Origin: Phycisphaerae bacterium
Lineage (GTDB): Bacteria > Planctomycetota > Phycisphaerae > UBA1845 > PWPN01
DNA: 64,000 nt
NCBI GenBank assembly: GCA_018003015.1
Contig: JAGNEZ010000022.1
Coordinates: 1-64,000, forward strand
Direction: 5' to 3'
In this document: positions 1 through 64,000 of the stretch, one piece after another
How positions within the stretch are numbered: position 1 is the first letter of the stretch
Layout of the letters: every line of letters begins with the position of its first letter
Program-made: the position numbers and the translations under genes
The notes under the pieces: model-generated
What the model was told of the DNA's origin: nothing
The model's input: only the letters and a program-made list of their open reading frames with translations
Database searches by the model: none

Positions 1-344
1 AGCCCGCAATGCGGCAGCCCGATGCTCGCACCGCAAGCGAACACTGCGTCGTTTACACAGGATTGGCATATACTTGGCCGAAATAAAGCCTTGCCGATGG
101 CCGAATCCTTAGCGTTGTAGTACTAGCTAGATCGAACTCGGACATATGACCATCCTGTCTTGCCGGGATGCCCTTGAAGCCGGGTCCCAGGTCTAATATC
201 GGTGCGGAATCGGCCGGGCTTAGGGCGGAGCCACGAGAATTGGCTTGGGGAGGCGGTTATAGGGACGAACGGCGAGTGGTGGCGAGGGGATGGAAGACGC
301 GCAGGTTGGCGGGGGCGGTTGCGGCTATCGGACCTGGCCTCGCC
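1..344. other. Non-coding or unassigned leading stretch
   Basis: I see no convincing gene in this stretch. Short open frames exist on both strands, but none has a ribosome-binding site, a recognisable motif or a consistent high-GC third-codon pattern. It runs up to the promoter of the first lipoprotein gene. Confidence 0.5.
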
Positions 345-372
345 TTGACACCGTACCCTGCGAACTTAGAAT
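345..372 (+). promoter_or_regulatory. Sigma70-type promoter, predicted leaderless start
   Basis: TTGACA (345-350) and TAGAAT (367-372) are separated by 16 bp. The expected transcription start falls 1-2 nt before the ATG at 381. No Shine-Dalgarno sequence precedes that ATG, so the transcript is predicted to be leaderless. Confidence 0.6.
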
Positions 373-380
373 CCACCGGC

Positions 381-956
381 ATGATCACCAGCCGTTCAGC
401 ATGGGCGTTATGTCTGGGGCTGTTGTCCTGTGCGGGTCTGACGGCTTGCCGATCGACCGGTCCGGACCACATGCCTCGCGAACCGGAGCGAGTCCAGATG
501 CTCGCGCTGATGCTGCCCTCGGAGATCAGGATTCAGCCCTTCACGCGGATCAAGAGCTTCAACGAGGATGAGATTCCGGATGGCATTCTGGCGGTTGTCC
601 GCCCGATTGACCAGTTCAAGGACCCGGTCAAGGCCGTCGGGCTGTTCTACTTCGAGTTGTGGAGCTACCGCGACGGCTCCAACGACCGGAAGGGTGAGCG
701 ACTGGAGTTCTGGGAGAAGACGCTGGGCAGTGCCGAGGACGTCAGGCAGTACTGGACGCGAGCCCAGATGTATGAGTTCCAGCTCGCCTGGACGCAAGGT
801 GCGGGTGTGATCAAGCCGGATCAGAAGTACCTGTTCACGATCACTTATCGCACGCCGTGGGACACGACCATGCAGGACGAGCATATTCTCCAGTTCCACC
901 AGGGTGGGGATGCCGCTGTGGAGCGGGTAGTCAAGCCTGGGAAGGAAGCCAAGTAG
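381..956 (+). CDS. Predicted lipoprotein, unknown function
   Basis: The protein has 191 residues and begins with a lipoprotein signal peptide. The hydrophobic stretch ends in LTAC, with the lipidated cysteine near residue 24. The mature part is soluble and mixed alpha/beta, with no family that I recognise. The open frame extends upstream to 168, but the ATG at 381 is chosen because it starts the signal peptide and sits 8 nt behind a near-consensus promoter. The gene is followed 41 bp later by a second small lipoprotein, so the two probably form a pair acting at the envelope. The function is not inferable from the sequence alone. Confidence 0.7.
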   Translation: MITSRSAWALCLGLLSCAGLTACRSTGPDHMPREPERVQMLALMLPSEIRIQPFTRIKSFNEDEIPDGILAVVRPIDQFKDPVKAVGLFYFELWSYRDGSNDRKGERLEFWEKTLGSAEDVRQYWTRAQMYEFQLAWTQGAGVIKPDQKYLFTITYRTPWDTTMQDEHILQFHQGGDAAVERVVKPGKEAK

Positions 957-997
957 CCGTCCACAGCCCGGGCCTTGCGTGTCAAGGAGAGAAGATT

Positions 998-1342
998 ATG
1001 AAGCCCGCCAGCCTTGGTGCTCTGTTTATTTCCGCGGTGAGCCTGTTGCTGCTGGGATGCGCCGAGAAGCTGACCTATCCGCGATGGGAGACGATCCATG
1101 ACGGGATGAGCCCGGAGGCGGTCGAAGCGACGCTTGGGGTGCCTTGGCACAAGACGGATAAGATGTGGCTCTACTCCGATGACGAGAGGGGCATCTACGC
1201 TCACATCTACTTTGACGGCGACAAGGTCATCAGCAAGAAGTGGACGAGCCCTGAGGAAGGCATCAAGGGTAAGAGCCCGAACGTGAACAAGCCCGGCGAG
1301 GCCGAGGAAGTCAAGGTTCAGGAGTTGGATATTCAGAAGTAG
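998..1342 (+). CDS. Small BamE/SmpA-like lipoprotein
   Basis: The 114-residue protein has a signal peptide ending in LLLLGC, a lipobox with the cysteine near residue 23. The mature part carries the segment IHDGMSPEAVEATLGVP followed by a W/Y-rich hairpin and YFDGDKVISKKW. That pattern is typical of the BamE/SmpA/OmlA fold, which in proteobacteria is an accessory lipoprotein of outer-membrane assembly. The start at 998 is supported by AAGGAGAG about 8 nt upstream; a longer frame back to 857 lacks this. It lies directly behind the other lipoprotein gene. The fold assignment is by motif; the role in outer-membrane assembly is inferred. Confidence 0.65.
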   Translation: MKPASLGALFISAVSLLLLGCAEKLTYPRWETIHDGMSPEAVEATLGVPWHKTDKMWLYSDDERGIYAHIYFDGDKVISKKWTSPEEGIKGKSPNVNKPGEAEEVKVQELDIQK

Positions 1343-1369
1343 CCCGGGGGTCTGCCCCGACCGACTGCA

Positions 1370-2236
1370 ATGTTAAGATCCCATCGTCTCTTGACCGTTG
1401 ACATTGACGGCACCCTGGTTGACTCGCACGGTGAGATTCCGGACCGGAATCGAGCCGCGCTTCACGCCGCTCATGAGGCTGGACTGCGGGTGTGCCTGTG
1501 TACCGGTCGTTCGCTGGCCGAGACCCGATCGGTGCTTGACCGGCTGGACCTAGACCTGGATGCAGCCGTCCTGGTGTTTGGGGCGATCGTCTGGGATCTC
1601 CGCGAGCATCGGACGCTGTTGCGGTCGCATCTGCCGACGGACACGTCGGCGCGGCTGGTCCGGTTTTTCACCCGGCGGCGTGATCCCATTCTCATGCTGT
1701 TTGACGTATCGGAGGGTGGGGTGGACTACCGGCTGGTTCGCGGGGAGGGCAATGTTGAGGCCTATGAGGGCTGGATCCGCCGGAGCCCGGCGGTGACCGA
1801 GCGAATCGAGGCCTGGACGCCGGAGATCGGGCAGCCCATTCGCATTGGGGTGATCCAGGAGCCGTCCTGCATTGAGGAGACCATGCAGGCTCTCGGCCGG
1901 GAGTTTTCTGCCGAGGAGGTCAAGTACAACGCGATCTACGCTCCGAACTACGGTTTGCACGTGGTGGAGTGTTTCGCGCCGCAGGTCAGCAAATGGCACG
2001 GTATCGGCCACCTGCTGCGTTTGTGGGGGATTGCGCCGGCGGAAGTGGTGGCGGTGGGTGACGACATCAACGACGTGGAGATGATCGCCGGGGCCGGGCT
2101 AGGTGTAGCCATGGGCAACGCGATCGATGCGGTGCGTGCGGTGGCCAAGTGGCAGGTCCCCACCAACGACGAGTGCGGTATGGCCGTTCTGGTTGATGCG
2201 CTCCTCAGCGGCAAGGTGCCCGGCGAGAAGACATGA
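1370..2236 (+). CDS. HAD superfamily (Cof-type, IIB) phosphatase
   Basis: The 288-residue cytosolic protein has the HAD motif I DIDGTLVDS near residues 11-19 with the nucleophile Asp and the general acid Asp. Motif II is CTGRS near residue 46. The C-terminal motif IV is GDDINDVEMI near residue 230, followed by GLGVAMGNA, the Cof-type signature. This subfamily dephosphorylates small phosphorylated metabolites such as sugar phosphates and flavin intermediates; the substrate cannot be read from the sequence. It follows the lipoproteins by 27 bp but has no obvious ribosome-binding site. Confidence 0.85.
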   Translation: MLRSHRLLTVDIDGTLVDSHGEIPDRNRAALHAAHEAGLRVCLCTGRSLAETRSVLDRLDLDLDAAVLVFGAIVWDLREHRTLLRSHLPTDTSARLVRFFTRRRDPILMLFDVSEGGVDYRLVRGEGNVEAYEGWIRRSPAVTERIEAWTPEIGQPIRIGVIQEPSCIEETMQALGREFSAEEVKYNAIYAPNYGLHVVECFAPQVSKWHGIGHLLRLWGIAPAEVVAVGDDINDVEMIAGAGLGVAMGNAIDAVRAVAKWQVPTNDECGMAVLVDALLSGKVPGEKT

Positions 2237-2290
2237 CCAGATTGATATAGATCCTTTAGCCTCTTTAGCACTCCTAACAACGAGAGTGTT

Positions 2291-2668
2291 TCACCGGTGG
2301 CCGAGCCCGCCCCGAGGAAGCGAGCAGGGGATGGCCGCCGGGCACCACTCCCACGATGCGGACCGCCGAGCCGATCGGCGGGAGCGCGGATGCCATGTGG
2401 GGCTTTGCCCTTCGCGTCCCCCCGGGAAGCGTTTCTTCTCGACCAGCCTATCGACGATGGGCTTGGCGCACAGGCCGGGCACGGCCGCATTGCCGAAGTG
2501 CTCGATTCGTCGAACCAGATCTGCGGGCAGGCACGAGAGCAGGTGGGTCCGCTCCTGCTCGAACATCTCGGGCCAGCGGGGATCGTGCGGGATGATGGCC
2601 ACATCTTCCTTGGCCGCGCGGGCGATCTTCTCTTCGAGTGTCTCCATCTGTTTCTCTGAAGCCCCCAT
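2291..2668 (-). pseudogene. Truncated GrpB/UPF0157 family remnant
   Basis: The N-terminal part reads IIPHDPRWPEMFEQE, then RIEHFGNAAVPGLCAKPIVD. This matches the GrpB family hallmark (nucleotidyltransferase-like; about 170 residues in intact members). After KPIVDRLVE the reading becomes Arg/Ser/Pro-rich and no longer resembles the family. I did not find the missing C-terminal half in the other two frames. The fragment lies alone between two genes on the other strand. I read it as a decayed gene, although a short translated product from the ATG at 2668 is possible. Confidence 0.6.
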
Positions 2669-2856
2669 CGACTGCCGGGCATTGACACCCCTCTATCACT
2701 CTCATGGCACCTTTCGCGTCTCGCGGTGCCTACGGTGATTCGGCTCGCAGCTCTGGGGCCGCTGCCGAGCCGGCGGAGCGGTGGCGTTGCCGCCGGACCG
2801 TGAGCCGGGTAGATTGGTGGCGGCCGGTCCGGGTTCCAGCTGATGACGGAGGTTGC

Positions 2857-5148
2857 ATGTCCAAGAGCATTCGGTACGCATCGATTCTGATCCCAGCGTT
2901 GGCCGCGACCGTTGGGCTCGCGAGGCCGGCGGGGGCCGTGGAGGACCGGATCACTGTGGCGTTACAGGCCTTCGATCTCCGGCACGTACGGCTGCTCGAC
3001 GGGCCGGTCAAGGCGAGCCTGGAGGCGAACCGCAAGTACCTCCGGGAGCTTGATTCCGACCGGCTGTTGTATGTTTTCCGGGTGAACGCCAAGCTAGACG
3101 CACCTGGCAAGCCGCTGGGCGGCTGGGAGAAGCCGGACTGCGAGCTCCGCGGGCATTTCGTTGGCCACTATCTGACCGCCTGCGCCCTCATGTATGCGGC
3201 GGCCGGGGATGAGGTGCTCAAAGCCAAGGCCGGCGCCATGGTTGCGGAGCTGGCCAAGTGTCAGCAGGCGCTGGGCGGGGAATACCTGTCGGCCTTTCCG
3301 GAGGGCTTTTGGGACCGGCTTGAATTGCCGGATCAGAAGCACCCGTGGGCGCCGTACTACACCATCCACAAGATCATGGCCGGCCTCTATGACATGCACG
3401 CGCTTTGCGGCAACGAGCAGGCTCTCGAGGTCCTCAAGGGGATGGCCGCCTACTTCAGAAAGCGTATTGACAAGCTGAGCGACGTGCAGTTCGACCGCAT
3501 TCTGACCGTTGAGTTTGGGGGCATGTCGGAGGTTCTGCACGACCTCTACTCGGTGACCGGCGATGAGCAGCACCTGGCCCTGGCTCATCGCTTTGATCAG
3601 GCCTCGTTTCTCGGCCCGCTGGCCCTGGAGCACGACAACCTCAGCCGGATCCACGCCAACACCCAGATTCCCAAGATTTGCGCGGCCGCCCGGCGGCACG
3701 AGCTGACCGGCGACGGCCGTTACCGCACGATCGTCGAGTACTTCTGGGATCGGATTGTGAACACCCGCTCCTACGCCACGGGCGGCAGCACCGAAGGTGA
3801 GTTTTGGCCTGAGCCGAACAAGCTAGCGAAGCCGCTCACTCAGTCCAACATCGAGACCTGCACGACGTACAACATGCTCAAGGTCAGCCGCTACCTGATC
3901 GGCTGGACCGGGGAGGCCAAGTACGCCGACTACTACCAGAAGGCCTGGCTCAACGGCATTCTGGGCACGCAGGACCCGGCGGACGGCATGCTCATCTACT
4001 TCACGCCTCTTGCCACCGGTGGTCGAAAAGTATGGGGTACGCCCGACGACTCCTTCTGGTGCTGCTATGGCACGGGCATCGAGTCGTTCGCCAAGCTGGC
4101 CGACAGCATCTACTTCCACGACGAGGACGGTCTGTACGTCCATCTGTTTGTGCCATCCGAAGTGAACTGGGAGGAAACGGGGGTGCGGGTGCGGCAGGAG
4201 ACTCTCTTCCCGGAGAAGCCCGAGACGACGCTGCTTGTTCAGGTGCAATCGCCGATCACCGGCAAGCTTCATGTGCTGGTGCCCTTCTGGGCGACGCAGG
4301 GTGTTGAGGTCAAGATCAACGGCCAGCGGGTCGAGGTCGAGGCCAAGCCGGTGACCTACCTGACTCTCGACCAGACCTGGAACGACGGCGACAAGGTCGA
4401 GATTCGCATGCCGATGTCGCTGACCGCCTGTCCCATGCCGGACGATCCGGAACTGGTCGGGTTGCTTTACGGGCCGCTGGTGCTGGCTGGCCTGACCGAG
4501 GACCCGGACGCGTACTTTCTGGGCGATGCCAAGCACCCGGCCGCCTGGATCGAGCCGATCGAGCCGCGGGCGGGCACGTCGTTGACTTTCCGCACCACTG
4601 GCCAGCCGGAGGACATCACCTTCATTCCGCTGAACCAGGTGATCAAGCAGGCGTATGGCGTGTACTTCCCGACGGTCACCAAGGGCAGCCCGCGGCACAG
4701 GGTGCTGACGGCCAAGGCCGAGGCCCGGCGGAAGCGAGAGCGGGGCATGGTGGACCGGGTGTATCCCGATGACGACGTCACGGAGCCGACCCACAACCTC
4801 AAGGTGGGCAACTCCAAGGCCGGGCCGCACCAGGGCCGTCGTTTCCGCCATGCGGAAGGAGGCGAAGGCTGGTCTTGGGATCTCAAGGTCCTGCCGGATG
4901 CCCCGATGGTGCTGGTGTGCGTCTACTGGGGCGACGATGTTGGACCGCGGACCTTCGACATTCTCGTGGGCGACAGGGTCATTGCCACGCAATCGCTGAA
5001 CAAGGACAAGCCCGGCGAGTTTTTCGACGCGGAATATGCCGTCCCTGAGGATCTGACCAGGGGCAAGGAGGAGATCACGGTGCGCTTCCGCCCGCACGAG
5101 AAGAACATCGCTGGTGGTGTGTTTGAATGCATGACGAGGAAGCGGTAA
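2857..5148 (+). CDS. GH127 family glycoside hydrolase (beta-L-arabinofuranosidase type)
   Basis: The 763-residue secreted enzyme has a signal peptide ending near residue 28 (PAGA-V). An (alpha/alpha)6 barrel of DUF1680/GH127 type follows, with C-terminal beta-sandwich domains. The catalytic and zinc set is visible: GGSTEGEFW (309-317) with the likely acid/base Glu, E333 and C335 in NIETCTTYN, and C402-C403 in SFWCCYGTG. In characterised GH127 enzymes a cysteine of this Zn cluster is the nucleophile and releases L-arabinofuranose. The start at 2857 is chosen for GGAGG 4 nt upstream and the signal peptide; a longer frame to 2704 has neither. It probably acts on arabinose-containing plant or algal glycans. 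Exact linkage specificity is unknown, since the family also has other activities. Confidence 0.88.
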   Translation: MSKSIRYASILIPALAATVGLARPAGAVEDRITVALQAFDLRHVRLLDGPVKASLEANRKYLRELDSDRLLYVFRVNAKLDAPGKPLGGWEKPDCELRGHFVGHYLTACALMYAAAGDEVLKAKAGAMVAELAKCQQALGGEYLSAFPEGFWDRLELPDQKHPWAPYYTIHKIMAGLYDMHALCGNEQALEVLKGMAAYFRKRIDKLSDVQFDRILTVEFGGMSEVLHDLYSVTGDEQHLALAHRFDQASFLGPLALEHDNLSRIHANTQIPKICAAARRHELTGDGRYRTIVEYFWDRIVNTRSYATGGSTEGEFWPEPNKLAKPLTQSNIETCTTYNMLKVSRYLIGWTGEAKYADYYQKAWLNGILGTQDPADGMLIYFTPLATGGRKVWGTPDDSFWCCYGTGIESFAKLADSIYFHDEDGLYVHLFVPSEVNWEETGVRVRQETLFPEKPETTLLVQVQSPITGKLHVLVPFWATQGVEVKINGQRVEVEAKPVTYLTLDQTWNDGDKVEIRMPMSLTACPMPDDPELVGLLYGPLVLAGLTEDPDAYFLGDAKHPAAWIEPIEPRAGTSLTFRTTGQPEDITFIPLNQVIKQAYGVYFPTVTKGSPRHRVLTAKAEARRKRERGMVDRVYPDDDVTEPTHNLKVGNSKAGPHQGRRFRHAEGGEGWSWDLKVLPDAPMVLVCVYWGDDVGPRTFDILVGDRVIATQSLNKDKPGEFFDAEYAVPEDLTRGKEEITVRFRPHEKNIAGGVFECMTRKR

Positions 5149-5207
5149 GTGGAGGGGTGCGGGTGAGAAAGCAAAGGACAGCCAAGCCTGTGATCGACTG
5201 ATGGAGC

Positions 5208-6653
5208 ATGCTCACCTGGCTTTGGACCATCCTGACGGTAGGCTGTGAAGCGGCGGCGGTCGTGGCGATCCTGTCGATTCTTCGCCGGCCGCGTGAGCCG
5301 CGTGCGATGCTGGCCTGGATTCTCGCCCTGCTGCTCCTTCCGGGTCTCGGGCTGGTGCTTTTCCTCGCGCTTGGTGAACCCCGGCGTGACTGGCACCGTC
5401 TGCGTCGGCGCCGCAGTCGCCGGCGTATCCGAGCCGTGTCGACCGACCCGACGAATCCTCCACAGGCCAAGTACTTCTTCACCCCCGCGGAGGCTCCGGA
5501 GGGACTACAACCGCTGGTCAAGCTGACCGACCGATTGGCCGCCTCGTTCCCGATCGGCGGCAACGTGGTGACGCTCTTTCACGATGCGGACGAGACCTAT
5601 GACCAGCTCGAGGCTGCGATCCGGGGTGCCCGCTCTCACGTTCATCTGGAGTATTACATTTTCCAACCCGACCAGACGGGCCGGCGGTTTGCGGCGTTGC
5701 TCATTGAGAAGGCCCGCGAGGGGGTGCACTGCCGGCTGCTGCTTGATTTTGTCGGCTGCTGGCGGCTGTCGGGGCGGTTCATCCGGCCGCTCAAGGACGC
5801 CGGCGTCCAGGTTGCCTTCTGCCTGCCGGTGGTTCCCTGGCGAAGCCGATGGCGGGCCAACTTCCGCAATCACCGCAAGATCGTGGTCATCGACGGTCAG
5901 ATTGGTTTCACTGGCAGCCAGAACATTGGTGACGAGTATCGCGGGCGCAAGCGCCGCAAGTATGGGCCCTGGCGTGACACGCACCTTCGCATTGTGGGCC
6001 CGGGGGTTCGCGATCTTCAGGAGGTTTTCGCCCGCGACTGGCACTACACGACCAAGAAGAGCCTCCTTGACGATCGTCACTTTCCTCGGAACGAGGCGGC
6101 CGGATCCCACGTTGTCCAGGTTGTCCCTTCCGGGCCGGACCAGCGTGAGGATGTCATGCACCAGCTGCTGTTTGCCGCGGTCAGTGCCGCCCGCGAGTCG
6201 ATTTCCATCATCACCCCCTACTTCGTTCCTGACCGGGCGATGATTCTCGCCCTGCGGTCGGCGGCCTTCCGCGGCGTCCAGGTTCGGCTGCTGGTTCCGG
6301 CCTGCTCGGACCACCGTATCGTCCTATGGGCGGGGAGGAGTTTCTACAACGACCTGATTGGCTCCGGCGTACAGATCTACGAGCATGATCACACCATGCT
6401 TCACTCGAAGGTCATGGTGATTGACCGAAGCTGGGCGATGGTGGGATCGGCGAATGTCGATGAGCGCAGTTTTCGCGTGAACTTTGAGTTGACCACGATC
6501 CTGTACAGTACCGATCTGGCCGATGACTTGTACCGTGATTTCGAGACGCTTCGCGCCCAATCGCGGCACATCAAGCGCAGGAGCGTGTCGAGCCGTTCAA
6601 CGGGTGAGAGTCTTCTCCTCGGTCTTGCCCGTCTCGCTTCTCCGCTGCTCTGA
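5208..6653 (+). CDS. cls: Cardiolipin synthase (phospholipase D family)
   Basis: The 481-residue protein has two N-terminal membrane helices (about 1-20 and 35-55), then two phospholipase D domains. The first has NHRKIVVIDGQIGFTGSQN near residue 221. The second has LHSKVMVIDRSWAMVGSAN near residue 398. Both HKD motifs are intact. The family condenses phosphatidylglycerol into cardiolipin at the inner membrane. The C-terminus ends in a short hydrophobic stretch. It starts 59 bp after the GH127 gene; its last 57 bases overlap the 3' end of the convergent gene on the other strand. Confidence 0.9.
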   Translation: MLTWLWTILTVGCEAAAVVAILSILRRPREPRAMLAWILALLLLPGLGLVLFLALGEPRRDWHRLRRRRSRRRIRAVSTDPTNPPQAKYFFTPAEAPEGLQPLVKLTDRLAASFPIGGNVVTLFHDADETYDQLEAAIRGARSHVHLEYYIFQPDQTGRRFAALLIEKAREGVHCRLLLDFVGCWRLSGRFIRPLKDAGVQVAFCLPVVPWRSRWRANFRNHRKIVVIDGQIGFTGSQNIGDEYRGRKRRKYGPWRDTHLRIVGPGVRDLQEVFARDWHYTTKKSLLDDRHFPRNEAAGSHVVQVVPSGPDQREDVMHQLLFAAVSAARESISIITPYFVPDRAMILALRSAAFRGVQVRLLVPACSDHRIVLWAGRSFYNDLIGSGVQIYEHDHTMLHSKVMVIDRSWAMVGSANVDERSFRVNFELTTILYSTDLADDLYRDFETLRAQSRHIKRRSVSSRSTGESLLLGLARLASPLL

Positions 6654-7238
6654 GCCGGTGGAGGGCAGTGGCCAGGACAGGCCGTACAGGAGCTGCACCG
6701 CCTTGCTCAATTCGCCGGGATTGCCCGCAGTCTGTTCGGCGTCTCGCCTCCCCCGCACCCGGTTTTGGCTGTCATCATGTCCCGGTCTATATCCGGAGGT
6801 TGACGGCGAGCCCACGGCCCTCACGACGGCCGCCAGTCTGGCCAGATCCGCGACGGACAGTGTCTCGCGAGGCGGTTCGTTGTCCGCCGATTGCGGATCG
6901 GTCAAGGCCTGCATGACCTTGCTGAGCAGAAGCATCTGCCCGCCGTCGGTGATCTGGCGACGATACTCGGCGGGCAGGCAGCCCAGCATGGCGGCCGTCA
7001 GCTGTGATGCCACCACTGGTCGCAGGCAGCGTTCGAGTTGGCGGGCGTATCGTTTCAAGGCGGCCGCGGACACGCCGTACCGTTCGGTCAGCTTCAGTCG
7101 TCTGGCCATAGCCTCCTCGGTCGCACAGCCTTTTGGCCGTGACAGAATCAGCCGATCCAGCCGGCAGCGGACCCTGATCGGCACTTTCCGATGCACGGCC
7201 GATCGGGCGAGGGCTGGTGTCACGGAGATCGTCTTCAT
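6597..7238 (-). CDS. Hypothetical protein with predicted helix-turn-helix segment
   Basis: The 213-residue protein is not one I can assign. The central part (about 50-75) reads ERYGVSAAALKRYARQLER, which looks like a small helical DNA-binding element. It weakly resembles DUF3486-type phage regulatory proteins. The rest is Arg-rich and helical, with a polar C-terminus. The start at 7238 is preferred over 7316 because GGAGG lies 11 nt upstream. The third-codon GC is high throughout, so the gene looks real. It is convergent with cls and overlaps it by 57 bp, and it is divergent from the hydrolase gene at 7538. Confidence 0.5.
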   Translation of the reverse strand: MKTISVTPALARSAVHRKVPIRVRCRLDRLILSRPKGCATEEAMARRLKLTERYGVSAAALKRYARQLERCLRPVVASQLTAAMLGCLPAEYRRQITDGGQMLLLSKVMQALTDPQSADNEPPRETLSVADLARLAAVVRAVGSPSTSGYRPGHDDSQNRVRGRRDAEQTAGNPGELSKAVQLLYGLSWPLPSTGSEQRRSETGKTEEKTLTR

Positions 7239-7537
7239 GGTCGGCTGAGCCTCCACTTTACAGAACACGTCCGATGTCCCGGTGTGGGTGGAGATGCGAT
7301 TGGCCAGTGGTCTCACGACGGCGAGGGGCGACTGGGCGTCCTTTCAGGCCGTTGCCGCCGGGACTATAGCTCCCTGATTCTGTTGGAACGGCGCGCATGG
7401 CCGGCCGATTCTCCTGGGTTTCTGGGGTCTTCTCCGGGCATTTCTCGCGTTGCGTTTTCTCCCCGCGGCCAAGATACTGTGCAGAGCCAAAGGGATGGAG
7501 TCCGGAGATGCCGTCTGCCGCGACAGGAGAGACTCTG
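7239..7537. promoter_or_regulatory. Divergent intergenic region
   Basis: This gap of about 300 bp separates the orphan minus-strand gene from the hydrolase gene. A weak candidate promoter for the latter is TTGCGT (7450-7455), 17 bp, then GATACT (7473-7478). I see nothing else definite in it. Confidence 0.25.
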
Positions 7538-8902
7538 ATGAAGCGCATGGTGACGTTGTGGATTGTGAGCGTTGTGCTGGCCGCGGCCTGGGCGGCGTTG
7601 AGCAGTGCTGGCATGGCCGAGCCGCCGGCCAGCGCGAAGGCGTTCGACTTTGAAGAGGCGTCTCGTGATGTGCCCAAGCCGCGGGAGCTGTACCCGTTGG
7701 TCAAGCAGGACATGGTCGCGATGGACCTGCAGATCCTCTCGGACGAGGTTATGCCCAGCGACAGTGATCCGTCGAGGAGGCTCCGCAAGATCACGGGCCG
7801 CTTCAACAGCATCGAGATGGAGGACAAGAAGTGGAGTCACCCATTCACGCTCTTCACGCCCGCGGACAACACGGTGAATGAGGCGCCCGAGCGCAAGGGG
7901 AGGGTTGTGATCGTCACGTCGCCGGGTTGGGTCTCGTATCCCGGGCACGTCGAAATGTACGGCGAGCCGATCGTCACTCGAACCGGCTATCCGACCATGG
8001 TTGTCTTGAGTCCGGGCGTTTACGCCGACGGTCGCGACATCGAGGCGGACATCGCCGTGCTATCACGGATGCGGCAGAAGACGGGCAAGAACTACTACAA
8101 CATGAACTGCCAGCTGGGATTGGTTTACATCCAGGCGATGAACGTTCTCGAGAAGGTGCTGAATCTCGACACGGTGAAGGCGGTCATTGGCGGTCACTCC
8201 AAGCGGGGGCGCAGTGCGACGGTCACTGCGGCCATGGACGGGCGGGTCGCCGGGGTGGTGATCATGGGCAACGAGGGCGTCTACCGCACCGACCGGCTCG
8301 AGCCGCACCTGAGTTTCCATCACGCCTTTTTCCAGGAACAGGTCAACGTACCGGTGCTTTACATCGGGGCGACGAACGAAGGCGGCTACAAGATGTTCAA
8401 CGTCAACATCATGCAGGAGCGGCTGCAGCGGCCGATGACCATCGAGCTGATTCCGAACTACCATCACTACAACTTCGAGGAGAAGCAGTACATTGACTTC
8501 ATGATGTGGGTCAGCCATGTGTTCGACGGCCGGGCGATCACCCGGATCACCGAGTACGAGCATGAGCGTCGCAGCGGGGTCAATGTCTACCGGGCCAAGA
8601 TCGAGAGTCAGGCGAAGATTCGGCTGGTGCGTGTCTGGTATGTCTATGCGACGAACGCCACATGGAGAGACCTGATGTGGTATGACTGGCTGATGGAGAA
8701 CCGGGGCGAGTACTATGAAGCCCGGGTGCCCGGGGCCATGCCCGATGCCTTCATGATCGAGGTAGCAGACACGGCACAGGGCATTCCGGGCTACGTGACG
8801 AGCCTGCCGCGGAAGCTGACGGATGCGCCGGTCGTCGAGCGCGATCCGAACAAAGCCGGGTGGATGGGTCCGCCGGACAGGCAAGAGGGGAACGGGAGAT
8901 GA
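7538..8902 (+). CDS. Secreted alpha/beta-hydrolase, PhoPQ-activated protein related (copy 1)
   Basis: The 454-residue protein has a signal peptide (MKRMVTLWIVSVVLAAAWAA..., cleaved near residue 28). The nucleophile elbow is GGHSKRGRSA with Ser221, close to the GASKRGW elbow of the PhoPQ_related family. The later segment VLYIGATNEGGY stands where a catalytic acid is expected, and IPNYHHYNF supplies the histidine. The family probably cleaves esters; no substrate is established. The start at 7538 has AGGAGA 8 nt upstream. It is a tandem paralogue of the gene at 10298, with a Tat-exported TIM-barrel gene between them. It might deacylate glycans, which is an inference from context. Confidence 0.65.
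   Translation: MKRMVTLWIVSVVLAAAWAALSSAGMAEPPASAKAFDFEEASRDVPKPRELYPLVKQDMVAMDLQILSDEVMPSDSDPSRRLRKITGRFNSIEMEDKKWSHPFTLFTPADNTVNEAPERKGRVVIVTSPGWVSYPGHVEMYGEPIVTRTGYPTMVVLSPGVYADGRDIEADIAVLSRMRQKTGKNYYNMNCQLGLVYIQAMNVLEKVLNLDTVKAVIGGHSKRGRSATVTAAMDGRVAGVVIMGNEGVYRTDRLEPHLSFHHAFFQEQVNVPVLYIGATNEGGYKMFNVNIMQERLQRPMTIELIPNYHHYNFEEKQYIDFMMWVSHVFDGRAITRITEYEHERRSGVNVYRAKIESQAKIRLVRVWYVYATNATWRDLMWYDWLMENRGEYYEARVPGAMPDAFMIEVADTAQGIPGYVTSLPRKLTDAPVVERDPNKAGWMGPPDRQEGNGR
8346..8407 (+). repeat. 62-bp direct repeat within paralogous hydrolases (copy 1)
   Basis: These 62 bases are identical to 11124-11185. They code for the segment around VLYIGATNEGGYKMFNVN in each hydrolase paralogue. Flanking sequence is diverged, so this is either strong conservation after duplication or local gene conversion. 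Confidence 0.8.
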
Positions 8903-9081
8903 TGAGGGGCGATACGGAGCGGCGTGGCGGCACGCGCGGCTCGTCGACCGCGAGGTCAGCCTTGTCGTATCTGCCGCGTAGACAGCAGCAGCCCGTCTCG
9001 GTTGTCGCGGCGACGGCAGCGCGATAGGCTGAGCACGGTCTTGTAGGCATCCCTCCACGGTCATGAGAAGGAGGCAAAGCA

Positions 9082-10326
9082 ATGCACAATCCCTTGCCGC
9101 GTTTTGACGCCGAGGCGTCGGCCGTCAGTCGTCGCCGTTTTCTTGCCACCGCGTCGTACGGAGCCCTGGCCGCGCTGGGCGTTGAGCGGATTGGTCTCGG
9201 GCCGGCGGGGACGGCGATTGCCGCACTGACCTCGGCGCCGGCTTCCGCAGCGGCGTCCTCGTCCCGGGGGCGGTTCAAGTACATCGGCTGGCAGGTAGGC
9301 GTCACCTATCAGGCGAAGGCACCCGGCGGGCTGACCCGCGACGAGATGATGCGTCTGGTGGACGACATGGTCCGTTATCGCATGAACCTGCTGAGCCTGC
9401 AGATGATCAGTTACACCTACTTCGACCCCCATCACGACGGCTACTGCTGGCCGGTGAAGAACCCCAAGCTGAGGCACCTATGGGATTCCACCGCGATCAA
9501 CAGCCGGCCGGAAACGGAGTATGTTCGCGAGGTGATCGAGGCGGCGGCCCAGCGGGGCATTGAGGTGCAGATGATCATGAACTGGGGCATCTGGAATCCC
9601 GACAAGCTCCGCCGGGGCTATCCGGACGCCGCCCACTACGAGAAGCGTCCCCAAGCCGGCCAGCCGCCGTCCAAACCGAGCTGGACTTTCTGCCCGGACG
9701 CGCCGGGCTCGTGGCAGGCGGGTCTTGACGAGATCGCCGACCTGCTGGGCTACTACTCCCATCCCAACTTGACCAGCTACGTCTTCGAACACTTGGCGTC
9801 CTGTGACTGCTTCTGCCCCCACACGCAGAGGCAGTATCAGGCCGACACGGGTAAGCTCCTGTTGGAGGCAACGGAGGACGATCGCTATGCCTGGGCCAAG
9901 CGGCACATTGGCGGGCTGTTGAAGAAGTACGTGGAGCACATTCGCCATATCCGGCCCAAGATGGGCGTGTGGCTGCACACCTCGTGTGCGAAGGACTGGG
10001 GGCACGATCCGAAGATGCTGCCGGGCTGCGGCTTTGACTACCTGCTGCCGCACACGTTTCATTTTCCCATTGCCAAGGAGAGGTTCTATGAGAAACTGCG
10101 TTCCCTGGAGCCGAACCGCTGCGTGCTGCACTTCTCCGCCCGGGACGTTCGCCCCACCAACTATCGACTATGGATTCAGACACCGGAGAGCATTGCCGAG
10201 CGGACCGGCTGGGTGCTTGATTATCCGGGGAAGAACATTGCGGGGGTGCTTTTCTACAATCCGAACGCGATGTCGCCGCGGAACATCCAAGCGGTCTATG
10301 AACAGACCAAGCGGTTCGACGGGTGA
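9082..10326 (+). CDS. Tat-exported TIM-barrel protein, putative glycoside hydrolase
   Basis: The 414-residue protein begins with a twin-arginine signal (SRRRFLATASYGALAALG, residues 16-33), so it is exported folded. The mature part resembles a glycoside-hydrolase-like TIM barrel, with strand-like repeats such as RYRMNLLSLQMI, GIEVQMIMNWGIW and KMGVWLHTSC. It is rich in Trp, Tyr and His as carbohydrate-active enzymes are. I cannot place it in a numbered family or name catalytic acids. GAAGGAGG lies 8 nt before the ATG. It lies between the two PhoPQ-related hydrolases and overlaps the start of the second, so the three genes probably form an operon. Confidence 0.55.
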   Translation: MHNPLPRFDAEASAVSRRRFLATASYGALAALGVERIGLGPAGTAIAALTSAPASAAASSSRGRFKYIGWQVGVTYQAKAPGGLTRDEMMRLVDDMVRYRMNLLSLQMISYTYFDPHHDGYCWPVKNPKLRHLWDSTAINSRPETEYVREVIEAAAQRGIEVQMIMNWGIWNPDKLRRGYPDAAHYEKRPQAGQPPSKPSWTFCPDAPGSWQAGLDEIADLLGYYSHPNLTSYVFEHLASCDCFCPHTQRQYQADTGKLLLEATEDDRYAWAKRHIGGLLKKYVEHIRHIRPKMGVWLHTSCAKDWGHDPKMLPGCGFDYLLPHTFHFPIAKERFYEKLRSLEPNRCVLHFSARDVRPTNYRLWIQTPESIAERTGWVLDYPGKNIAGVLFYNPNAMSPRNIQAVYEQTKRFDG

Positions 10327-11677
10327 GTTGCAGGTCGTCCTGATGGTCTTGGCCGTGGCGTGGCTGGTACCGGCCGGCCCGGGCATGGCCGCTACGGCAA
10401 CACAACCGGCCTCGGCTCCGTTCAACTTTGAGGAAGCCAGCCGCAACGTGCCCAAGCCGCGGGAGCTCTATCCGCTGGTCATGCGGGACATGGTTGCGAT
10501 GGACCTGAGCATTGTCTCCGACGAAATCGTCGCGAGCGACACCGAACCCAAGAAGAGACTGCGCAAGATCACCGGCCGTTTCCACAGCCTCGAACTGGAG
10601 AACCAGAAGTGGTTTCACTCATTCGTCATTTTCACGCCAGCCGATGACTCACTTTCTGAAGGGAATCAGCGGCGTGCCAAGGCGGTCATTGTTGCGGGGC
10701 CCTGCGCGGTTGCCCACCCGGCGCACGTCAGTCTGTACGGCGAACCGATCGCCGCGCGGACCGGTTATCCGACCATGATCATGGCGGGGCTGGGTGTCTA
10801 CGCCGAGGGCGGTGAAAGGGAAGTAGACATTGCGGTGCTGGAGAGGATGCGGAAGAAGACGGGCAAGGACTACTACAACATGAACTGCCAGCTGGCCCTG
10901 GTCTACATGCGGGCGATGGACGTGCTCGAGAAGACGCTGGGGTTTGACGCGGTGAAGACCGTCATCGGCGGCCACTCCAAGTGGGGACGCAGCGCCACGG
11001 TCGCGGCGGCCATGGATTCGCGGGTTGCCGGGGTGGTGATCATGGGCAACGAGAGTGTCTACCGCACCGATCAGATTCAGTGGCACCTGAGCTTTCATCA
11101 CGCCTTCTTCCAGGAGCAGGTTGACGTACCGGTGCTTTACATCGGGGCGACGAACGAAGGCGGCTACAAGATGTTCAACGTCAACCTCATGCAAGAGCGG
11201 CTGAAGCGGCCGATGACCATCGAGCTGATCCCCAACTACCATCACTCGAACTTCGACGAGAAGCAGTACCTTGACTTCATGATGTGGGTTAGCCACGTGT
11301 TCGACGGCCGGCCGATCACGCGGATCACTGAGCCCCGGCACGAGCGCCGCGATCGAGTCAATGTTTATCAGGCGAAGATCGAGAGCGAGGCGAAGATCCG
11401 GCTGGTCCGTGCCTGGTACGTTTACGCGACCAACGCGACCTGGAGTGACCTGATGTGGTACGATTGGCTCATGGAGAAGCGCGGCGACCACTACGAAGCC
11501 AGGGTCCCGGGGGCCATGCCTGACGCTTTCCTGATCGAGGTAGCCGACACGGCCCGAGGCATTCCGGGCTACGTCACCAGTCTTCCGCAGAAGCTAACGG
11601 ACGCTCCGGTCATTGAACGGGACCCGAACAAAGCCGGGTGGATGGGTCCGCCGGACAGGCAGAAGGAGAGCCGGTGA
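10298..11677 (+). CDS. Secreted alpha/beta-hydrolase, PhoPQ-activated protein related (copy 2)
   Basis: The 459-residue paralogue of the gene at 7538 is highly similar from FNFEEASRNVPKPREL to the C-terminus (WMGPPDRQ). Its nucleophile elbow is GGHSKWGRSA, with Trp where copy 1 has Arg. The start is uncertain. The ATG at 10298 overlaps the upstream gene by 29 bp and gives a proper signal peptide with an Arg near the N-terminus. TTG 10328 or ATG 10343 give shorter leaders without positive charge. None has a clear ribosome-binding site, so translational coupling to the upstream gene is likely. Secreted, substrate unknown. Confidence 0.62.
   Translation: MNRPSGSTGELQVVLMVLAVAWLVPAGPGMAATATQPASAPFNFEEASRNVPKPRELYPLVMRDMVAMDLSIVSDEIVASDTEPKKRLRKITGRFHSLELENQKWFHSFVIFTPADDSLSEGNQRRAKAVIVAGPCAVAHPAHVSLYGEPIAARTGYPTMIMAGLGVYAEGGEREVDIAVLERMRKKTGKDYYNMNCQLALVYMRAMDVLEKTLGFDAVKTVIGGHSKWGRSATVAAAMDSRVAGVVIMGNESVYRTDQIQWHLSFHHAFFQEQVDVPVLYIGATNEGGYKMFNVNLMQERLKRPMTIELIPNYHHSNFDEKQYLDFMMWVSHVFDGRPITRITEPRHERRDRVNVYQAKIESEAKIRLVRAWYVYATNATWSDLMWYDWLMEKRGDHYEARVPGAMPDAFLIEVADTARGIPGYVTSLPQKLTDAPVIERDPNKAGWMGPPDRQKESR
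11124..11185 (+). repeat. 62-bp direct repeat within paralogous hydrolases (copy 2)
   Basis: This is the second copy of the identical stretch at 8346-8407. Confidence 0.8.
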
Positions 11678-11693
11678 TGGTGGCCCCAGCGGG

Positions 11694-13472
11694 TCACAGA
11701 TTCAGGGAGGCGCACTTGGCGAGTTCGACGGGGTTGCTGTGCAGGGGGCTCTCGGTATGGCCCTCGAATGCGGCATCGATGGCGGCGATGATGGCCTCGG
11801 CGCTGAGCAGTTCGGGGAGGACAACGTAGTCGGCTCCCAGCTCGTAAAGTCTGGTTGCCTGCTCGATGGAAGTCGCGGTCACGATAATCTTGGCCTGGGG
11901 GTTGACTCGGCGCAGCATCTTCAGCAGGTGGGCGTTGTCGATTCCGCGGAGGAAATCGTCGGAGATGGGAACCACCAGGGCTTTGGCGTTTTCCACCCCG
12001 CCGTGTTCCAGCGTATCCAGGTGGCTGATATCGCCATAGGTGAAGGGCACGCCCAGGGCATTGAGCTGATCGCGGAGGCGGGGATTGAAGTCGATCACGG
12101 CCACGGGCAGATCGCGATTGCGCAGTTTGTGGACGAGGAATGCGCCGGTGCGAAAGCAACCCACCAGCATGACGGCGTTGTCGCCCTCCGGGCTCGTCGG
12201 CACCGAATCGGAGGGTGTGCGGCGAGCCCACCCGCGCTTGCTCATCCACCGCATGGTGTGGAGGGCGATGGGATGGCTGAACTGCAGCAGATAGGTGGAC
12301 AGTGTTGAGGTGACCAGCAGGAGGATGATCACCAGCGACACCGAATCTGAAGCGATGTGCCGGTACTGTGTAGCCCCGAGCAGCACCACGACCAGGCCGA
12401 ATTCGCCGGTCTGGGACAGATGGATGGCGCTCAAGATTCCGACGCGGTCGTCGTAACCCACGATGCGGACTGCGGGCCAGACGGTCAGTACCCGGCTGGC
12501 GATGACCATGAGGACGATTGCCGCCGCCAAGGCGGCTTGCCCGCCGGCGGGGATCTCCAGGAGCATACCCAGGGACACGAAGAAGAGGGTAACGAAGAAA
12601 TCGCGCAACGAACGGACCTTGGCCACCACGTCGATCGTGTAGGGGTACTGAGCGATGCTGACTCCCGCGATGAGGGCTCCCATCGCCTCGGAGAAACCAA
12701 GCAGGATGGCGGCATAACAGACCATGAAACACCAGCTAATCGCGCTGAGGAGCAGGACTTCCGGCGTCTTGGCCACCCATTTGAACAGCAGGGGCAGGAC
12801 GAAGCGGCTGATCGCGATTGCCCCTACCAGCAACACCAGCCCTTTGAGCATGGCCAGTCCCATGACCGCGATGGGCAGGGAACCGGCTTTGCCCAGGCTG
12901 GGCTGAATGGCCAGCACGGCGATGGCCAGCACGTCTTGAAGGAGCAGCACGCCCAGCGTCACCCGACCCGGCAGCGTGCCCAGTTCGCTGCGATCGCTGA
13001 GCAGCTTGACGGTAATCATCGTGCTGGAGAACGCTCCGGCGATCCCGAGATAGGCGCTCTGCATCGAACCGACGCCCATGAGCCGGCACACGGCGAAGAC
13101 CAGCACATACGAGCCGACCACCTGTACGGCGGTGATGGCCGCGGCCTTTCGGCCGGTAGCCAGGAGTTGTCGGAGGTCGATTTCCAGGCCGACGATGAAC
13201 AGGAGGAATGCCAATCCCAATCGGGCGAGCGTCTCGATGGGGGCCGTATCGGCGACCCATCCGAGGCCGAGCTTGGGGCCGATGGCGACGCCTGCGGCGA
13301 TGTAAGCCAGCAGCAACGGCTGTCGAGCCACGCGGGCGAGGTAGGCCAGCATGGTGGCGGCGACGATGGCCAGGCCGATGGCAATGGCGAGATCTCCGTG
13401 ACTGGTGGGCGCTGCCCCGGACGAGGAGTCCAACAGGAGGGGGCAGACATGATGCAAGGCGTACCCTGGCAT
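11694..13472 (-). CDS. CPA2 family cation:proton antiporter with TrkA-N domain (KefB-like)
   Basis: The 592-residue inner-membrane protein has about 12-13 hydrophobic helices (residues 20-420). The CPA2 core includes GVAIGPKLGLG, FIVGLEIDLRQL, SSTMITVKLL and SQTGEFGLVV. A cytosolic Rossmann RCK/TrkA-N domain follows (about 450-575): VMLVGCFRTGAFLVHKL, then VAVIDFNPRLRDQL. These proteins exchange K+ or Na+ for H+, gated by nucleotide or glutathione. The start at 13472 is chosen because a TATCAT hexamer ends 7 nt upstream; the ATG at 13481 overlaps that hexamer. The dinucleotide loop reads GCFRTG rather than GxGxxG, so NAD(H) binding may be altered. Confidence 0.82.
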   Translation of the reverse strand: MPGYALHHVCPLLLDSSSGAAPTSHGDLAIAIGLAIVAATMLAYLARVARQPLLLAYIAAGVAIGPKLGLGWVADTAPIETLARLGLAFLLFIVGLEIDLRQLLATGRKAAAITAVQVVGSYVLVFAVCRLMGVGSMQSAYLGIAGAFSSTMITVKLLSDRSELGTLPGRVTLGVLLLQDVLAIAVLAIQPSLGKAGSLPIAVMGLAMLKGLVLLVGAIAISRFVLPLLFKWVAKTPEVLLLSAISWCFMVCYAAILLGFSEAMGALIAGVSIAQYPYTIDVVAKVRSLRDFFVTLFFVSLGMLLEIPAGGQAALAAAIVLMVIASRVLTVWPAVRIVGYDDRVGILSAIHLSQTGEFGLVVVLLGATQYRHIASDSVSLVIILLLVTSTLSTYLLQFSHPIALHTMRWMSKRGWARRTPSDSVPTSPEGDNAVMLVGCFRTGAFLVHKLRNRDLPVAVIDFNPRLRDQLNALGVPFTYGDISHLDTLEHGGVENAKALVVPISDDFLRGIDNAHLLKMLRRVNPQAKIIVTATSIEQATRLYELGADYVVLPELLSAEAIIAAIDAAFEGHTESPLHSNPVELAKCASLNL

Positions 13473-13479
13473 GGGGGGC

Positions 13480-13509
13480 ATGATACCCGTGGGTATTCGG
13501 CAGCGTCCA
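13480..13509 (-). promoter_or_regulatory. Promoter of the antiporter gene, predicted leaderless
   Basis: On the minus strand TGGACG (13509-13504) and TATCAT (13485-13480) are 18 bp apart. The -10 ends 7 nt before the ATG at 13472, and there is no Shine-Dalgarno sequence. The -35 matches only 4 of 6 positions. Confidence 0.4.
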
Positions 13510-13566
13510 GTTCGCGGACACGATCTGAGGAGGAGACGGAGGCGAGATGGCAGCGGAGTGGCGGGT

Positions 13567-14367
13567 TTACGGATGGCGGCCGTGGTAGCCGGCATCCGCG
13601 TTCTGGAGGATGGCGTCGCGGCGACCAGCCATGTCCATCAGATCCTCGTCCCTGAGGGAGAATGGATGGCGGCCGTTGTCGAAGGTCAGAACGCTGCCGT
13701 CGGTATAGAGGACGTTGACGCGTCTAGCCTGATGGTTGGTTCGCCGCCAGGCGGGATCCACGGTCACCACCGAGTTCATGTCCAGGGCCAGGGCCATGGC
13801 CCGGCCACCTTTGGTGTTCAGGCCCAGGTTTTCGACTCTGCCGCGCCGGTCGGTCTCGTCGAGTTGGCGATACAGAAACGAGCAATAACCGGGCGCCGGT
13901 CGGCGGCCTCGGACCTTAGCCAGTTCCTCCTGCGGGTCGCTGCTGTCGTCGGCCGGACAGTACATGAGTTCGGGGTAAGCCAGGGCGCGATTCATGAGCA
14001 GGCCCAGGGCCATGTAGGAGGTTGCGGGATTCTGCGGTCCGGTCCAGATCTGATTCGTGGCCAGGGCCCCATCGTTGGCCTCCAGTGCCATCCCCAGGGC
14101 TTTCACATCCGGCCCATGGGGAATGGTCCCCTTGTGTTCCTGGGCATAGGCTTCAATGGCTGCGCCGATCTGGTGCAGGCTGCTCTTGCAGGTCACCATG
14201 CGGGTCTGCTCTCGCGCCCGAGTCAGCGAGGGGACCAGGATCGCGATCAGGAGAGCGACGATTCCGACGACCACGAGGAGTTCGATGAGGGTGAAGCCGC
14301 ACGGTGGGCGAGGAGCGGAGCCGCGTTTGCGAACCGTGGCGAACAGCGAATGGCGCCTGTTTCTCAT
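13567..14367 (-). CDS. Type II/IV pseudopilin-like protein
   Basis: The 266-residue protein has a basic leader and the prepilin cleavage motif G-FTLIELLVVV near residues 24-34. The N-terminal helix then runs to PSLTRAREQTR. The C-terminal globular part contains VNVLYTDGSVLTF, the short DG-containing segment common to planctomycete proteins of this class. A prepilin peptidase would cleave after the Gly and methylate the Phe. Its ATG overlaps the stop of nadA by 4 bases (ATGA), so the two are translationally coupled. Planctomycetes carry many such proteins, and their role is mostly unknown. Confidence 0.82.
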   Translation of the reverse strand: MRNRRHSLFATVRKRGSAPRPPCGFTLIELLVVVGIVALLIAILVPSLTRAREQTRMVTCKSSLHQIGAAIEAYAQEHKGTIPHGPDVKALGMALEANDGALATNQIWTGPQNPATSYMALGLLMNRALAYPELMYCPADDSSDPQEELAKVRGRRPAPGYCSFLYRQLDETDRRGRVENLGLNTKGGRAMALALDMNSVVTVDPAWRRTNHQARRVNVLYTDGSVLTFDNGRHPFSLRDEDLMDMAGRRDAILQNADAGYHGRHP

Positions 14368-15482
14368 TTGGTCCCCACCGGCTGGGCGGCCGTGTTATCC
14401 AGCATTCGCTGCAGTGCCACCCGAGCGTCGTGTCGTGTCTTGTCGTCCACGGTGATACGGTTGACCACGCGGCCCGCGGCGAGTTCGTCGAGCACCCACA
14501 ACAGGTGGGGCAGATCGATGCGGTACATGGTCGAACAGAGACATTGGATTCCCGCCAAAGATCGAATGTGCTTGTGCCCGGCGAACCGGCTGGCCATCCG
14601 ATTCACCAGGTGGATTTCCGTGCCCACTGCCCAGCGCGAGTTTTCCGGGGCCTCGGTCAGCACCTTGATGATGTACTCCGTACTGCCGGCCAGATCCGCC
14701 TTCTGAACCACCTCCCATCGGCACTCGGGATGAACCACGATCCTGCAGGCCGGATCGGACCGGCGGATGTCGTCGCACTGTTTCTCGGTGAACAGCTGGT
14801 GCACGCTGCAGTATCCCTGCCAGAGGATGAAGCGGGCCGCTCGGATCTGTTCATCGGCGAGCCCACCTTGTTCTTCATCCGGGTTGTACAAGATCATCGT
14901 GGACAGGGGGTGGTTCATTGAATACGCCGTGTTCCGACCGAGGTGCTGGTCGGGCAGGAAGAGGGCTTTTTCGCCTTGTTCCAGGGCCCATTGGAGCACC
15001 TGGCGAGCGTTGGAACTGGTGCAGCATGCGCCTCCATGCCGGCCGCAGAAGGCCTTGATGCTCGCCGCGCTATTCACGTAGGTGATGGGGATGATCCGGT
15101 CGGACGTGGCCGCGGTGAGGCGCTCCCATGCGTCCTCGACCTGTTCAAGCCGAGCCATGTCGGCCATGCTGCAGCCGGCGGACAGGTCGGGCAGGATGAC
15201 GGCCACATCTGGCTCGGTGAGGATATCGGCGGATTCCGCCATGAAATGCACGCCGCAGAACACCACGTAACGGGCGTTTTTCTGTTGGCCGGCCAGCTGG
15301 CTGAGTTTGAGGCTGTCGCCGGTGAAATCGGCGAACCGGATGACCTCATCCTGCTGGTAATGGTGACCCAGGATGACGAGTCGATCGCCGAAGGCTTGCT
15401 TGTGGGCGAGGACTTGTCCGGTCATCTCCGCGGTCGACAGGCGGTCGTAGTGGGGCGACAGTGGGGGCTGATGCAGGAACAT
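14364..15482 (-). CDS. nadA: Quinolinate synthase
   Basis: The 372-residue cytosolic [4Fe-4S] enzyme condenses iminoaspartate with dihydroxyacetone phosphate to make quinolinate for NAD synthesis. Visible hallmarks are VILGHHYQQDEV (37-48), FADFTGDSLKL, FCGVHFMAESADIL, SAGCSMADM (C104), PDQHLGRNTAY, HPECRWEV (C254), and C314/C316 in IQCLCSTMY. C104, C254 and one of C314/C316 are the likely cluster ligands. The ATG at 15482 has GAGGG upstream. No nadB or nadC is in the window; the gene is instead coupled to a pseudopilin. Confidence 0.93.
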   Translation of the reverse strand: MFLHQPPLSPHYDRLSTAEMTGQVLAHKQAFGDRLVILGHHYQQDEVIRFADFTGDSLKLSQLAGQQKNARYVVFCGVHFMAESADILTEPDVAVILPDLSAGCSMADMARLEQVEDAWERLTAATSDRIIPITYVNSAASIKAFCGRHGGACCTSSNARQVLQWALEQGEKALFLPDQHLGRNTAYSMNHPLSTMILYNPDEEQGGLADEQIRAARFILWQGYCSVHQLFTEKQCDDIRRSDPACRIVVHPECRWEVVQKADLAGSTEYIIKVLTEAPENSRWAVGTEIHLVNRMASRFAGHKHIRSLAGIQCLCSTMYRIDLPHLLWVLDELAAGRVVNRITVDDKTRHDARVALQRMLDNTAAQPVGTK

Positions 15483-15595
15483 GATCACCCTCGGTGGCGC
15501 GGAGACGCGCCCTCGCTCTGTCCGGGCGCGGAAGACCGCTCCTCCTGCGCCGGGCAATTGACCATTGGGGCCCTCACAGCGGAACCAGGGTCATG

Positions 15596-17401
15596 CTACC
15601 GCTGCGATGGGCAGGCGGCAAGACCATCGCGGCTCCGCCCCTTCGGAATTGACTGGCACGGTCCCGCCTGGCTCGTTGACTGCACGATGCGCAGCGCAGG
15701 CAGACCGTCCGGGCCTGCAGCCGCGTTTGGCACTGCTTCCGCCCTGCCGCCGGCGTCGGCCGGTTTGAGCACTGCCCCGGCCGCCCGTGATTCCGCGATG
15801 TGCTCTCTGAACGCCTTCCATCGCCGAGCACCGAGATTCTTGTAGTCCCCTTTCTCCGCCAGCACGAAGTCGCTGTCCACGGCCATGACCTCGGTGTAGC
15901 GAATCGAGTAGTGCTTGTTGGCGGCCATAGCTGCGGCGTCACCCGGTGCCACGCGTGCCAGCCAGCCATTGGAGAGTGTCCGGTCCTGAGCCAGGACCGT
16001 CTCACCGGCCTCTGTCCAGGCGGCCGCATCCATCCGGTCGACGTCCTCCACCCGCCGGGCGTACTCGCTCGACAGGGGGAACCCCGCCCGGGCATTCACC
16101 CGCCAGTGGAAGGTGCGTTGCAGTGTCCGGATGTACAGATCCGTCGGCGTGTCGAACTTGAGGCAAGAGGCGCAGAAGTAGTTGTCCATCGCATCCATCT
16201 TGCGGTAGTCGATCAGGTTACCCAGTTTGCAGATCGTGTAGCTCTTGGTGCCCGGAAAAGGAAAGAAGATGGCCCAGCGCATGCGGCCGGGGCGGATTCG
16301 AGCCATCAAGTCAATGGTTTCTTCCATCATCTCGCGCGTCTCATAGGGCAACCCGAACATCAAGAAGGCGGAGGTGTGCAGCCCGTACTGGTGACACAGA
16401 TCGAAGGCGTCGGCAATCGCCTGATTGGACATATGCCGTTCGAGGATCTTCCTGCGGAGTGTCTCGCTGCCGCTTTCCACTCCGAACTTGACGATCATGC
16501 ACGGCGACTCGGAGAGTGCCTTGGCGAGCGGTTCGGTCAGAGTCTGGACGTGGGCGTTGAGAACCAGGGGAACACCCACGCCCGCGTCGGTATAGGCTTT
16601 CACGAATTCCATGCAGTAGGACTTGTTCAGGGTGAACAGATCATCATCGAGGATGAAGGTCTCGATGGAGGGGTGCCGCGTCCGCAGTTCCTTGAGTTCA
16701 CCGATGACACGGGGGACGGGGTAATGCCGCAGATAGCTTCGCCGCGGATGCCCGCCATCGTCCAGGTAGCGATCCGTGACCTCGTGATTGAAGCAGTAGG
16801 TGCAGCGATACGGGCAACCGCGGGAAGTCAGCACGCTCTGCCAGCCGTTCTTGCGGCCGAGCATGTGGGGCAGGTCGAAGATCTCGTAGTCCTCCGAGGG
16901 CAGGTTGTTCAAGTCGGGGTAAGGGCCGAGGGGATTGTGCTGATATGTGCCATCCGGGAGACGGATGCAGAAGTTGGGCACGTTGCGCAGGTCGGAGCCG
17001 GGTGCGGCCAGTCGGTCGAGCAGCTCGGGCAGGGCTTCGTCGCACTCGCCCAGGCCGATGTAGTCCCAGAGGCCGTCTCTCTTGACCTCCTCGGTGCACA
17101 TGATGGCGTGCACGCCGCCGATGGCGATGGGGAGCGCGGGCAGGGTCTGTCGGACTGCCCGGGCCAGGCGGAGGGCGTACTTGTACTGCTGGGTCATGAC
17201 GCTGAAGGCCAGGATGTCGGGTTGCCACTCTCGTACCTGCCGGACGATCTGCTCGTCGCCGGGAACGTCGTAGAGGGCCTCGTTGATATTGATCAGGCCG
17301 GTGATGTGGCCACGGGCCCTCAGGCATCCCGACAGCACCGCCACCCCGTGATTGAAACCCTCTTCAGCATTGAGGTTAGGGTAAATGAACAGAACCCGCA
17401 T
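15596..17401 (-). CDS. B12-binding-domain radical SAM protein
   Basis: The 601-residue protein starts with a cobalamin-binding-like Rossmann domain (about 1-140). A radical SAM core follows with RGCPYRCTYCFN (C196, C200, C203 in the CxxxCxxC arrangement). Downstream are the SAM-site features FILDDDLFTLN, VKFGVESGSE and FLMFGLPYET. The C-terminal about 150 residues are unassigned and end Ala/Pro-rich. This class performs methyl transfer or radical rearrangement on diverse substrates, often lipids or natural products; I cannot tell which. The start at 17401 has GAGGAGG 7 nt upstream. It precedes nadA on the same strand with a gap of about 110 bp. Confidence 0.85.
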   Translation of the reverse strand: MRVLFIYPNLNAEEGFNHGVAVLSGCLRARGHITGLININEALYDVPGDEQIVRQVREWQPDILAFSVMTQQYKYALRLARAVRQTLPALPIAIGGVHAIMCTEEVKRDGLWDYIGLGECDEALPELLDRLAAPGSDLRNVPNFCIRLPDGTYQHNPLGPYPDLNNLPSEDYEIFDLPHMLGRKNGWQSVLTSRGCPYRCTYCFNHEVTDRYLDDGGHPRRSYLRHYPVPRVIGELKELRTRHPSIETFILDDDLFTLNKSYCMEFVKAYTDAGVGVPLVLNAHVQTLTEPLAKALSESPCMIVKFGVESGSETLRRKILERHMSNQAIADAFDLCHQYGLHTSAFLMFGLPYETREMMEETIDLMARIRPGRMRWAIFFPFPGTKSYTICKLGNLIDYRKMDAMDNYFCASCLKFDTPTDLYIRTLQRTFHWRVNARAGFPLSSEYARRVEDVDRMDAAAWTEAGETVLAQDRTLSNGWLARVAPGDAAAMAANKHYSIRYTEVMAVDSDFVLAEKGDYKNLGARRWKAFREHIAESRAAGAVLKPADAGGRAEAVPNAAAGPDGLPALRIVQSTSQAGPCQSIPKGRSRDGLAACPSQR

Positions 17402-17435
17402 CGGTCCTCCTCGCGAACACGTCCAAGGCGTCGAT

Positions 17436-17464
17436 AGGGTAAGGACTTGGGCGGGCGAAGTCAA
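17436..17464 (-). promoter_or_regulatory. Possible promoter of the radical SAM gene
   Basis: TTGACT (17464-17459), 17 bp, then TACCCT (17441-17436) on the minus strand. The -35 is good (5 of 6) and the -10 is poor (3 of 6). It would give a leader of about 28 nt that includes the GAGGAGG ribosome-binding site. Confidence 0.3.
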
Positions 17465-17617
17465 GGTCAACAGCACCTTCAGGGTACTCTAAACGAATTC
17501 TTTGCGTCTTTTTACCTCCTAAAACCTCCGACCTTACGCTCCCTCGGGTTTTGGCGTTTGTCGAGCCACGTCTGGGGTCTTGTTGCGGGGCGTGGATGGC
17601 CGGGCTTTTCGGCGGGT

Positions 17618-17645
17618 TTGCACCTCGTCGGCGGACGCGTATAGT
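17618..17645 (+). promoter_or_regulatory. Possible promoter of the polytopic membrane protein gene
   Basis: TTGCAC (17618-17623), 16 bp, TATAGT (17640-17645). The -10 matches 5 of 6 positions and the -35 only 3 of 6. It lies in the gap of about 300 bp that diverges towards the radical SAM gene. Confidence 0.33.
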
Positions 17646-17697
17646 CTTGCGACCGGGTGGACCGCCCGATCGACGTGATGGAGCCTCGCTCGTGACG

Positions 17698-19359
17698 ATG
17701 ACTCGCCTACCTGTCGCGATGACCTCCGCCATGGTGGTTGCGGCCGTATCGTTGGCCTTGATGGTCATCTGCTGGAATCTCGGCTGGCCGGACCCTATCC
17801 GGCTGGTGTCGGTGGTGCACTGTTCAGCGGTGCTGTGTCTGACCTGGAGTGCGGCCGGGCTGATGCTCCGGGCGCGGGGTGGTGAGGTGGGTCCCCGCCC
17901 GCTGGTCCGGGATCTTCAGGCGGTTCTCCAGATGGCCTCGATTGTGACCGGCCTGTTTGCGGTGGTGGTGATGGTGTACGCCGCGACGACGGAGGTTCTG
18001 ATTCGCACGCCGTATTTGAGCGGGTATGAATCTCCGTGGCAGGTGATGGTCTGGCCGACCGGCTTTCTCGATCTGGCCTTTCTGGCCGGGGCGGTCATTC
18101 TGGCCTGGGCTCGGACGCGTGAGCCGCAACTTGTGACCCTGTGTTTTTGGGTTCTGGTTCTCGCGGGGCTATGGTTGTCGCTGCAGGTCAATCCGCTGGC
18201 GTATGTGTCGACGGAACGAGGATGGTCTTACCTCGAGACCACGCGTTGGGCAGTACCGTTCATCATCTTCAGTGCGGCGGTGATGGTGGCATTCGCATTG
18301 GGCGAGGGCTATCGCCATCATCATCGAAGGGTACGGGCCTGGCCGCACGCCCTGCAGAACCTGACTGCTGAGCGTGCTCCCTGGCCGGGTTTCCACTACA
18401 GTTTCGGGATCGTATCGGTTGTGCTGATGCTTGGAGCGTGCATCCACATTCTGTCGCCGTGGGCGGCGATGAGCGCTTTTGCGGCCGGCGGGGCGGCCCT
18501 GGCGCTTGCCGGGCGGCGTTGGGATGAGAATCTTGCGGACGTGGGATTTGGACTCATGACTTTGGGTATTGTCTCGTTGTGCCTCGTTTGGCTTCCGGTT
18601 CCGCGTCGTCCCTCGGCGGGCCATTTCGCGTCCATTTTCGCTGTGGCCGTCGTCGGGCTAGCGATCTCGACGGCGTTCTGGCACTGGCTGGCCAGGGTGT
18701 GGGACCAGCAGCTCGATCACGGGCGGGCGTGGACAACGGCCGGGCGACTCATTCCCAGTGCCCGCCGGGTAGGTTTTCTGGCCGGTGCGATTGGGGTCAC
18801 GGTATCTGCGGAGCTGGCCTTCTGGCCGAAGTTGCCGGCGGTGACCGGTTTGGATCATCCCAGCATCTGGGGCTGGGTTTGGGGGCTGGGTGCTCAAGTC
18901 CTGCTGGCCCTGGGTTTGTGGGCTTCGGCCTGGATCACCCACAAGACGACGCTTGGCTGGCTGCTCCTGTTCAGTGTTGCGGCCATGGGAGCCTTCGTGC
19001 TGGTGCGTGCCGGCGACTCGCTGATCGCTCGGGCGTGGGTTCTCTACTGGCCGTTGATCGTTCCACTGGTGGGTGTAGTGGCCCTGGTTTTGTCGCGGTG
19101 GGCTGCGGATACCAAGCGATGGCGATTCATGGTTGAGCCGTTTCTGCTCACTGGATTGATCATCGCCCCGCTGGCCGGTCTGGCGGGCATCTGGCTGGTC
19201 GAGCGGCGGGCGCTGGCAAGCTGGCTGCCGGCCGCCGTGTTTGCGGCGCTAACCGGCGCGTACCTGGTGGCGGTGGTGCTCTCACGACTGAAGGGCTGTG
19301 TGTTACCTGCCCTGCTTTGTGCTGCTCTCGCCGTGCTATCTGCGGTATTCCGAGGGTGA
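17698..19359 (+). CDS. Polytopic membrane protein, unknown function
   Basis: The 553-residue protein is mostly hydrophobic, with about 14 predicted transmembrane helices. Examples are VVAAVSLALMVICW near the start, then VTGLFAVVVMVYA, FLAGAVILAWA and VLYWPLIVPLVGVVALVL. Short loops are Arg/Gly-rich. I see no transporter or heme-handling signature. It has no WWD motif, so it is not an obvious CcsA/CcmF relative. The start is uncertain; GTG 17692 or ATG 17698 are preferred because the longer frame to 17551 adds a Cys/Arg-rich stretch before the first helix. It is followed by pfkA after 240 bp. Confidence 0.6.
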   Translation: MTRLPVAMTSAMVVAAVSLALMVICWNLGWPDPIRLVSVVHCSAVLCLTWSAAGLMLRARGGEVGPRPLVRDLQAVLQMASIVTGLFAVVVMVYAATTEVLIRTPYLSGYESPWQVMVWPTGFLDLAFLAGAVILAWARTREPQLVTLCFWVLVLAGLWLSLQVNPLAYVSTERGWSYLETTRWAVPFIIFSAAVMVAFALGEGYRHHHRRVRAWPHALQNLTAERAPWPGFHYSFGIVSVVLMLGACIHILSPWAAMSAFAAGGAALALAGRRWDENLADVGFGLMTLGIVSLCLVWLPVPRRPSAGHFASIFAVAVVGLAISTAFWHWLARVWDQQLDHGRAWTTAGRLIPSARRVGFLAGAIGVTVSAELAFWPKLPAVTGLDHPSIWGWVWGLGAQVLLALGLWASAWITHKTTLGWLLLFSVAAMGAFVLVRAGDSLIARAWVLYWPLIVPLVGVVALVLSRWAADTKRWRFMVEPFLLTGLIIAPLAGLAGIWLVERRALASWLPAAVFAALTGAYLVAVVLSRLKGCVLPALLCAALAVLSAVFRG

Positions 19360-19562
19360 CTGATCCGCGATCCAAGGTGGTCAATTGGACACGGTGTTCA
19401 GGCTTCATATCCTGGGTTTTGGGGGGGCCGGGTCCGATGAGACTGGATGAAGGGGACGGCCGCATCCACGCGTTCGACGAAAGGGAGCATCACACCGTTC
19501 AGATGGCCTGGGATCAGAGCGGCCCGCTTCTTGGGATGTCCCCCTGGCGCCCCCTGATGGGT

Positions 19563-19591
19563 TTGACTTTGCGGGCCATTGGTGGTCTGAT
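19563..19591 (+). promoter_or_regulatory. Promoter of pfkA, predicted leaderless
   Basis: TTGACT (19563-19568), 17 bp, TCTGAT (19586-19591), with 8 nt to the ATG at 19600. No Shine-Dalgarno sequence is present. The predicted start of transcription is about 2 nt before the start codon. Confidence 0.42.
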
Positions 19592-19599
19592 CGGCGATC

Positions 19600-20712
19600 A
19601 TGAACCAGACCAAGCGACTCCAGCGTATCGGCGTACTGACCGGGGGCGGCGACTGTCCGGGACTGAACGCGGTGATCCGAGCGGTGGCCAAGACGGCGAT
19701 CTACCAGCACGGCCTCGAAGTCTGGGGTATTGAGGACGGCTTCCTGGGGCTGATCCGCAATCGGATGAGGCCGCTGGAAGCCAAGGATGTGTCCAACATT
19801 TTGACCCAGGGGGGCACGATTCTGGGCACAAGCAACAAGGCCAATCCAGCCCATTTTGCGACCGGCACGGCCCCCGACGGTTCGCCGGTTTTCGAGGACG
19901 TGACCTCGCGAGTCACGGAGCATATTCGCGAGCGGGGGCTTGACGCGATCATTTGCATCGGTGGTGACGGGACGATGACCGGGGCGGCGGACCTAGCCAA
20001 GCGCGGCATCCGCTGCGTGGGCGTCCCCAAGACGATCGACAACGATCTGATGGGTACGGAGATCACGTTCGGTTTTCAGACCGCGGTCAACACCGCCACC
20101 GAGGCTTTGGATCGGGTGCACACCACCGCCTCCAGCCACCACCGCGTCATGCTGGTCGAGATCATGGGCCGCAACGCCGGCTGGCTGACGCTGCACAGCG
20201 GGCTGGCCAGCGGAGCCGACGTGGTTCTGATCCCCGAGATTCCCTACAAACTTGAGGTGGTCTGCGAAGCGTGTGTGCAGCGATCGAAGCGGGGCAAGGC
20301 TTTCACCATCATCGCGGTCTCCGAAGGGGCCAAGCCCGAGGGCGGCCAGCAGGTGATCGATCGGGTCATCAAGGACAGTCCCGACCCCATCAGGCTGGGC
20401 GGGATCAGCCAGGTTCTGTGCAGTCAGATTGGCGAGCGAACCGGCCTGGAATGCCGGGCGACGATCCTCGGGCATGTTCAGCGTGGCGGGACCCCGGTTC
20501 CGCAGGATCGGGTTCTGGGCACGCTCTTTGGGCACAAGGCTCTGGATCTCGCCCTGGCCGGCCGGTTCAACGAGCTGGTGGTGGTGCAGAAAGCGGAGAT
20601 CGGCAGCGTGTCGATCGAGTCCGCCGCGGGCAAGCAGAGGCTGGTGCCCGTGGACCATCCGTTGATTGCTGCGGCCCGCGGTGTGGGCACGACGTTTGGT
20701 GACCAGCAGTGA
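19600..20712 (+). CDS. pfkA: 6-phosphofructokinase
   Basis: The 370-residue cytosolic enzyme phosphorylates fructose 6-phosphate in glycolysis. The N-terminus has GVLTGGGDCPGLNAVIR (11-27). Diagnostic positions are GGDGT (121-125) and PKTIDND (143-149), followed by EIMGRNAGWL and LGHVQRGGTP. The Gly in GGDGT is the ATP-type residue; PPi enzymes have Asp there. The Lys in PKTIDND is the residue seen in PPi and group III enzymes. The combination fits the group III clade, in which ATP use is common. The phosphoryl donor is therefore probably ATP but not certain. Confidence 0.92.
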   Translation: MNQTKRLQRIGVLTGGGDCPGLNAVIRAVAKTAIYQHGLEVWGIEDGFLGLIRNRMRPLEAKDVSNILTQGGTILGTSNKANPAHFATGTAPDGSPVFEDVTSRVTEHIRERGLDAIICIGGDGTMTGAADLAKRGIRCVGVPKTIDNDLMGTEITFGFQTAVNTATEALDRVHTTASSHHRVMLVEIMGRNAGWLTLHSGLASGADVVLIPEIPYKLEVVCEACVQRSKRGKAFTIIAVSEGAKPEGGQQVIDRVIKDSPDPIRLGGISQVLCSQIGERTGLECRATILGHVQRGGTPVPQDRVLGTLFGHKALDLALAGRFNELVVVQKAEIGSVSIESAAGKQRLVPVDHPLIAAARGVGTTFGDQQ

Positions 20713-20793
20713 AGCGGGCCCGATCCTGTGCGGCGTGGGCGTGCCGCCCATAGTCTTCAGGTTCGCAGGCTTCACCCCCGGAGAGCGCAGCCC

Positions 20794-21288
20794 ATGGTCG
20801 ACCTGACCGATGCCCAGATTGCCGACTTCTTCCGCCGCAGCTACTCGGCTGTGGACGGACTGTGGTTCATGAAGCTCGAAGAGGCTGGAGGATTCGAGCA
20901 AGCCCTCGACATCGATGTGCGCGTCTGGCAGATCATGCCCAAGATCCAGGCCCGCAAGATGAAGGAACTCACCGGCCTGGATCGGGGCGTGGGCGCTCTG
21001 CACGACTGCCTCACGACCAAGTTTCGCATCGAGGGTTTCGGGTTTACCTCGAACCGGGAGGCGGACGGTTCGGGCTTTACCATTCGCATTGCCCGCTGCC
21101 CTTGGTACGACCTGCTGGTCAAGTCGAAACGCGAGCACCTAGCCGGGACTATCGGGACGCGGATCTGCAACGCGGAGTTCAGCACGTGGGCCAGTGAGTT
21201 CGGCGAAGGCATCCGCTTCTCGCTCGGCGACCAACTCTGCGGCGCCTGCCAGCAGTGCGTGATGCGGTTCCAGCTCAGCCCCTGGTAA
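20794..21288 (+). CDS. DUF6125-like protein
   Basis: The 164-residue cytosolic protein has AVDGLWFMKLEE near residue 19, then IDVRVWQIMPKIQARKMKEL. A later CPWYDLL is followed by the Cys-containing C-terminus with CNAEFSTWASEFG and LCGACQQCVMRF. This resembles the DUF6125 family, which is distantly related to L-2-amino-thiazoline-4-carboxylic acid hydrolases and is common in anaerobes. The clustered cysteines suggest metal or cofactor binding. The start at 20794 has GGAGAG upstream. It lies between pfkA and a GH38-type gene on the same strand. Function unknown. Confidence 0.6.
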   Translation: MVDLTDAQIADFFRRSYSAVDGLWFMKLEEAGGFEQALDIDVRVWQIMPKIQARKMKELTGLDRGVGALHDCLTTKFRIEGFGFTSNREADGSGFTIRIARCPWYDLLVKSKREHLAGTIGTRICNAEFSTWASEFGEGIRFSLGDQLCGACQQCVMRFQLSPW

Positions 21289-21355
21289 GATGCTCTGCGA
21301 GTTTCTCGGCGGCGAAGCATCGACGTGGAAGAAGGCTAATCCAAGGAGACGTGCG

Positions 21356-24061
21356 GTGAGATCGTTCTGTCCAGGCGTATGCTGCCGGACCCGGATGGCG
21401 GCGACTCTGATTCTGCTGACGTGCGTGACGCTGCAGGTGGCACCGGCCGCGGAGCCCGCGGTCACCCCGAAGCCAGGCCTCAAGGAAGTGATTGTCGTGT
21501 TCAAGACTCACTTCGACATCGGCTACACCGACCTGGCCCGGAACGTGCTTGGCGCTTATCGAACGAGCATGATGGACAAGGCGCTGGCCGTGTGCGACGC
21601 GAGCCGATCGATGCCGCCCGAGCAGCAGTTTGTCTGGACGATTCCGGGATGGCCCCTGTCCGAAATGATCGGAAGTGGGCAGACGGTTCCGCGACGCGAA
21701 CGGGTGCTAGAGATGATGCGGGCCGGACGATTTGTCTGGCATGCTCTGCCGTTCACGACGCACACCGAGTCGCTCGACCTGGAAGACCTGGTACGGGGCC
21801 TGGGATTCTCGTCGCGGATGTCGCGATTGCTGAGCCAACCGCTTCCGCGTGACGCCAAGATGACGGATGTTCCTTCGCATGCCTGGGCGCTGTCGACGGT
21901 TTTGTCCCGCGCCGGGGTTGAGTTTCTGCATCTGGGATGTAACAGCGGCAGCACGCCGCCGGCCACCCCAGCGCTTTTCTGGTGGGAAGGGCCGGACGGC
22001 TCGCGACTGCTGACCATGCTGGTTCACGGCTATGGCACCGGTCTGCATCCACCCAAAGGCTGGCCGCACGCCACCTGGCTGGCGCTCATCCACACCGGCG
22101 ACAACGTCGGCCCGCCCTCCCCGGAGAGTGTTCGCAGACTGCTCGAGCAAGCGAGCCGCGAGCTTCCCGGTGTCCACGTCCGCATGGGCCGATTGTCCGA
22201 CTTCTCTGATGCCATCCGCAAGGAGCATCCGGACCTGCCGGTGGTCCGGGCGGACATGCCGGACAGTTGGATCCACGGAGTCATGGCCATGCCGATCGAG
22301 ACGGGTATTGCCCGTCGGGTCCGCCCGGCCATTGGGGCGCTCGAGGCGATCCACGCGTTGGGCCGGGCCTGGGGGCTGGATGGCCCGGAGGTCAATGACC
22401 GGGTAGCGAAGTCCTACGAGGGCAGCCTGCTTTACGGTGAGCATACCTGGGGCATCGACATCAAGAAGTTCGGTCAACGGCTGTACGGGGAGGCATGGAC
22501 GACCGCGAGAGCCAAGGGTAGCTATGCCAAGGCGGAGGAGTCTTTCGTCGAGAAGGGGGACCGCATTCGCTCGGCTGAGGGTCTGGTGCTGCCGGCGCTC
22601 GACGAGCATGTGAGTCGTCTGGCCCGGGCGGTGGCGGCCGAGGGGACACGAGTCGTGGTTTTCAACCCGCTTCCCTGGCGGCGGCACGGTGTCGTGACGG
22701 TGAAGTGGCCGGGCACTCGTCCCCAGGGTCTGGGTGAAGCGAGTGGTGCAGGCCAGGTAGTGGTTGAGTCTGAAGGCGACATAATCCGCTTTGTCGCCCG
22801 CGACCTGCCGCCGCTGGGTTACCGCACCTACACGGCCTCCGAGGCGCCGGCAGGAACGGACAGCGACCTGCAGGCCGATATGGCCGATGCCATGCTGGAG
22901 AACGCCTTCCTGCGGCTGCGGGTCGACGCCGAGCGCGGCTGCATCTCGTCGCTGGTGGACAAGGCCACCCATCGCGAGTTGGCGGCCGGCGATGACGGCG
23001 GGCTCGGGCGGTATCTGTATGAGCGATTTGACTCGGAGGATCTGAAGCGATACCTGGATGCTTACACCGTATCCGACGAGGGCTGGGTCATCGCCGACTT
23101 CGGCAAGCCCAACCTACCGCCGGCCGCCCAGGTGCCGCACGTGAGCGCCTGGGCCGAGGGTTTCGATCTTGCGATCACACGGGGGCCGGTGTCTGCTGTT
23201 GCGGTGATGACTCCCAAGGGATCGCCGGCGTTCCCGCACGCGGTCAGTCTCAGAATCGTGTTATACCGTGACCTTCCCTGGGTGGACCTGGAGTGGTCGA
23301 TCCGCGACAAATCGCCGGACCCGTGGCCGGAGGCGGGGTGGCTGTGCCTGCCCTTCGCGATCGACCCACCCTCTTTCCGTCTGGGCCGGCTGGGAGCGAT
23401 CATTGATCCTGCCGCGGATATCCAGCCGCTGGCGAACCGCGACGTGTTCTGCCTGAGCACCGGTCTGACGTTGACGGGTGCGAACGGGGCGGGCGTAGGT
23501 CTTTGTCCGCTCGACTCCCCGCTGGTCAGTCTGGGGCAGCCGGGGCTGTGGCGTTTTTCGAAGGCGTTCGCGTCTCTTGGCCCGAGGGTGTACGTGAACC
23601 TGTTCAACAATCAGTGGTCGACGAATTTTCAGCAGTGGATCGGCGGTTCGTGGACCTCGCGTATCCGGGTGTGGTCCGTGGCCGGGAGTCGTGGCGAGGA
23701 CTGTCTGATTGGTCCGGCCTGGGAGGGGCGTTCCCCCTGCCGAGCGGGCGTATTCGATGGTCCCGCCGGCAGCCTGCCGCCCGCCCAAGCCGGTGTGGCA
23801 CTGTCTCGTCGCGGCATCCTCGTGACCGCCTTGGGCGACAACCCGGACGGCAGCGGCACGGTTCTCCGCCTTTGGGAACAGGCCGGCGACGGAGGGCTAT
23901 GCCGCGTGACGCTGCCAAAGGGCATGAAGGTGGGCGTGGTGCGGCCGTGCGATCTCCGTGGGGGTTCGATCGGCGAACCGATTGCCGTCCACCGTGGGCA
24001 GTTCGAAGTGGAGGTACCTGCGTTTGCGCCCGTCAGCCTGCTGCTGGAGAGCGGCTCCTGA
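21356..24061 (+). CDS. GH38-like glycosidase (DUF5054 type), secreted
   Basis: The 901-residue protein has a GTG start supported by AAGGAGA 6 nt upstream and a signal peptide to about residue 33. The start of the catalytic domain reads VVFKTHFDIGYTDLARN (about 48-64), the GH38-type metal-binding strand in the form found in DUF5054 proteins. GEHTWGIDIKKFG (near 365) is a second typical element. The C-terminal half is beta-rich (VVVFNPLPWRRHGVV, then the family's mid and C-terminal beta-sandwiches). GH38 enzymes remove alpha-mannose; members with this variant are uncharacterised. Probably extracytoplasmic glycan degradation. Confidence 0.72.
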   Translation: MRSFCPGVCCRTRMAATLILLTCVTLQVAPAAEPAVTPKPGLKEVIVVFKTHFDIGYTDLARNVLGAYRTSMMDKALAVCDASRSMPPEQQFVWTIPGWPLSEMIGSGQTVPRRERVLEMMRAGRFVWHALPFTTHTESLDLEDLVRGLGFSSRMSRLLSQPLPRDAKMTDVPSHAWALSTVLSRAGVEFLHLGCNSGSTPPATPALFWWEGPDGSRLLTMLVHGYGTGLHPPKGWPHATWLALIHTGDNVGPPSPESVRRLLEQASRELPGVHVRMGRLSDFSDAIRKEHPDLPVVRADMPDSWIHGVMAMPIETGIARRVRPAIGALEAIHALGRAWGLDGPEVNDRVAKSYEGSLLYGEHTWGIDIKKFGQRLYGEAWTTARAKGSYAKAEESFVEKGDRIRSAEGLVLPALDEHVSRLARAVAAEGTRVVVFNPLPWRRHGVVTVKWPGTRPQGLGEASGAGQVVVESEGDIIRFVARDLPPLGYRTYTASEAPAGTDSDLQADMADAMLENAFLRLRVDAERGCISSLVDKATHRELAAGDDGGLGRYLYERFDSEDLKRYLDAYTVSDEGWVIADFGKPNLPPAAQVPHVSAWAEGFDLAITRGPVSAVAVMTPKGSPAFPHAVSLRIVLYRDLPWVDLEWSIRDKSPDPWPEAGWLCLPFAIDPPSFRLGRLGAIIDPAADIQPLANRDVFCLSTGLTLTGANGAGVGLCPLDSPLVSLGQPGLWRFSKAFASLGPRVYVNLFNNQWSTNFQQWIGGSWTSRIRVWSVAGSRGEDCLIGPAWEGRSPCRAGVFDGPAGSLPPAQAGVALSRRGILVTALGDNPDGSGTVLRLWEQAGDGGLCRVTLPKGMKVGVVRPCDLRGGSIGEPIAVHRGQFEVEVPAFAPVSLLLESGS

Positions 24062-24185
24062 CTGAACCTCGTTACCAGCGGTCTGTGGGACAACGGCCCG
24101 CGATCTGGTGTGGAAACGCGGGGGCGGTTCGTTGTCACGGAAGGAGTGGATCCAACACCCTTGCAACACCCCACGGAAACGAAGG

Positions 24186-24443
24186 CTACGGACCCTGGCG
24201 ACGATTGAGGCAGGCGATATTGCCTTCCGCGTCGGTGGCGAAGGAGTACGGGCGTTCGTAGACAGTGTCTCCGACCTTCCAGGATTCGAGGCAGACCTCA
24301 CAGGAGTAGGAGTAGAAGACCGCGGAGCTACAGCCGAACGTGAGGCGGCCCTCGCACGGCAGGAGGCGGCCGCAGCGTGGGCACGGAAGCGGTCCGGGAC
24401 GGTGAGGCTCTCTCGTCATGTCCGGCCGAGGATCGGGGACCAT
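24186..24443 (-). CDS. Small zinc-ribbon protein
   Basis: The 85-residue protein has two CxxC knuckles: CPRCGRLLPC near residue 21 and CEVCLESW near residue 48. It very likely binds one zinc ion. The C-terminal part reads VYERPYSFATDAEGNIACLN. It starts 3 bp after the stop of the oxidoreductase gene upstream on the same strand, so the two are probably cotranscribed. An alternative start is the ATG at 24419. No function can be inferred. Confidence 0.55.
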   Translation of the reverse strand: MVPDPRPDMTREPHRPGPLPCPRCGRLLPCEGRLTFGCSSAVFYSYSCEVCLESWKVGDTVYERPYSFATDAEGNIACLNRRQGP

Positions 24444-24446
24444 GGG

Positions 24447-25898
24447 TCACAGGCTCGCCGGGACCACGAAGGGAGGCCGGTACTCGCGGGTGAGCATGGC
24501 ATTGGCGGCTGAATCGCCAACGAAGGCTTCCTTCTCGGCATCGACGACGAGCTTCTTGCCCAGGCGATACTTGGCCCCGTCGATGGGCACCGCGTTTAGC
24601 TTGAGATGCTCCTGCATCCGTTCGTAGGTCTCGACCGCGTCTTTGTTATCGCCGAACGCCTTGCCTTGAGCGCTGAATGGCTCTTCCGAGCCGACGCGGT
24701 AGGAGATGTTGGCCATATGCACGAGGGCGGCCGACAGGTGGCCTTCAAGGACATCGGCGGTCAGATCGGTGTGCTTGCGACTGCGGATGGCCTTGATGAA
24801 GTTGGCGTGGTGGTCTCCGGCACCTTTGAAGTCGACGATCTTCTTGCCATCCAGGTCGAAGGCCGCTCCCTTGGTGTAGCTGGTCAAGACGACGTACCCT
24901 TCCGTGCCGTGGAAGACGACCCCGACGCCGGCTCCGCGATAGTCTGGGGTCTTCAGGCCGCGAACCTCGAAGATGATCTGGGAATCGCCGTAGTCGATGA
25001 AGCTGAGATGGGTGTTCGGCGTCTGGCCGTCGTCCTCGTAGCCAAACCGGCCGCCCAAGCCGGTCGCGGTTTGGGGTAGTGTGTCCTTGTTGAGGCCCCA
25101 TCGAGCGATATCCATCTGGTGGATGCCCTGGTTGCCGAGATCGCCGTTCCCGTAGTCCCAGAACCAGTGCCAATCGTAGTGGAACTTCTTGCGGCGCACC
25201 GGCACCTTCGGCGCCGGGCCCAGCCAGAGGTCGTAGTCGACGCCGGCCGGAACGGGCTGTTCGCCGTCGGCTTTGCCGATGCTGTTGCGGCTTTTGTAGC
25301 ACAATCCGCGAGCGACGGTCACCTTGCCGATCTTGCCCTCGTGAACGTACCGGATGGCATCTATCGTACCTTTCATGGATCGGCACTGGGTGCCGATCTG
25401 GCAGATGCGGCCGTACTTGCGGGCTGCCTGGACCATCCGTCGCCCCTCGGTGATGTTGTGGCAGGCAGGCTTTTCGATATAGACGTCCTTGCCGGCCTGC
25501 ATGGCCATGACGGACAACAGGGCATGCCAGTGGTTAGGCGTGGCCGAGGAGATGGCATCGATGCTGGGATCGTCGAGCACGCGACGGAAGTCCTGCTCGC
25601 ACTTGGGTGCTGGCCTGCCCTTGTCCGTGACCATCTTGACCGCGCCGGCGTGGAGGTTCTTGTCCACGTCACACAAGGCCGCGATCTCGACGCCTTTCAA
25701 ACCGAGGAGGGCGCCGATGTGGCCCCTGCCCTGGCTGTTGAAACCGATCACCGCCACCCGGATCCGGTCGTTCGGGCCGATCTTCCTGGGCTCCTTGACC
25801 TCCTCGGCGAAAGCCCTGAGGTCTGAACCGGCGGTTACGGCGGCCGCGGCGGCGAACATCGAGTCTTCCAGAAAACGTCGGCGTGAAATGCGAGACAA
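24447..25898 (-). CDS. Tat-exported Gfo/Idh/MocA family oxidoreductase
   Basis: The 483-residue protein has a TTG start with AGGAGG 9 nt upstream. A twin-arginine signal (SRISRRRFLEDSMFAAAA) means it is exported folded with its nucleotide bound. The Rossmann domain reads RVAVIGFNSQGRGHI, then VEIAALCDVD. The family's EKP motif is in YIEKPACHN, and the C-terminal domain has DYGNGDLGNQGIHQMDIARW. Members oxidise or reduce sugars and sugar derivatives with NAD(P). Planctomycetes have many Tat-exported copies. The substrate is unknown; neighbouring glycoside hydrolase genes suggest a sugar. Confidence 0.88.
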   Translation of the reverse strand: MSRISRRRFLEDSMFAAAAAVTAGSDLRAFAEEVKEPRKIGPNDRIRVAVIGFNSQGRGHIGALLGLKGVEIAALCDVDKNLHAGAVKMVTDKGRPAPKCEQDFRRVLDDPSIDAISSATPNHWHALLSVMAMQAGKDVYIEKPACHNITEGRRMVQAARKYGRICQIGTQCRSMKGTIDAIRYVHEGKIGKVTVARGLCYKSRNSIGKADGEQPVPAGVDYDLWLGPAPKVPVRRKKFHYDWHWFWDYGNGDLGNQGIHQMDIARWGLNKDTLPQTATGLGGRFGYEDDGQTPNTHLSFIDYGDSQIIFEVRGLKTPDYRGAGVGVVFHGTEGYVVLTSYTKGAAFDLDGKKIVDFKGAGDHHANFIKAIRSRKHTDLTADVLEGHLSAALVHMANISYRVGSEEPFSAQGKAFGDNKDAVETYERMQEHLKLNAVPIDGAKYRLGKKLVVDAEKEAFVGDSAANAMLTREYRPPFVVPASL

Positions 25899-26373
25899 GG
25901 GGGGTTCCTCCTACAAGCAGATCGGTCTCGGAGTACCGCAGGCGCCTGTCGTCCGCGATGTTAATGGTCCATGATACCGACCGGCGATCGGGTCCACAAC
26001 CGGCTGAGGCGAGCTCCTGGGTGGCGATCTTTTCCAGCCGGGCCGGAACCTGATCGGGGCGTGACCTTGGCGAGGACTTGGTTGTTGATCATCACCAAAG
26101 AGGTCAGGCCGCCGGCTCCCAGGCACAGTGCGAAGTTCGGCCCGAAGAGCCCCTTTGGTCGTGGTTTGGCCGAAGTCGATGCTGAGTTCCTTCTGGATCC
26201 TGGCGACCACCTTGTCCCCCCTGGACATGGAGGGGCCAGTTGACGGGCCAGACGACAGGGAAGATCGGAACCCTCGTCAGGCCGTTGGCGTCGGCATTGA
26301 CATCCGTGGCCCGAGCGTGGAAAGTCATGGCCCGAGCGGGGAGAGTACAGGTCTGACCAGGGAGCACGCCGCC
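25899..26373. other. Intergenic region containing a decayed gene
   Basis: This 475-bp gap lies between divergent genes. Its middle holds a degenerate NuoE-like coding remnant on the minus strand (listed separately). The ribosome-binding sites of both flanking genes are clear, but I see no strong promoter hexamers. Confidence 0.4.
26057..26290 (-). pseudogene. Degenerate NuoE/HymA-like [2Fe-2S] subunit fragment
   Basis: Joining three frames on the minus strand gives PLHVQGG, then DKVVARIQKELSIDFGQTTT, then LFGPNFALCLGAGGL and MINNQVLAKVTP. This follows the thioredoxin-like [2Fe-2S] subunit of NADH dehydrogenases and hydrogenases (family pattern CHVxGG, LGIxxGxTTxDGLF, CLGACGLAPVxxIN). Single-base shifts fall in G runs near 26150 and 26215. 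Of the four cluster cysteines only the one in CLGAGG remains, so it is non-functional even if the shifts were sequencing errors. The N-terminal half is not recognisable. Confidence 0.6.
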
Positions 26374-28626
26374 ATGGACAGCGGATGGATCGTTGAAGAG
26401 CCACCGTTTCATCCCGAGCATCTCAAGGCCTATGAAGGTTTGTTCACCCTGGGTAGCGGCTACATGCACATTCGCGGCTCGCTGGAGGAGCACCTCTCCG
26501 GCGCGCCTCAGAATGTGACGTACACACGGATGCCCGCCAACGTCACCAGCGAGAAGTTCCTGCAGACCAAGTGCAAATGGGGGACTTATGTTCCCGGCGT
26601 TTTCGGACGGCATCCTGTTCTCAACAACGAGATGGTCAACCTGCCATTCTTCTTAGGCATTGTCCCAATCGTCGACGGCGATCGGTTGGATCTCAGGACT
26701 TGCAGCATTGAAAACTACAACCGGCAATTGAACCTTCGCACAGCCACGTTGACGCGGACGTTCACCTGGCGGACCGGAGCGGGCAAGCGGATCGACATGG
26801 AGTTTGCGCGGTTCATTGACGCGGCTCACCCGCACCTGTGCATTCAGCGGATGCGGTTGACGCCGGATGCCGACCTCGAGCTGTCCGTGCGGGCGGGCAT
26901 TGACGCCGACGTCCGCACCAACGGATACGACCACTTCACCGGAGTCCAACTGTCGTTCGCGGGAAAGGTCGGCATCGACTGCGTGGTTCGGACGGACTCG
27001 GGCGACACGATGCGTGGGCTGACGCGGCTGGTCGCCGAGACGGACTGGCGGTACGAATCGACAGCCCGGACGGCGGAACTCGTCACGGACGTCTCGCTGC
27101 CGGCCGGGCGTACGTTTGTCTTGGAGAAGCGGACGGCGGTGACCACCAGCCGCGACTTGGAGGCGGTCGAAGCGGAGCACCTGCTGACCGACGCAGGTGT
27201 CCGCGGCTACGACGAACTGCACGCGGAGCACATGGCCGTCTGGGAGCATCGCTGGCGAGCCTGTGACGTGGAGATTGACGGGGACGACGCTGCGCAACGG
27301 GCGATGCGTGTTTCCTTGTTCCACCTGCTCCGGGCCCACGTAGCCGGTGACAGCCGGGTGGCGATCGATGCCAAGGGTTATTCCGGAGAAGCTTACTGGG
27401 GGCGGTATTTCTGGGACACGGAGATGTTCCTGCTGCCCTTCTTCCTGTACACCGACCCGGCGCGGGCCCGTACGCTGGTGGATTTCCGCGTTCAGAGCCT
27501 GGAAGGTGCGCGGCGCAACGCGGCGAAATACGGCTATCCTGGGGCCCGGTACGGATGGGAATCGGACGCCGAAGGTGACGAATGCTGCCCCAACTGGCAG
27601 TACGCCGATCATGAGGTTCACGTGACTGCGGATGTGGCATACGGCCTGACTCACTACGCCCGCGCCACTGGCGACGAAGACTACCTCCGTGGACCAGCAG
27701 CGGAGGTACTGGTGGAGACGGCCCGGTACTGGCTGGCCCGGCTCGACCAGCGCGATGGGGACGAATACCTGAGCCTGCTGGGGGTGATGGGCCCGGACGA
27801 GTACACGCCGATCTCGAGCAACAACGCCTTCACCAACGCGATGGTCGGCGTGGCCCTGTTTCTCGCTTCCTGTTACGGGAGGTTTGGGGGAGCCACGGTC
27901 GAGGAATGCGAGGCGTTCGCGGCGGCTGCGGACGCCCTGCCCGAGCCGCGGTCCGAGGACGGCACGCTGGTGCTCCAGTGCGAGGAGTTCGAGGCCCTGG
28001 CCGAGCCCCGATTCGAGGAGTTGTGGAAGGACCGGAGCAGGAGCTTTGCCGCCCAGGTTTCGCAGGAGCGGCTGTACCGCAGCAGGTGCCTCAAGCAGGC
28101 CGACGTGCTCATGCTGATGATGCTCTTTCCGGACAACTACACGGCGCAGGAAGTTCGAACCGCCTGGGACTACTATCTGCCCTATACGACGCACGACTCA
28201 TCGCTGTCGGCCGGCGTCCATGCCATCGTGGCGACCCGGCTGGGGCTGAAGGACGAGGCGTGGCGGTTCTGGCAGACGGGCCGGGGGATTGACCTGGATG
28301 TCGAGCGCGGCGGCGCGGCCGAAGGCATCCACATCGCCAACGCCGGGGCGATGTGGCAGATGGCCGTGTTCGGCTTCGCCGGAATGCAGACGGCCATGGG
28401 CACGCAGGTCGCGATTTCCCCGTTGACGTTGACCCCGCGGCTGCCGGATCAGTGGTCGCGGCTGGCGTTCCCGGTGGTATGGAAAGGCGTGCCGGTGCAC
28501 GTGGAGATCACGCGGAAGGCGGTCGGGGTGCTGAACCTTGGAACGGGGCCACTGGTCGTCCGGGTGGGCGACCGGGACCGGAAGGTGGAGGCGGGCGAGC
28601 AGATCATCTGGGAGACGCCAACGTGA
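26374..28626 (+). CDS. GH65 family glycoside phosphorylase
   Basis: The 750-residue cytosolic enzyme has the GH65 layout: an N-terminal beta-sandwich (to about 260), an (alpha/alpha)6 barrel, and a small C-terminal beta domain. The catalytic Glu is E476 in GVMGPDEYTP. SGEAYWGRYFWDTEMF near residue 335 and DSSLSAGVHAI near 612 are also typical. GH65 members phosphorolyse alpha-glucosides such as maltose, trehalose, kojibiose or nigerose to beta-glucose 1-phosphate; which one cannot be told here. The start at 26374 has GGGAG upstream. The stop overlaps the next gene's start (GTGA), and that gene is a beta-phosphoglucomutase-type HAD, which fits phosphorolysis. Confidence 0.9.
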   Translation: MDSGWIVEEPPFHPEHLKAYEGLFTLGSGYMHIRGSLEEHLSGAPQNVTYTRMPANVTSEKFLQTKCKWGTYVPGVFGRHPVLNNEMVNLPFFLGIVPIVDGDRLDLRTCSIENYNRQLNLRTATLTRTFTWRTGAGKRIDMEFARFIDAAHPHLCIQRMRLTPDADLELSVRAGIDADVRTNGYDHFTGVQLSFAGKVGIDCVVRTDSGDTMRGLTRLVAETDWRYESTARTAELVTDVSLPAGRTFVLEKRTAVTTSRDLEAVEAEHLLTDAGVRGYDELHAEHMAVWEHRWRACDVEIDGDDAAQRAMRVSLFHLLRAHVAGDSRVAIDAKGYSGEAYWGRYFWDTEMFLLPFFLYTDPARARTLVDFRVQSLEGARRNAAKYGYPGARYGWESDAEGDECCPNWQYADHEVHVTADVAYGLTHYARATGDEDYLRGPAAEVLVETARYWLARLDQRDGDEYLSLLGVMGPDEYTPISSNNAFTNAMVGVALFLASCYGRFGGATVEECEAFAAAADALPEPRSEDGTLVLQCEEFEALAEPRFEELWKDRSRSFAAQVSQERLYRSRCLKQADVLMLMMLFPDNYTAQEVRTAWDYYLPYTTHDSSLSAGVHAIVATRLGLKDEAWRFWQTGRGIDLDVERGGAAEGIHIANAGAMWQMAVFGFAGMQTAMGTQVAISPLTLTPRLPDQWSRLAFPVVWKGVPVHVEITRKAVGVLNLGTGPLVVRVGDRDRKVEAGEQIIWETPT

Positions 28627-29270
28627 TTCGCGGGGTGATTTTCGATCTCGATGGGGTACTTTTAACCACTGACGAACTCCACTACCAGGCGTGGAAGCAG
28701 ATGGCAGACCAGGAGGGAATCTACTTCGACCGCACGATCAACCACCGGCTGCGCGGCGTCAGCCGCATGGAGAGCCTGGAGATCCTCCTCGAGCGAGCCA
28801 GCCGAGCGTATACTCCGGAGGAGAAGTCGGCCCTGGCCAGCTGTAAGAACCACCTGTACCGCGAGTTGCTCCAGACGCTGACCACGGCAGACGTTCTGCC
28901 GGGCGTTCAGGCTCTCCTGGCCGAGTTGCGCCGCCGGGGCATCCGGGTCGCGGTGGCTTCCTCCAGCAAGAACGCACCTCTGATCCTTTCGCGCGTCGGC
29001 CTGGAGGGTGCGTTCGACGCGGTGGCCAACGGGAACGACATCATTCACTCCAAGCCTCACCCGGAGGTCTTCCTGCTGGCTGCCCAGCGGCTGGGGCTGT
29101 TGCCGGGGGAGTGTCTGGTCGTCGAGGATGCGGCTGCAGGCATCGAGGCCGGGCGGCGCGCAGGCATGGCCGTGTTCGGCATCGGCACGCCCGAGACGCT
29201 GCCCAACGTGGAGCGGCTGGCGGCCAGTCTGGCGGACACCACGGCCGAGGGGCTGCTGGGCGCAGGATGA
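28623..29270 (+). CDS. Beta-phosphoglucomutase-like HAD hydrolase
   Basis: The 215-residue protein has a GTG start overlapping the GH65 stop by 4 bases. The HAD motif I is FDLDGVLLTTDELHYQAW (residues 7-24) in the beta-phosphoglucomutase form, with the cap-domain signature RLRGVSRMESL. Motif II is VASSSKN, then KPHPEVF, and motif IV is VVEDAAAGIEAG. Beta-PGM converts beta-glucose 1-phosphate to glucose 6-phosphate. Placed directly behind a GH65 phosphorylase it would complete disaccharide phosphorolysis and feed pfkA. Confidence 0.88.
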   Translation: MIRGVIFDLDGVLLTTDELHYQAWKQMADQEGIYFDRTINHRLRGVSRMESLEILLERASRAYTPEEKSALASCKNHLYRELLQTLTTADVLPGVQALLAELRRRGIRVAVASSSKNAPLILSRVGLEGAFDAVANGNDIIHSKPHPEVFLLAAQRLGLLPGECLVVEDAAAGIEAGRRAGMAVFGIGTPETLPNVERLAASLADTTAEGLLGAG

Positions 29271-29385
29271 CGAAGGGAGCATGCCGGTCGCCGGGCGCAA
29301 CCCCCGGCGTCAGGGCGGCAGGCGGTCGCCGTGCGGGTGGCATCACGAGCGGAACGGCGAGGGCGATCGGCACAGTAAGGAGGGA

Positions 29386-30159
29386 TCAACGCGGACCGCG
29401 AAAAGCGCCGATCCGCCTGAGGTAAGCCACGGAGTCGGCCACGTCTTTCAGGTGGGCGGCCTCGTCCCGTTCCACGCCCTTGATGCCCTCAAGCTCCATG
29501 GTGAACGGGCCGGCGAAGCCCCGGGCGGTCATCATCTGGAAGACCTCGGAGAAGTCGACCACGCCAAGCCCCAGCGCCGGGAAGGTCCAGTCCTGGTACT
29601 TGCCGGACGTGTCCTTGAGGTGTACGGAGGCGACGTCATCGATGACCTTGGCGAGTTCCTCGATGGCGGTTCGACCCTCGTTATAGAAGTAGATGTTGCC
29701 GGTATCGAAGTTGATGCGCACGTGCGGGTGATCGACTGCTTCCATCGTCTGGCAGGCGGCGTCCCCGTTGGTGATCAAGTCCGGGTGGGTCTCGAGCGCG
29801 ATGGTGACGCCGTACTTCGCGGCCACATCACCGATGGCCCGGAGGTGCTTATAGATGACCGAGCGGTCGGTATCACCTGCCTTGGCACTGAGGAAGCACA
29901 CTTTGGCCCCGAAGAACGCGCAGGCCTCGAGCTGGGGGCGCATGACCTCGACGGCGTCCGGGGCAGCCACGTTGCACAGAGCTTGAAGTGAAGAAGCGGC
30001 CAAGCCGCTGTCGGCCAGTCTCTTCTTGAGCGTGTCCCGGTCACCGGGGGCGGGTACGGGCATCTCCAGGTGACGGATCCCCAGCTCAGGGAGATGCGTC
30101 CAGGCCCGCTCCTGGTACTGGCCATAATTCGCGAGACGACACGCGATGAGGTTCGGCAT
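29386..30159 (-). CDS. Sugar phosphate isomerase/epimerase (AP2Ec, xylose isomerase-like TIM barrel)
   Basis: The 257-residue cytosolic TIM-barrel protein has metal-binding strand ends typical of the family: IALETHPD (near 125), VRINFDTGNIYFY (near 148), ASVHLKDTSGK (near 178) and FTMELEG (near 222). These contain the Glu, Asp, His and Glu ligands. The family isomerises or epimerises keto-sugars or inositols with a divalent metal. The substrate is unknown. It lies between the GH65 operon (convergent) and a PHP-domain gene on the same strand. Confidence 0.85.
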   Translation of the reverse strand: MPNLIACRLANYGQYQERAWTHLPELGIRHLEMPVPAPGDRDTLKKRLADSGLAASSLQALCNVAAPDAVEVMRPQLEACAFFGAKVCFLSAKAGDTDRSVIYKHLRAIGDVAAKYGVTIALETHPDLITNGDAACQTMEAVDHPHVRINFDTGNIYFYNEGRTAIEELAKVIDDVASVHLKDTSGKYQDWTFPALGLGVVDFSEVFQMMTARGFAGPFTMELEGIKGVERDEAAHLKDVADSVAYLRRIGAFRGPR

Positions 30160-30184
30160 ATCAGAAGTCCCTGTCTGTCATGAT

Positions 30185-30200
30185 CGCAGCATACGCTGCG
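30185..30200. repeat. Short inverted repeat upstream of the isomerase gene
   Basis: CGCAGC and GCTGCG arms (6 bp each) flank a 4-nt loop, 26 bp upstream of the isomerase start codon. It could be an operator or a small hairpin. It may also be chance in GC-rich DNA. Confidence 0.3.
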
Positions 30201-30280
30201 TCCCAAGTACGCATAGTCTAACCGCTACGTTGGCAACATCTAGTATGGCGGCGTCCAGCGGAAACGGAACGGTCCGGGAT

Positions 30281-31060
30281 TCAAGTCCGAACCGGGACCG
30301 GTCTGGGCTGAAGCTGCCCGCGACTCCGGCTGCAGTTGCGGCCGTACCCGCCCGGATGCCCCAGGCCCAGCCCTTTGGTCCTGGCCACGAGCCAGCCAGA
30401 GCGGAAGAAGTAGCCCAACGAATGACGACCGCGAACGAGCCGGGCCTGACTCGCGGCGGCCAGGAATGACGCCGGACCGTCAAAGGGGGCCAGGTACTGG
30501 TAACACGAATTAACGCTGTCTTGGTGGTGGCAGTCGACGCCAACGAGGCCGGGGAATCCAAACCTTCGGGCGAGTTGCTCGGCCTTCTGGTTGGGATAGG
30601 GGAGCAGGTTCTGAGCGTTGCTGATTTCGACCAGGTCCAGCAGATCGATGATGTCGTAGACAGCATCCCGCAGGCTGCAACCGAAGAGGATGTTGAACGG
30701 ATGTGGGACAACAACGAGGCCGTGCTGGTCCTTGATGGCCTTGGCCGTCTGACGGGGCGACCTGCCCGGCTCCACAGCTTCGTGCAGGAACAGGCCGATG
30801 AGGTGTCCTTCGCTGGTGGAGATCTCCTGGCCAATGATGACCTTGAGGTCTGGATCGGCTTCCTCGGCCAAGGCTCGAGCCCCTTCCACGGTATCGTGGT
30901 CGGTTACCACCAGGCAGTCGATGCGGTACCGCCGCGCGGCCTCGATCAGGTGATCGACGGAGTTCTCGCTGTCGTCGGAGTAGTCCGTATGGACGTGGAA
31001 CACTGTCTTAAGCGGTTTCAACCTCAACCCCTCCTGGCCGGTGCCATGCTGTTCAGGCAT
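30281..31060 (-). CDS. PHP domain phosphoesterase
   Basis: The protein of about 259 residues has the PHP metal motifs FHVHTDYSDDS (motif I), VVTDHDTVEGA (motif II), IGQEISTSEGHLIGL (motif III), VVVPHPF and GVDCHHQD (motif IV). Such stand-alone PHP proteins are mostly phosphoesterases acting on small phosphates or short nucleotides (TrpH/YciV type). The start is unclear: ATG at 31060 has no ribosome-binding site, while a TTG at 31021 sits 7 nt behind AGGAGGGG and gives MKPLKTVFHVHTDYS. The latter may be the true start. Confidence 0.78.
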   Translation of the reverse strand: MPEQHGTGQEGLRLKPLKTVFHVHTDYSDDSENSVDHLIEAARRYRIDCLVVTDHDTVEGARALAEEADPDLKVIIGQEISTSEGHLIGLFLHEAVEPGRSPRQTAKAIKDQHGLVVVPHPFNILFGCSLRDAVYDIIDLLDLVEISNAQNLLPYPNQKAEQLARRFGFPGLVGVDCHHQDSVNSCYQYLAPFDGPASFLAAASQARLVRGRHSLGYFFRSGWLVARTKGLGLGHPGGYGRNCSRSRGQLQPRPVPVRT

Positions 31061-31453
31061 CAGTGGCCTGCGGCGACGGCTGTCCGGCACACAAACGAGT
31101 GAATTCTATGATCAAGGCCTTCCAGAAAACAAGCGCCCTCGCCCCGGACGGTGAAGGTCCAGGGCAGGGCCCGATAATGTCCAGGAACAGAGGGAACAAA
31201 CGACGGGACCGGATAAGGGGGAGAGAGGCGTTGGGTAGCGGACGTGACAAGGCCGATCCTGTTTCGAGGGTTCCGGCTCCAGCGGGTTGCCTTGACCGGC
31301 TGGAGGTGAGAGGTCCAGGGATGCGGCCGAGTCGAATGCTGGCCGAGGGATGAGAGGCGGAGCCGTGGGTTGTCGGTCGTCAGTCGCCAATCGGGCGACG
31401 AGACTGACCCAACATGGACAGAGGATTACCGCCGGGTATTTCGGCTTTCAGCC
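31061..31453. other. Intergenic stretch, nothing recognised
   Basis: About 390 bases lie between two minus-strand genes. I see no coding pattern, terminator hairpin with T-run, or convincing promoter. Confidence 0.35.
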
Positions 31454-32800
31454 TCACACGAGCCTGATCTGCACGATCTCGGCGGGTGCGTTGAGGCGGA
31501 CGGGGAACCAGTTGCCGACGCCGGCACTGACGAAGAGTGCGGCCTGGTGGCGTCGATACTCACCCCAGATGTAGCGGAACAGGAGGCTTCCACCGCCAAT
31601 GGGGTATTTGAAGCCGGGGGGCGTGAGCATGAGTTGCCCGCCGTGGGTGTGGCCAGCCAGGATCAGATCGGCCCCGTGATCGGCCAGTGCTTCGAAGGCA
31701 TGCGGGTGGTGGGCGAGGGCGATCGTGAAAGTCTCGGGATCGCCTCCCTTCAGCGTCGCAACCGCCCGGGAGTTCAAGCCGGGATCGGAGAGGATGGGCT
31801 GCTCGTAGCGCGACCAGAACAGGCCGGCGACCCGTACGGTTTCGCCGCCGACCTTGATGCGAGTGTGCTCGTCGGACAGGAATCCCGGTTCGGTCTTACG
31901 CATGGCTTCGAGGAACTCCTTCCGCGAATCGAGCAAGTCATGGTTGCCGGCCACGATGAACCGTCCGTAGCGGTGCTTCAGGGCGGCAATGGCTTCCATG
32001 GTGGCGGGAAGGTATTCGATGTTATGGTCGAGGATATCGCCGGTGATGGCGACCATATCGCTGTTGAGGCGGTTGGCTGCCTCAACGACCGCGCTCAGGT
32101 GTTTCGGCCTGAAGATACGGCCCACGTGAATGTCGCTGATCTGGGTAATGGTGAAGCCGCGGAGGCGTTTGGGCAGACGAGGCAGTTGGATTGTCTGGTG
32201 ACGGATCATGAAGCGGCCCTGTCCGCGCATTCCGGCCACGGAGGCACCTGCGGTGACGAGCAATGGGGTGGTGAAGGCGGCCTGCATCAGCAGGGCCCGG
32301 CGGCTCAGCGCCGCCTTCGACCGTTGCGCCGTGATCACCCGCGCGGGATGGTCGTCATGGGTTGTCGGCTTGGCCGGTTTGGCGTGTCCCGGCCAACGAA
32401 GGACGCCCAGAATCAGCCAAACGGCCACCGCCAGCGAGCCGAGCGCCATCAGGAGGATATGCCAGATCATGATCCACATGATGACGGGAACGGGCAGGGC
32501 ATCCCACGCATGCCGGCCGCGGAAGGTGACGCCGAGCATGGGTGAGAGGGTGAGGAGTACGTAGAGAGCCCAGGTCCACCGTGTCCAGGTTTGGCGGCCG
32601 TCCGCGAGCCAACTATCGATCCACGACCACCAGAAGAGGCTGGGCAGAACCGCCAGGACGAGAACCAAGCCGAAGACCCCGTGGGCCGGGAAGGGGAACA
32701 GCCCCAGGCGAAGGCCGAGCAGGACCAGCGATACCAGGGCGATCCCGCCCAGGGCGGCCTTCTGCAGTGTCCGATGGCAAGCCGGCTTTGTCGGTTCCAC
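31454..32800 (-). CDS. Membrane-anchored metallophosphoesterase (YkuE/YaeI-like)
   Basis: The 448-residue protein has a GTG start. About four N-terminal membrane helices come first (20-150), then a twin-arginine-like element SRRALLMQAAFTTP near residue 166. The calcineurin-type phosphoesterase domain carries ISDIHVGR, VAITGDILDHN, VAGNHDLLD and LAGHTHGGQL. All metal-binding motifs are intact. Relatives hydrolyse UDP-2,3-diacylglucosamine or other lipid pyrophosphates. It begins 7 bp after the bamA stop, so the two are almost certainly cotranscribed, suggesting outer-membrane or lipid work. The precise substrate is unknown. Confidence 0.85.
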   Translation of the reverse strand: MEPTKPACHRTLQKAALGGIALVSLVLLGLRLGLFPFPAHGVFGLVLVLAVLPSLFWWSWIDSWLADGRQTWTRWTWALYVLLTLSPMLGVTFRGRHAWDALPVPVIMWIMIWHILLMALGSLAVAVWLILGVLRWPGHAKPAKPTTHDDHPARVITAQRSKAALSRRALLMQAAFTTPLLVTAGASVAGMRGQGRFMIRHQTIQLPRLPKRLRGFTITQISDIHVGRIFRPKHLSAVVEAANRLNSDMVAITGDILDHNIEYLPATMEAIAALKHRYGRFIVAGNHDLLDSRKEFLEAMRKTEPGFLSDEHTRIKVGGETVRVAGLFWSRYEQPILSDPGLNSRAVATLKGGDPETFTIALAHHPHAFEALADHGADLILAGHTHGGQLMLTPPGFKYPIGGGSLLFRYIWGEYRRHQAALFVSAGVGNWFPVRLNAPAEIVQIRLV

Positions 32801-32807
32801 GGGCGGA

Positions 32808-35189
32808 TTATAGGAAGGGCAAGCCGATGAAGAAACTGAACCAGCGGGTGTCGTCCTCGTCGCTCTTGGCGACCGGGAACGCGACGTCGAACTCCATCGG
32901 GACGGTGCCGAAGATCTCCAGGGTCAGCCGGATGCCCGCACCGACCGAAGCCCGCCAGGAAGACACGCCGAAGTGCTCCTCGACCGTTCCCATATCCGAG
33001 AAGAACACGCCGCGCACGACCTTGGAGTAAAGGGGGAAGGAGTATTCCGCGCCGGTCAAGGTCATGAAATCGCCGCCGACCCGGTTGTTGCGGAGCCCGT
33101 CGCGGGGGCTGATGCCGCGGAAGTCGAAACCGCGGAACGATCCGATGCCGCCGGCGTAGAACCGCTCGAACACCGGTGCGTCGCCGACGATCTGTCCGGC
33201 TCGGGTGTAGGCGCTGACCACGCTCTTGCGGTCCTGATCGTCGACCGCGACGGTCCAGTACTGGGTGTATCCCGCCGTGGCCTTACCGAAGAAGTAGTCG
33301 CCGCCAAGGGCCCCCGCCTGCTCGTAACCGACGTTAAAGCGGTGCCCGGCTGAAGGATCGAAGCGGCTGTTGGTCGTGTCATGGAGCAGGGACAGCTTGG
33401 CGCTGGTGAGCATGCTGTCGCCTTCGACGTCCTGGATATCCTTGGCGGCGAAGGACTCGACGCTGCTGATGTTGATGTATTCGCTGCGCAGGGCGATTTC
33501 GCCGACCCAGTCCTTGAGCAGGCCCTGCTCGAAGGTCTTATCGAAGCTCACCATGCCGCCGATCCGCAGTTCGTCGTATCCATCGCGGCCGCGTTCGAAC
33601 AGATAGACGCTGGTCCCGAAGCCGATCCGCTTGTCGAAGAGGTAGGGTTCGCGGAAGTCGATGCGGAAGCGGGTCAACTCGGTGCCCGGCTCGAGCTGAA
33701 TACGGAAGGTCTGCCCGGCTCCGCGATACGCACGGCCCTTGATGAACTCCTCGAAGCTGCGCGGCGTGTCGAACAGATCGAAGTTGGTGTTTTCGAGGAC
33801 GATGTTGCCCACGACGCCGCTGTCGCTACTGGCTCCGATGCCGGCGAGGAACTGGTTGGTTTTGGGGTTCTCTTTGACCGTCACGACGGCGTCGCGTACG
33901 CCTTCCTTCTTGTCCTGGGGCTCGATCGGCTCGATTGTGGCATCGCTGAACAGGCCGGTTTCCTTGAGCTTTCGCTGGGCCTTCTCCGTCTTGGTGGTGT
34001 CGTACAGCTCATCGGGATAGAAGCGAAGCTCGCGCCGGACGCATTTCTCCTGGGTGTGGGAGTTGCCGTTGACTTCGATCCAGCCGATGTGGAACTGCTC
34101 GCCCTCCTGCAGGTTCATGGTCAGGATCACCTGGCCGGGCTCGTCGGCGAAGACCCAGCTCGGCGCGACCACGCAGTAGATGTAGCCCTGGGCGCCATAG
34201 TGAGTTTGGATCTTCTTGACGTCCGCCTTGACCAGGCTGTCGACCAGGAATTCACCGACCTTGATCCGCATCAGGTCCATGATTTCCTCGGCCGTGAGGA
34301 CTTCGTTGCCCCGGATCCGAATCTCCTTGATGGCGTAGTGGGCGCCTTCGCTGACCCGGAAGACCACCTCGAGTCTCTCGCGAGCCACGTCGGTGTACTG
34401 CTCGACGTAGCTGACCTCGGCGTCGAGGAAACCCCGGTCGCGGTAGTACTGCTGGACCTTGGCGGCGTCGCGGGTTGCCCGTTCCGCATCGAAGTCGCCG
34501 GTAACGAAAATCGGAAGGTACGCCTTGGTCTCGATTTCGTGCTTGAGTTCGCGGGCTCCGTAGGCCGTATTGCCCTCAAACCGGACCGCGCGGACCCGCA
34601 CCCGCTGATTCTCGACAATGGTGTAGACGACCCGTCGCTCGGTCTTGAGCCGTTCCTCGTCGAATGTGACTTCGACGTAGGAGTAGCCCTTCTCCTTGTA
34701 TAGCCGCTCGATGGCGTCCCGGCCCTGGCGGACATCGTACAAATCGAGCGGGTCGCCGGCGTTGAAGCTCAAGGCGGCGATCAGGTCCTTGGTCTTGAAC
34801 TTCTTCGCCCCGACGAACTCGACTGAGGCAACCTCCGGCTTCTCGGTGACCTTGATCACCAGCTTGACCTGATCGTTAACCAGTTGGGTATCGGCCTGCA
34901 CATCGAGGAAGCGTCCGGTCTTGAGGAGCCGGCTGACGTCACGCTGGGTCTGGTCCTGCGAATAGGCCTGCCCGACCTTGACGCGGATCTGGTTGCGGAC
35001 GTAGGCCTCGTCGAGATTGATCAGGCCGACGATGGTGAGTTCGCCGATGAGCTTGCCGTCCAACGGTGACGACGACGCCGCGGGGGCGGGAGCCGCTGTC
35101 GGCGGGGCCTGCTGGGCCGAGACGCCCGCCCAAGCGACAAGGACAAACGACGCCGTCAACAGCCATTTCAGAAGTGTGATCCGCACCAT
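32808..35189 (-). CDS. bamA: Outer membrane protein assembly factor BamA
   Basis: The 793-residue protein has a signal peptide ending near VSA-QQ, five POTRA repeats (about residues 45-425) and a C-terminal Omp85 barrel. POTRA beta strands are seen at IGELTIVGLINL, VASVEFVGAKKF, VRAVRFEGNTAY, IKEIRIRGNEVL and IGWIEVNGNSHT. The barrel has the Omp85 hallmark FRGFDFRG near residue 680. BamA folds barrel proteins into the outer membrane, so its presence argues for a diderm envelope. The frame stays open upstream to 36653, but the signal peptide and promoter fix the start at 35189. Confidence 0.93.
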   Translation of the reverse strand: MVRITLLKWLLTASFVLVAWAGVSAQQAPPTAAPAPAASSSPLDGKLIGELTIVGLINLDEAYVRNQIRVKVGQAYSQDQTQRDVSRLLKTGRFLDVQADTQLVNDQVKLVIKVTEKPEVASVEFVGAKKFKTKDLIAALSFNAGDPLDLYDVRQGRDAIERLYKEKGYSYVEVTFDEERLKTERRVVYTIVENQRVRVRAVRFEGNTAYGARELKHEIETKAYLPIFVTGDFDAERATRDAAKVQQYYRDRGFLDAEVSYVEQYTDVARERLEVVFRVSEGAHYAIKEIRIRGNEVLTAEEIMDLMRIKVGEFLVDSLVKADVKKIQTHYGAQGYIYCVVAPSWVFADEPGQVILTMNLQEGEQFHIGWIEVNGNSHTQEKCVRRELRFYPDELYDTTKTEKAQRKLKETGLFSDATIEPIEPQDKKEGVRDAVVTVKENPKTNQFLAGIGASSDSGVVGNIVLENTNFDLFDTPRSFEEFIKGRAYRGAGQTFRIQLEPGTELTRFRIDFREPYLFDKRIGFGTSVYLFERGRDGYDELRIGGMVSFDKTFEQGLLKDWVGEIALRSEYINISSVESFAAKDIQDVEGDSMLTSAKLSLLHDTTNSRFDPSAGHRFNVGYEQAGALGGDYFFGKATAGYTQYWTVAVDDQDRKSVVSAYTRAGQIVGDAPVFERFYAGGIGSFRGFDFRGISPRDGLRNNRVGGDFMTLTGAEYSFPLYSKVVRGVFFSDMGTVEEHFGVSSWRASVGAGIRLTLEIFGTVPMEFDVAFPVAKSDEDDTRWFSFFIGLPFL

Positions 35190-35197
35190 GTCGGAGC

Positions 35198-35225
35198 ATG
35201 ATACGCCCCTTCGCCACCCTGTCAA
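35198..35225 (-). promoter_or_regulatory. Promoter of bamA, predicted leaderless
   Basis: On the minus strand TTGACA (35225-35220), 16 bp, TATCAT (35203-35198), then 8 nt to the ATG at 35189. Both hexamers are near consensus. No Shine-Dalgarno sequence is present before the ATG. Confidence 0.62.
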
Positions 35226-35345
35226 AACCGACTGTTGAAATCTGAGCTCGGGGCTGTGAGTTGTTTGAGGCACCTGCGTGCCGTGGTGGAGATGCCGGCC
35301 AATCGATCCTTGCTTTCCGAGCCGGTTTGCGGCAATGTGAGGTCC

Positions 35346-37241
35346 ATGTGTGGAATCGCCGGGATCATCGACTTTCGCGGACGGGCGGTGGACCGTCAGG
35401 TTCTGGACCACATGGAGACGGCCCTTTCGCACCGAGGACCGGATGACCACGGCCAATGGATCCACGAGTCCCCTGGATTCTCTGTCGGTCTGGCCCACAC
35501 GCGTTTGGCGGTGATCGATCCGACCCCGGAAGGCCATCAGCCGATGGTGTCGCCGGACGGCCGCTGGGCGATCTGCTACAACGGAGAGCTGTACAACTTT
35601 CGAGAACTGCGCGAGCAGCTTTCCGGTCTTTTCCATACCACGTGCGATACCGAGGTTGCCCTGCGAGCCTGCATCACCTGGGGACCCGACGCTCTCCAGC
35701 GGTTTGATGCGATGTGGGCCATGGCGGTTGTCGACGTGGGCGAACGCCGGGGACATCTGTCGCGCGATCCATTCGGGATCAAGCCGCTGTACTATACCGT
35801 TCATGACGGGCAGCTGGTCTTCGCCAGCGAGTTGCGGGCCTTGCGCTGCCATCCCGGGCTGCCCGGCGAGATCGATCGGGAGGCCCTGATCGAGTACCTC
35901 AATCTGGGCTTCGTGCCCCATCCACGGACGCTGTACCGGGGCATCCACAGGCTTTCGCCCGGCCACCGGCTGTCTTTCACCGCCACCGGGGTCGGCAAGC
36001 CGGAGCGGTTCTACGCCTTGCCCATTCCCCCGAAGCGTCCGCTGCCCTATTCGGAGGCTTGTGAACGGATCCGGGTGACGATCGAGAACGCCGTCGATCA
36101 ACAGTGCGTATCGGATGTGCCTCTGGGCGCTTTTCTCTCCGGCGGACTGGACTCGGCGGTGGTGGTGGCGGCGATGACTCGGGTTGGGCACCGGCCGGTG
36201 CGGACCTTCAGTATCGGCTACCCCGACCATCCGCGTTATGACGAAACCGAGCATGCCCGGCTGGTGGCCGCCCATTTCGGGGCCGAGCACCACGAGTTCC
36301 CGGTGACATTCGGCGACGTTCTGGCGGCCGTCGAACCGATGCTCGACCACCTCGGGGAGCCATTCGCGGACAGCTCGCTTCTTCCGACCTCTCTGGTGAG
36401 TCGCTACGCCCGCGAGCACGTGACTGTTGCCCTGAGCGGTGACGGCGGAGACGAGCTTTTCGGCGGGTATTGGCGATACCTCGGACACCACTACCTGGAT
36501 CGGTACCGCCGCTGGCCGTCGCTGGTTCGCAAGGGTTTCATCGAACCTCTGCTGCGGCTGGCTCCGTCGGCGAGGACCACGCGCCGGCTGGACCGGCTGC
36601 GACAGGTTCGCAAGCTCGTCCGAGGGGACCGTGAGGATCCCATGGCCCGGCACATCGCCTGGGCACGATTCACCACCGATGCGGTGGCCGCGAGGCTATT
36701 CGGGCGCGACCGAGCCCGAGCCGGTTTCGACGACCTGGTCAAGCGGTACCGGGAAGAGGCCGCCGCTCTGCGTCCGGAGCCTATGCTTCTGCCGGGCCTG
36801 GAGGAAATCCTCCTGGCCGATCTGGCTGTAGGCCTGCCGGGGGACATGCTTCACAAGGTCGACACCGCGAGCATGTTCCACAGCCTTGAGGTTCGCGTGC
36901 CGCTCCTGGCGGCGGACGTGGTCCAGTATGCCACCTCTCTGCCCGTCGAGTATCGGATCCGAGGCACGACCACGAAGCAGATCCTGCGGGACGCCTTCAA
37001 GGACCTCCTGCCGGCCTCGGTCCTGATCCGCCGGAAGATGGGCTTTGAGGTGCCGGTGGGCGAGTTTCTGCGTAACGAACTCCGGACCCTGTTCAAGGAC
37101 ACCGTGACGCCTGCTGCCCTAGGGCGATACGGCCTTGACGCCCCCACCGCCGCCCGGTTGTACGAAGACCACGCCAGCCGGCGCGCGGATCACACGGAGT
37201 TGCTATGGGCGCTGCTGGTGCTGTGCTGGCGTCGGGGTTGA
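35346..37241 (+). CDS. asnB: Asparagine synthetase, glutamine-hydrolysing
   Basis: The 631-residue protein begins MCGIAGIIDF, so Cys2 becomes the N-terminal nucleophile of the class II glutaminase domain (to about 210). ALSHRGPDDHG and ICYNGELYNF are typical of that domain. The synthetase domain has the PP-loop GAFLSGGLDSAVV near residue 260 and VALSGDGGDELFGGY near 360. The enzyme makes asparagine from aspartate, glutamine and ATP, or amidates a related substrate as many asnB paralogues in envelope loci do. The frame is open to 35235, but only the ATG at 35346 exposes the catalytic Cys. It diverges from bamA. Confidence 0.92.
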   Translation: MCGIAGIIDFRGRAVDRQVLDHMETALSHRGPDDHGQWIHESPGFSVGLAHTRLAVIDPTPEGHQPMVSPDGRWAICYNGELYNFRELREQLSGLFHTTCDTEVALRACITWGPDALQRFDAMWAMAVVDVGERRGHLSRDPFGIKPLYYTVHDGQLVFASELRALRCHPGLPGEIDREALIEYLNLGFVPHPRTLYRGIHRLSPGHRLSFTATGVGKPERFYALPIPPKRPLPYSEACERIRVTIENAVDQQCVSDVPLGAFLSGGLDSAVVVAAMTRVGHRPVRTFSIGYPDHPRYDETEHARLVAAHFGAEHHEFPVTFGDVLAAVEPMLDHLGEPFADSSLLPTSLVSRYAREHVTVALSGDGGDELFGGYWRYLGHHYLDRYRRWPSLVRKGFIEPLLRLAPSARTTRRLDRLRQVRKLVRGDREDPMARHIAWARFTTDAVAARLFGRDRARAGFDDLVKRYREEAAALRPEPMLLPGLEEILLADLAVGLPGDMLHKVDTASMFHSLEVRVPLLAADVVQYATSLPVEYRIRGTTTKQILRDAFKDLLPASVLIRRKMGFEVPVGEFLRNELRTLFKDTVTPAALGRYGLDAPTAARLYEDHASRRADHTELLWALLVLCWRRG

Positions 37242-37525
37242 CCGGAGGCGGATGTCAGTGGCGCTTCGCGAGAGGGCCCTACCGCCGGGGACCCCTGAGA
37301 ACACCAGCGGCCGCGCCCGGGGGTCGGCTCCCGATTTGTGACAAAGCCGTTACATGAATGGGGGAACCCAAACTCGGCTTCGGCGTCATAATCTAGGGGA
37401 CCGTGTGCAGCGAGCAGGTCCTGAGTTCCCGATGAATGACCGACCATGGATCGGCTTCACCGAGGGATGGCGGGCGGGCGCTCTGACATGGTCTGATGCA
37501 CTCTTCCTTTACGAGGGTTGAACTC

Positions 37526-40500
37526 ATGCGTCTGGATGTCCAAGGTCGATGGTGCCGTGGCCGGATGACGGCGGTGACAGGGTTGTTGTTCACGTCGATG
37601 AGCCTGACGGCCTGCCCTGTGGGGGCAGCTCCCGCAACGCAGCCCGTTCCACCGGATGACCGCCCGGCGGGGGCGACTCCCGAGAGGCCGATCCGGGAGC
37701 AGAGCATCTACATCCCCTACACGAAGCTGCGTGAGACCTTCGAGCGAGAGGGTCGAGGCGTCTTCCTGCCCTACGGCGAGTTCGAGAAGCTGTGGCGAGC
37801 GGCCCGGGAGAAGGATGGCCCATCGCCGGACGCGCGACCGCCGGTTCAGTTCCTGATCAACGAGGTCGACCACGAGGCTACGGTCGCCAGGGACGTGGTG
37901 CGGGTCAAAGCCCAGGTCAAGATCGAGCTCCTGGCCGAGGGATGGCACCATGTCCCGCTGGGTCTGGCGGACGCAGCGGCCACCCAGGCGACGATCGGCG
38001 AGCTGCCCGCCCGGATGCTGTTTGATTCCCAGAAGGGCTATGAGCTGCTTCTCGAGAAGCGGGGCAAGGCGGCGGAGTCGGTCACTCTCACTCTTGAATA
38101 CGCCAAGGCTTACGAGAAGACTGCCGGCCGCAACCGCGTATCGTTCCAGCCTCCGCAGGCCCCGGTGAGCCGTTGGCGGATCAGGATTCCGGAGAGTGGT
38201 GTGAAGGTCAACCTCTCGCCGCTCATTGCGGCCACGCAGATTCCCGAGAGTGGCCCGGCCGGTTCCGCGGCTGAAGAGACGGTGGTCATGGCTTTCGTGG
38301 GGGCTGCCCCGACGGTGCAGATCGACTGGACTCCCAAGGCCGAGGGAGCCACCGGTCTGGCGAGCCTGGCCACCGTTCAGGCCGAGCAGCAAGTGCGGAT
38401 CGAGGATGGCGTGGTCCGCACGCGCACCCAGTTGGCGTACGAGATCAGCCGGGCGGCCCTGTCGGAGTTGGTTGTGGAGGTGCCGGCCGATCAGCGGGTC
38501 ATCAACGTTCTGGACGCCAATGTGCGGCAGTGGTCGGTCGTGGGACCAACCTCGACCGCCCCTTCACCCGCCGGTCCGGCAGCGACTTCCGCTCCGGCGG
38601 CGGAGGGGACCCGTCAGCAGATCGCGATTCAGCTCTTTGAGCCCGCTCGGGCCACGCAGAACATCGTGATCGAACTCGAGAAGTTCGTCAGCGAGAGCAC
38701 GCAACGCAGACTGCGGGTACCGGTGGTGGCGGCCATCGGTGTCGGGCGACAACAGGGCGTGGTGGTGGTGGCCGCGGCCGAAGGCCTGCGTACCGAGGTG
38801 GTTGCTCACACCGGCCTGCTGCAGATGGATGCCGTCGAACTGCCCAAATCGCTGGCGAACTGGAAATGGCTGCTGTCGTATCGCTACGCCTCGCTGCCGT
38901 TTGACTTGACGCTCCAGGTTGAGAAGGTCCAGCCTCGTATCGTGCTGGATTCTCTGGTCGAGGCCACGCTGGAACCCGAGCAACTGACCCTCGACGTCCT
39001 GGCGGTTTACACTGTTGAGCGGGCCGGGGTTTTCCGGCTCGAGTTTGACGTTCCGGCGGGATTCGAGGTCCGCAAGGTGGCGGGGCGAGCGATTGCCGAC
39101 GCTCAGCCGGCGCAGGTGGATACCCACTACGCGGACGGCTCTGAGAAGACCCACCTGGTGGTCAATCTGGCGAGCAAGGCGCTGGGCCGTGTGGCTCTGG
39201 TGGTCAGGCTGCAACGTCGTCTCACGGAACCGGACCTGCTCAGCCCGACGGGCCGCAGCGTCAGCCTGCCAATGATCATTCCTCGAGCGTCCAAGAACAC
39301 GGTCGAGCGGGCCGCCGGGCGGCTGGTCATCTACGCGGCGGAGAGCCTCCGGGTGAACCCAGGGCAGACGAAAGGTCTCCGCAGCGTCTCATTCAACGAG
39401 GCATTCGAGGGCCTGGCCTCGTCGAAGGAGCAGCCCTCACCGGCGATCCGGCCCGTGTTGGCGTTCGCTTACGCCCAGGAAGACGTGGACCTCACCCTGG
39501 CCGCCGAGCGGCGTAAGCCGCAGGTCACCGCTCGGCAGCTTTTGCTCGCCCAGATCGAGGCCGGAGTGATCAAATACTCGGCCACCTTCACCTATGAGAT
39601 CCTGTACAGCGGCGTCTCGAGTGTGCGGATCGACCTGCCTGCGGATCTGGCGGCGGACATTCGCAACAGTACGCCGGGCATTCGGGAGAAGGTGATTGAT
39701 CCGCCGCCCAAGGATCTGGCGGCGAGCGATGTGGCCTGGAGCTTCGCGGGCGAAACGGAGCTGACCGGCACCGTTCAGGTACGTCTGAACTGGGAGAAGC
39801 GAATTGAGGAGCTGCCGGTGGGCAAGGCCATCGAAATGTCCCTGCCGCATCTCAAGCCTCGGCTGGTGGATCGGGCATGGGGACAAATCGTCTGGACGAA
39901 GGTCGAGACCTTGGACGTGCACGAATCCGGCGAGCCGAAGGGGGTCCGACCGATCGACCCGCAGCATGATCTGATGCCCGGCGCTTCGGTGGCCGGCGCG
40001 GCACGGGCCTTCGAGTTCCACGACAACTGGGATCTGCGGGTCGCGGTGACCCGCTACAAGCTGGAGGAGGTGAAGCGAACCAGTATCGAGCGCGCGGTGC
40101 TGCAGATGGTCGCCACGCGGGACAACTCGCTCTCGGTTCGGGCTCTGTACAGGCTACGGAGTGCCGGGCAAAGGCTGGCGGTGAAGCTGCCCGACAGCGT
40201 CGAGTTCGACAACGAACCGTTGCGCATCAATGGACGGCCGGCGGCCTTAGAGCGTGGAGAGCAGGGCGAGTACTTTGTGCCGCTGGTGGGGCTCAACGCC
40301 GACACGCCGACGCTGCTGGAACTGCGTTACTCGGTCCCGCGGGGTGGTCGGCGTTTCGTGCCACCGGTGTTCCCGTCGGATCCGGCGATCCAGAAGGTGT
40401 ATGTGTGTGCCTACCTGCCGGAGGAACTCACCTACCTCGGTTCGCGCGGGCCGTGGACCGACGAGATTGACTGGGTCCTGGCCTCATCGTTGCGTCTCAA

Positions 40501-41065
40501 GCCTTCCCCTCGCCGAAGCGACCAGAGCCTTCTGGGATGGGTTGGCGAGGACCTCAATGTGCCCTCCGGACCGGGCGATACGTTCCAGACTGATGGCCGC
40601 CTGTACGTGTTCTCGACCCTGCGTCCGACCGCGACCGGTGACGCCGCGTTGCGGATCACGGCCATGAGCGAGAACTGGCTCAGCGCGATGGTGTTCGCTG
40701 TCATTGTCGCGGTCGGCCTGGCTCTGGGGCGATCTTCCGCGGCAAGGCGATGTTTGGTCGGGGGGGTGTTCCTCGTTCTGCTCATCCTCTCGGGGATCTT
40801 CCTTCCCACGTTCCTGAGGCAGATCCTCGGCACCACGCTGATCGCCGCGGTGGCGATCGTTCTCATTGGGTGGGGACTCCATTATCTGGTCTGGATCCGG
40901 CCGCACGATCCCGTAGTCATGGCTCGCAAGCAGGCTCGCCAGGAAGCACAACTCGCCCGGGTGCGGACGGCCGCCGCCCCATCGCCCCATCCGGCAGTAG
41001 CGGCCGCGCCGCCCGCTCCGGAGACTCCGAAGGACGAACCGAAAGGAGGAGAGCCCCATGCGTAG
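37526..41065 (+). CDS. Large secreted membrane-anchored envelope protein, module A
   Basis: The 1179-residue protein has a signal peptide (cleaved near GAA-PATQ). A conserved motif IYIPYTKLRETF...LPYGEFEKLW lies near residues 60-95, followed by about 900 residues of predicted beta-rich extracytoplasmic sequence. Three C-terminal membrane helices come next (NWLSAMVFAVIVAVG, CLVGGVFLVLLILSG, LGTTLIAAVAIVLIG), then an Ala/Pro-rich cytoplasmic tail of about 55 residues. I do not know the function. The same layout occurs twice more in the next gene. GAGGG lies upstream of the ATG at 37526; a start at 37496 is also possible. Its stop overlaps the next start, so they form one operon. Confidence 0.75.
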   Translation: MRLDVQGRWCRGRMTAVTGLLFTSMSLTACPVGAAPATQPVPPDDRPAGATPERPIREQSIYIPYTKLRETFEREGRGVFLPYGEFEKLWRAAREKDGPSPDARPPVQFLINEVDHEATVARDVVRVKAQVKIELLAEGWHHVPLGLADAAATQATIGELPARMLFDSQKGYELLLEKRGKAAESVTLTLEYAKAYEKTAGRNRVSFQPPQAPVSRWRIRIPESGVKVNLSPLIAATQIPESGPAGSAAEETVVMAFVGAAPTVQIDWTPKAEGATGLASLATVQAEQQVRIEDGVVRTRTQLAYEISRAALSELVVEVPADQRVINVLDANVRQWSVVGPTSTAPSPAGPAATSAPAAEGTRQQIAIQLFEPARATQNIVIELEKFVSESTQRRLRVPVVAAIGVGRQQGVVVVAAAEGLRTEVVAHTGLLQMDAVELPKSLANWKWLLSYRYASLPFDLTLQVEKVQPRIVLDSLVEATLEPEQLTLDVLAVYTVERAGVFRLEFDVPAGFEVRKVAGRAIADAQPAQVDTHYADGSEKTHLVVNLASKALGRVALVVRLQRRLTEPDLLSPTGRSVSLPMIIPRASKNTVERAAGRLVIYAAESLRVNPGQTKGLRSVSFNEAFEGLASSKEQPSPAIRPVLAFAYAQEDVDLTLAAERRKPQVTARQLLLAQIEAGVIKYSATFTYEILYSGVSSVRIDLPADLAADIRNSTPGIREKVIDPPPKDLAASDVAWSFAGETELTGTVQVRLNWEKRIEELPVGKAIEMSLPHLKPRLVDRAWGQIVWTKVETLDVHESGEPKGVRPIDPQHDLMPGASVAGAARAFEFHDNWDLRVAVTRYKLEEVKRTSIERAVLQMVATRDNSLSVRALYRLRSAGQRLAVKLPDSVEFDNEPLRINGRPAALERGEQGEYFVPLVGLNADTPTLLELRYSVPRGGRRFVPPVFPSDPAIQKVYVCAYLPEELTYLGSRGPWTDEIDWVLASSLRLKPSPRRSDQSLLGWVGEDLNVPSGPGDTFQTDGRLYVFSTLRPTATGDAALRITAMSENWLSAMVFAVIVAVGLALGRSSAARRCLVGGVFLVLLILSGIFLPTFLRQILGTTLIAAVAIVLIGWGLHYLVWIRPHDPVVMARKQARQEAQLARVRTAAAPSPHPAVAAAPPAPETPKDEPKGGEPHA

Positions 41066-44000
41066 GCAAGCCGTTCTCCTGATGGTAGCGGCGACGGGGG
41101 TAGAGTGGCTGATGGGAGCGGTCCTACAGGCCGCCGAGCCGGCCGCAGCCCCCCCTCCGGTCATCCGCGAACTGTATGTGCCCTTCGATGATCTGAACGT
41201 GCTCCTGGAAAACCAGCCACATCGTGTGCTCCTGTCGCGTCAGGAATACGAGGAATTGCTGATCAAGGCGAAGCTCAAGCCCGAGCTGGCCCCGCCGGTG
41301 CGGGCTGCGGTTCTCTCGGCCGAATACCAGGTCACGGTCGAGCAGGAACGAGCCAGGATCGTTGGGCACCTGGCCGTCGAACTGATCGATGACCACCTTC
41401 AGATGGTGGGGCTGGACCTGGCGGGAGTTGGCCTCAGGAGCGTTCGCCTGGACGGCAAGGATGCCGCGGTCGGGCGGTCGAATGACGGCCGGGTGGTCCT
41501 GTTTGTCGAGCAGAAAGGCGTGCACGACGTCGAGTTGAATCTCGTCGCCCCGCTGACCACGACGGCGGCACAGCAGGTTCTCGATTTCCGCATTCCGACG
41601 CCGGGAGCCACTCGAGTCCATCTGACCGTGCCGGGCGATGTCGAGATCAAGAGCGGGATGAAGGTCATCAGCCGGACGGTAGACGCGGCCGCAAGTCAAA
41701 CGCTTTTCGAGTTGTTGCCCGCTCATGAGAAAACCACCATTGTCATGACGCTCAACAGCCGGTTGCTCCGAAAGGAGCGCGTGGTGGTGGCCAGGAGTGT
41801 CGTGGTGGATGAGGTCACGCAGCACTATGAGCGGCTGCACGCGACCTTCTCGCTGGCCGTGCTCCACAAAGCGGTGGACAGCTTCCGGCTGGCGGTGCCC
41901 GCCGGTTTCGAGGTCACCCAGGTGCAGTCTCCCCTGCTGGCTCGGTGGAGTGTCGTCTCGGGTGAGCAGGACAGCCGTGTTCTTGACATTCGGCTGCGCG
42001 AGCAGACGAGCCAGACGGTTGTTCTGAGTGTGGCCGCGATTCGCGCCCTGCCGCCGGCCGAGGCCTGGGCTTTCCCGTCGTTCAAGGTGCTGGACGTCGC
42101 CGGCGAGGTGGCGGTGATCGGCCTGTTGCTTGAAGATGGAATGAAGGCTCACGGCATCCAGTCGGACGGGCTGATTTCCATTGACACCGGCGTACTGAAT
42201 CAGGCGTTACCGGGCTCGGTCTTCCAGGCCGAGCCGGGGGCGCCTCAGATCCGCCCGATCGTGGCCTATTATGCCCCGCAATCGAGCTTCCGACTGGGGG
42301 CCGCATTGCGCAAGCCGCCGACGCGGCTTCTGGCGACGACCAACCTGCTGCTCACGCTGGCGGAGAAGAACCAGCAGATGCGCGGCGGCTATACCCTGCT
42401 GTCGGAGACGGAGAAGCTGTTTTCCGTGGACTTCACGGTACCGGATGGCTGGCTGGTCACGGACGTCACCGGGCCAGACGGCAAGAGCCTGAACACCGAG
42501 CGGTTCCCCGGGCGGATCCACGTTCAGTTGCCCCAGGGCGTCCCGCCGCGGCAGCCTTGCCAGGTGTACTTCCAGGCCAGCAGTTCGCCCGCCGGATGGC
42601 TCACCGGCTGGGCTTCCACGACGGTGTCGTTCCCGGTATTCCGGATCGTCGGGGCGACGCGGGAGACGGGGGCCGTCGCGGTAGCCGTCCAGGACGACCT
42701 GGCGGTTCGTCCGGACAGCCTGGACCAATTGACCCCGCTGGACGAGAAGGAAAAGGAGGCATTTGGCCTAGCCGGGGCGGCGACCAGCCTGGCGTATCGG
42801 TTTGACGGGCCGTCGTACCAGGCGAGGATTGTCACGGAGCGCGTCGTTCCGCGGTTGACCGCGCAGACCTACTCGTTCTTCGTCATCGGCCCCGACGTGC
42901 TCACGGCTCACTATGAGATCGTCTACGACGTGGAGCAGGCCAGGGTGCAGCGGCTCGGGCTGATTCTCCCGGCGACCGCGCCGGAGACGCTGTCGATCCA
43001 GGGACTCGACGGGGTGGTGTTGAAGGAGTACACCGGTCGGACTCTGGAGAATGTCCGTCAATGGTCCATTCTGCTGGAGGAAGCGCGGCGGGGGACGATC
43101 CGGGTGGCCATCGACTTCCAGCAGCCGATCACCGCCCGCGAAGTCATGGATCTGGACATGCCGGTTGTCAAGGCAGAGGGCGTGGCTCATCAGGCGGGAT
43201 ACGTCTCGGTCGAGGGCAACGCCGAACTGGACGTCAAAGTCAGGTCCAAGCTGCGCAAGGTGGACATCGGTGAGCTGGTCAACGCCCGGTACCAGCCGGG
43301 CAAGCGTCTGCTCGGCGTCTACAGTTTCGTCGGCGACGCGCCGGAGCTGGCGGTGAAGATCGCCCGCCATCCGGGCCATAGCCTGCCTTCGATTCTGATC
43401 GAGCGAGCGGAACTCATCACTGTGCTGGCCGCCGAGGGGCTCAGCCAGAACGCCGCCCGGATGCTGCTGCGGGCCAAGGATCCGTACATCGAGGTTCGGC
43501 TGCCGGCCGCGGCCACGCTGTGGTCGGCCGAGCTTGACGGCGTGCCGGCCAAGCCGCAGCGCGAGGATCAGCGGCTCCTGCTCCATCTGCCTGCCGGGAG
43601 CGAAACCCAGCTGCACGACCTGCGGTTCGTGTACGAGATACCGGTTCAGGGCGTCTGGTTTCACGACGACGTGGAGGTGCAGGCCCCTGCGTTGCTGCTG
43701 CGTCGATCGGCCCAGGCGGCCGGAACACCGGTACCGGTGGCAGCGCTGACCTGGCACGTATACGTACCTTCCGGGTATCGAGTGACCGATGCGGGCGGCA
43801 CAGTGGTGACACATCAGATCGAGCCCGTGGAGCCGGCGATCAGCGTCGTCGGCCGGGCTTTGTACACACTGGCCGGAGGGATCAACCCGTTCTACTCCTC
43901 CCTGAGCCTCGCCCGAGCGCGAGAATCGGGCAGTATGAGGGCAGGGCCCGTAGCTAGATCAGAATCGGATTTCGATGCGAATGCTGACGGCATCGTCGAC

Positions 44001-47000
44001 CAACTGGACGACGATGATCAGGCTCGGCAGGTTGCCAGAGACTCAAGGATGCGTGGGCCTGCCGCCGCGGGGAGGCCTGCTCGGGGCCGGGAACCGCAGG
44101 AGGAAGGCGAGAAGCCGGCGGAGGCCGCGGCCAAGGGGGACAAACCGGAAGGCGGTCTCTCGCTCGGGACCACGATCGCACCCCCGACGGCTCCTGCAAG
44201 AGGCGAACCGACATCGAAAGGCCTGTGGGTCCTGGAGGGCGTGCGCAGTCTCAAGATCGACCTCGAAGAGAGCGGAGAGCGGTTCACGTTCCGGAATCTG
44301 GGTGCAGATCCTCGCCTCTCTCTGGCGCTCCTGGACGAACATCGATCGTCGGCCTTGGCCTGGGCCCTGGCCTGTGCCGTCGGACTGTGGGGACTGCGGC
44401 TGGCCCAGCGACCGGTTCGCAGTCGCCTCAAGTACATTCTGGCGGTGATCCTGGCCGCTTCCCTGATCTCGCTGGTCAGCGGATCATTGCTGCTGACGGA
44501 GACGCTCAACCCATCCGTCTTGGTGGCCGCAGCCCTGGTCCCCTGCTACCTGCTGATTGGGCTGGTCCGCTGGCTCACTCATCATGTCGATCTGACGCCG
44601 GCACCCAAGGCACCGGTCGCGGCGGCATCCTCTTCCGCAGCCTCTGCCGCCTTGTTCCTCGCCGTACTGGCCTTGTGGCCGCACCCGCATGCCCGGGCCC
44701 AGGAGCCGCCCAAGAGCGGTCTGCCGATGGTGGTCGAGATCACCGAGCCGCACAAGCCAGTGGACGTGCCGCCCGACGTCATCCTGCTTCCATACGATCC
44801 GGCCTCTGGAAAAGGCATGAAGGATGTGCAACACCTGCTGGTCCCCTATGAGAAGTACCTGGAGCTATGGAAGCGGGCTCATCCCGACCAGCGGATGATG
44901 ACGACCGTCCCACCGGCTGCTTACGGCCTGAGCCACGTGGCTTTGCGGGCCACGCTTCAGGGAGATGACAGCCTGTTTATCGACGGCCAGGTGGAGATCG
45001 ATGTGTACGCCGAGGGGGCGATCCACGTCCCCCTGCCGCTGGAGAACGGCGTGCTGGTCAAGGCTGATCTCGACGGCCATCCGGCCAAGCTGGGGGTGGT
45101 GAGCGTCGCCCCGCCGCCGGGCAGTCAACCGGCCGCACTGCTGGCTTCGGAACAGCCGCAAGCGGCGCAAAAGGACACCGCGGCGGCGGCCAGCGTGCGT
45201 CTTGCCGGCGGCCTGCTGGTAGTCAGCATCTCCGGCAAGGGCCGGCACCATCTGACCGTCGCTGCTCAGATGCAGCTGCACCGATCCGGAGGCTGGCGGA
45301 GTGCGGAGGGTCGCCTGCTCGCGGCGACGGCCGGAACGCTGACCCTGGTGGTCCCTGAGGCCAGCACCGAGGTTCGTTTCGCCGGCGTCGCCGACCGGCT
45401 CAGCTACCTGACCGATCAACCGCACCAGTCCATCGAGGCCGCTCTGGCCGCCGATGGCCGGCTCTCGATCCGGTGGCGCCCGAAAGTCAACGAGGGCGTC
45501 GTGGACCAGAGCCTGACCGCGCAGTCCACCGCCCTGCTCGACGTCCAAGAGGACGGGTTGCGCCTGGTCTGGCGGGTCGGACTCGAGTTCCGTCGAGGCG
45601 AGCGCAGTTCGTTTCTTGTGTCCCTGCCTTCGGACTATCTTGTAACCCAGGTGGCAGGCGGAAACGTGCGCGGCTGGGAAGTCAACTCATCCGACGGAAG
45701 TCGGCATTTAGAGGTAACGCTCCTCAAGCCGGCGAAAGATCGCGAACGGTTTGACGTCCACCTCTGGCGCCGCGGCCAAGTCGGCGGGCGGGAACTGTCC
45801 GCGTTCGAGGTTCCGGCGGTCACGGTACCGGATGCCGCCCTGCATCATGGCAGCCTGGTCATTCGCCGCAGTCCGCTGCTCGACCTTCGGACGGAGAGCA
45901 TCCACGGAGCCAGTCGGACGGACCTGCCTCCCGCGTCGGGATCGGCCGACGACCTCGCCCTGGTGGCGGAGAGCCCGCTGGGCATCCGGCCCTTCGCCGC
46001 GTATCGGTTCGTGGCCCTGCCATTCTCCATCCGGCTCAACGCCGCACCGGTACCTGGCCGGATCACGGCCAGGACGCAGGCTATTCTGCGGGTCGGCGAG
46101 CGCGAGCGAAGCCTGGAAGCCCGGGTGATCCTTGATGTTCAGGATCGGGCTCTTCATCACTTGGCGATTCTCGTTCCCGCGGACCTGGATCTGAACCAGA
46201 TCTCGGCGCCCGGCGTGTTCGAGTGGGCGGTTACGACCCAGCAGGAACACAAGCTCCTCAGCATCGACCTGACCGAGGGCCAGACCGGATCGGTGTCCGT
46301 GGTAATCGCTGGCCGGTTGGGAGAAGCTGGTCCGGCCACGCAAGTACCTCTACCACGACTGGAAGTCTGCGGCGTGCAGCAACAGGAGGGCGACCTGGTG
46401 GTGCAGACCGATCCCGCGTTCAAGGTCGACACGGTCGATCTGCAGCAGTGCGAGCCGGTCCTGCTGAATCGGGTGACGGACTGGCTGCAGCCGCAGCAGC
46501 GGGAGCTGGCCCGGGTGGCCCTGCACTATCGATCACCGGCCTACCGCGGCCAGGTCCGGCTCGTTCCGCTCATTCCGAACGTGCACTGCTACACGGTGAG
46601 CAACGCCCGGATCACCGACCGGGCGATCGAAGAGACCGTGCTGCTCGATTTCACGATCCGGCAGGCAGGCATTCGAGAGGTGTCGTTCCTGCTGCCGGAG
46701 AACATGAAAGACGCTCGTGTGCATGTTCCCCAGCTTCGACAGAAGACCATCGAGGCGGTGTCGGAGGATGCCCTCAACGGCTCGCGCGCTTCATCGCGCC
46801 CTGCAGCGAGTCAACCTCAGGGTGCGTCCCAGGAGCATCGCGGCCTGATTCGCGTGGGTTTGCAGCTCCAGGACAGGGTCATGGGCCAGTTGCGGGTGCT
46901 GGTTGAGAACGACCGCTTGCTGACCGCTCAGACCCACCGGGTACCGATTCCCCTGGTTGAGACCGGCCAGACCGATCAGCGGTACGTGCTGCTGGAGAGT

Positions 47001-48857
47001 GCCGGCCGTGACGAGGTCGTGGTTGAGGTTCAGCGGGGGCTGACGCCGCTGGATCGTCAACAGAAGGAGCGGCAGACGCTGGCGGGTATTCTCGGCACGC
47101 AGATCCCCGATGCCTATGTCGTTGACGCGGGGGCCAAGGACCCCGCCTTGGCCTTCAAGACGAAGGACCGGGCGTTGGTCGAGACGGCCGGGGCTCGCAT
47201 TGGCCTGGCCCAGGGCTGGATGAGCGTGGATGCCAGCGGGACCTATCGGGCGGTGCAGGCGTACCGCGTCGACAACAGCACCGAGCAGTTTCTGGAGATC
47301 CAGTTGCCCGCGGGAGCGGAACTCTGGACCGCGAGTGTGGCCGGCGAGCCGGCCAAGCCGACCCGATTGCCGGACCCCGCCAGGAGCGACCATCTGCTCA
47401 TCCCGCTGTTCAAGACGGCCGCCGGCGATCTCGACTACGAGGTGGTGCTCAAATACGGTGGACGGTTGTCATCGCTGGGGGGCGCAGGGGCGGTCGCCCT
47501 CCCGCTCATTCGCGCGGTCAACATCAGCGCCGAGGTGAGCCAAGTGCGGCTGTTTCTTCCGGAGCAGTACAAGTGGTTCGATTTCGGCGGCACGATGACA
47601 CAGGTTGAGGACGACGCCGAGTTGGCCGCGGGCTTCGTCTCGTACCAGACCAAGCGAGCCGAGCGACTCAATCAGGCGATGCGCGGGACGAGCGGCTTTG
47701 CCCAAGTGCGGGCCGTGGAGAATCTTAAGATTGTGCAGTCCGAGCTGGAGGGATACCAACGAAGCATGTCGTCGCTGGGCGACAATGTCCAGCTGCAGGC
47801 AGAGTGGGCATCGAATTCCCTGGCCATCGCCGGGGCGAACAAGCAGAGCGCGGAGGTTGTCCAGAAGCTCGGCCGTCTCGACGCGGCCGACAACCGCGGC
47901 ACCCTGAACCGATACTACTTCGATCAAGGCAGGATCCGATCCCATGATGTCGTTCAGGCAGGTACGGGCAACTTCGTTCTCGATTTCGAGCCGTCGGCTT
48001 CGCGACCGGCGGCGACCGATCAGGAGTTCAACGGGGCCTGGTTTGCCTCCAAGGGTCTGGCCAATCAGGCAGCGGACGTCGATGCCGGCAAGCGGTTGGG
48101 ATTCCTGCAGGGGCTTGGCAGGGAGAAAGGGCAGGCCGGGGATCTGCAGGCTCAGGCCAAGGCGCCGGCCGTTGTTCAGGGGCCACCACCACCCCAGGTG
48201 GTTGCTCAACCGTCAGCCGACGGCAAGGTTGCCAAGCCAACCGAAGACCTGCCCACCCAGGCGCGGCGTATCAAGGTGGGGCGAGAAGCGGGAAACACCG
48301 GCCAGCAGGCCCTGGGCCAGTATCAGGCCGCCCTGCAGGAGCAGACCGCCCGCCGGCGACACGGCGGGGGCGAGGACCGTCAGCATCTGGCCGAGGGAAG
48401 AGGCTTCGGAGGTTTCGGCGGAGGGTTCGGAGGTATGGGAGGTATCGGGGTCATGCCCCCAAGGCCCGCGACCACGCAGCCGAGCCTTCCGTCCGGCCTG
48501 ACCAGTCTGGATGTGGATCTTCCCCAGGTCGGCAGGCTCTACCGGTTCACTTCACCTCGCGGCGAGGCCACGATTACGGTTCGGACCTTATCACGGTCGT
48601 CGATCGCGACGCTCAAGCGGCTTGGTCTGGCACTGCTGGTCGTGGTCGTCGTAGGGTTGACCCTGAAACTCGCGACCCGCTTGGCGAACTCGCGGGTGTC
48701 GCGTTCCGCGCTCCGCCGGGTCGCGATCGTTGTAGGAGCGATCAGCGTGGTGAGTGGCGTTTTTCCCCTCGCAGGCCTTGGCTTGCTGATCCTGGGAATC
48801 GCGAGCTGGCTGGGCCGACGGAAGGAGCGTACCCCCGGGGCTCCCTTACCGACGTGA
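41058..48857 (+). CDS. Giant two-module membrane-anchored envelope protein, modules B1 and B2
   Basis: The 2599-residue protein has GGAGGAG 5 nt before the ATG and overlaps the upstream gene by 8 bases. It starts with a signal peptide (to about 28). Module B1 opens with LYVPFDDLNVLLENQ and RQEYEELL. Its beta-rich region runs to about 960, followed by a single dockerin-like loop (DANADGIVDQLD, near 973). Membrane helices at about 1095-1180 are followed by a second signal-like stretch ending in AHARAQ-type sequence near 1215. Module B2 then opens with VILLPYDPASGKG and HLLVPYEKYLELW. Late in B2 are a helical region (about 2195-2290), a Gly-rich linker (near 2450) and two C-terminal helices. The function is unknown; it looks like a fusion of two proteins of the module A type. 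Confidence 0.78.
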   Translation: MRRQAVLLMVAATGVEWLMGAVLQAAEPAAAPPPVIRELYVPFDDLNVLLENQPHRVLLSRQEYEELLIKAKLKPELAPPVRAAVLSAEYQVTVEQERARIVGHLAVELIDDHLQMVGLDLAGVGLRSVRLDGKDAAVGRSNDGRVVLFVEQKGVHDVELNLVAPLTTTAAQQVLDFRIPTPGATRVHLTVPGDVEIKSGMKVISRTVDAAASQTLFELLPAHEKTTIVMTLNSRLLRKERVVVARSVVVDEVTQHYERLHATFSLAVLHKAVDSFRLAVPAGFEVTQVQSPLLARWSVVSGEQDSRVLDIRLREQTSQTVVLSVAAIRALPPAEAWAFPSFKVLDVAGEVAVIGLLLEDGMKAHGIQSDGLISIDTGVLNQALPGSVFQAEPGAPQIRPIVAYYAPQSSFRLGAALRKPPTRLLATTNLLLTLAEKNQQMRGGYTLLSETEKLFSVDFTVPDGWLVTDVTGPDGKSLNTERFPGRIHVQLPQGVPPRQPCQVYFQASSSPAGWLTGWASTTVSFPVFRIVGATRETGAVAVAVQDDLAVRPDSLDQLTPLDEKEKEAFGLAGAATSLAYRFDGPSYQARIVTERVVPRLTAQTYSFFVIGPDVLTAHYEIVYDVEQARVQRLGLILPATAPETLSIQGLDGVVLKEYTGRTLENVRQWSILLEEARRGTIRVAIDFQQPITAREVMDLDMPVVKAEGVAHQAGYVSVEGNAELDVKVRSKLRKVDIGELVNARYQPGKRLLGVYSFVGDAPELAVKIARHPGHSLPSILIERAELITVLAAEGLSQNAARMLLRAKDPYIEVRLPAAATLWSAELDGVPAKPQREDQRLLLHLPAGSETQLHDLRFVYEIPVQGVWFHDDVEVQAPALLLRRSAQAAGTPVPVAALTWHVYVPSGYRVTDAGGTVVTHQIEPVEPAISVVGRALYTLAGGINPFYSSLSLARARESGSMRAGPVARSESDFDANADGIVDQLDDDDQARQVARDSRMRGPAAAGRPARGREPQEEGEKPAEAAAKGDKPEGGLSLGTTIAPPTAPARGEPTSKGLWVLEGVRSLKIDLEESGERFTFRNLGADPRLSLALLDEHRSSALAWALACAVGLWGLRLAQRPVRSRLKYILAVILAASLISLVSGSLLLTETLNPSVLVAAALVPCYLLIGLVRWLTHHVDLTPAPKAPVAAASSSAASAALFLAVLALWPHPHARAQEPPKSGLPMVVEITEPHKPVDVPPDVILLPYDPASGKGMKDVQHLLVPYEKYLELWKRAHPDQRMMTTVPPAAYGLSHVALRATLQGDDSLFIDGQVEIDVYAEGAIHVPLPLENGVLVKADLDGHPAKLGVVSVAPPPGSQPAALLASEQPQAAQKDTAAAASVRLAGGLLVVSISGKGRHHLTVAAQMQLHRSGGWRSAEGRLLAATAGTLTLVVPEASTEVRFAGVADRLSYLTDQPHQSIEAALAADGRLSIRWRPKVNEGVVDQSLTAQSTALLDVQEDGLRLVWRVGLEFRRGERSSFLVSLPSDYLVTQVAGGNVRGWEVNSSDGSRHLEVTLLKPAKDRERFDVHLWRRGQVGGRELSAFEVPAVTVPDAALHHGSLVIRRSPLLDLRTESIHGASRTDLPPASGSADDLALVAESPLGIRPFAAYRFVALPFSIRLNAAPVPGRITARTQAILRVGERERSLEARVILDVQDRALHHLAILVPADLDLNQISAPGVFEWAVTTQQEHKLLSIDLTEGQTGSVSVVIAGRLGEAGPATQVPLPRLEVCGVQQQEGDLVVQTDPAFKVDTVDLQQCEPVLLNRVTDWLQPQQRELARVALHYRSPAYRGQVRLVPLIPNVHCYTVSNARITDRAIEETVLLDFTIRQAGIREVSFLLPENMKDARVHVPQLRQKTIEAVSEDALNGSRASSRPAASQPQGASQEHRGLIRVGLQLQDRVMGQLRVLVENDRLLTAQTHRVPIPLVETGQTDQRYVLLESAGRDEVVVEVQRGLTPLDRQQKERQTLAGILGTQIPDAYVVDAGAKDPALAFKTKDRALVETAGARIGLAQGWMSVDASGTYRAVQAYRVDNSTEQFLEIQLPAGAELWTASVAGEPAKPTRLPDPARSDHLLIPLFKTAAGDLDYEVVLKYGGRLSSLGGAGAVALPLIRAVNISAEVSQVRLFLPEQYKWFDFGGTMTQVEDDAELAAGFVSYQTKRAERLNQAMRGTSGFAQVRAVENLKIVQSELEGYQRSMSSLGDNVQLQAEWASNSLAIAGANKQSAEVVQKLGRLDAADNRGTLNRYYFDQGRIRSHDVVQAGTGNFVLDFEPSASRPAATDQEFNGAWFASKGLANQAADVDAGKRLGFLQGLGREKGQAGDLQAQAKAPAVVQGPPPPQVVAQPSADGKVAKPTEDLPTQARRIKVGREAGNTGQQALGQYQAALQEQTARRRHGGGEDRQHLAEGRGFGGFGGGFGGMGGIGVMPPRPATTQPSLPSGLTSLDVDLPQVGRLYRFTSPRGEATITVRTLSRSSIATLKRLGLALLVVVVVGLTLKLATRLANSRVSRSALRRVAIVVGAISVVSGVFPLAGLGLLILGIASWLGRRKERTPGAPLPT

Positions 48858-48953
48858 GTTGCCCGGACCGATGAATGGCGATAGCCGGGACTCGCCCCCC
48901 TGCTCCGGGCGAGCCGGCGGAGGGCTCAATCCTGCGCCCATCGCATCACCGCG

Positions 48954-49733
48954 TCACCACTTGAACGTCTGGGTGGAGGAGTTGTACTGCACGTTGCACT
49001 TGGCGTAGATCGACTGGGCCAGGGCGGATGGCAGGCTCGGATAGTAGTACCCCGTCAGGAACGACAGCATCAGCTTACGACCCGTGCGGTTGAACTCGGC
49101 GTGCCCGTCGCAGTAGGCAATATTGGCGCCATCGGCGCCGTGGTTGTTGTAGGCATCCGGCCAGTTGTTGATCCCGTCAGGCTTGTTGGCCGGCGGATCA
49201 TCATCCGCGTCCCCGAACAGCAGCATGCCGTAGGGCCGCTTGACGTTCTTGAGCGACTTGATCGGCTCGCGCGTCTCCCATTTCGAGGTCGTCGGGTTGT
49301 AGAAGGGTTCGGGTTTCGGCTTGAAGCCGTTGAAGTTGTAGGCGGTCCACATCCAGGTCCGCATCTCATAGCTGTGTCCGCCGGTACTGTCGTCGGCGCT
49401 GTCGGCGTTGTCCAGGAGGTCATCCGGCCGCCGAACCACGTTTGTGGTGCTCGGGCAGACCACCACGCGGAAATCGCGCAGGTACCTGGGGTAGAGGAGC
49501 CGCATGCCGTCTCCACCTCCGTTACCCTCTCTATAGATATAGATGCCGTCCCGATCCCGCTCGGCGTACATGAGCGCCGCCAGCATGATCTGATGCTCGT
49601 TGCCGGCGCACGCCATTCGGCGGGCTTGCTCTCGTGACCGATTGAGCGATGGAATGAGAATCGAGATCAGCAAAGCGATGATCGCGACCACGACCAGGAC
49701 TTCGATCAGCGTAAAACCTCGCCGGGTTTGCAT
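48954..49733 (-). CDS. Type II/IV pseudopilin-like protein
   Basis: The 259-residue protein has the short leader MQTRRG followed by [18 protein letters not shown] and then PSLNRSREQARR. The C-terminal globular part has GANIAYCDGHAEFNRTG, the DG-containing element of planctomycete pseudopilins. The start at 49733 is chosen for GGAAAGG upstream and the normal 6-residue leader; the longer frame to 49799 adds an unneeded hydrophobic piece. It converges with the giant envelope protein gene. Role unknown. Confidence 0.83.
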   Translation of the reverse strand: MQTRRGFTLIEVLVVVAIIALLISILIPSLNRSREQARRMACAGNEHQIMLAALMYAERDRDGIYIYREGNGGGDGMRLLYPRYLRDFRVVVCPSTTNVVRRPDDLLDNADSADDSTGGHSYEMRTWMWTAYNFNGFKPKPEPFYNPTTSKWETREPIKSLKNVKRPYGMLLFGDADDDPPANKPDGINNWPDAYNNHGADGANIAYCDGHAEFNRTGRKLMLSFLTGYYYPSLPSALAQSIYAKCNVQYNSSTQTFKW

Positions 49734-49950
49734 GAGAAAACCTTTCCGCGACAGCCACAGGCCCGCACCGCCTACCCACGCGAACACATCACTACGCACG
49801 ACCCCTTATCCGCGTCTTATAGATCCGCATCCGGAACTGTACCTCCATCATAAAGCAAGACTGCAGCCTCCGTCAAGCCTGAAGTTCCGGGATGAACGCT
49901 GGTGTCTTACGCTCCTCCGAACCACTGATTGAAGCCACGGCGGACGGGTG

Positions 49951-52809
49951 CTACTTCAAAAACGTGCCCCCTTGGCTTGTCACGGTCACCCGGACGCGAG
50001 CGTTTCCGGTCGCTGGAGGCGCGCAACTGAACTCGATGGGGTTTTCACCTGATTGCAGCACGGGCACGTCACCCGTCGGCCGCACCTTGCCCAGCGGTTC
50101 GCCCCTCCGCCCGTACAGCGTGCAGTCGTCTGACGAGTTGAACTCGAGATAGCCGCCGGTGTCGATGGTGACCGGGAAGGTGAGCCGCTGGCCCGCGACG
50201 GAAAGGGTCGGATTGGCCACCTGGGCCTCGACAAGGGGAATGGCCTTGATCGGGCTCAGGTGGCATGTGACCTCCTTGCCCCGCGGGACGTTGTTCATCC
50301 ACACCCCGAGCGTTTCCACTTGGGCGTGGTTGACCACCTCGCGGTATAGCCCGTAGATGCTCCCGCCGTACGGCCACGGGTAATCGCCCACGCGATCGCC
50401 TTCTGGCTCGACGAGCTCGAAATAGCGCCAGCCGGTGAAATCCACCTTGACATAGTGGTCACCGATCGCGGTTGAGACGTGATCAGGGCTGCGGAGCTGG
50501 AAGTTCAGGACTTCGCCCTGGCCATCGCCGTGGACCCAGAGGCCGAGGGCCTGCTGGCGGGAGAGATCCAGGGGCGGTGTGAACTTACGGACCATGGCTA
50601 CCCAGGAAGGTTGGCCGTCAGTCGGCTGTCGGTTGGAGACCTCGAAGCGCCCGCTGACGTCGCCGACTTTGACCGGGTCGGCGGATGTGGTCAGGTCAGC
50701 CGCCATGCCTGGGGCCGCCGAGCGATGGGCAAACGCTCCGGGTTCGCGGAAGTCGACCACGACGGGATTGCCGGGTGCGTCGTAGGCGCCGGCCGCATGG
50801 AGGGCTTCGATCCGCAGCCGCAGTGTTTGAGGGCCGAACTTGTTGACCACTTGCCATCGTGCGCTGCCGTCCTGGAGGCCGGTGACCTTGTGGCGGGCGT
50901 GTTGCACCGGAAGGAAGGCGTGTCCGCCGTCCACCGGGACAAGCCGGTACTCGTCGCCGGGGACGCGCAGGGCGCTCTTGACACTTTCTGGGAAGTGGCC
51001 GCGGTGTCGCAGATCCTCGTATTGCCGCATGATCGCGGCCAATCGCTGGAATGCCGGCACCTGCCGGATGGTTTGCGTGTCGATTCCTTGCAGGGAGAGA
51101 CCCGTATCGGTGCCAAGGCATTTGCAGCACAGGTATTCGATATCGTCGGGGAATGTGGCTTCGATTTGCGGACCGCTCCACGTCTTGACCGCCCACCAAC
51201 CGAGGTGACCGGGGAGGAACATCCGCCGGCTCTCCTGATTGGCGTGGCAGTGCAGGTCCACAAATTTCTTGTAGGCTCGCTGAGGATGGTCCCAGGCGAC
51301 GTATCGTGAGCGGACGTACCAGAGGTGGTGGTGGAAGGTGCTCATTTCCATGAGAGCCGGTTTCTTGAGCCGTTTGCAGATCTCGAAGGTGAACCGGGAG
51401 CCATAGTGCCAGCCGTTCTCCGGCCCGCCGATGATGCCCTCGCCATCCAGGGCATCGAGGTAGATCATGTCGAATCCGCACTCGCTAAACATATCCGCAG
51501 TTCGAGCGGCGACTTCTGCGAACAGGCTCGAGTCGCCATCGGGCACGAACAGGCCGAAGCACTCCTTGAGATGCTGGACCTTGGCGCCCTTGGCGTGCGG
51601 TGTGACGCGTGTACCCCACGCCCCGCGCTGGCATTGCGTGAAGGCGAAGGGCGACTGCTTATTGATGGCCGCGTAGGTGACGAGCTCATCGTCGATCTGC
51701 AGGGTAACGCTGTTCCAAGTGAAGAAGGACGTCAGCGTGGACATCTTGTCCGTCGATTCCAGCACGGGCACAGACAAGGCCTCGGCGGTCAGATCTTCGG
51801 CCAGGGTGAAAATCGCGTCCTTGGCCAGCCGCGGATCGGGAGTCGGGGAGACCCACTCCGCGTGCTTGTCGAGGAAGAACGCATAGGTGTGCAGTCCGGC
51901 GGCGATGCCGGCCGCATGGAGTCTGTCGATCACTACCTTGAAGCTTGCCCGGCCTTTTGGATAGGTCACGGGGTTCGGGCGCAGGTCGCCGAAGCGAAAC
52001 GATCCGCCGCCGTGGAAGTCGATCTGGTTCATGCCGGTGGCCCGGGCAACGCGGATCCAGTCTTCAACGTTTTTCTCGGAGCAATCGCCGAAGTTGAAGA
52101 GGTAGGACCCCTGGTTGATCGGAGCGTCCATCGCCCACGGTCCGCCGAGCGTGGAGTGGGGCAGCTCCGGGGCGTCGCGGACCACCTCCTGCATCACCGC
52201 CCGCAGTTCGCTCGCCGGGCATCCGATGATCGCGAGGCTGGCACCGGTCAGCCCGAATCGAGGATAACACATGCCTTTCAGCCGCGCGTTTGGGCCGGGC
52301 AGTTCGTGGACGTTGGTCTTGAGATTGCGTGCCAGGGCACAGGCCGCGAAAGGCTCGCCCGCCTTGCCGGCGAGTGTCAGCTGGACGTCGCAGAAGGTCA
52401 GTTCGTCGAGTTGCTCATCGCTGACCGAGACGACTTCGATGAGGAAGTACCGCCCCTTGGGGACGACGCGCAGCACGGCGGTAACGCCCGAGTCCCCGAA
52501 CGCGACCTTCAGGTTATCGCCTTCGGCGGCGACCGACGTGGCTGCATAGTCTTTTCCGGCCTTCTTGAGTCGGGCGAAAGGCGCGCGCGGGGCCTGCGCG
52601 GCATAGTCCCTGTCCGCCGCCCGCTCGGCGAAGCGGGCAGTCGCGCCGTCGGCACCGAGAACCCATGTCACCAGCGGGTTCTCCCGCCGCACCTCCTTGG
52701 ACGCACCCTCCGGCCCCCCTGACGCCGACGATGTCAGGATGCCGGCGACGAGAATCAGACCTGAAACCACCACGGTGCGATGAGCGACGCGACATGGGAA
52801 AGCCGGCAT
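49951..52809 (-). CDS. Large secreted TIM-barrel glycoside hydrolase-like protein
   Basis: The 952-residue protein has a signal peptide (to about 31) and an N-terminal beta domain. The central barrel includes IRVARATGMNQIDFHGGGS, GIAAGLHTYAFF, ECGFDMIYLDALDGEG and ALMEMSTFHHHLWYV. The arrangement recalls GH36-like alpha-galactosidase barrels, and the Asp in IYLDALDGEG may be catalytic, but I cannot assign a family. The C-terminal about 300 residues look like carbohydrate-binding beta-sandwiches. GGAGG lies 8 nt before the ATG. It probably degrades an external glycan. Confidence 0.6.
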   Translation of the reverse strand: MPAFPCRVAHRTVVVSGLILVAGILTSSASGGPEGASKEVRRENPLVTWVLGADGATARFAERAADRDYAAQAPRAPFARLKKAGKDYAATSVAAEGDNLKVAFGDSGVTAVLRVVPKGRYFLIEVVSVSDEQLDELTFCDVQLTLAGKAGEPFAACALARNLKTNVHELPGPNARLKGMCYPRFGLTGASLAIIGCPASELRAVMQEVVRDAPELPHSTLGGPWAMDAPINQGSYLFNFGDCSEKNVEDWIRVARATGMNQIDFHGGGSFRFGDLRPNPVTYPKGRASFKVVIDRLHAAGIAAGLHTYAFFLDKHAEWVSPTPDPRLAKDAIFTLAEDLTAEALSVPVLESTDKMSTLTSFFTWNSVTLQIDDELVTYAAINKQSPFAFTQCQRGAWGTRVTPHAKGAKVQHLKECFGLFVPDGDSSLFAEVAARTADMFSECGFDMIYLDALDGEGIIGGPENGWHYGSRFTFEICKRLKKPALMEMSTFHHHLWYVRSRYVAWDHPQRAYKKFVDLHCHANQESRRMFLPGHLGWWAVKTWSGPQIEATFPDDIEYLCCKCLGTDTGLSLQGIDTQTIRQVPAFQRLAAIMRQYEDLRHRGHFPESVKSALRVPGDEYRLVPVDGGHAFLPVQHARHKVTGLQDGSARWQVVNKFGPQTLRLRIEALHAAGAYDAPGNPVVVDFREPGAFAHRSAAPGMAADLTTSADPVKVGDVSGRFEVSNRQPTDGQPSWVAMVRKFTPPLDLSRQQALGLWVHGDGQGEVLNFQLRSPDHVSTAIGDHYVKVDFTGWRYFELVEPEGDRVGDYPWPYGGSIYGLYREVVNHAQVETLGVWMNNVPRGKEVTCHLSPIKAIPLVEAQVANPTLSVAGQRLTFPVTIDTGGYLEFNSSDDCTLYGRRGEPLGKVRPTGDVPVLQSGENPIEFSCAPPATGNARVRVTVTSQGGTFLK

Positions 52810-52894
52810 AGGTTCGCCTCCACCGGATGTGCTTGGATCTCAGTACAGCCTACCTGAATCGAAAGCCGTTGTCACACCGAAAGCTGCGATCGCC

Positions 52895-52924
52895 TTGACG
52901 AACCGGCGACCGAGACGATAGAAT
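52895..52924 (+). promoter_or_regulatory. Sigma70-type promoter of the PEP-CTERM gene
   Basis: TTGACG (52895-52900), 18 bp, TAGAAT (52919-52924). Both hexamers match consensus at 5 of 6 positions. The predicted leader is about 107 nt and contains the GGAGG ribosome-binding site of the gene at 53038. Confidence 0.55.
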
Positions 52925-53037
52925 TCATCCGCCATCTCAAGCATCGTTACGGGCTGTGTTCACCGCAAGCTCTGTTTTTGTGGTTGGCGCGGCTCGGTGT
53001 GGTCAACACGTCGGCTATCAGTCTGGAGGATGAAGCA

Positions 53038-54234
53038 ATGTTCAAGGGCACATGCACCCGTCTGGCGGTCATGATCTTCGCCAGCTCCCTGGCAGTCTGC
53101 GCCGCAGCGACCGCTGCACAAATGGAGTGGGTCCACTGGCAGGTGATCGACCTCGGTTCCGCATTCAACAATACCAGCGGCTACGGCGACAATCCGCTTT
53201 CTGTCGCGTTCGACGGCGTCAACGCCTATGTCGGCGGCTACAAGAACACGGCCGGCAGTCCGGGCACGGTCGGGGTGGTCAAGGTGGAGGATGTCACCGG
53301 CGCGGCAACGCTGACACCGCTGGCGGCCACGCAATTCGCGTCGCCGACCTCCCGCGGTATCGACGCGCTGGCGTATCACGCGGGCACTGATTCGTTGTTC
53401 ATCGCCCACGACAGCGGCACCGCGGCCACCGGCTTCATCACCCGCCGCCAGGCCTCCGACGGGAGTGTGGGCGGCTCAGGCTGGACGGTAAACGGTCCAC
53501 AGAATGCTCGGCCATTCGCCATGGCCGTCGACCCCCGGGGCGACAACGGTTCAGCCGGCGTGGCCTTCCTCACCCAGGGCTCAGGTCGCAGGCGTCTGCT
53601 GTCGTTGACCGACGGGGCAACGCTCTTCGACGGCAGCAACGGAGGGATCATCAATACCTCGCCTGATTCCGGTTCGACCTGGCGGGCACTGTCTTTCGAC
53701 AGCAAGGGGAACGTAGTCGACGCCAACCAAAACGCCTACGGGTACGGCTTGCGGGTCACCGACAACCAATGGTCCACCCTGGCCGGCGCGACCAACGTCA
53801 TCACGCGAGCCGATCTCAAGACCGGTGCGGTCAACAACATCGGCCAGGGCATCGTGATCATGGAAGGCGTGGGCTCCGATCTGCTCGCTTTCTCTGGCCG
53901 CAACGTCACCAGCCTGACCGACTCCCTGGGCGGCGTCGCTGAGGTTGCAGACACCCATGTCCACATCCGCAATCTCGACGGCTCGGTCACCGGCCTGACC
54001 CAGATGGTGCTGACCGGGGCCGAGCCGATCGGCGGTGTTGCCCAAACCGCCTGGGGTGTACAAGACGCCAACGCCGACACCAAGAACCTGGCCTTCGGAC
54101 GGGACAACCGCGGGCGGCCTACACTCCTGGTGGTAGACTTTGTGACCCGACGGCTGGATGTGTACGTGCCGGAACCGGCAAGCCTGGCTATGCTGGGACT
54201 GAGCGGCCTGCTGCTCGCCAGGCGACGACGGTGA
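53038..54234 (+). CDS. Secreted PEP-CTERM protein
   Basis: The 398-residue protein has a signal peptide (cleaved near ATA-AQ) and a beta-propeller-like body with repeats such as PLSVAFDGVNAYVGGYKN. The C-terminal sorting signal is VPEPASLAMLGLSG, a helix, then a basic tail RRRR. PEP-CTERM proteins are sorted by an exosortase to the cell surface or matrix. GGAGG lies 8 nt before the ATG. Its body is homologous to that of the gene at 55202, which instead ends in a dockerin. The ligand or activity is unknown. Confidence 0.82.
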   Translation: MFKGTCTRLAVMIFASSLAVCAAATAAQMEWVHWQVIDLGSAFNNTSGYGDNPLSVAFDGVNAYVGGYKNTAGSPGTVGVVKVEDVTGAATLTPLAATQFASPTSRGIDALAYHAGTDSLFIAHDSGTAATGFITRRQASDGSVGGSGWTVNGPQNARPFAMAVDPRGDNGSAGVAFLTQGSGRRRLLSLTDGATLFDGSNGGIINTSPDSGSTWRALSFDSKGNVVDANQNAYGYGLRVTDNQWSTLAGATNVITRADLKTGAVNNIGQGIVIMEGVGSDLLAFSGRNVTSLTDSLGGVAEVADTHVHIRNLDGSVTGLTQMVLTGAEPIGGVAQTAWGVQDANADTKNLAFGRDNRGRPTLLVVDFVTRRLDVYVPEPASLAMLGLSGLLLARRRR

Positions 54235-54311
54235 CAAGGGATGTCATTCGTTCAGCGGGGCTGAGCGGAATAGGTGAATGTGAGAGCGGCATCCGCCCGG
54301 AGGATTGGCCG

Positions 54312-55181
54312 ATGTCGAGGTGTGTCAGCAACACGGGCCCGGAAGCCTTCCGCGGATCCACCGCCTTGAGGCCAAGGCGACTCGCTTGTCCTGCGCACCG
54401 GGCCTTCACCCTCATCGAGGTCCTGGTGGTGGTGGCAATCGTCGCCCTGCTGGTGGCCGTGCTGATCCCGTCGCTGACCAGGGCCCGCGAGCAGAGCAAG
54501 AATACCGTTTGCATGAGTAACCTCAGGCAGTTTGCGTACGGGTTCCAGTTCTACAGCCAGGACTACCGGTTGAACCCGCCGCCCAACCGCGTCAAACCCT
54601 CCAGGACCGGCCCATACTACGGCACCCCCCCGGACTACCGGGACAGCGACTGGTGGTACTACCGACACATGGTGCCCAAGTATCTCGCCCCGGAGAAACT
54701 GACCGCTACGAGTTCAGCCTTCTTCGGCGTGTTCGCCTGCCCGGGCGACACCAAGCAGGCCGGCCGTTCCTACTCGATGAACATCTTCGCCGGCAACTTC
54801 CCGATGGACCCGCCGGACAACACCGCCACGCCCTACTCGAATGGCAGGCCGTTCAATCCCTACAGCGTGAAGATGAGCTATCGCTACATGGTCCTGGTCG
54901 AGTCTTTCGCCGACCACGAGGACAGCAAGAACCGGGGCGTCTTCGGCACAGACTACGTCGTCGGGCTCAGTGGGCCGACTTACTCAAAGTACAAGGACGA
55001 CATCGATTTCGGAAAGCACCGCGGCCGGGCCAACTTCTTGTTAGGCGATCTTCACGTGGAGAGCTTGGGCAAGGACCGCATCTCGCAGAGCAACGCGACC
55101 GACCCGGGCAAACGAGCATCCAGTCTGCGGATCTGGTGGTCTCCCGAGGACGATCAGTGGAATGTCGCATTACCCGAATGA
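54312..55181 (+). CDS. Type II/IV pseudopilin-like protein
   Basis: The 289-residue protein has a leader ending in A ([16 protein letters not shown]), with Ala instead of the usual Gly at the cleavage position, then PSLTRAREQSK. The C-terminal part has ANFLLGDLHVESLG in place of the DG element. The start at 54312 has GGAGG upstream, giving a leader of about 30 residues; a GTG at 54231 overlaps the upstream stop. It lies between two paralogous secreted proteins and probably shares their transcript. Confidence 0.8.
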   Translation: MSRCVSNTGPEAFRGSTALRPRRLACPAHRAFTLIEVLVVVAIVALLVAVLIPSLTRAREQSKNTVCMSNLRQFAYGFQFYSQDYRLNPPPNRVKPSRTGPYYGTPPDYRDSDWWYYRHMVPKYLAPEKLTATSSAFFGVFACPGDTKQAGRSYSMNIFAGNFPMDPPDNTATPYSNGRPFNPYSVKMSYRYMVLVESFADHEDSKNRGVFGTDYVVGLSGPTYSKYKDDIDFGKHRGRANFLLGDLHVESLGKDRISQSNATDPGKRASSLRIWWSPEDDQWNVALPE

Positions 55182-55201
55182 CTCCCATAAGGAGAAATGC
55201 C

Positions 55202-56767
55202 ATGACCAGGGGAAAGAGTGACAAAGTTGATGGCATGTGTTCGCCCTTCGGGCGGAAGCTCATGCTGGTTGCCGCGACCCTCGTCGCCGCCGTGACGATC
55301 GTCCGGGCGGACTACTTCCTGATCAGCAGCGTCGATCTGGGTGCCGACTTCGGCCCCGCCGGCAACAACCCGATGTGCATCACGTTCGACGGAGTCTATG
55401 CCTACCTCGGGGGGTATAACGGAAGCGGGCTCAGTCGCGAGATCGGCATTCTCAAGGTGAATCTGGCCAATCCAACCGACAAGGCCGAGCTCGCCGCCGC
55501 GAAGCAGACCGTCGACACCTTCCGCTACTACGGTGCATTGGTGGTGCGAAACGGCGTGCTCTATGCTCTGCTGGATCGCCCCTCCGGCAACGATGTCGCC
55601 ACCACGAACGTCCGAGCCATTGACGTGACCACCGGAGCGTTGGTTGAGACCTTTGACGGCGACAACCTCGCCTCTCCCGGCAACGGCATGGTGGTGAAAC
55701 CGGCTGGCATGACCGCTCCCGCCATCGGCGGTATGGCCTACGATCCGGGATACGGCGGCACCGACATGGGCTTGGCCATCTTCGGCTTCGGCTCCGGACG
55801 CCGGGTCCTTCTGGACATCGATTCCGGGGCGACCCTCCACACCCAGGCGTCCGGCTTCATTGTGTGGGGCGGCTCGAGTTTCAAGGACTCCACTTCATGG
55901 AAAGACTGCTGGTTCGACACCAACGGGGATGTCTACCAGCGGCGATCGAACCAGGTCCAGCGGGCCATCCGGACGGGAGGCAACTCGGCCGGCAGCATCG
56001 AGCAACTCACGGACGCACTCAAGCTCGAGGACGGCACCCCGGTCATCGAGCCTGGTGACGGCAAGCCCGTGGCGACGCGCTTAGCGCCTGAGGTGGTTGG
56101 TCAGAACCTCGCTTTGCTCAACAGCGGCGGGGGAGCGGGCGCCGAGGATCTCGTTGTCTTCAACGATCGACCGGATCCCCGCTATGTGCCCCCGCCCCTC
56201 AGCTTTGCCAGCACGATCAAGCTGATCAAGAAGAATGGCGATCTCCCGCCGACTCCGGTCCAGTTCCTCAAGGCCGACGGCACACCTCTCGACCCCGCCG
56301 CCGACACCCCTGACGGCAACGGCGTGTATGACTTCCATTACGAGGCGGCACAGGATCTGCTGCTCATCTCGGATTTCAGCAACCGCCGCCTGCTGGTCTT
56401 CCAGGGCGTCCCGCCCGCGCCGGGAGCATGCTGTCTGCCGAGCGGTGAGTGCGTCGAAGTCAACTCCTTTGAGTGCCAGGCCCAGGACGGCAGTTTCATG
56501 GGTGCCGATACCACCTGCGCAGAGGCCAACTGCCCGCAACCGTGCCCCAAGCCCTTCGCCGACGGCGACCGAGACCAGGATGTGGACCAGGTGGACTTCG
56601 GGCTGTTCCAGCTCTGCTACACCGGTGCCGAGGGCGGCGTTCCGGAGGGCTGCGCGTGCTTCGACAAGAACACGGACGGAGCCGTGGACGCGGTGGATCT
56701 CCAGACATTCGTCACCTGCTGGAGCGGACCGGCCGTGGCGGCCAACCCGGACTGCGCGGCGAACTGA
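55202..56767 (+). CDS. Secreted dockerin-ended paralogue of the PEP-CTERM protein
   Basis: The 521-residue protein has AAGGAGA upstream of the ATG and a signal peptide (cleaved near VRA-DY). Its body starts SSVDLGADFGPAGNNPMCIT and YAYLGGYN, homologous to the PEP-CTERM protein at 53038. A Cys-rich motif follows near residues 410-445 (GACCLPSGECVEVN, then CAEANC), common in planctomycete secreted proteins. The C-terminus has two dockerin-like calcium loops, DGDRDQDVDQVDF and DKNTDGAVDAVDL. Dockerins bind cohesins, so this sister may be docked rather than exosortase-sorted. Function unknown. Confidence 0.78.
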   Translation: MTRGKSDKVDGMCSPFGRKLMLVAATLVAAVTIVRADYFLISSVDLGADFGPAGNNPMCITFDGVYAYLGGYNGSGLSREIGILKVNLANPTDKAELAAAKQTVDTFRYYGALVVRNGVLYALLDRPSGNDVATTNVRAIDVTTGALVETFDGDNLASPGNGMVVKPAGMTAPAIGGMAYDPGYGGTDMGLAIFGFGSGRRVLLDIDSGATLHTQASGFIVWGGSSFKDSTSWKDCWFDTNGDVYQRRSNQVQRAIRTGGNSAGSIEQLTDALKLEDGTPVIEPGDGKPVATRLAPEVVGQNLALLNSGGGAGAEDLVVFNDRPDPRYVPPPLSFASTIKLIKKNGDLPPTPVQFLKADGTPLDPAADTPDGNGVYDFHYEAAQDLLLISDFSNRRLLVFQGVPPAPGACCLPSGECVEVNSFECQAQDGSFMGADTTCAEANCPQPCPKPFADGDRDQDVDQVDFGLFQLCYTGAEGGVPEGCACFDKNTDGAVDAVDLQTFVTCWSGPAVAANPDCAAN

Positions 56768-56849
56768 TATCGAGACGATCGAGTGGGGACACGAGACGAA
56801 CGTCTGCCTGGAGGAGCGGCCGGGCCGGGTTGCCGCGCGGCTCAGGGGC

Positions 56850-58031
56850 TCACCGCCCTGAATAGGCCTCCGCCAGCTCGACCATGCGCCTCAACCGCTC
56901 CGGCCTGACGTGCGGTGCCACTGAACAGGCCGACGAAAGAATGTAGCCGGAGCCGGGTGAGCCGATCGCCAGCCTTTTCCGGACAGCAGCCTCGAAGGTC
57001 GCGTCGTCGGCTCGGAGCATCTCGTTCACCGCGTCCAGGTTACCCTTGAAGAAGAACCGGCTGCCAAACTCCGCCTTGGCCCTGGCGAGATCCACCGTAC
57101 CCAATGGCGGCGGGTCAAGCGTGTCGAGTCCGTCCACGCCCGTCTCGGCCATGAGATCCAGGCGGTCTCCGATCGCCCCACAGGTGTGAGTGTAGATCGG
57201 CAGGCCGTGCTCGTGGACGGCGGCGGCCACCTGCCGCTCGTAGGGTGCGACGAACTCCCCGTACATCGCCCGACTGATGAAGCCCGCTCCCGCAAAGGCC
57301 GAGCTGATGAGGATGGCATCCGGCCCGCAAGGAGCGTACACCCGAACCTGGGCGATGACATGACGACTGACTTGCGCCAGCAATTGGTGGCACATGGCCG
57401 GCGAGTCGAGCAGGGCGATGAGCGCGTTCTCATACCCAAACAGCTCCAGAAGATGGGTGAATGGTGAGAAGACCTCCATGTGAATCGAGACCTCGGGGCA
57501 GGTGATCCGGGCGCGTCGCAACCCGGCCGTCAGCCATGGCGGATAGGCTTCCGGCTCACCGAGATCCGCATCGGGCACGACATCCCACAGCGCGGGAGCA
57601 TGCCAAGTGTTCCAGACATATCCGGGAGTACGAAACGTGGCCGGATCGCCGGGATCGATCATCTGAGGATCAGCCCGCGGAAGCGGCTGCCGGTCGGCGA
57701 TGAAGGCGTGGGGGTTGTCGTCCAGTGGAAACCAGGTCTCGAGCCCGTTACGCCAGGTCAAGCATTCACCCTGGTCAGCAGGACGCGACACCAGGACGTA
57801 TTCCCGCCAGTCCGGGGGACGGCCGGGCAGATTGATCAAGAACCCGTCGAAGCCGTACCTCTGCTGGAACTCCGCCAACGTCTCGACGAAGAGCCGACTG
57901 TCGAACCAGATGTCTGCCGGCCTGTGCCGCCCGTGGATGAAGTAGTGCCCCAATGCCAACTGGCACATGACCGGTACACGATCACAGGGCTGGTGGTTCA
58001 TTGCCGCCTGGATGCGCTGGCGCGGGGTCAT
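56850..58031 (-). CDS. Uroporphyrinogen decarboxylase family protein (methyltransferase-like)
   Basis: The 393-residue cytosolic protein has the URO-D family barrel: MTPRQRIQAAMNHQPCDRVP at the start, then SAFAGAGFISRAMYGEF and PIYTHTCGAIGDRLDLM. The HTCG-type site is a possible metal-binding His/Cys pair, as in corrinoid methyltransferases (MtaA/CmuA-like). GVDGLDTLDPPPLG and FKGNLD are also typical. It is probably a methyltransferase-like member rather than heme HemE, because it lacks the N-terminal substrate-binding pattern of that enzyme. The start at 58031 is set by the methionine before PRQR; the frame continues far upstream without cause. Confidence 0.78.
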   Translation of the reverse strand: MTPRQRIQAAMNHQPCDRVPVMCQLALGHYFIHGRHRPADIWFDSRLFVETLAEFQQRYGFDGFLINLPGRPPDWREYVLVSRPADQGECLTWRNGLETWFPLDDNPHAFIADRQPLPRADPQMIDPGDPATFRTPGYVWNTWHAPALWDVVPDADLGEPEAYPPWLTAGLRRARITCPEVSIHMEVFSPFTHLLELFGYENALIALLDSPAMCHQLLAQVSRHVIAQVRVYAPCGPDAILISSAFAGAGFISRAMYGEFVAPYERQVAAAVHEHGLPIYTHTCGAIGDRLDLMAETGVDGLDTLDPPPLGTVDLARAKAEFGSRFFFKGNLDAVNEMLRADDATFEAAVRKRLAIGSPGSGYILSSACSVAPHVRPERLRRMVELAEAYSGR

Positions 58032-58039
58032 CACAGGGT

Positions 58040-58045
58040 ATGATA
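58040..58045 (-). promoter_or_regulatory. -10 hexamer of the URO-D family gene
   Basis: TATCAT (58045-58040) lies 8 nt before the ATG at 58031, and there is no Shine-Dalgarno sequence. The -35 region is poor. It overlaps the divergent truA promoter region. Confidence 0.38.
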
Positions 58046-58070
58046 GTCCAGGAGGGAATCCTGAGCGAGA

Positions 58071-58099
58071 TTGATGGTCCCCTGCCGCGTCCGTAGAAT
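58071..58099 (+). promoter_or_regulatory. Promoter of truA, predicted leaderless
   Basis: TTGATG (58071-58076), 17 bp, TAGAAT (58094-58099), then 7 nt to the ATG at 58107. There is no Shine-Dalgarno sequence. Confidence 0.55.
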
Positions 58100-58106
58100 C
58101 AGCCGC

Positions 58107-58955
58107 ATGTGGCGCAACATCCGCCTGTTGATTGCGTACGACGGCACGGACTTCCACGGCTGGCAGCAACAACCGGGTATGCGAACGGTGCAGGAATCGA
58201 TCGAGCAGGCCCTGCGTCGAGTGGTCCATCACCAGGTTGCGGTTCTGGGGGCTGGGCGGACGGATGCGGGGGTCCATGCCGCCGGGCAGGTCGCCAACTT
58301 CGAGACGACCAGTACCATGCCCTGCGAGAACCTCAAGAAGGCCATCGGTGGGCGGTTGCCCAAGGACATCTCCATTGGTGCGGCGGACGAGGTTCCGCTT
58401 GGGTTTCGGTCCACCAGCGACGCGGTGTCCAAGCTCTACCGCTACCGGATCTACAACGCCGCTCACCGCCCGGTGGATGAGCTCGCCCAGCGTTACACCT
58501 ACCATTTCTGGCACCCGCTTGAAGTCTCGCGAATGCGGGCGGCGGCCGCGTATCTCGTGGGCACCCACGACTTCGCCGCCTTCGCGACTCAGGGGAGCGA
58601 GCGGCAGACCACGGTCCGAACGATCCTCGGCATCGACATCTATCCCCGCTACAACGAATTGCGGATCGATGTCGAGGGCACGGGCTTCCTGTACAACCAA
58701 GTCCGGAACATGGTCGGCACGTTGATCGAGGTCGGCCGAGGCCACTGGCCGGTGGAGCGCGTCCCCGGCATTCTGGCCAGCCGGGACCGGTGCCAAGCCG
58801 GTCCGACGGCTCCGGCCCGCGGGCTGTGCATGCAGTGGGTGCGCTACGATCTGACTCGCCCGCCGAAGAACCCCCGGCCGGCGGATGCGGCGCTCTCCGA
58901 CCTGCCCGGCATCTCCGAGGGCGAAGATGGCGACCTCGCGGACCTGGACTCATGA
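58107..58955 (+). CDS. truA: tRNA pseudouridine(38-40) synthase
   Basis: The 282-residue cytosolic enzyme isomerises uridines 38-40 in the tRNA anticodon arm. The N-terminus has IAYDGTDFHGWQQQPG, and the catalytic Asp is D53 in GAGRTDAGVHA. SKLYRYRI near residue 112 and EGTGFLYNQVRNMVGTL near 190 are typical. The ATG at 58107 is preferred over 58071 for the family's N-terminus and promoter spacing. Its stop overlaps the next start (ATGA), so it leads an operon with a glycosyltransferase and a transporter. Confidence 0.93.
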   Translation: MWRNIRLLIAYDGTDFHGWQQQPGMRTVQESIEQALRRVVHHQVAVLGAGRTDAGVHAAGQVANFETTSTMPCENLKKAIGGRLPKDISIGAADEVPLGFRSTSDAVSKLYRYRIYNAAHRPVDELAQRYTYHFWHPLEVSRMRAAAAYLVGTHDFAAFATQGSERQTTVRTILGIDIYPRYNELRIDVEGTGFLYNQVRNMVGTLIEVGRGHWPVERVPGILASRDRCQAGPTAPARGLCMQWVRYDLTRPPKNPRPADAALSDLPGISEGEDGDLADLDS

Positions 58956-60130
58956 ACATCTGCCACATCATCACTCGGCTGATCATCGGTGGCGCCCAGG
59001 AGAACACGATCCTGACCTGCGCGGGACTCCACGACCGCGGGCACCGGGTCACGCTGCTCGTCGGGCCCGAGACCGGTCCGGAAGGCTCGCTGCACGACGA
59101 GGCTCACCGAGGCGGCTACGACGTGCGGATCGTGCCGAACATGTGCCGCGCGGTCCGACCGCTGACCGATCTTCGGGCGCGCCGCGAGTTAGCGGCCGTG
59201 CTTCGGGATCTGCGTCCCGAGGTTGTCCACACCCACAGCAGCAAGGCGGGGATCCTCGGCCGGCTGGCCGCTCGCGACGCCGGGGTGCCGATCATCGTCC
59301 ACACCATCCACGGCATGAGCTTCAACCGAACGCAGTCATGGCCGGTGCAGATGCTCTATCGGCGGCTGGAAGGCTACTGCGCCCGGTTCACGCAGGCGCT
59401 GGTCACCGTAGCCGACGCGATGCGCGATCAGGCGGTGGCGGTCGGGATGGCCCCGCGGGACAAGTTCGTGACCGTCTACTCCGGGATGCGAACCGAGCTG
59501 TTCGATCCGGCGGGCGCGGACCGGGCCGCCGTTCGGCGCCGCTGGGGAGTGGCCGACGAGGAGATCGTCATCGGGGCGGTGGCTCGCCTGTTCCGCAACA
59601 AGGGCTACGAGGTCCTGATCCCGGCGATGGCCCTCGCGGCCCAGCGGAATTCCAGGCTGCGGTTCGTGTGGGTCGGCGACGGCGCTCAACGCACCGATTA
59701 TGAGAAGCAATTAGAGTCTCTGGGTATTCTTGGGCGCGTTCATCTCACCGGTCTCCTGGCACCACAACGGGTGCCGGAGATGCTCGCGGGAATGGACCTG
59801 CTGGTGCACGCCTCCCAGTGGGAAGGTCTGCCCCGGGCGGCCGTTCAGGCCCTGCTGATGGAATGCCCGGTCATCAGCTTCGACATCGACGGCGCCCCGG
59901 AGGTCGTCCTCCCCGGGCGAACCGGAGCACTGGTCCGACTCAACGACGTCCCCGGCCTGGCCGAGGCCATGGTCACGCTCGCCCGCGACGCGAGCGAACG
60001 CCGCCGCCTCGGGAAAGCCGGAAGGCAACTGTGCCTCGAACGGTTCGACCAGCGGAAGATGGTGACCGAACTGGAATCGCTGTATCTCAAGCTGCAGAAG
60101 GATGCCGGCCCGAACCGAGCCCATCGCTGA
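58952..60130 (+). CDS. GT4 family glycosyltransferase
   Basis: The 392-residue cytosolic or membrane-associated enzyme has the GT-B fold. The N-terminal site reads CHIITRLIIGGAQENT (residues 4-19), then VVHTHSSKAGILGR. The C-terminal nucleotide-sugar domain has GAVARLFRNKGYEVL and WVGDGAQRTDYEKQ. Its GT4 catalytic-loop region is ASQWEGLPRAAVQALLM. It probably adds sugar from a nucleotide donor to an envelope glycan or lipid; the acceptor is unknown. It overlaps truA by 4 bases and is followed 12 bp later by a DMT transporter. Confidence 0.88.
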   Translation: MNICHIITRLIIGGAQENTILTCAGLHDRGHRVTLLVGPETGPEGSLHDEAHRGGYDVRIVPNMCRAVRPLTDLRARRELAAVLRDLRPEVVHTHSSKAGILGRLAARDAGVPIIVHTIHGMSFNRTQSWPVQMLYRRLEGYCARFTQALVTVADAMRDQAVAVGMAPRDKFVTVYSGMRTELFDPAGADRAAVRRRWGVADEEIVIGAVARLFRNKGYEVLIPAMALAAQRNSRLRFVWVGDGAQRTDYEKQLESLGILGRVHLTGLLAPQRVPEMLAGMDLLVHASQWEGLPRAAVQALLMECPVISFDIDGAPEVVLPGRTGALVRLNDVPGLAEAMVTLARDASERRRLGKAGRQLCLERFDQRKMVTELESLYLKLQKDAGPNRAHR

Positions 60131-60142
60131 GGAGTCCTACCC

Positions 60143-61102
60143 ATCCGCCAACGCATCGACATCACGGCCATCGCCGCCCTTCTGGGGGCGATCATCAGCT
60201 GGGGCACGATCCCGGTCATGCTCCGGTATCTGGCCTGCCCGGCGAGGGTTCCGGACGGATTCACCGCGAATCTGGTGCGTTATCCGATTGCGGCCATCGC
60301 CTGTCTGCCCTGGCTGGTCTGGGGCATCCGGCGCGGAGAGCTTCGCGGGCTCTGGCTGGCCGCCCTGTTGCCCTCGGTGGTCAACACCGTCGGTCAGACG
60401 CTCTTCGCCTGGACCCCGTATTTCGAGAATGCCGGGCAGCTGTCCTTCCTGCTGCGGATCGCGGTGGTGTGGAGCATCCTGATCGCGTTCATGGTGTTTC
60501 CCGACGAGCGGCGACTGGCTCGCAACCGGCGGTTCTGGTCGGGCGCGACCCTGGCGATCGCGGGCTTCGCGACGCTGAGCTTCCCACGACTTGCCGCCAG
60601 CGGGGGACACACACTCATCGGTCTGACCATCATCTTCACCTGCAGCCTGTTCTGGGCCTTCTACGGGGTCTCGGTCCGCTACGTCATGCACAAGAAGCAT
60701 CCGCTGGTTCTGTTCAGTCTGATCAGCGCCTACAGTTCAGTCGGCCTGATCGGCATGGCGCCGCTGGGCGATCCGTCAAGCGTACTGGGACTGTCGGCCT
60801 ATGACTGGTCGATCCTGATCGGCTCGGCGCTACTGGGAATCTCGCTGGCTCACGGCCTGTACTACGTGGCCGTCCAGCGGATGGGCGTGGCGGTTTGCGA
60901 GCTGGGCCTGCTCATTGCCCCGTTCATCTCCCTTGCCGGTTCGCACCTGATCACAGGGGAGACCTTCACCCGCGTTCAGTGGCTTGGCGGCGGCATCCTG
61001 CTGATCGGAGCGGCCCTGGCGATGGATTCGCGGCGGAGCCGAAAGGCCAGGCCGCCCGAGCCGGAGGACAAACTGGCCGACACGAGCGGCTTGACGGACT
61101 GA
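60143..61102 (+). CDS. EamA/DMT family transporter, predicted ATC start
   Basis: The protein of about 319 residues has ten predicted helices in two EamA repeats. The first helix is AIAALLGAIISWGTIPVM, encoded upstream of the first ATG (60218). The frame opens just after the upstream stop (60128-60130), and no ATG, GTG or TTG lies before that helix. An ATC at 60143 stands 8 nt behind GAGGAG (60129-60134) and gives (M)RQRIDITAIAALLG. I take this as the start, unless the base is an error for ATG. Such transporters export metabolites. Starting at 60218 would lose TM1. Confidence 0.7.
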   Translation: MRQRIDITAIAALLGAIISWGTIPVMLRYLACPARVPDGFTANLVRYPIAAIACLPWLVWGIRRGELRGLWLAALLPSVVNTVGQTLFAWTPYFENAGQLSFLLRIAVVWSILIAFMVFPDERRLARNRRFWSGATLAIAGFATLSFPRLAASGGHTLIGLTIIFTCSLFWAFYGVSVRYVMHKKHPLVLFSLISAYSSVGLIGMAPLGDPSSVLGLSAYDWSILIGSALLGISLAHGLYYVAVQRMGVAVCELGLLIAPFISLAGSHLITGETFTRVQWLGGGILLIGAALAMDSRRSRKARPPEPEDKLADTSGLTD

Positions 61103-61710
61103 CCGAAGTGAGGTGTGAAGCCGCGGCCCCCCGCGTGACCACGGGAAATGCCGTGTCGCGCTGTTCAAGACCCACCCGCCGGTCGAGTCCGCCGCCACGG
61201 AGGCTTCTACTTCATGTCCCGGACCAGCTTCTCGAACAACTCCGCCGGCAGCTTGCGGGCGGGGTTCACGACCACGACGGCCAGCGTTCGCGGGACCTCG
61301 ACGGGATGCTGGCGGGCCATGTCCGAACCGAGAGTCGAATCGATCAACGCGCACCCGTCCTCGACGTCCTTCTTGAGTTCCAGCGCTTCGGCCCCGGCCA
61401 CAGCGATACCCATCCCCGGCGTGGACTGATGATCGCCTCGTCCGCGGGGTGATCGCTGCCGCCGACCGGTGACTGGCGACACCGTGGCGACGGAAGCCAG
61501 GAAGGGTCAAGGTCGCAAGCGAAGACCCCGCCACTCGACACAAATCGTTTCATTACAGGAGCTTACACCTGTCTACCAGCTCTCGACCCCCGACGAGCCG
61601 CTCTCGGGCCTGGAAACAACTTGCCGCTCCCCCCGGCAGAATGCGGCCAACAGCTTCCGGCGTAGCCTAGAGGGCTGCTCCGCCCGTTGCCTTTCCTCGA
61701 AAGGCACGCG
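61103..61710. other. Mostly non-coding stretch
   Basis: Apart from the short minus-strand coding-like segment at 61207-61413, I see nothing definite here. It ends at the strong promoter of the pseudopilin gene. Confidence 0.35.
61207..61413 (-). CDS. Short coding-like segment, hypothetical or remnant
   Basis: The 68 codons end in RTLAVVVVNPARKLPAELF and KLVRDMK. The third-codon positions are almost all G or C in this frame, which suggests that it is, or was, coding. There is no ribosome-binding site before the ATG at 61413, and the frame continues to 61482 with poor sequence. I cannot name a family. It may be the 3' end of a decayed gene. Confidence 0.35.
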   Translation of the reverse strand: MGIAVAGAEALELKKDVEDGCALIDSTLGSDMARQHPVEVPRTLAVVVVNPARKLPAELFEKLVRDMK

Positions 61711-61739
61711 TTGTCACCCGGGCAAGACCGCAGTATGAT
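61711..61739 (+). promoter_or_regulatory. Strong sigma70-type promoter of the pseudopilin gene
   Basis: TTGTCA (61711-61716), 17 bp, TATGAT (61734-61739), each 5 of 6 to consensus. A TATAAT (61739-61744) overlaps the downstream edge. The predicted leader is about 70 nt. This gene has an AAAGGA ribosome-binding site, unlike the leaderless group. Confidence 0.62.
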
Positions 61740-61816
61740 ATAATACTAGGAATCTCTTCCGAGTTCAGGAACGGGCACAGGTTCGCACATACTGAGGCCG
61801 AAAGGACGGTCCAAGA

Positions 61817-62788
61817 ATGAGACCCCAGCACAATCGCCGGAGCCGAGAGGCGTCCAGGTCCCGGGCGGCCGGGTTCACGCTCATCGAAGTCCTGGTCGTG
61901 GTGGCCATCATTGCCCTGTTGATCTCCGTGCTCCTGCCATCGCTGACCAAGGCTCGCGAGCAGGCTCGGGTAGCCAAATGCCTCGCGAATCTGAAGAGTC
62001 TTGGCACTGCGACCGGCGCCTACTTGAACGCCGAGAAGGACCGGTTCTGCTGGACCCCGGTGGTCTACCGCGGGTCCGCTGAGCCGCAACCCATCTCCAA
62101 CTACTTCGGCGGCAAACGCGGCATCGGGGTGCCCGAGGACCGCGGAGGCGTGCTGGACAATGCTTACTGCCCCGGCGGCTACTACGATTTTCTCCCCCAG
62201 GATCGACCGCTCAACAAGTACGTCGCCTCCGCGAAGGTCAGCACCAGGACCGAGATGGAGGTCTTCGAGTGCCCCGCGGACGAGGTCAGCGAATACCGCG
62301 GCGTGGGCAGCCGCGGCAACTTTGCCATTCCTCGGACTCGCACTTCGGCCTACGACGTGACCGGCACAAGTTACCAGAGCAACGTCAACTACAACGTGTA
62401 TATGGTCAAGGCCGAGGGTTTCAGTTCGGACAACGCCGCCCGCCGCGCTCGCCAGGCGCTGCTCAGAGACCGCATCGTCCAGGTTTTCTACAAGAAAGGT
62501 CCGTCCCGGGCGGTGATGATCCACGAGGATCCGTCCGACTGTGCCACCGGCGGCGTGTGGTACGACTACCCCTACACGGCCAAGATCCGCGGCTGGCATG
62601 GGCGCTTCGACCGGCACAGCTACTCGTTCCTTGACGGCCACGCCGCCAACATGCTCGTTGAAGGCAAGGTCAACCTGGATCACACGTATGACGCCAACAA
62701 GAACTTCATCAACTGCTCCCCGGGCCAGGCCGGATGCAGCAACGGCAACAGTGAGGTCGTTTTCCGCCAGGACTACATGCAGCAATAA
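61817..62788 (+). CDS. Type II/IV pseudopilin-like protein
   Basis: The 323-residue protein has a basic leader and the motif [22 protein letters not shown], then [11 protein letters not shown]. The C-terminal part has [19 protein letters not shown], the DG-containing element of the planctomycete pseudopilin family. The ATG at 61817 has AAAGGA about 12 nt upstream. It is followed after 20 bp by a membrane zinc-ribbon protein and likely shares its transcript. Confidence 0.84.
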
Positions 62789-62808
62789 AGCGAGGGCCAT
62801 TTCGATCC

Positions 62809-63210
62809 ATGTCTGAAGACAACAGCAAGACCGCGCTGGCCCTGAAGATCGGTGTCATTGTGATTGCCGTGGGCGCGGCCCTGTTCCTTGCATTCCGCAG
62901 TGGAGACGAGGCGGAGCAACCTGATGCCGCCGAGGATGCGATGCCCTATATTTGCCTGGACGACAACCACGTGTTCACCTTGACTCCGAAGGTCTTTCAG
63001 GAGATGAGTCGACAAGGAGAGGTAAAGACCGACGGGCAACGCCTGGACGAGGGCAGGACGTTCGTGCGCTGCCCGACCACCAAACAGTTTACCGCTGTTC
63101 CCGCGATCAAGTGCCCGAAGGACGGTACCTTCTTCCCCGGACGACGCAAGGACGGTGTTCCCGGCAAGTGCCCCAAGTGCGGGTACGCCTTCTACCACAC
63201 TCACCCGTGA
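62809..63210 (+). CDS. Small membrane-anchored zinc-ribbon protein
   Basis: The 133-residue protein has one N-terminal transmembrane helix (IGVIVIAVGAALFLAF, about 14-29) and a soluble Cys-rich domain. Cysteines occur in YICLDDNH, RCPTTKQF, KCPKDGTFFPG and KCPKCGYAF, so at least one zinc-ribbon site is likely. The helix orients the domain either inside or outside; orientation is not clear. It follows the pseudopilin gene by 20 bp. A role with the pseudopilin is suggested by linkage only. Confidence 0.62.
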   Translation: MSEDNSKTALALKIGVIVIAVGAALFLAFRSGDEAEQPDAAEDAMPYICLDDNHVFTLTPKVFQEMSRQGEVKTDGQRLDEGRTFVRCPTTKQFTAVPAIKCPKDGTFFPGRRKDGVPGKCPKCGYAFYHTHP

Positions 63211-63243
63211 GCCGCAGGGCTCGCGGCCTGCCGTTCAGCACTC

Positions 63244-64000
63244 TCACCCGGCGATGCGAGTGAGGACGATGGTGTCGTTCTGGCCACCGAAACCGAAGCT
63301 GTTGCTGAGGGCGGCGTCGACGGTGGCCTTGCGGGCCTTGTTGGGGACGTAGTCCAGCGGGCAGTTGGGATCGGGGTTGGCGTAGTTGGTCGTCGGCGGC
63401 AGAACGCCGTCGCGGATCGCCAGCACGCAGGTGATCAATTCGACGGCTCCGGCCGCGGCGATCAGGTGACCCATCATGCTCTTGATCGAGCTGACCGGCA
63501 CCTTGGTCGCGAACTCCTTGAACACGCCCTGAATAGCCAGGCTCTCGATCTTGTCGTTCTCCTCCGTGCCCGTGCCATGGGCGGAGATGTAATCGATCGT
63601 CTCGGGCTTGACACCGGCGTCCTCGAGGGCCAGCCGCATCGCGGCGATGCCACCCCGGCCGTCCTCGTGAATATCCGTGACCCGGAAGGCGTCGGCGGTC
63701 GAGCCGAAGCCGGCAATCTCGGCCAGGATGCGGGCGCCCCGGCGTCGGGCATGCTCGTACTCCTCGAGGATGACGATGCCCGCGCCCTCGCCGAGGACGA
63801 AGCCGTCGCGGGTCCGGTCGAATGGCCGGCTGGCGGTCAGGCAGGAATCGTTGCGTGTGGAGAGCGCGGTCAGGCGATTGAAACCGGTGACGCCGAAGGG
63901 GTGGATCATGCTGTGCGTGCCGCCGGAAATGATCACATCGACATCACCGCGGCGAATGAGATTGGTCGCCTCGCCCATGGCCTGAGTGCTGGCGGCGCAG
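63244..64000 (-). CDS. fabF: Beta-ketoacyl-ACP synthase II (C-terminal part, cut by window end)
   Basis: The visible 252 residues start at the catalytic Cys (CAASTQAMGEA) and include RPFDRTRDGFVLGEGAGI, SAHGTGTEEND with the first catalytic His, and SIKSMMGHLIAAAGAVE with the second His. The end NSFGFGGQND is typical. The enzyme condenses malonyl-ACP with acyl-ACP in fatty acid elongation. The N-terminal about 165 residues lie beyond the window. It converges with the zinc-ribbon protein gene. Confidence 0.93.
   Translation of the reverse strand, partial: CAASTQAMGEATNLIRRGDVDVIISGGTHSMIHPFGVTGFNRLTALSTRNDSCLTASRPFDRTRDGFVLGEGAGIVILEEYEHARRRGARILAEIAGFGSTADAFRVTDIHEDGRGGIAAMRLALEDAGVKPETIDYISAHGTGTEENDKIESLAIQGVFKEFATKVPVSSIKSMMGHLIAAAGAVELITCVLAIRDGVLPPTTNYANPDPNCPLDYVPNKARKATVDAALSNSFGFGGQNDTIVLTRIAG

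Follow-up and report, generated by a model that had tools for sequence, protein, structure and literature searches.

Two overlapping genes encode three copies of one module

The window, by which we mean the whole 64,000-nucleotide stretch of DNA that was analysed, carries two very large ORFs on the + strand: gene 1 (37526-41065; 1179 aa) and gene 2 (41058-48857; 2599 aa). A sequence-only reading of this DNA had proposed that the two overlap by 8 bases and together encode three copies of one envelope module, and the coordinates give exactly that overlap. We refer to the product of gene 1 as module A, to aa 1-1214 of gene 2 as module B, and to aa 1215-2599 as module C. All three are laid out alike: an export signal comes first, then an N-terminal PY/LW motif and a tandem array of beta domains, and membrane helices lie at the C terminus; the signal-like starts and terminal helices described earlier were thus found in each. 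All coordinates below in gene 1 and gene 2 are on the + strand.

In module A, the signal peptide is followed by a conserved motif, IYIPYxKLRxxFExxGRGVFLPYxEFxxLW (aa 59-93; 37700-37804), a first beta domain (aa 105-271; 37838-38338), four further tandem repeats of the same type of domain (domains 2-5, aa 282-985; 38369-40480), and C-terminal transmembrane helices (aa 1049-1127; 40670-40906). Module B has its beta-domain array at aa 79-914 of gene 2 (41292-43799), then a linker that is predicted to be disordered in the window protein (aa 946-1064; 43893-44249), and three C-terminal transmembrane helices (aa 1094-1178; 44337-44591). Module C is preceded by an internal signal peptide (aa 1184-1214; 44607-44699), and comprises an N-terminal motif (aa 1240-1276; 44775-44885), a beta-domain array at about aa 1280-2190 (44895-47627), assigned by profile homology since structure models were made for A and B, and C-terminal transmembrane helices at about aa 2510-2590 (48585-48827). 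The signal peptides and membrane helices place A, B and C putatively in the cell envelope, and positive-inside loops at the membrane-helix anchors of each module suggest the inner membrane.

The three modules are homologous along most of their length. HHalign comparison of deep profiles (45-63 sequences per module) gave E-values of 2.4e-89 for A and B, 1.3e-85 for A and C, and 1.9e-84 for B and C, with alignments spanning ~850-990 profile columns. Shallow profiles built from 7-8 close relatives gave 6.6e-52, 2.3e-47 and 3.6e-51, respectively, over ~860 columns, whereas the best E-value among reversed-profile controls was only 1e-4. The claim of one module in three copies is therefore upheld with high significance. 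The beta-rich region is likewise alignable and, moreover, is itself composed of tandem repeats: self-comparison of A, B and C detected repeats within each module (E-values of 4.5e-31, 4.4e-21 and 7.2e-23) at a spacing of ~170-190 residues, and five beta domains per module were counted on the models of A and B. A proposed shared motif, PYxxL...EYxxLW, survives in looser form. It occurs in all three modules (A, IYIPYTKLRETFEREGRGVFLPYGEFEKLW; B, LYVPFDDLNVLLENQPHRVLLSRQEYEELL; C, ILLPYDPAS...LLVPYEKYLELW), but it is degenerate, and B carries LL rather than LW.

A known fold is predicted for the beta domains

AlphaFold2 models of A (8-sequence alignment; mean pLDDT 65.5, with middle domains at ~80-90) and B (45 sequences; mean pLDDT 80.5, with domains mostly >85) are strings of beta-sandwiches followed by membrane helices. 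Individual domains match the N-terminal beta-sandwich of M1 aminopeptidases. With VIA, domain 1 of A superposes on LTA4H (4gaa) with Z 14.2 and an rmsd of 3.3 over 156 aligned residues, domain 1 of B matches with Z 12.8-12.9 and an rmsd of ~3.5, and domain 3 of B with Z 12.7 and an rmsd of 2.5; across these three domains, Z ranges from 12.5 to 14.2, rmsd from 2.5 to 3.9, and aligned length from 138 to 160 residues. Ribophorin I/Ost1 was the top Foldseek match for B (5.5e-11), extending across two consecutive domains, and was among the best for A (3e-9; aa 665-1048). Superposition of two domains on ribophorin I gave Z 13-16 over ~310-340 residues; the overall rmsd is large (18-22), so the hinge between domains differs, and the array has five domains where ribophorin I has two. 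The fold emerged independently from A and from B. We conclude that assignment of the beta domains to the M1-aminopeptidase-N-domain/ribophorin-I fold, without a catalytic domain, is well supported by the models.

M1 aminopeptidases such as LTA4H, PepN and ERAP1 share the N-terminal beta domain (Z 12-14, rmsd ~3.5, ~150 residues). The array differs from them in having tandem beta domains, a signal peptide and a membrane anchor, and in lacking both the catalytic and the C-terminal helical domains. A motif scan found neither HExxH nor GxMEN in the gene 1 and gene 2 proteins, on which ground we rejected an M1 peptidase identity; HExxH occurs in 2 of 106 homologues. The architecture appears, from the models, to work most like ribophorin I, which gave the best structural match for two consecutive domains: in both, tandem beta domains appear to be followed by a membrane anchor, facing the lumen in ribophorin I/Ost1 and, by prediction, the periplasm in the array. 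Ost1 has two similar beta luminal domains (PMC7226087). The array, by contrast, is bacterial, has five domains per module rather than two, comprises three paralogous modules, and has about three membrane helices per module. We do not claim membership of the ribophorin I family, because the number of domains is different, the searches gave no link in sequence, and STT3, its partner, is absent from the window's genome.

At the level of sequence, neither protein matches any Pfam or NCBIfam family at or above cut-off (a Sel_put match with E 0.016 was set aside as under cut-off). PDB sequence searches with phmmer and with profiles returned nothing credible, the profile matches lying mostly in the low-complexity linker. 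Similarity to ribophorin I was likewise not detected, as judged from the lack of a Pfam family for either protein and of a credible PDB profile match for B, although the distance may exceed the sensitivity of these searches. We found no description of the family in the literature. Hence, the earlier statement that no named family applies agrees with our searches, while the description of the module as undescribed needs dividing: the family is undescribed, with no sequence-level match, whereas its building block is known, the predicted fold being that of the M1 N-domain and ribophorin I. This is an undescribed family assembled from a building block of known fold.

The gene pair is old and patchily distributed

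Of 392 genomes sampled from the phylum, 111 have a match to a profile of module A, among them many complete genomes that belong to a single family (f39). Named loci include Pirellulales, Phycisphaerae and MAGs labelled Lentisphaerae, Kiritimatiellia and Verrucomicrobia. The window-type pair, an A gene followed by a B-C fusion (form I), is retained in >45 loci with differing surroundings; at L114 and L121, which represent two other lineages, each module has a gene of its own and the three lie side by side. In a tree of 61 modules from 20 loci, A, B and C each form their own clade (support 1.0, 1.0 and 0.986), indicating that the triplication predates the divergence of the sampled lineages. Across Planctomycetota, the three copies are ancient paralogues in a fixed A-B-C order. 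The pair has a patchy occurrence in the window's relatives (9 of 61). In sequence identity, the window's pair is about as close to copies from Pirellulales as to those from Phycisphaerae, at ~50-58% to copies from other orders. Horizontal transfer of the gene pair is possible.

When neighbourhoods were clustered, the only genes conserved beside form I were generic planctomycete ones, such as a PQQ-propeller-type gene at 9 loci. In the window, the array adjoins a gene for a large Omp85 protein (32811-36653, -; 1281 aa), which has five or more POTRA domains. Downstream lie two pseudopilin-type N_methyl/DUF1559 genes (48957-49799, -, and 54231-55178, +) and a near-cut-off PEP-CTERM protein (52978-54231). 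A type IV pilin/DUF1559-like segment also occurs in the B linker at L121 (11445-11909), L124 (6557-6841), L126 and L026 (9047-9646). Compared by blastp with pilin genes from the sampled loci, these segments gave E-values of 5e-6 to 3e-7; that of L026, which includes the start of the globular head, gave 5e-5. The window's B linker has only a remnant-like SLARARE stretch of such a segment.

Plausible translational coupling of gene 2 to gene 1

Gene 2 starts within gene 1, and an S-D-like sequence lies inside the last codons of A (AAAGGAGGAGAGCCCCATGCGTAG). The region that might couple the two genes (41042-41065) consists of this S-D-like element, AAAGGAGGAGA, in the final gene 1 codons, followed by the gene 2 ATG, with the overlap itself at 41058-41065. 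An overlap of 8 bases is present at 26 of 55 loci, one of them the distant L026; elsewhere the two genes overlap by 1, 4 or 11 bases or are separated by up to ~70 bases. Translation of gene 2 would be coupled to that of gene 1 through the S-D embedded at the end of gene 1, and such translational coupling is plausible on the sequence. The proposal that the overlap fixes stoichiometry is accordingly plausible for the window, with its overlap and S-D and with 26 of 55 loci sharing the arrangement, but it is not universal because some loci have gaps of up to ~70 bases. A stronger stoichiometric link than the overlap is that between B and C, which a single ORF encodes with a predicted signal peptide between them.

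Gene 2 as a predicted polyprotein

In the fusions, B ends in about three membrane helices, and C opens with a stretch that resembles a cleavable signal peptide. Hydrophobicity and site pattern thus predict an internal signal peptide between two membrane proteins in a single ORF. A small-x-small site follows the hydrophobic core in 45 of 45 fusions. By a stricter count, which also demands Q, E, D or A after the site, it was present at 43 of 44 junctions and at 61 of 248 ends of other helices in these proteins, a loose control (Fisher test, 1.7e-21, a value that overstates independence because the 44 fusions are related). The hydrophobic core at the junction has a median length of 16 residues, equal to that of the N-terminal signal peptides of A and B, whereas other membrane helices have a median of 18. 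The window's protein has ARA followed by Q at this site (aa 1212-1215), with a signal peptidase I cut predicted between aa 1214 and 1215; A1212 and A1214 are invariant in an alignment of the 7 closest proteins.

C needs an export signal of its own, because the chain is predicted to be cytoplasmic after the three helices of B. The stretch that follows would act as a new signal peptide and re-export C, and signal peptidase I would cut after ARA (aa 1214), releasing B and C as two proteins in a 1:1 ratio. An alternative is that gene 2 (41058-48857) is left unprocessed, so that B and C stay joined by four membrane helices in one giant two-armed envelope protein whose arm geometry is fixed by the fusion. 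The junction stretch is hydrophobic enough for a membrane helix, but its core length and its small-x-small site flanked by Q, E, D or A fit N-terminal signal peptides, unlike the other helices, and at L114 and L121 the separate C gene has its own signal peptide. We therefore regard the unprocessed form as improbable. Because the fusions retain a signal peptide with a signal peptidase I-like site, gene 2 is probably a polyprotein giving two proteins, B and C, in equimolar amounts. FbcH of Bradyrhizobium japonicum, the cytochrome b/c1 precursor, is one ORF for two membrane proteins with an internal signal peptide between them. Gene 2 resembles it in the internal signal peptide, although the proteins are unrelated and cleavage of gene 2 is predicted only.

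A sister form adjoins ECF sigma and VWA genes

A sister form (form II) is a two-module protein of ~2200 aa; at L133 it is represented by proteins of 1364 and 2305 aa. At six loci, L131 (4922-15756), L132 (4465-16759), L133 (3913-19200), L138 (2633-13303), L139 (804-13007) and L140 (3247-14261), an ECF-type sigma factor gene, a gene for a zf-HC2-type anti-sigma-like protein with vWF_A/VWA/YfbK_C domains, and the giant beta-array gene follow one another on one strand, with the array gene directly after the other two. At five of the six loci, Pfam confirmed the sigma domains; the L131 sigma factor was assigned by its clustering with the others. The VWA proteins of L131, L132 and L133 contain no array module. 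The same VWA gene lies at the contig end of L142, and at L150 a zf-HC2/VIT/VWA gene (10971-16000) of at least 1676 aa adjoins a form I gene A, from which it is divergently oriented. The three-gene unit of form II is possibly a signalling system in which a protein with a giant ectodomain partners the sigma/VWA pair, and its gene context suggests a role in envelope surveillance.

Two further variants were observed. At L132 (4465-11016), the junction between modules (about aa 1091-1115) ends in LPGC, a lipobox-like sequence that replaces the small-x-small site, and module 2 might become a lipoprotein. In a third form (L134, L135, L136, L137 and L153), two adjacent genes of ~1450-1850 and 1270-1300 aa carry the same modules.

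Discussion

We propose that genes 1 and 2 encode a three-subunit, membrane-anchored, extracytoplasmic scaffold. Overall, we give this explanation of the locus a probability of about one half; that A, B and C assemble together in the periplasm is an even bet. Extensions of this reading are more tentative. The 15-domain array may, as a non-enzymatic scaffold, bind polypeptides or envelope partners during envelope biogenesis or surveillance, with the sister form reporting to the ECF sigma/VWA anti-sigma pair, a reading that we rate as less likely than not. More speculative still is a prokaryotic relative of the ribophorin-I-type array that forms an envelope machine of three subunits and 15 domains, with two subunits released from a polyprotein by signal peptidase I, and with its sister form wired to ECF sigma/VWA.

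Other functions could be served by the same architecture. A sensor, in which the extracytoplasmic beta domains respond to a ligand or to the condition of the envelope and then cause a VWA membrane anti-sigma factor to release the ECF sigma factor, would account for the six form II loci, and the VWA genes at L142 and L150 point the same way. However, systems of YfbK/VWA and ECF sigma genes are associated with the sister form, which lies directly downstream of such a pair, whereas most form I loci, the window included, are without them. No sigma and VWA/YfbK_C genes adjoin the window's array, the neighbours of which are ordinary, and its genome has no YfbK_C match, so that the sensing link may not apply to the window's form. 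For the window we thus consider a sensor unlikely. Less likely again is a surface adhesin or structural coat made of an integrin-like string of beta domains at the cell surface: integrin alpha chains do rank high in Foldseek, but we rejected these matches as generic beta-sandwich strings (TM-scores of ~0.1, rmsd >20), and the membrane-helix anchors with positive-inside loops suggest the inner membrane.

The structural match to ribophorin I, which is the best for B and near the top for A and which covers two tandem domains, also raises the question of a bacterial counterpart acting in N-glycosylation or in co-translational presentation of substrates, as Ost1 does beside STT3. This is very improbable. 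The window's genome has no STT3 match, STT3 scores above cut-off in only 3 of the 111 array-bearing genomes as against 34 of the 281 others, there is no match at the sequence level, and a search of prokaryotes for homologues of the OST subunits other than the catalytic one is reported to have given no promising candidates (PMC4973528). Co-occurrence and the genome itself thus disfavour an OST role, and we retain the non-enzymatic scaffold as the preferred reading.

Relatives of the array occur in ~28% of sampled genomes of the phylum, and the array is unannotated, occupying 11 kb of DNA in the window; it is thus a sizeable gap in the annotation of bacteria whose envelope biology is unusual. 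Cleavage by signal peptidase, if it takes place, would make the gene 2 product a rare bacterial polyprotein, conserved in divergent lineages. Finally, tandem domains of the ribophorin I type in bacteria may bear on the puzzle of how the non-catalytic OST subunits arose.
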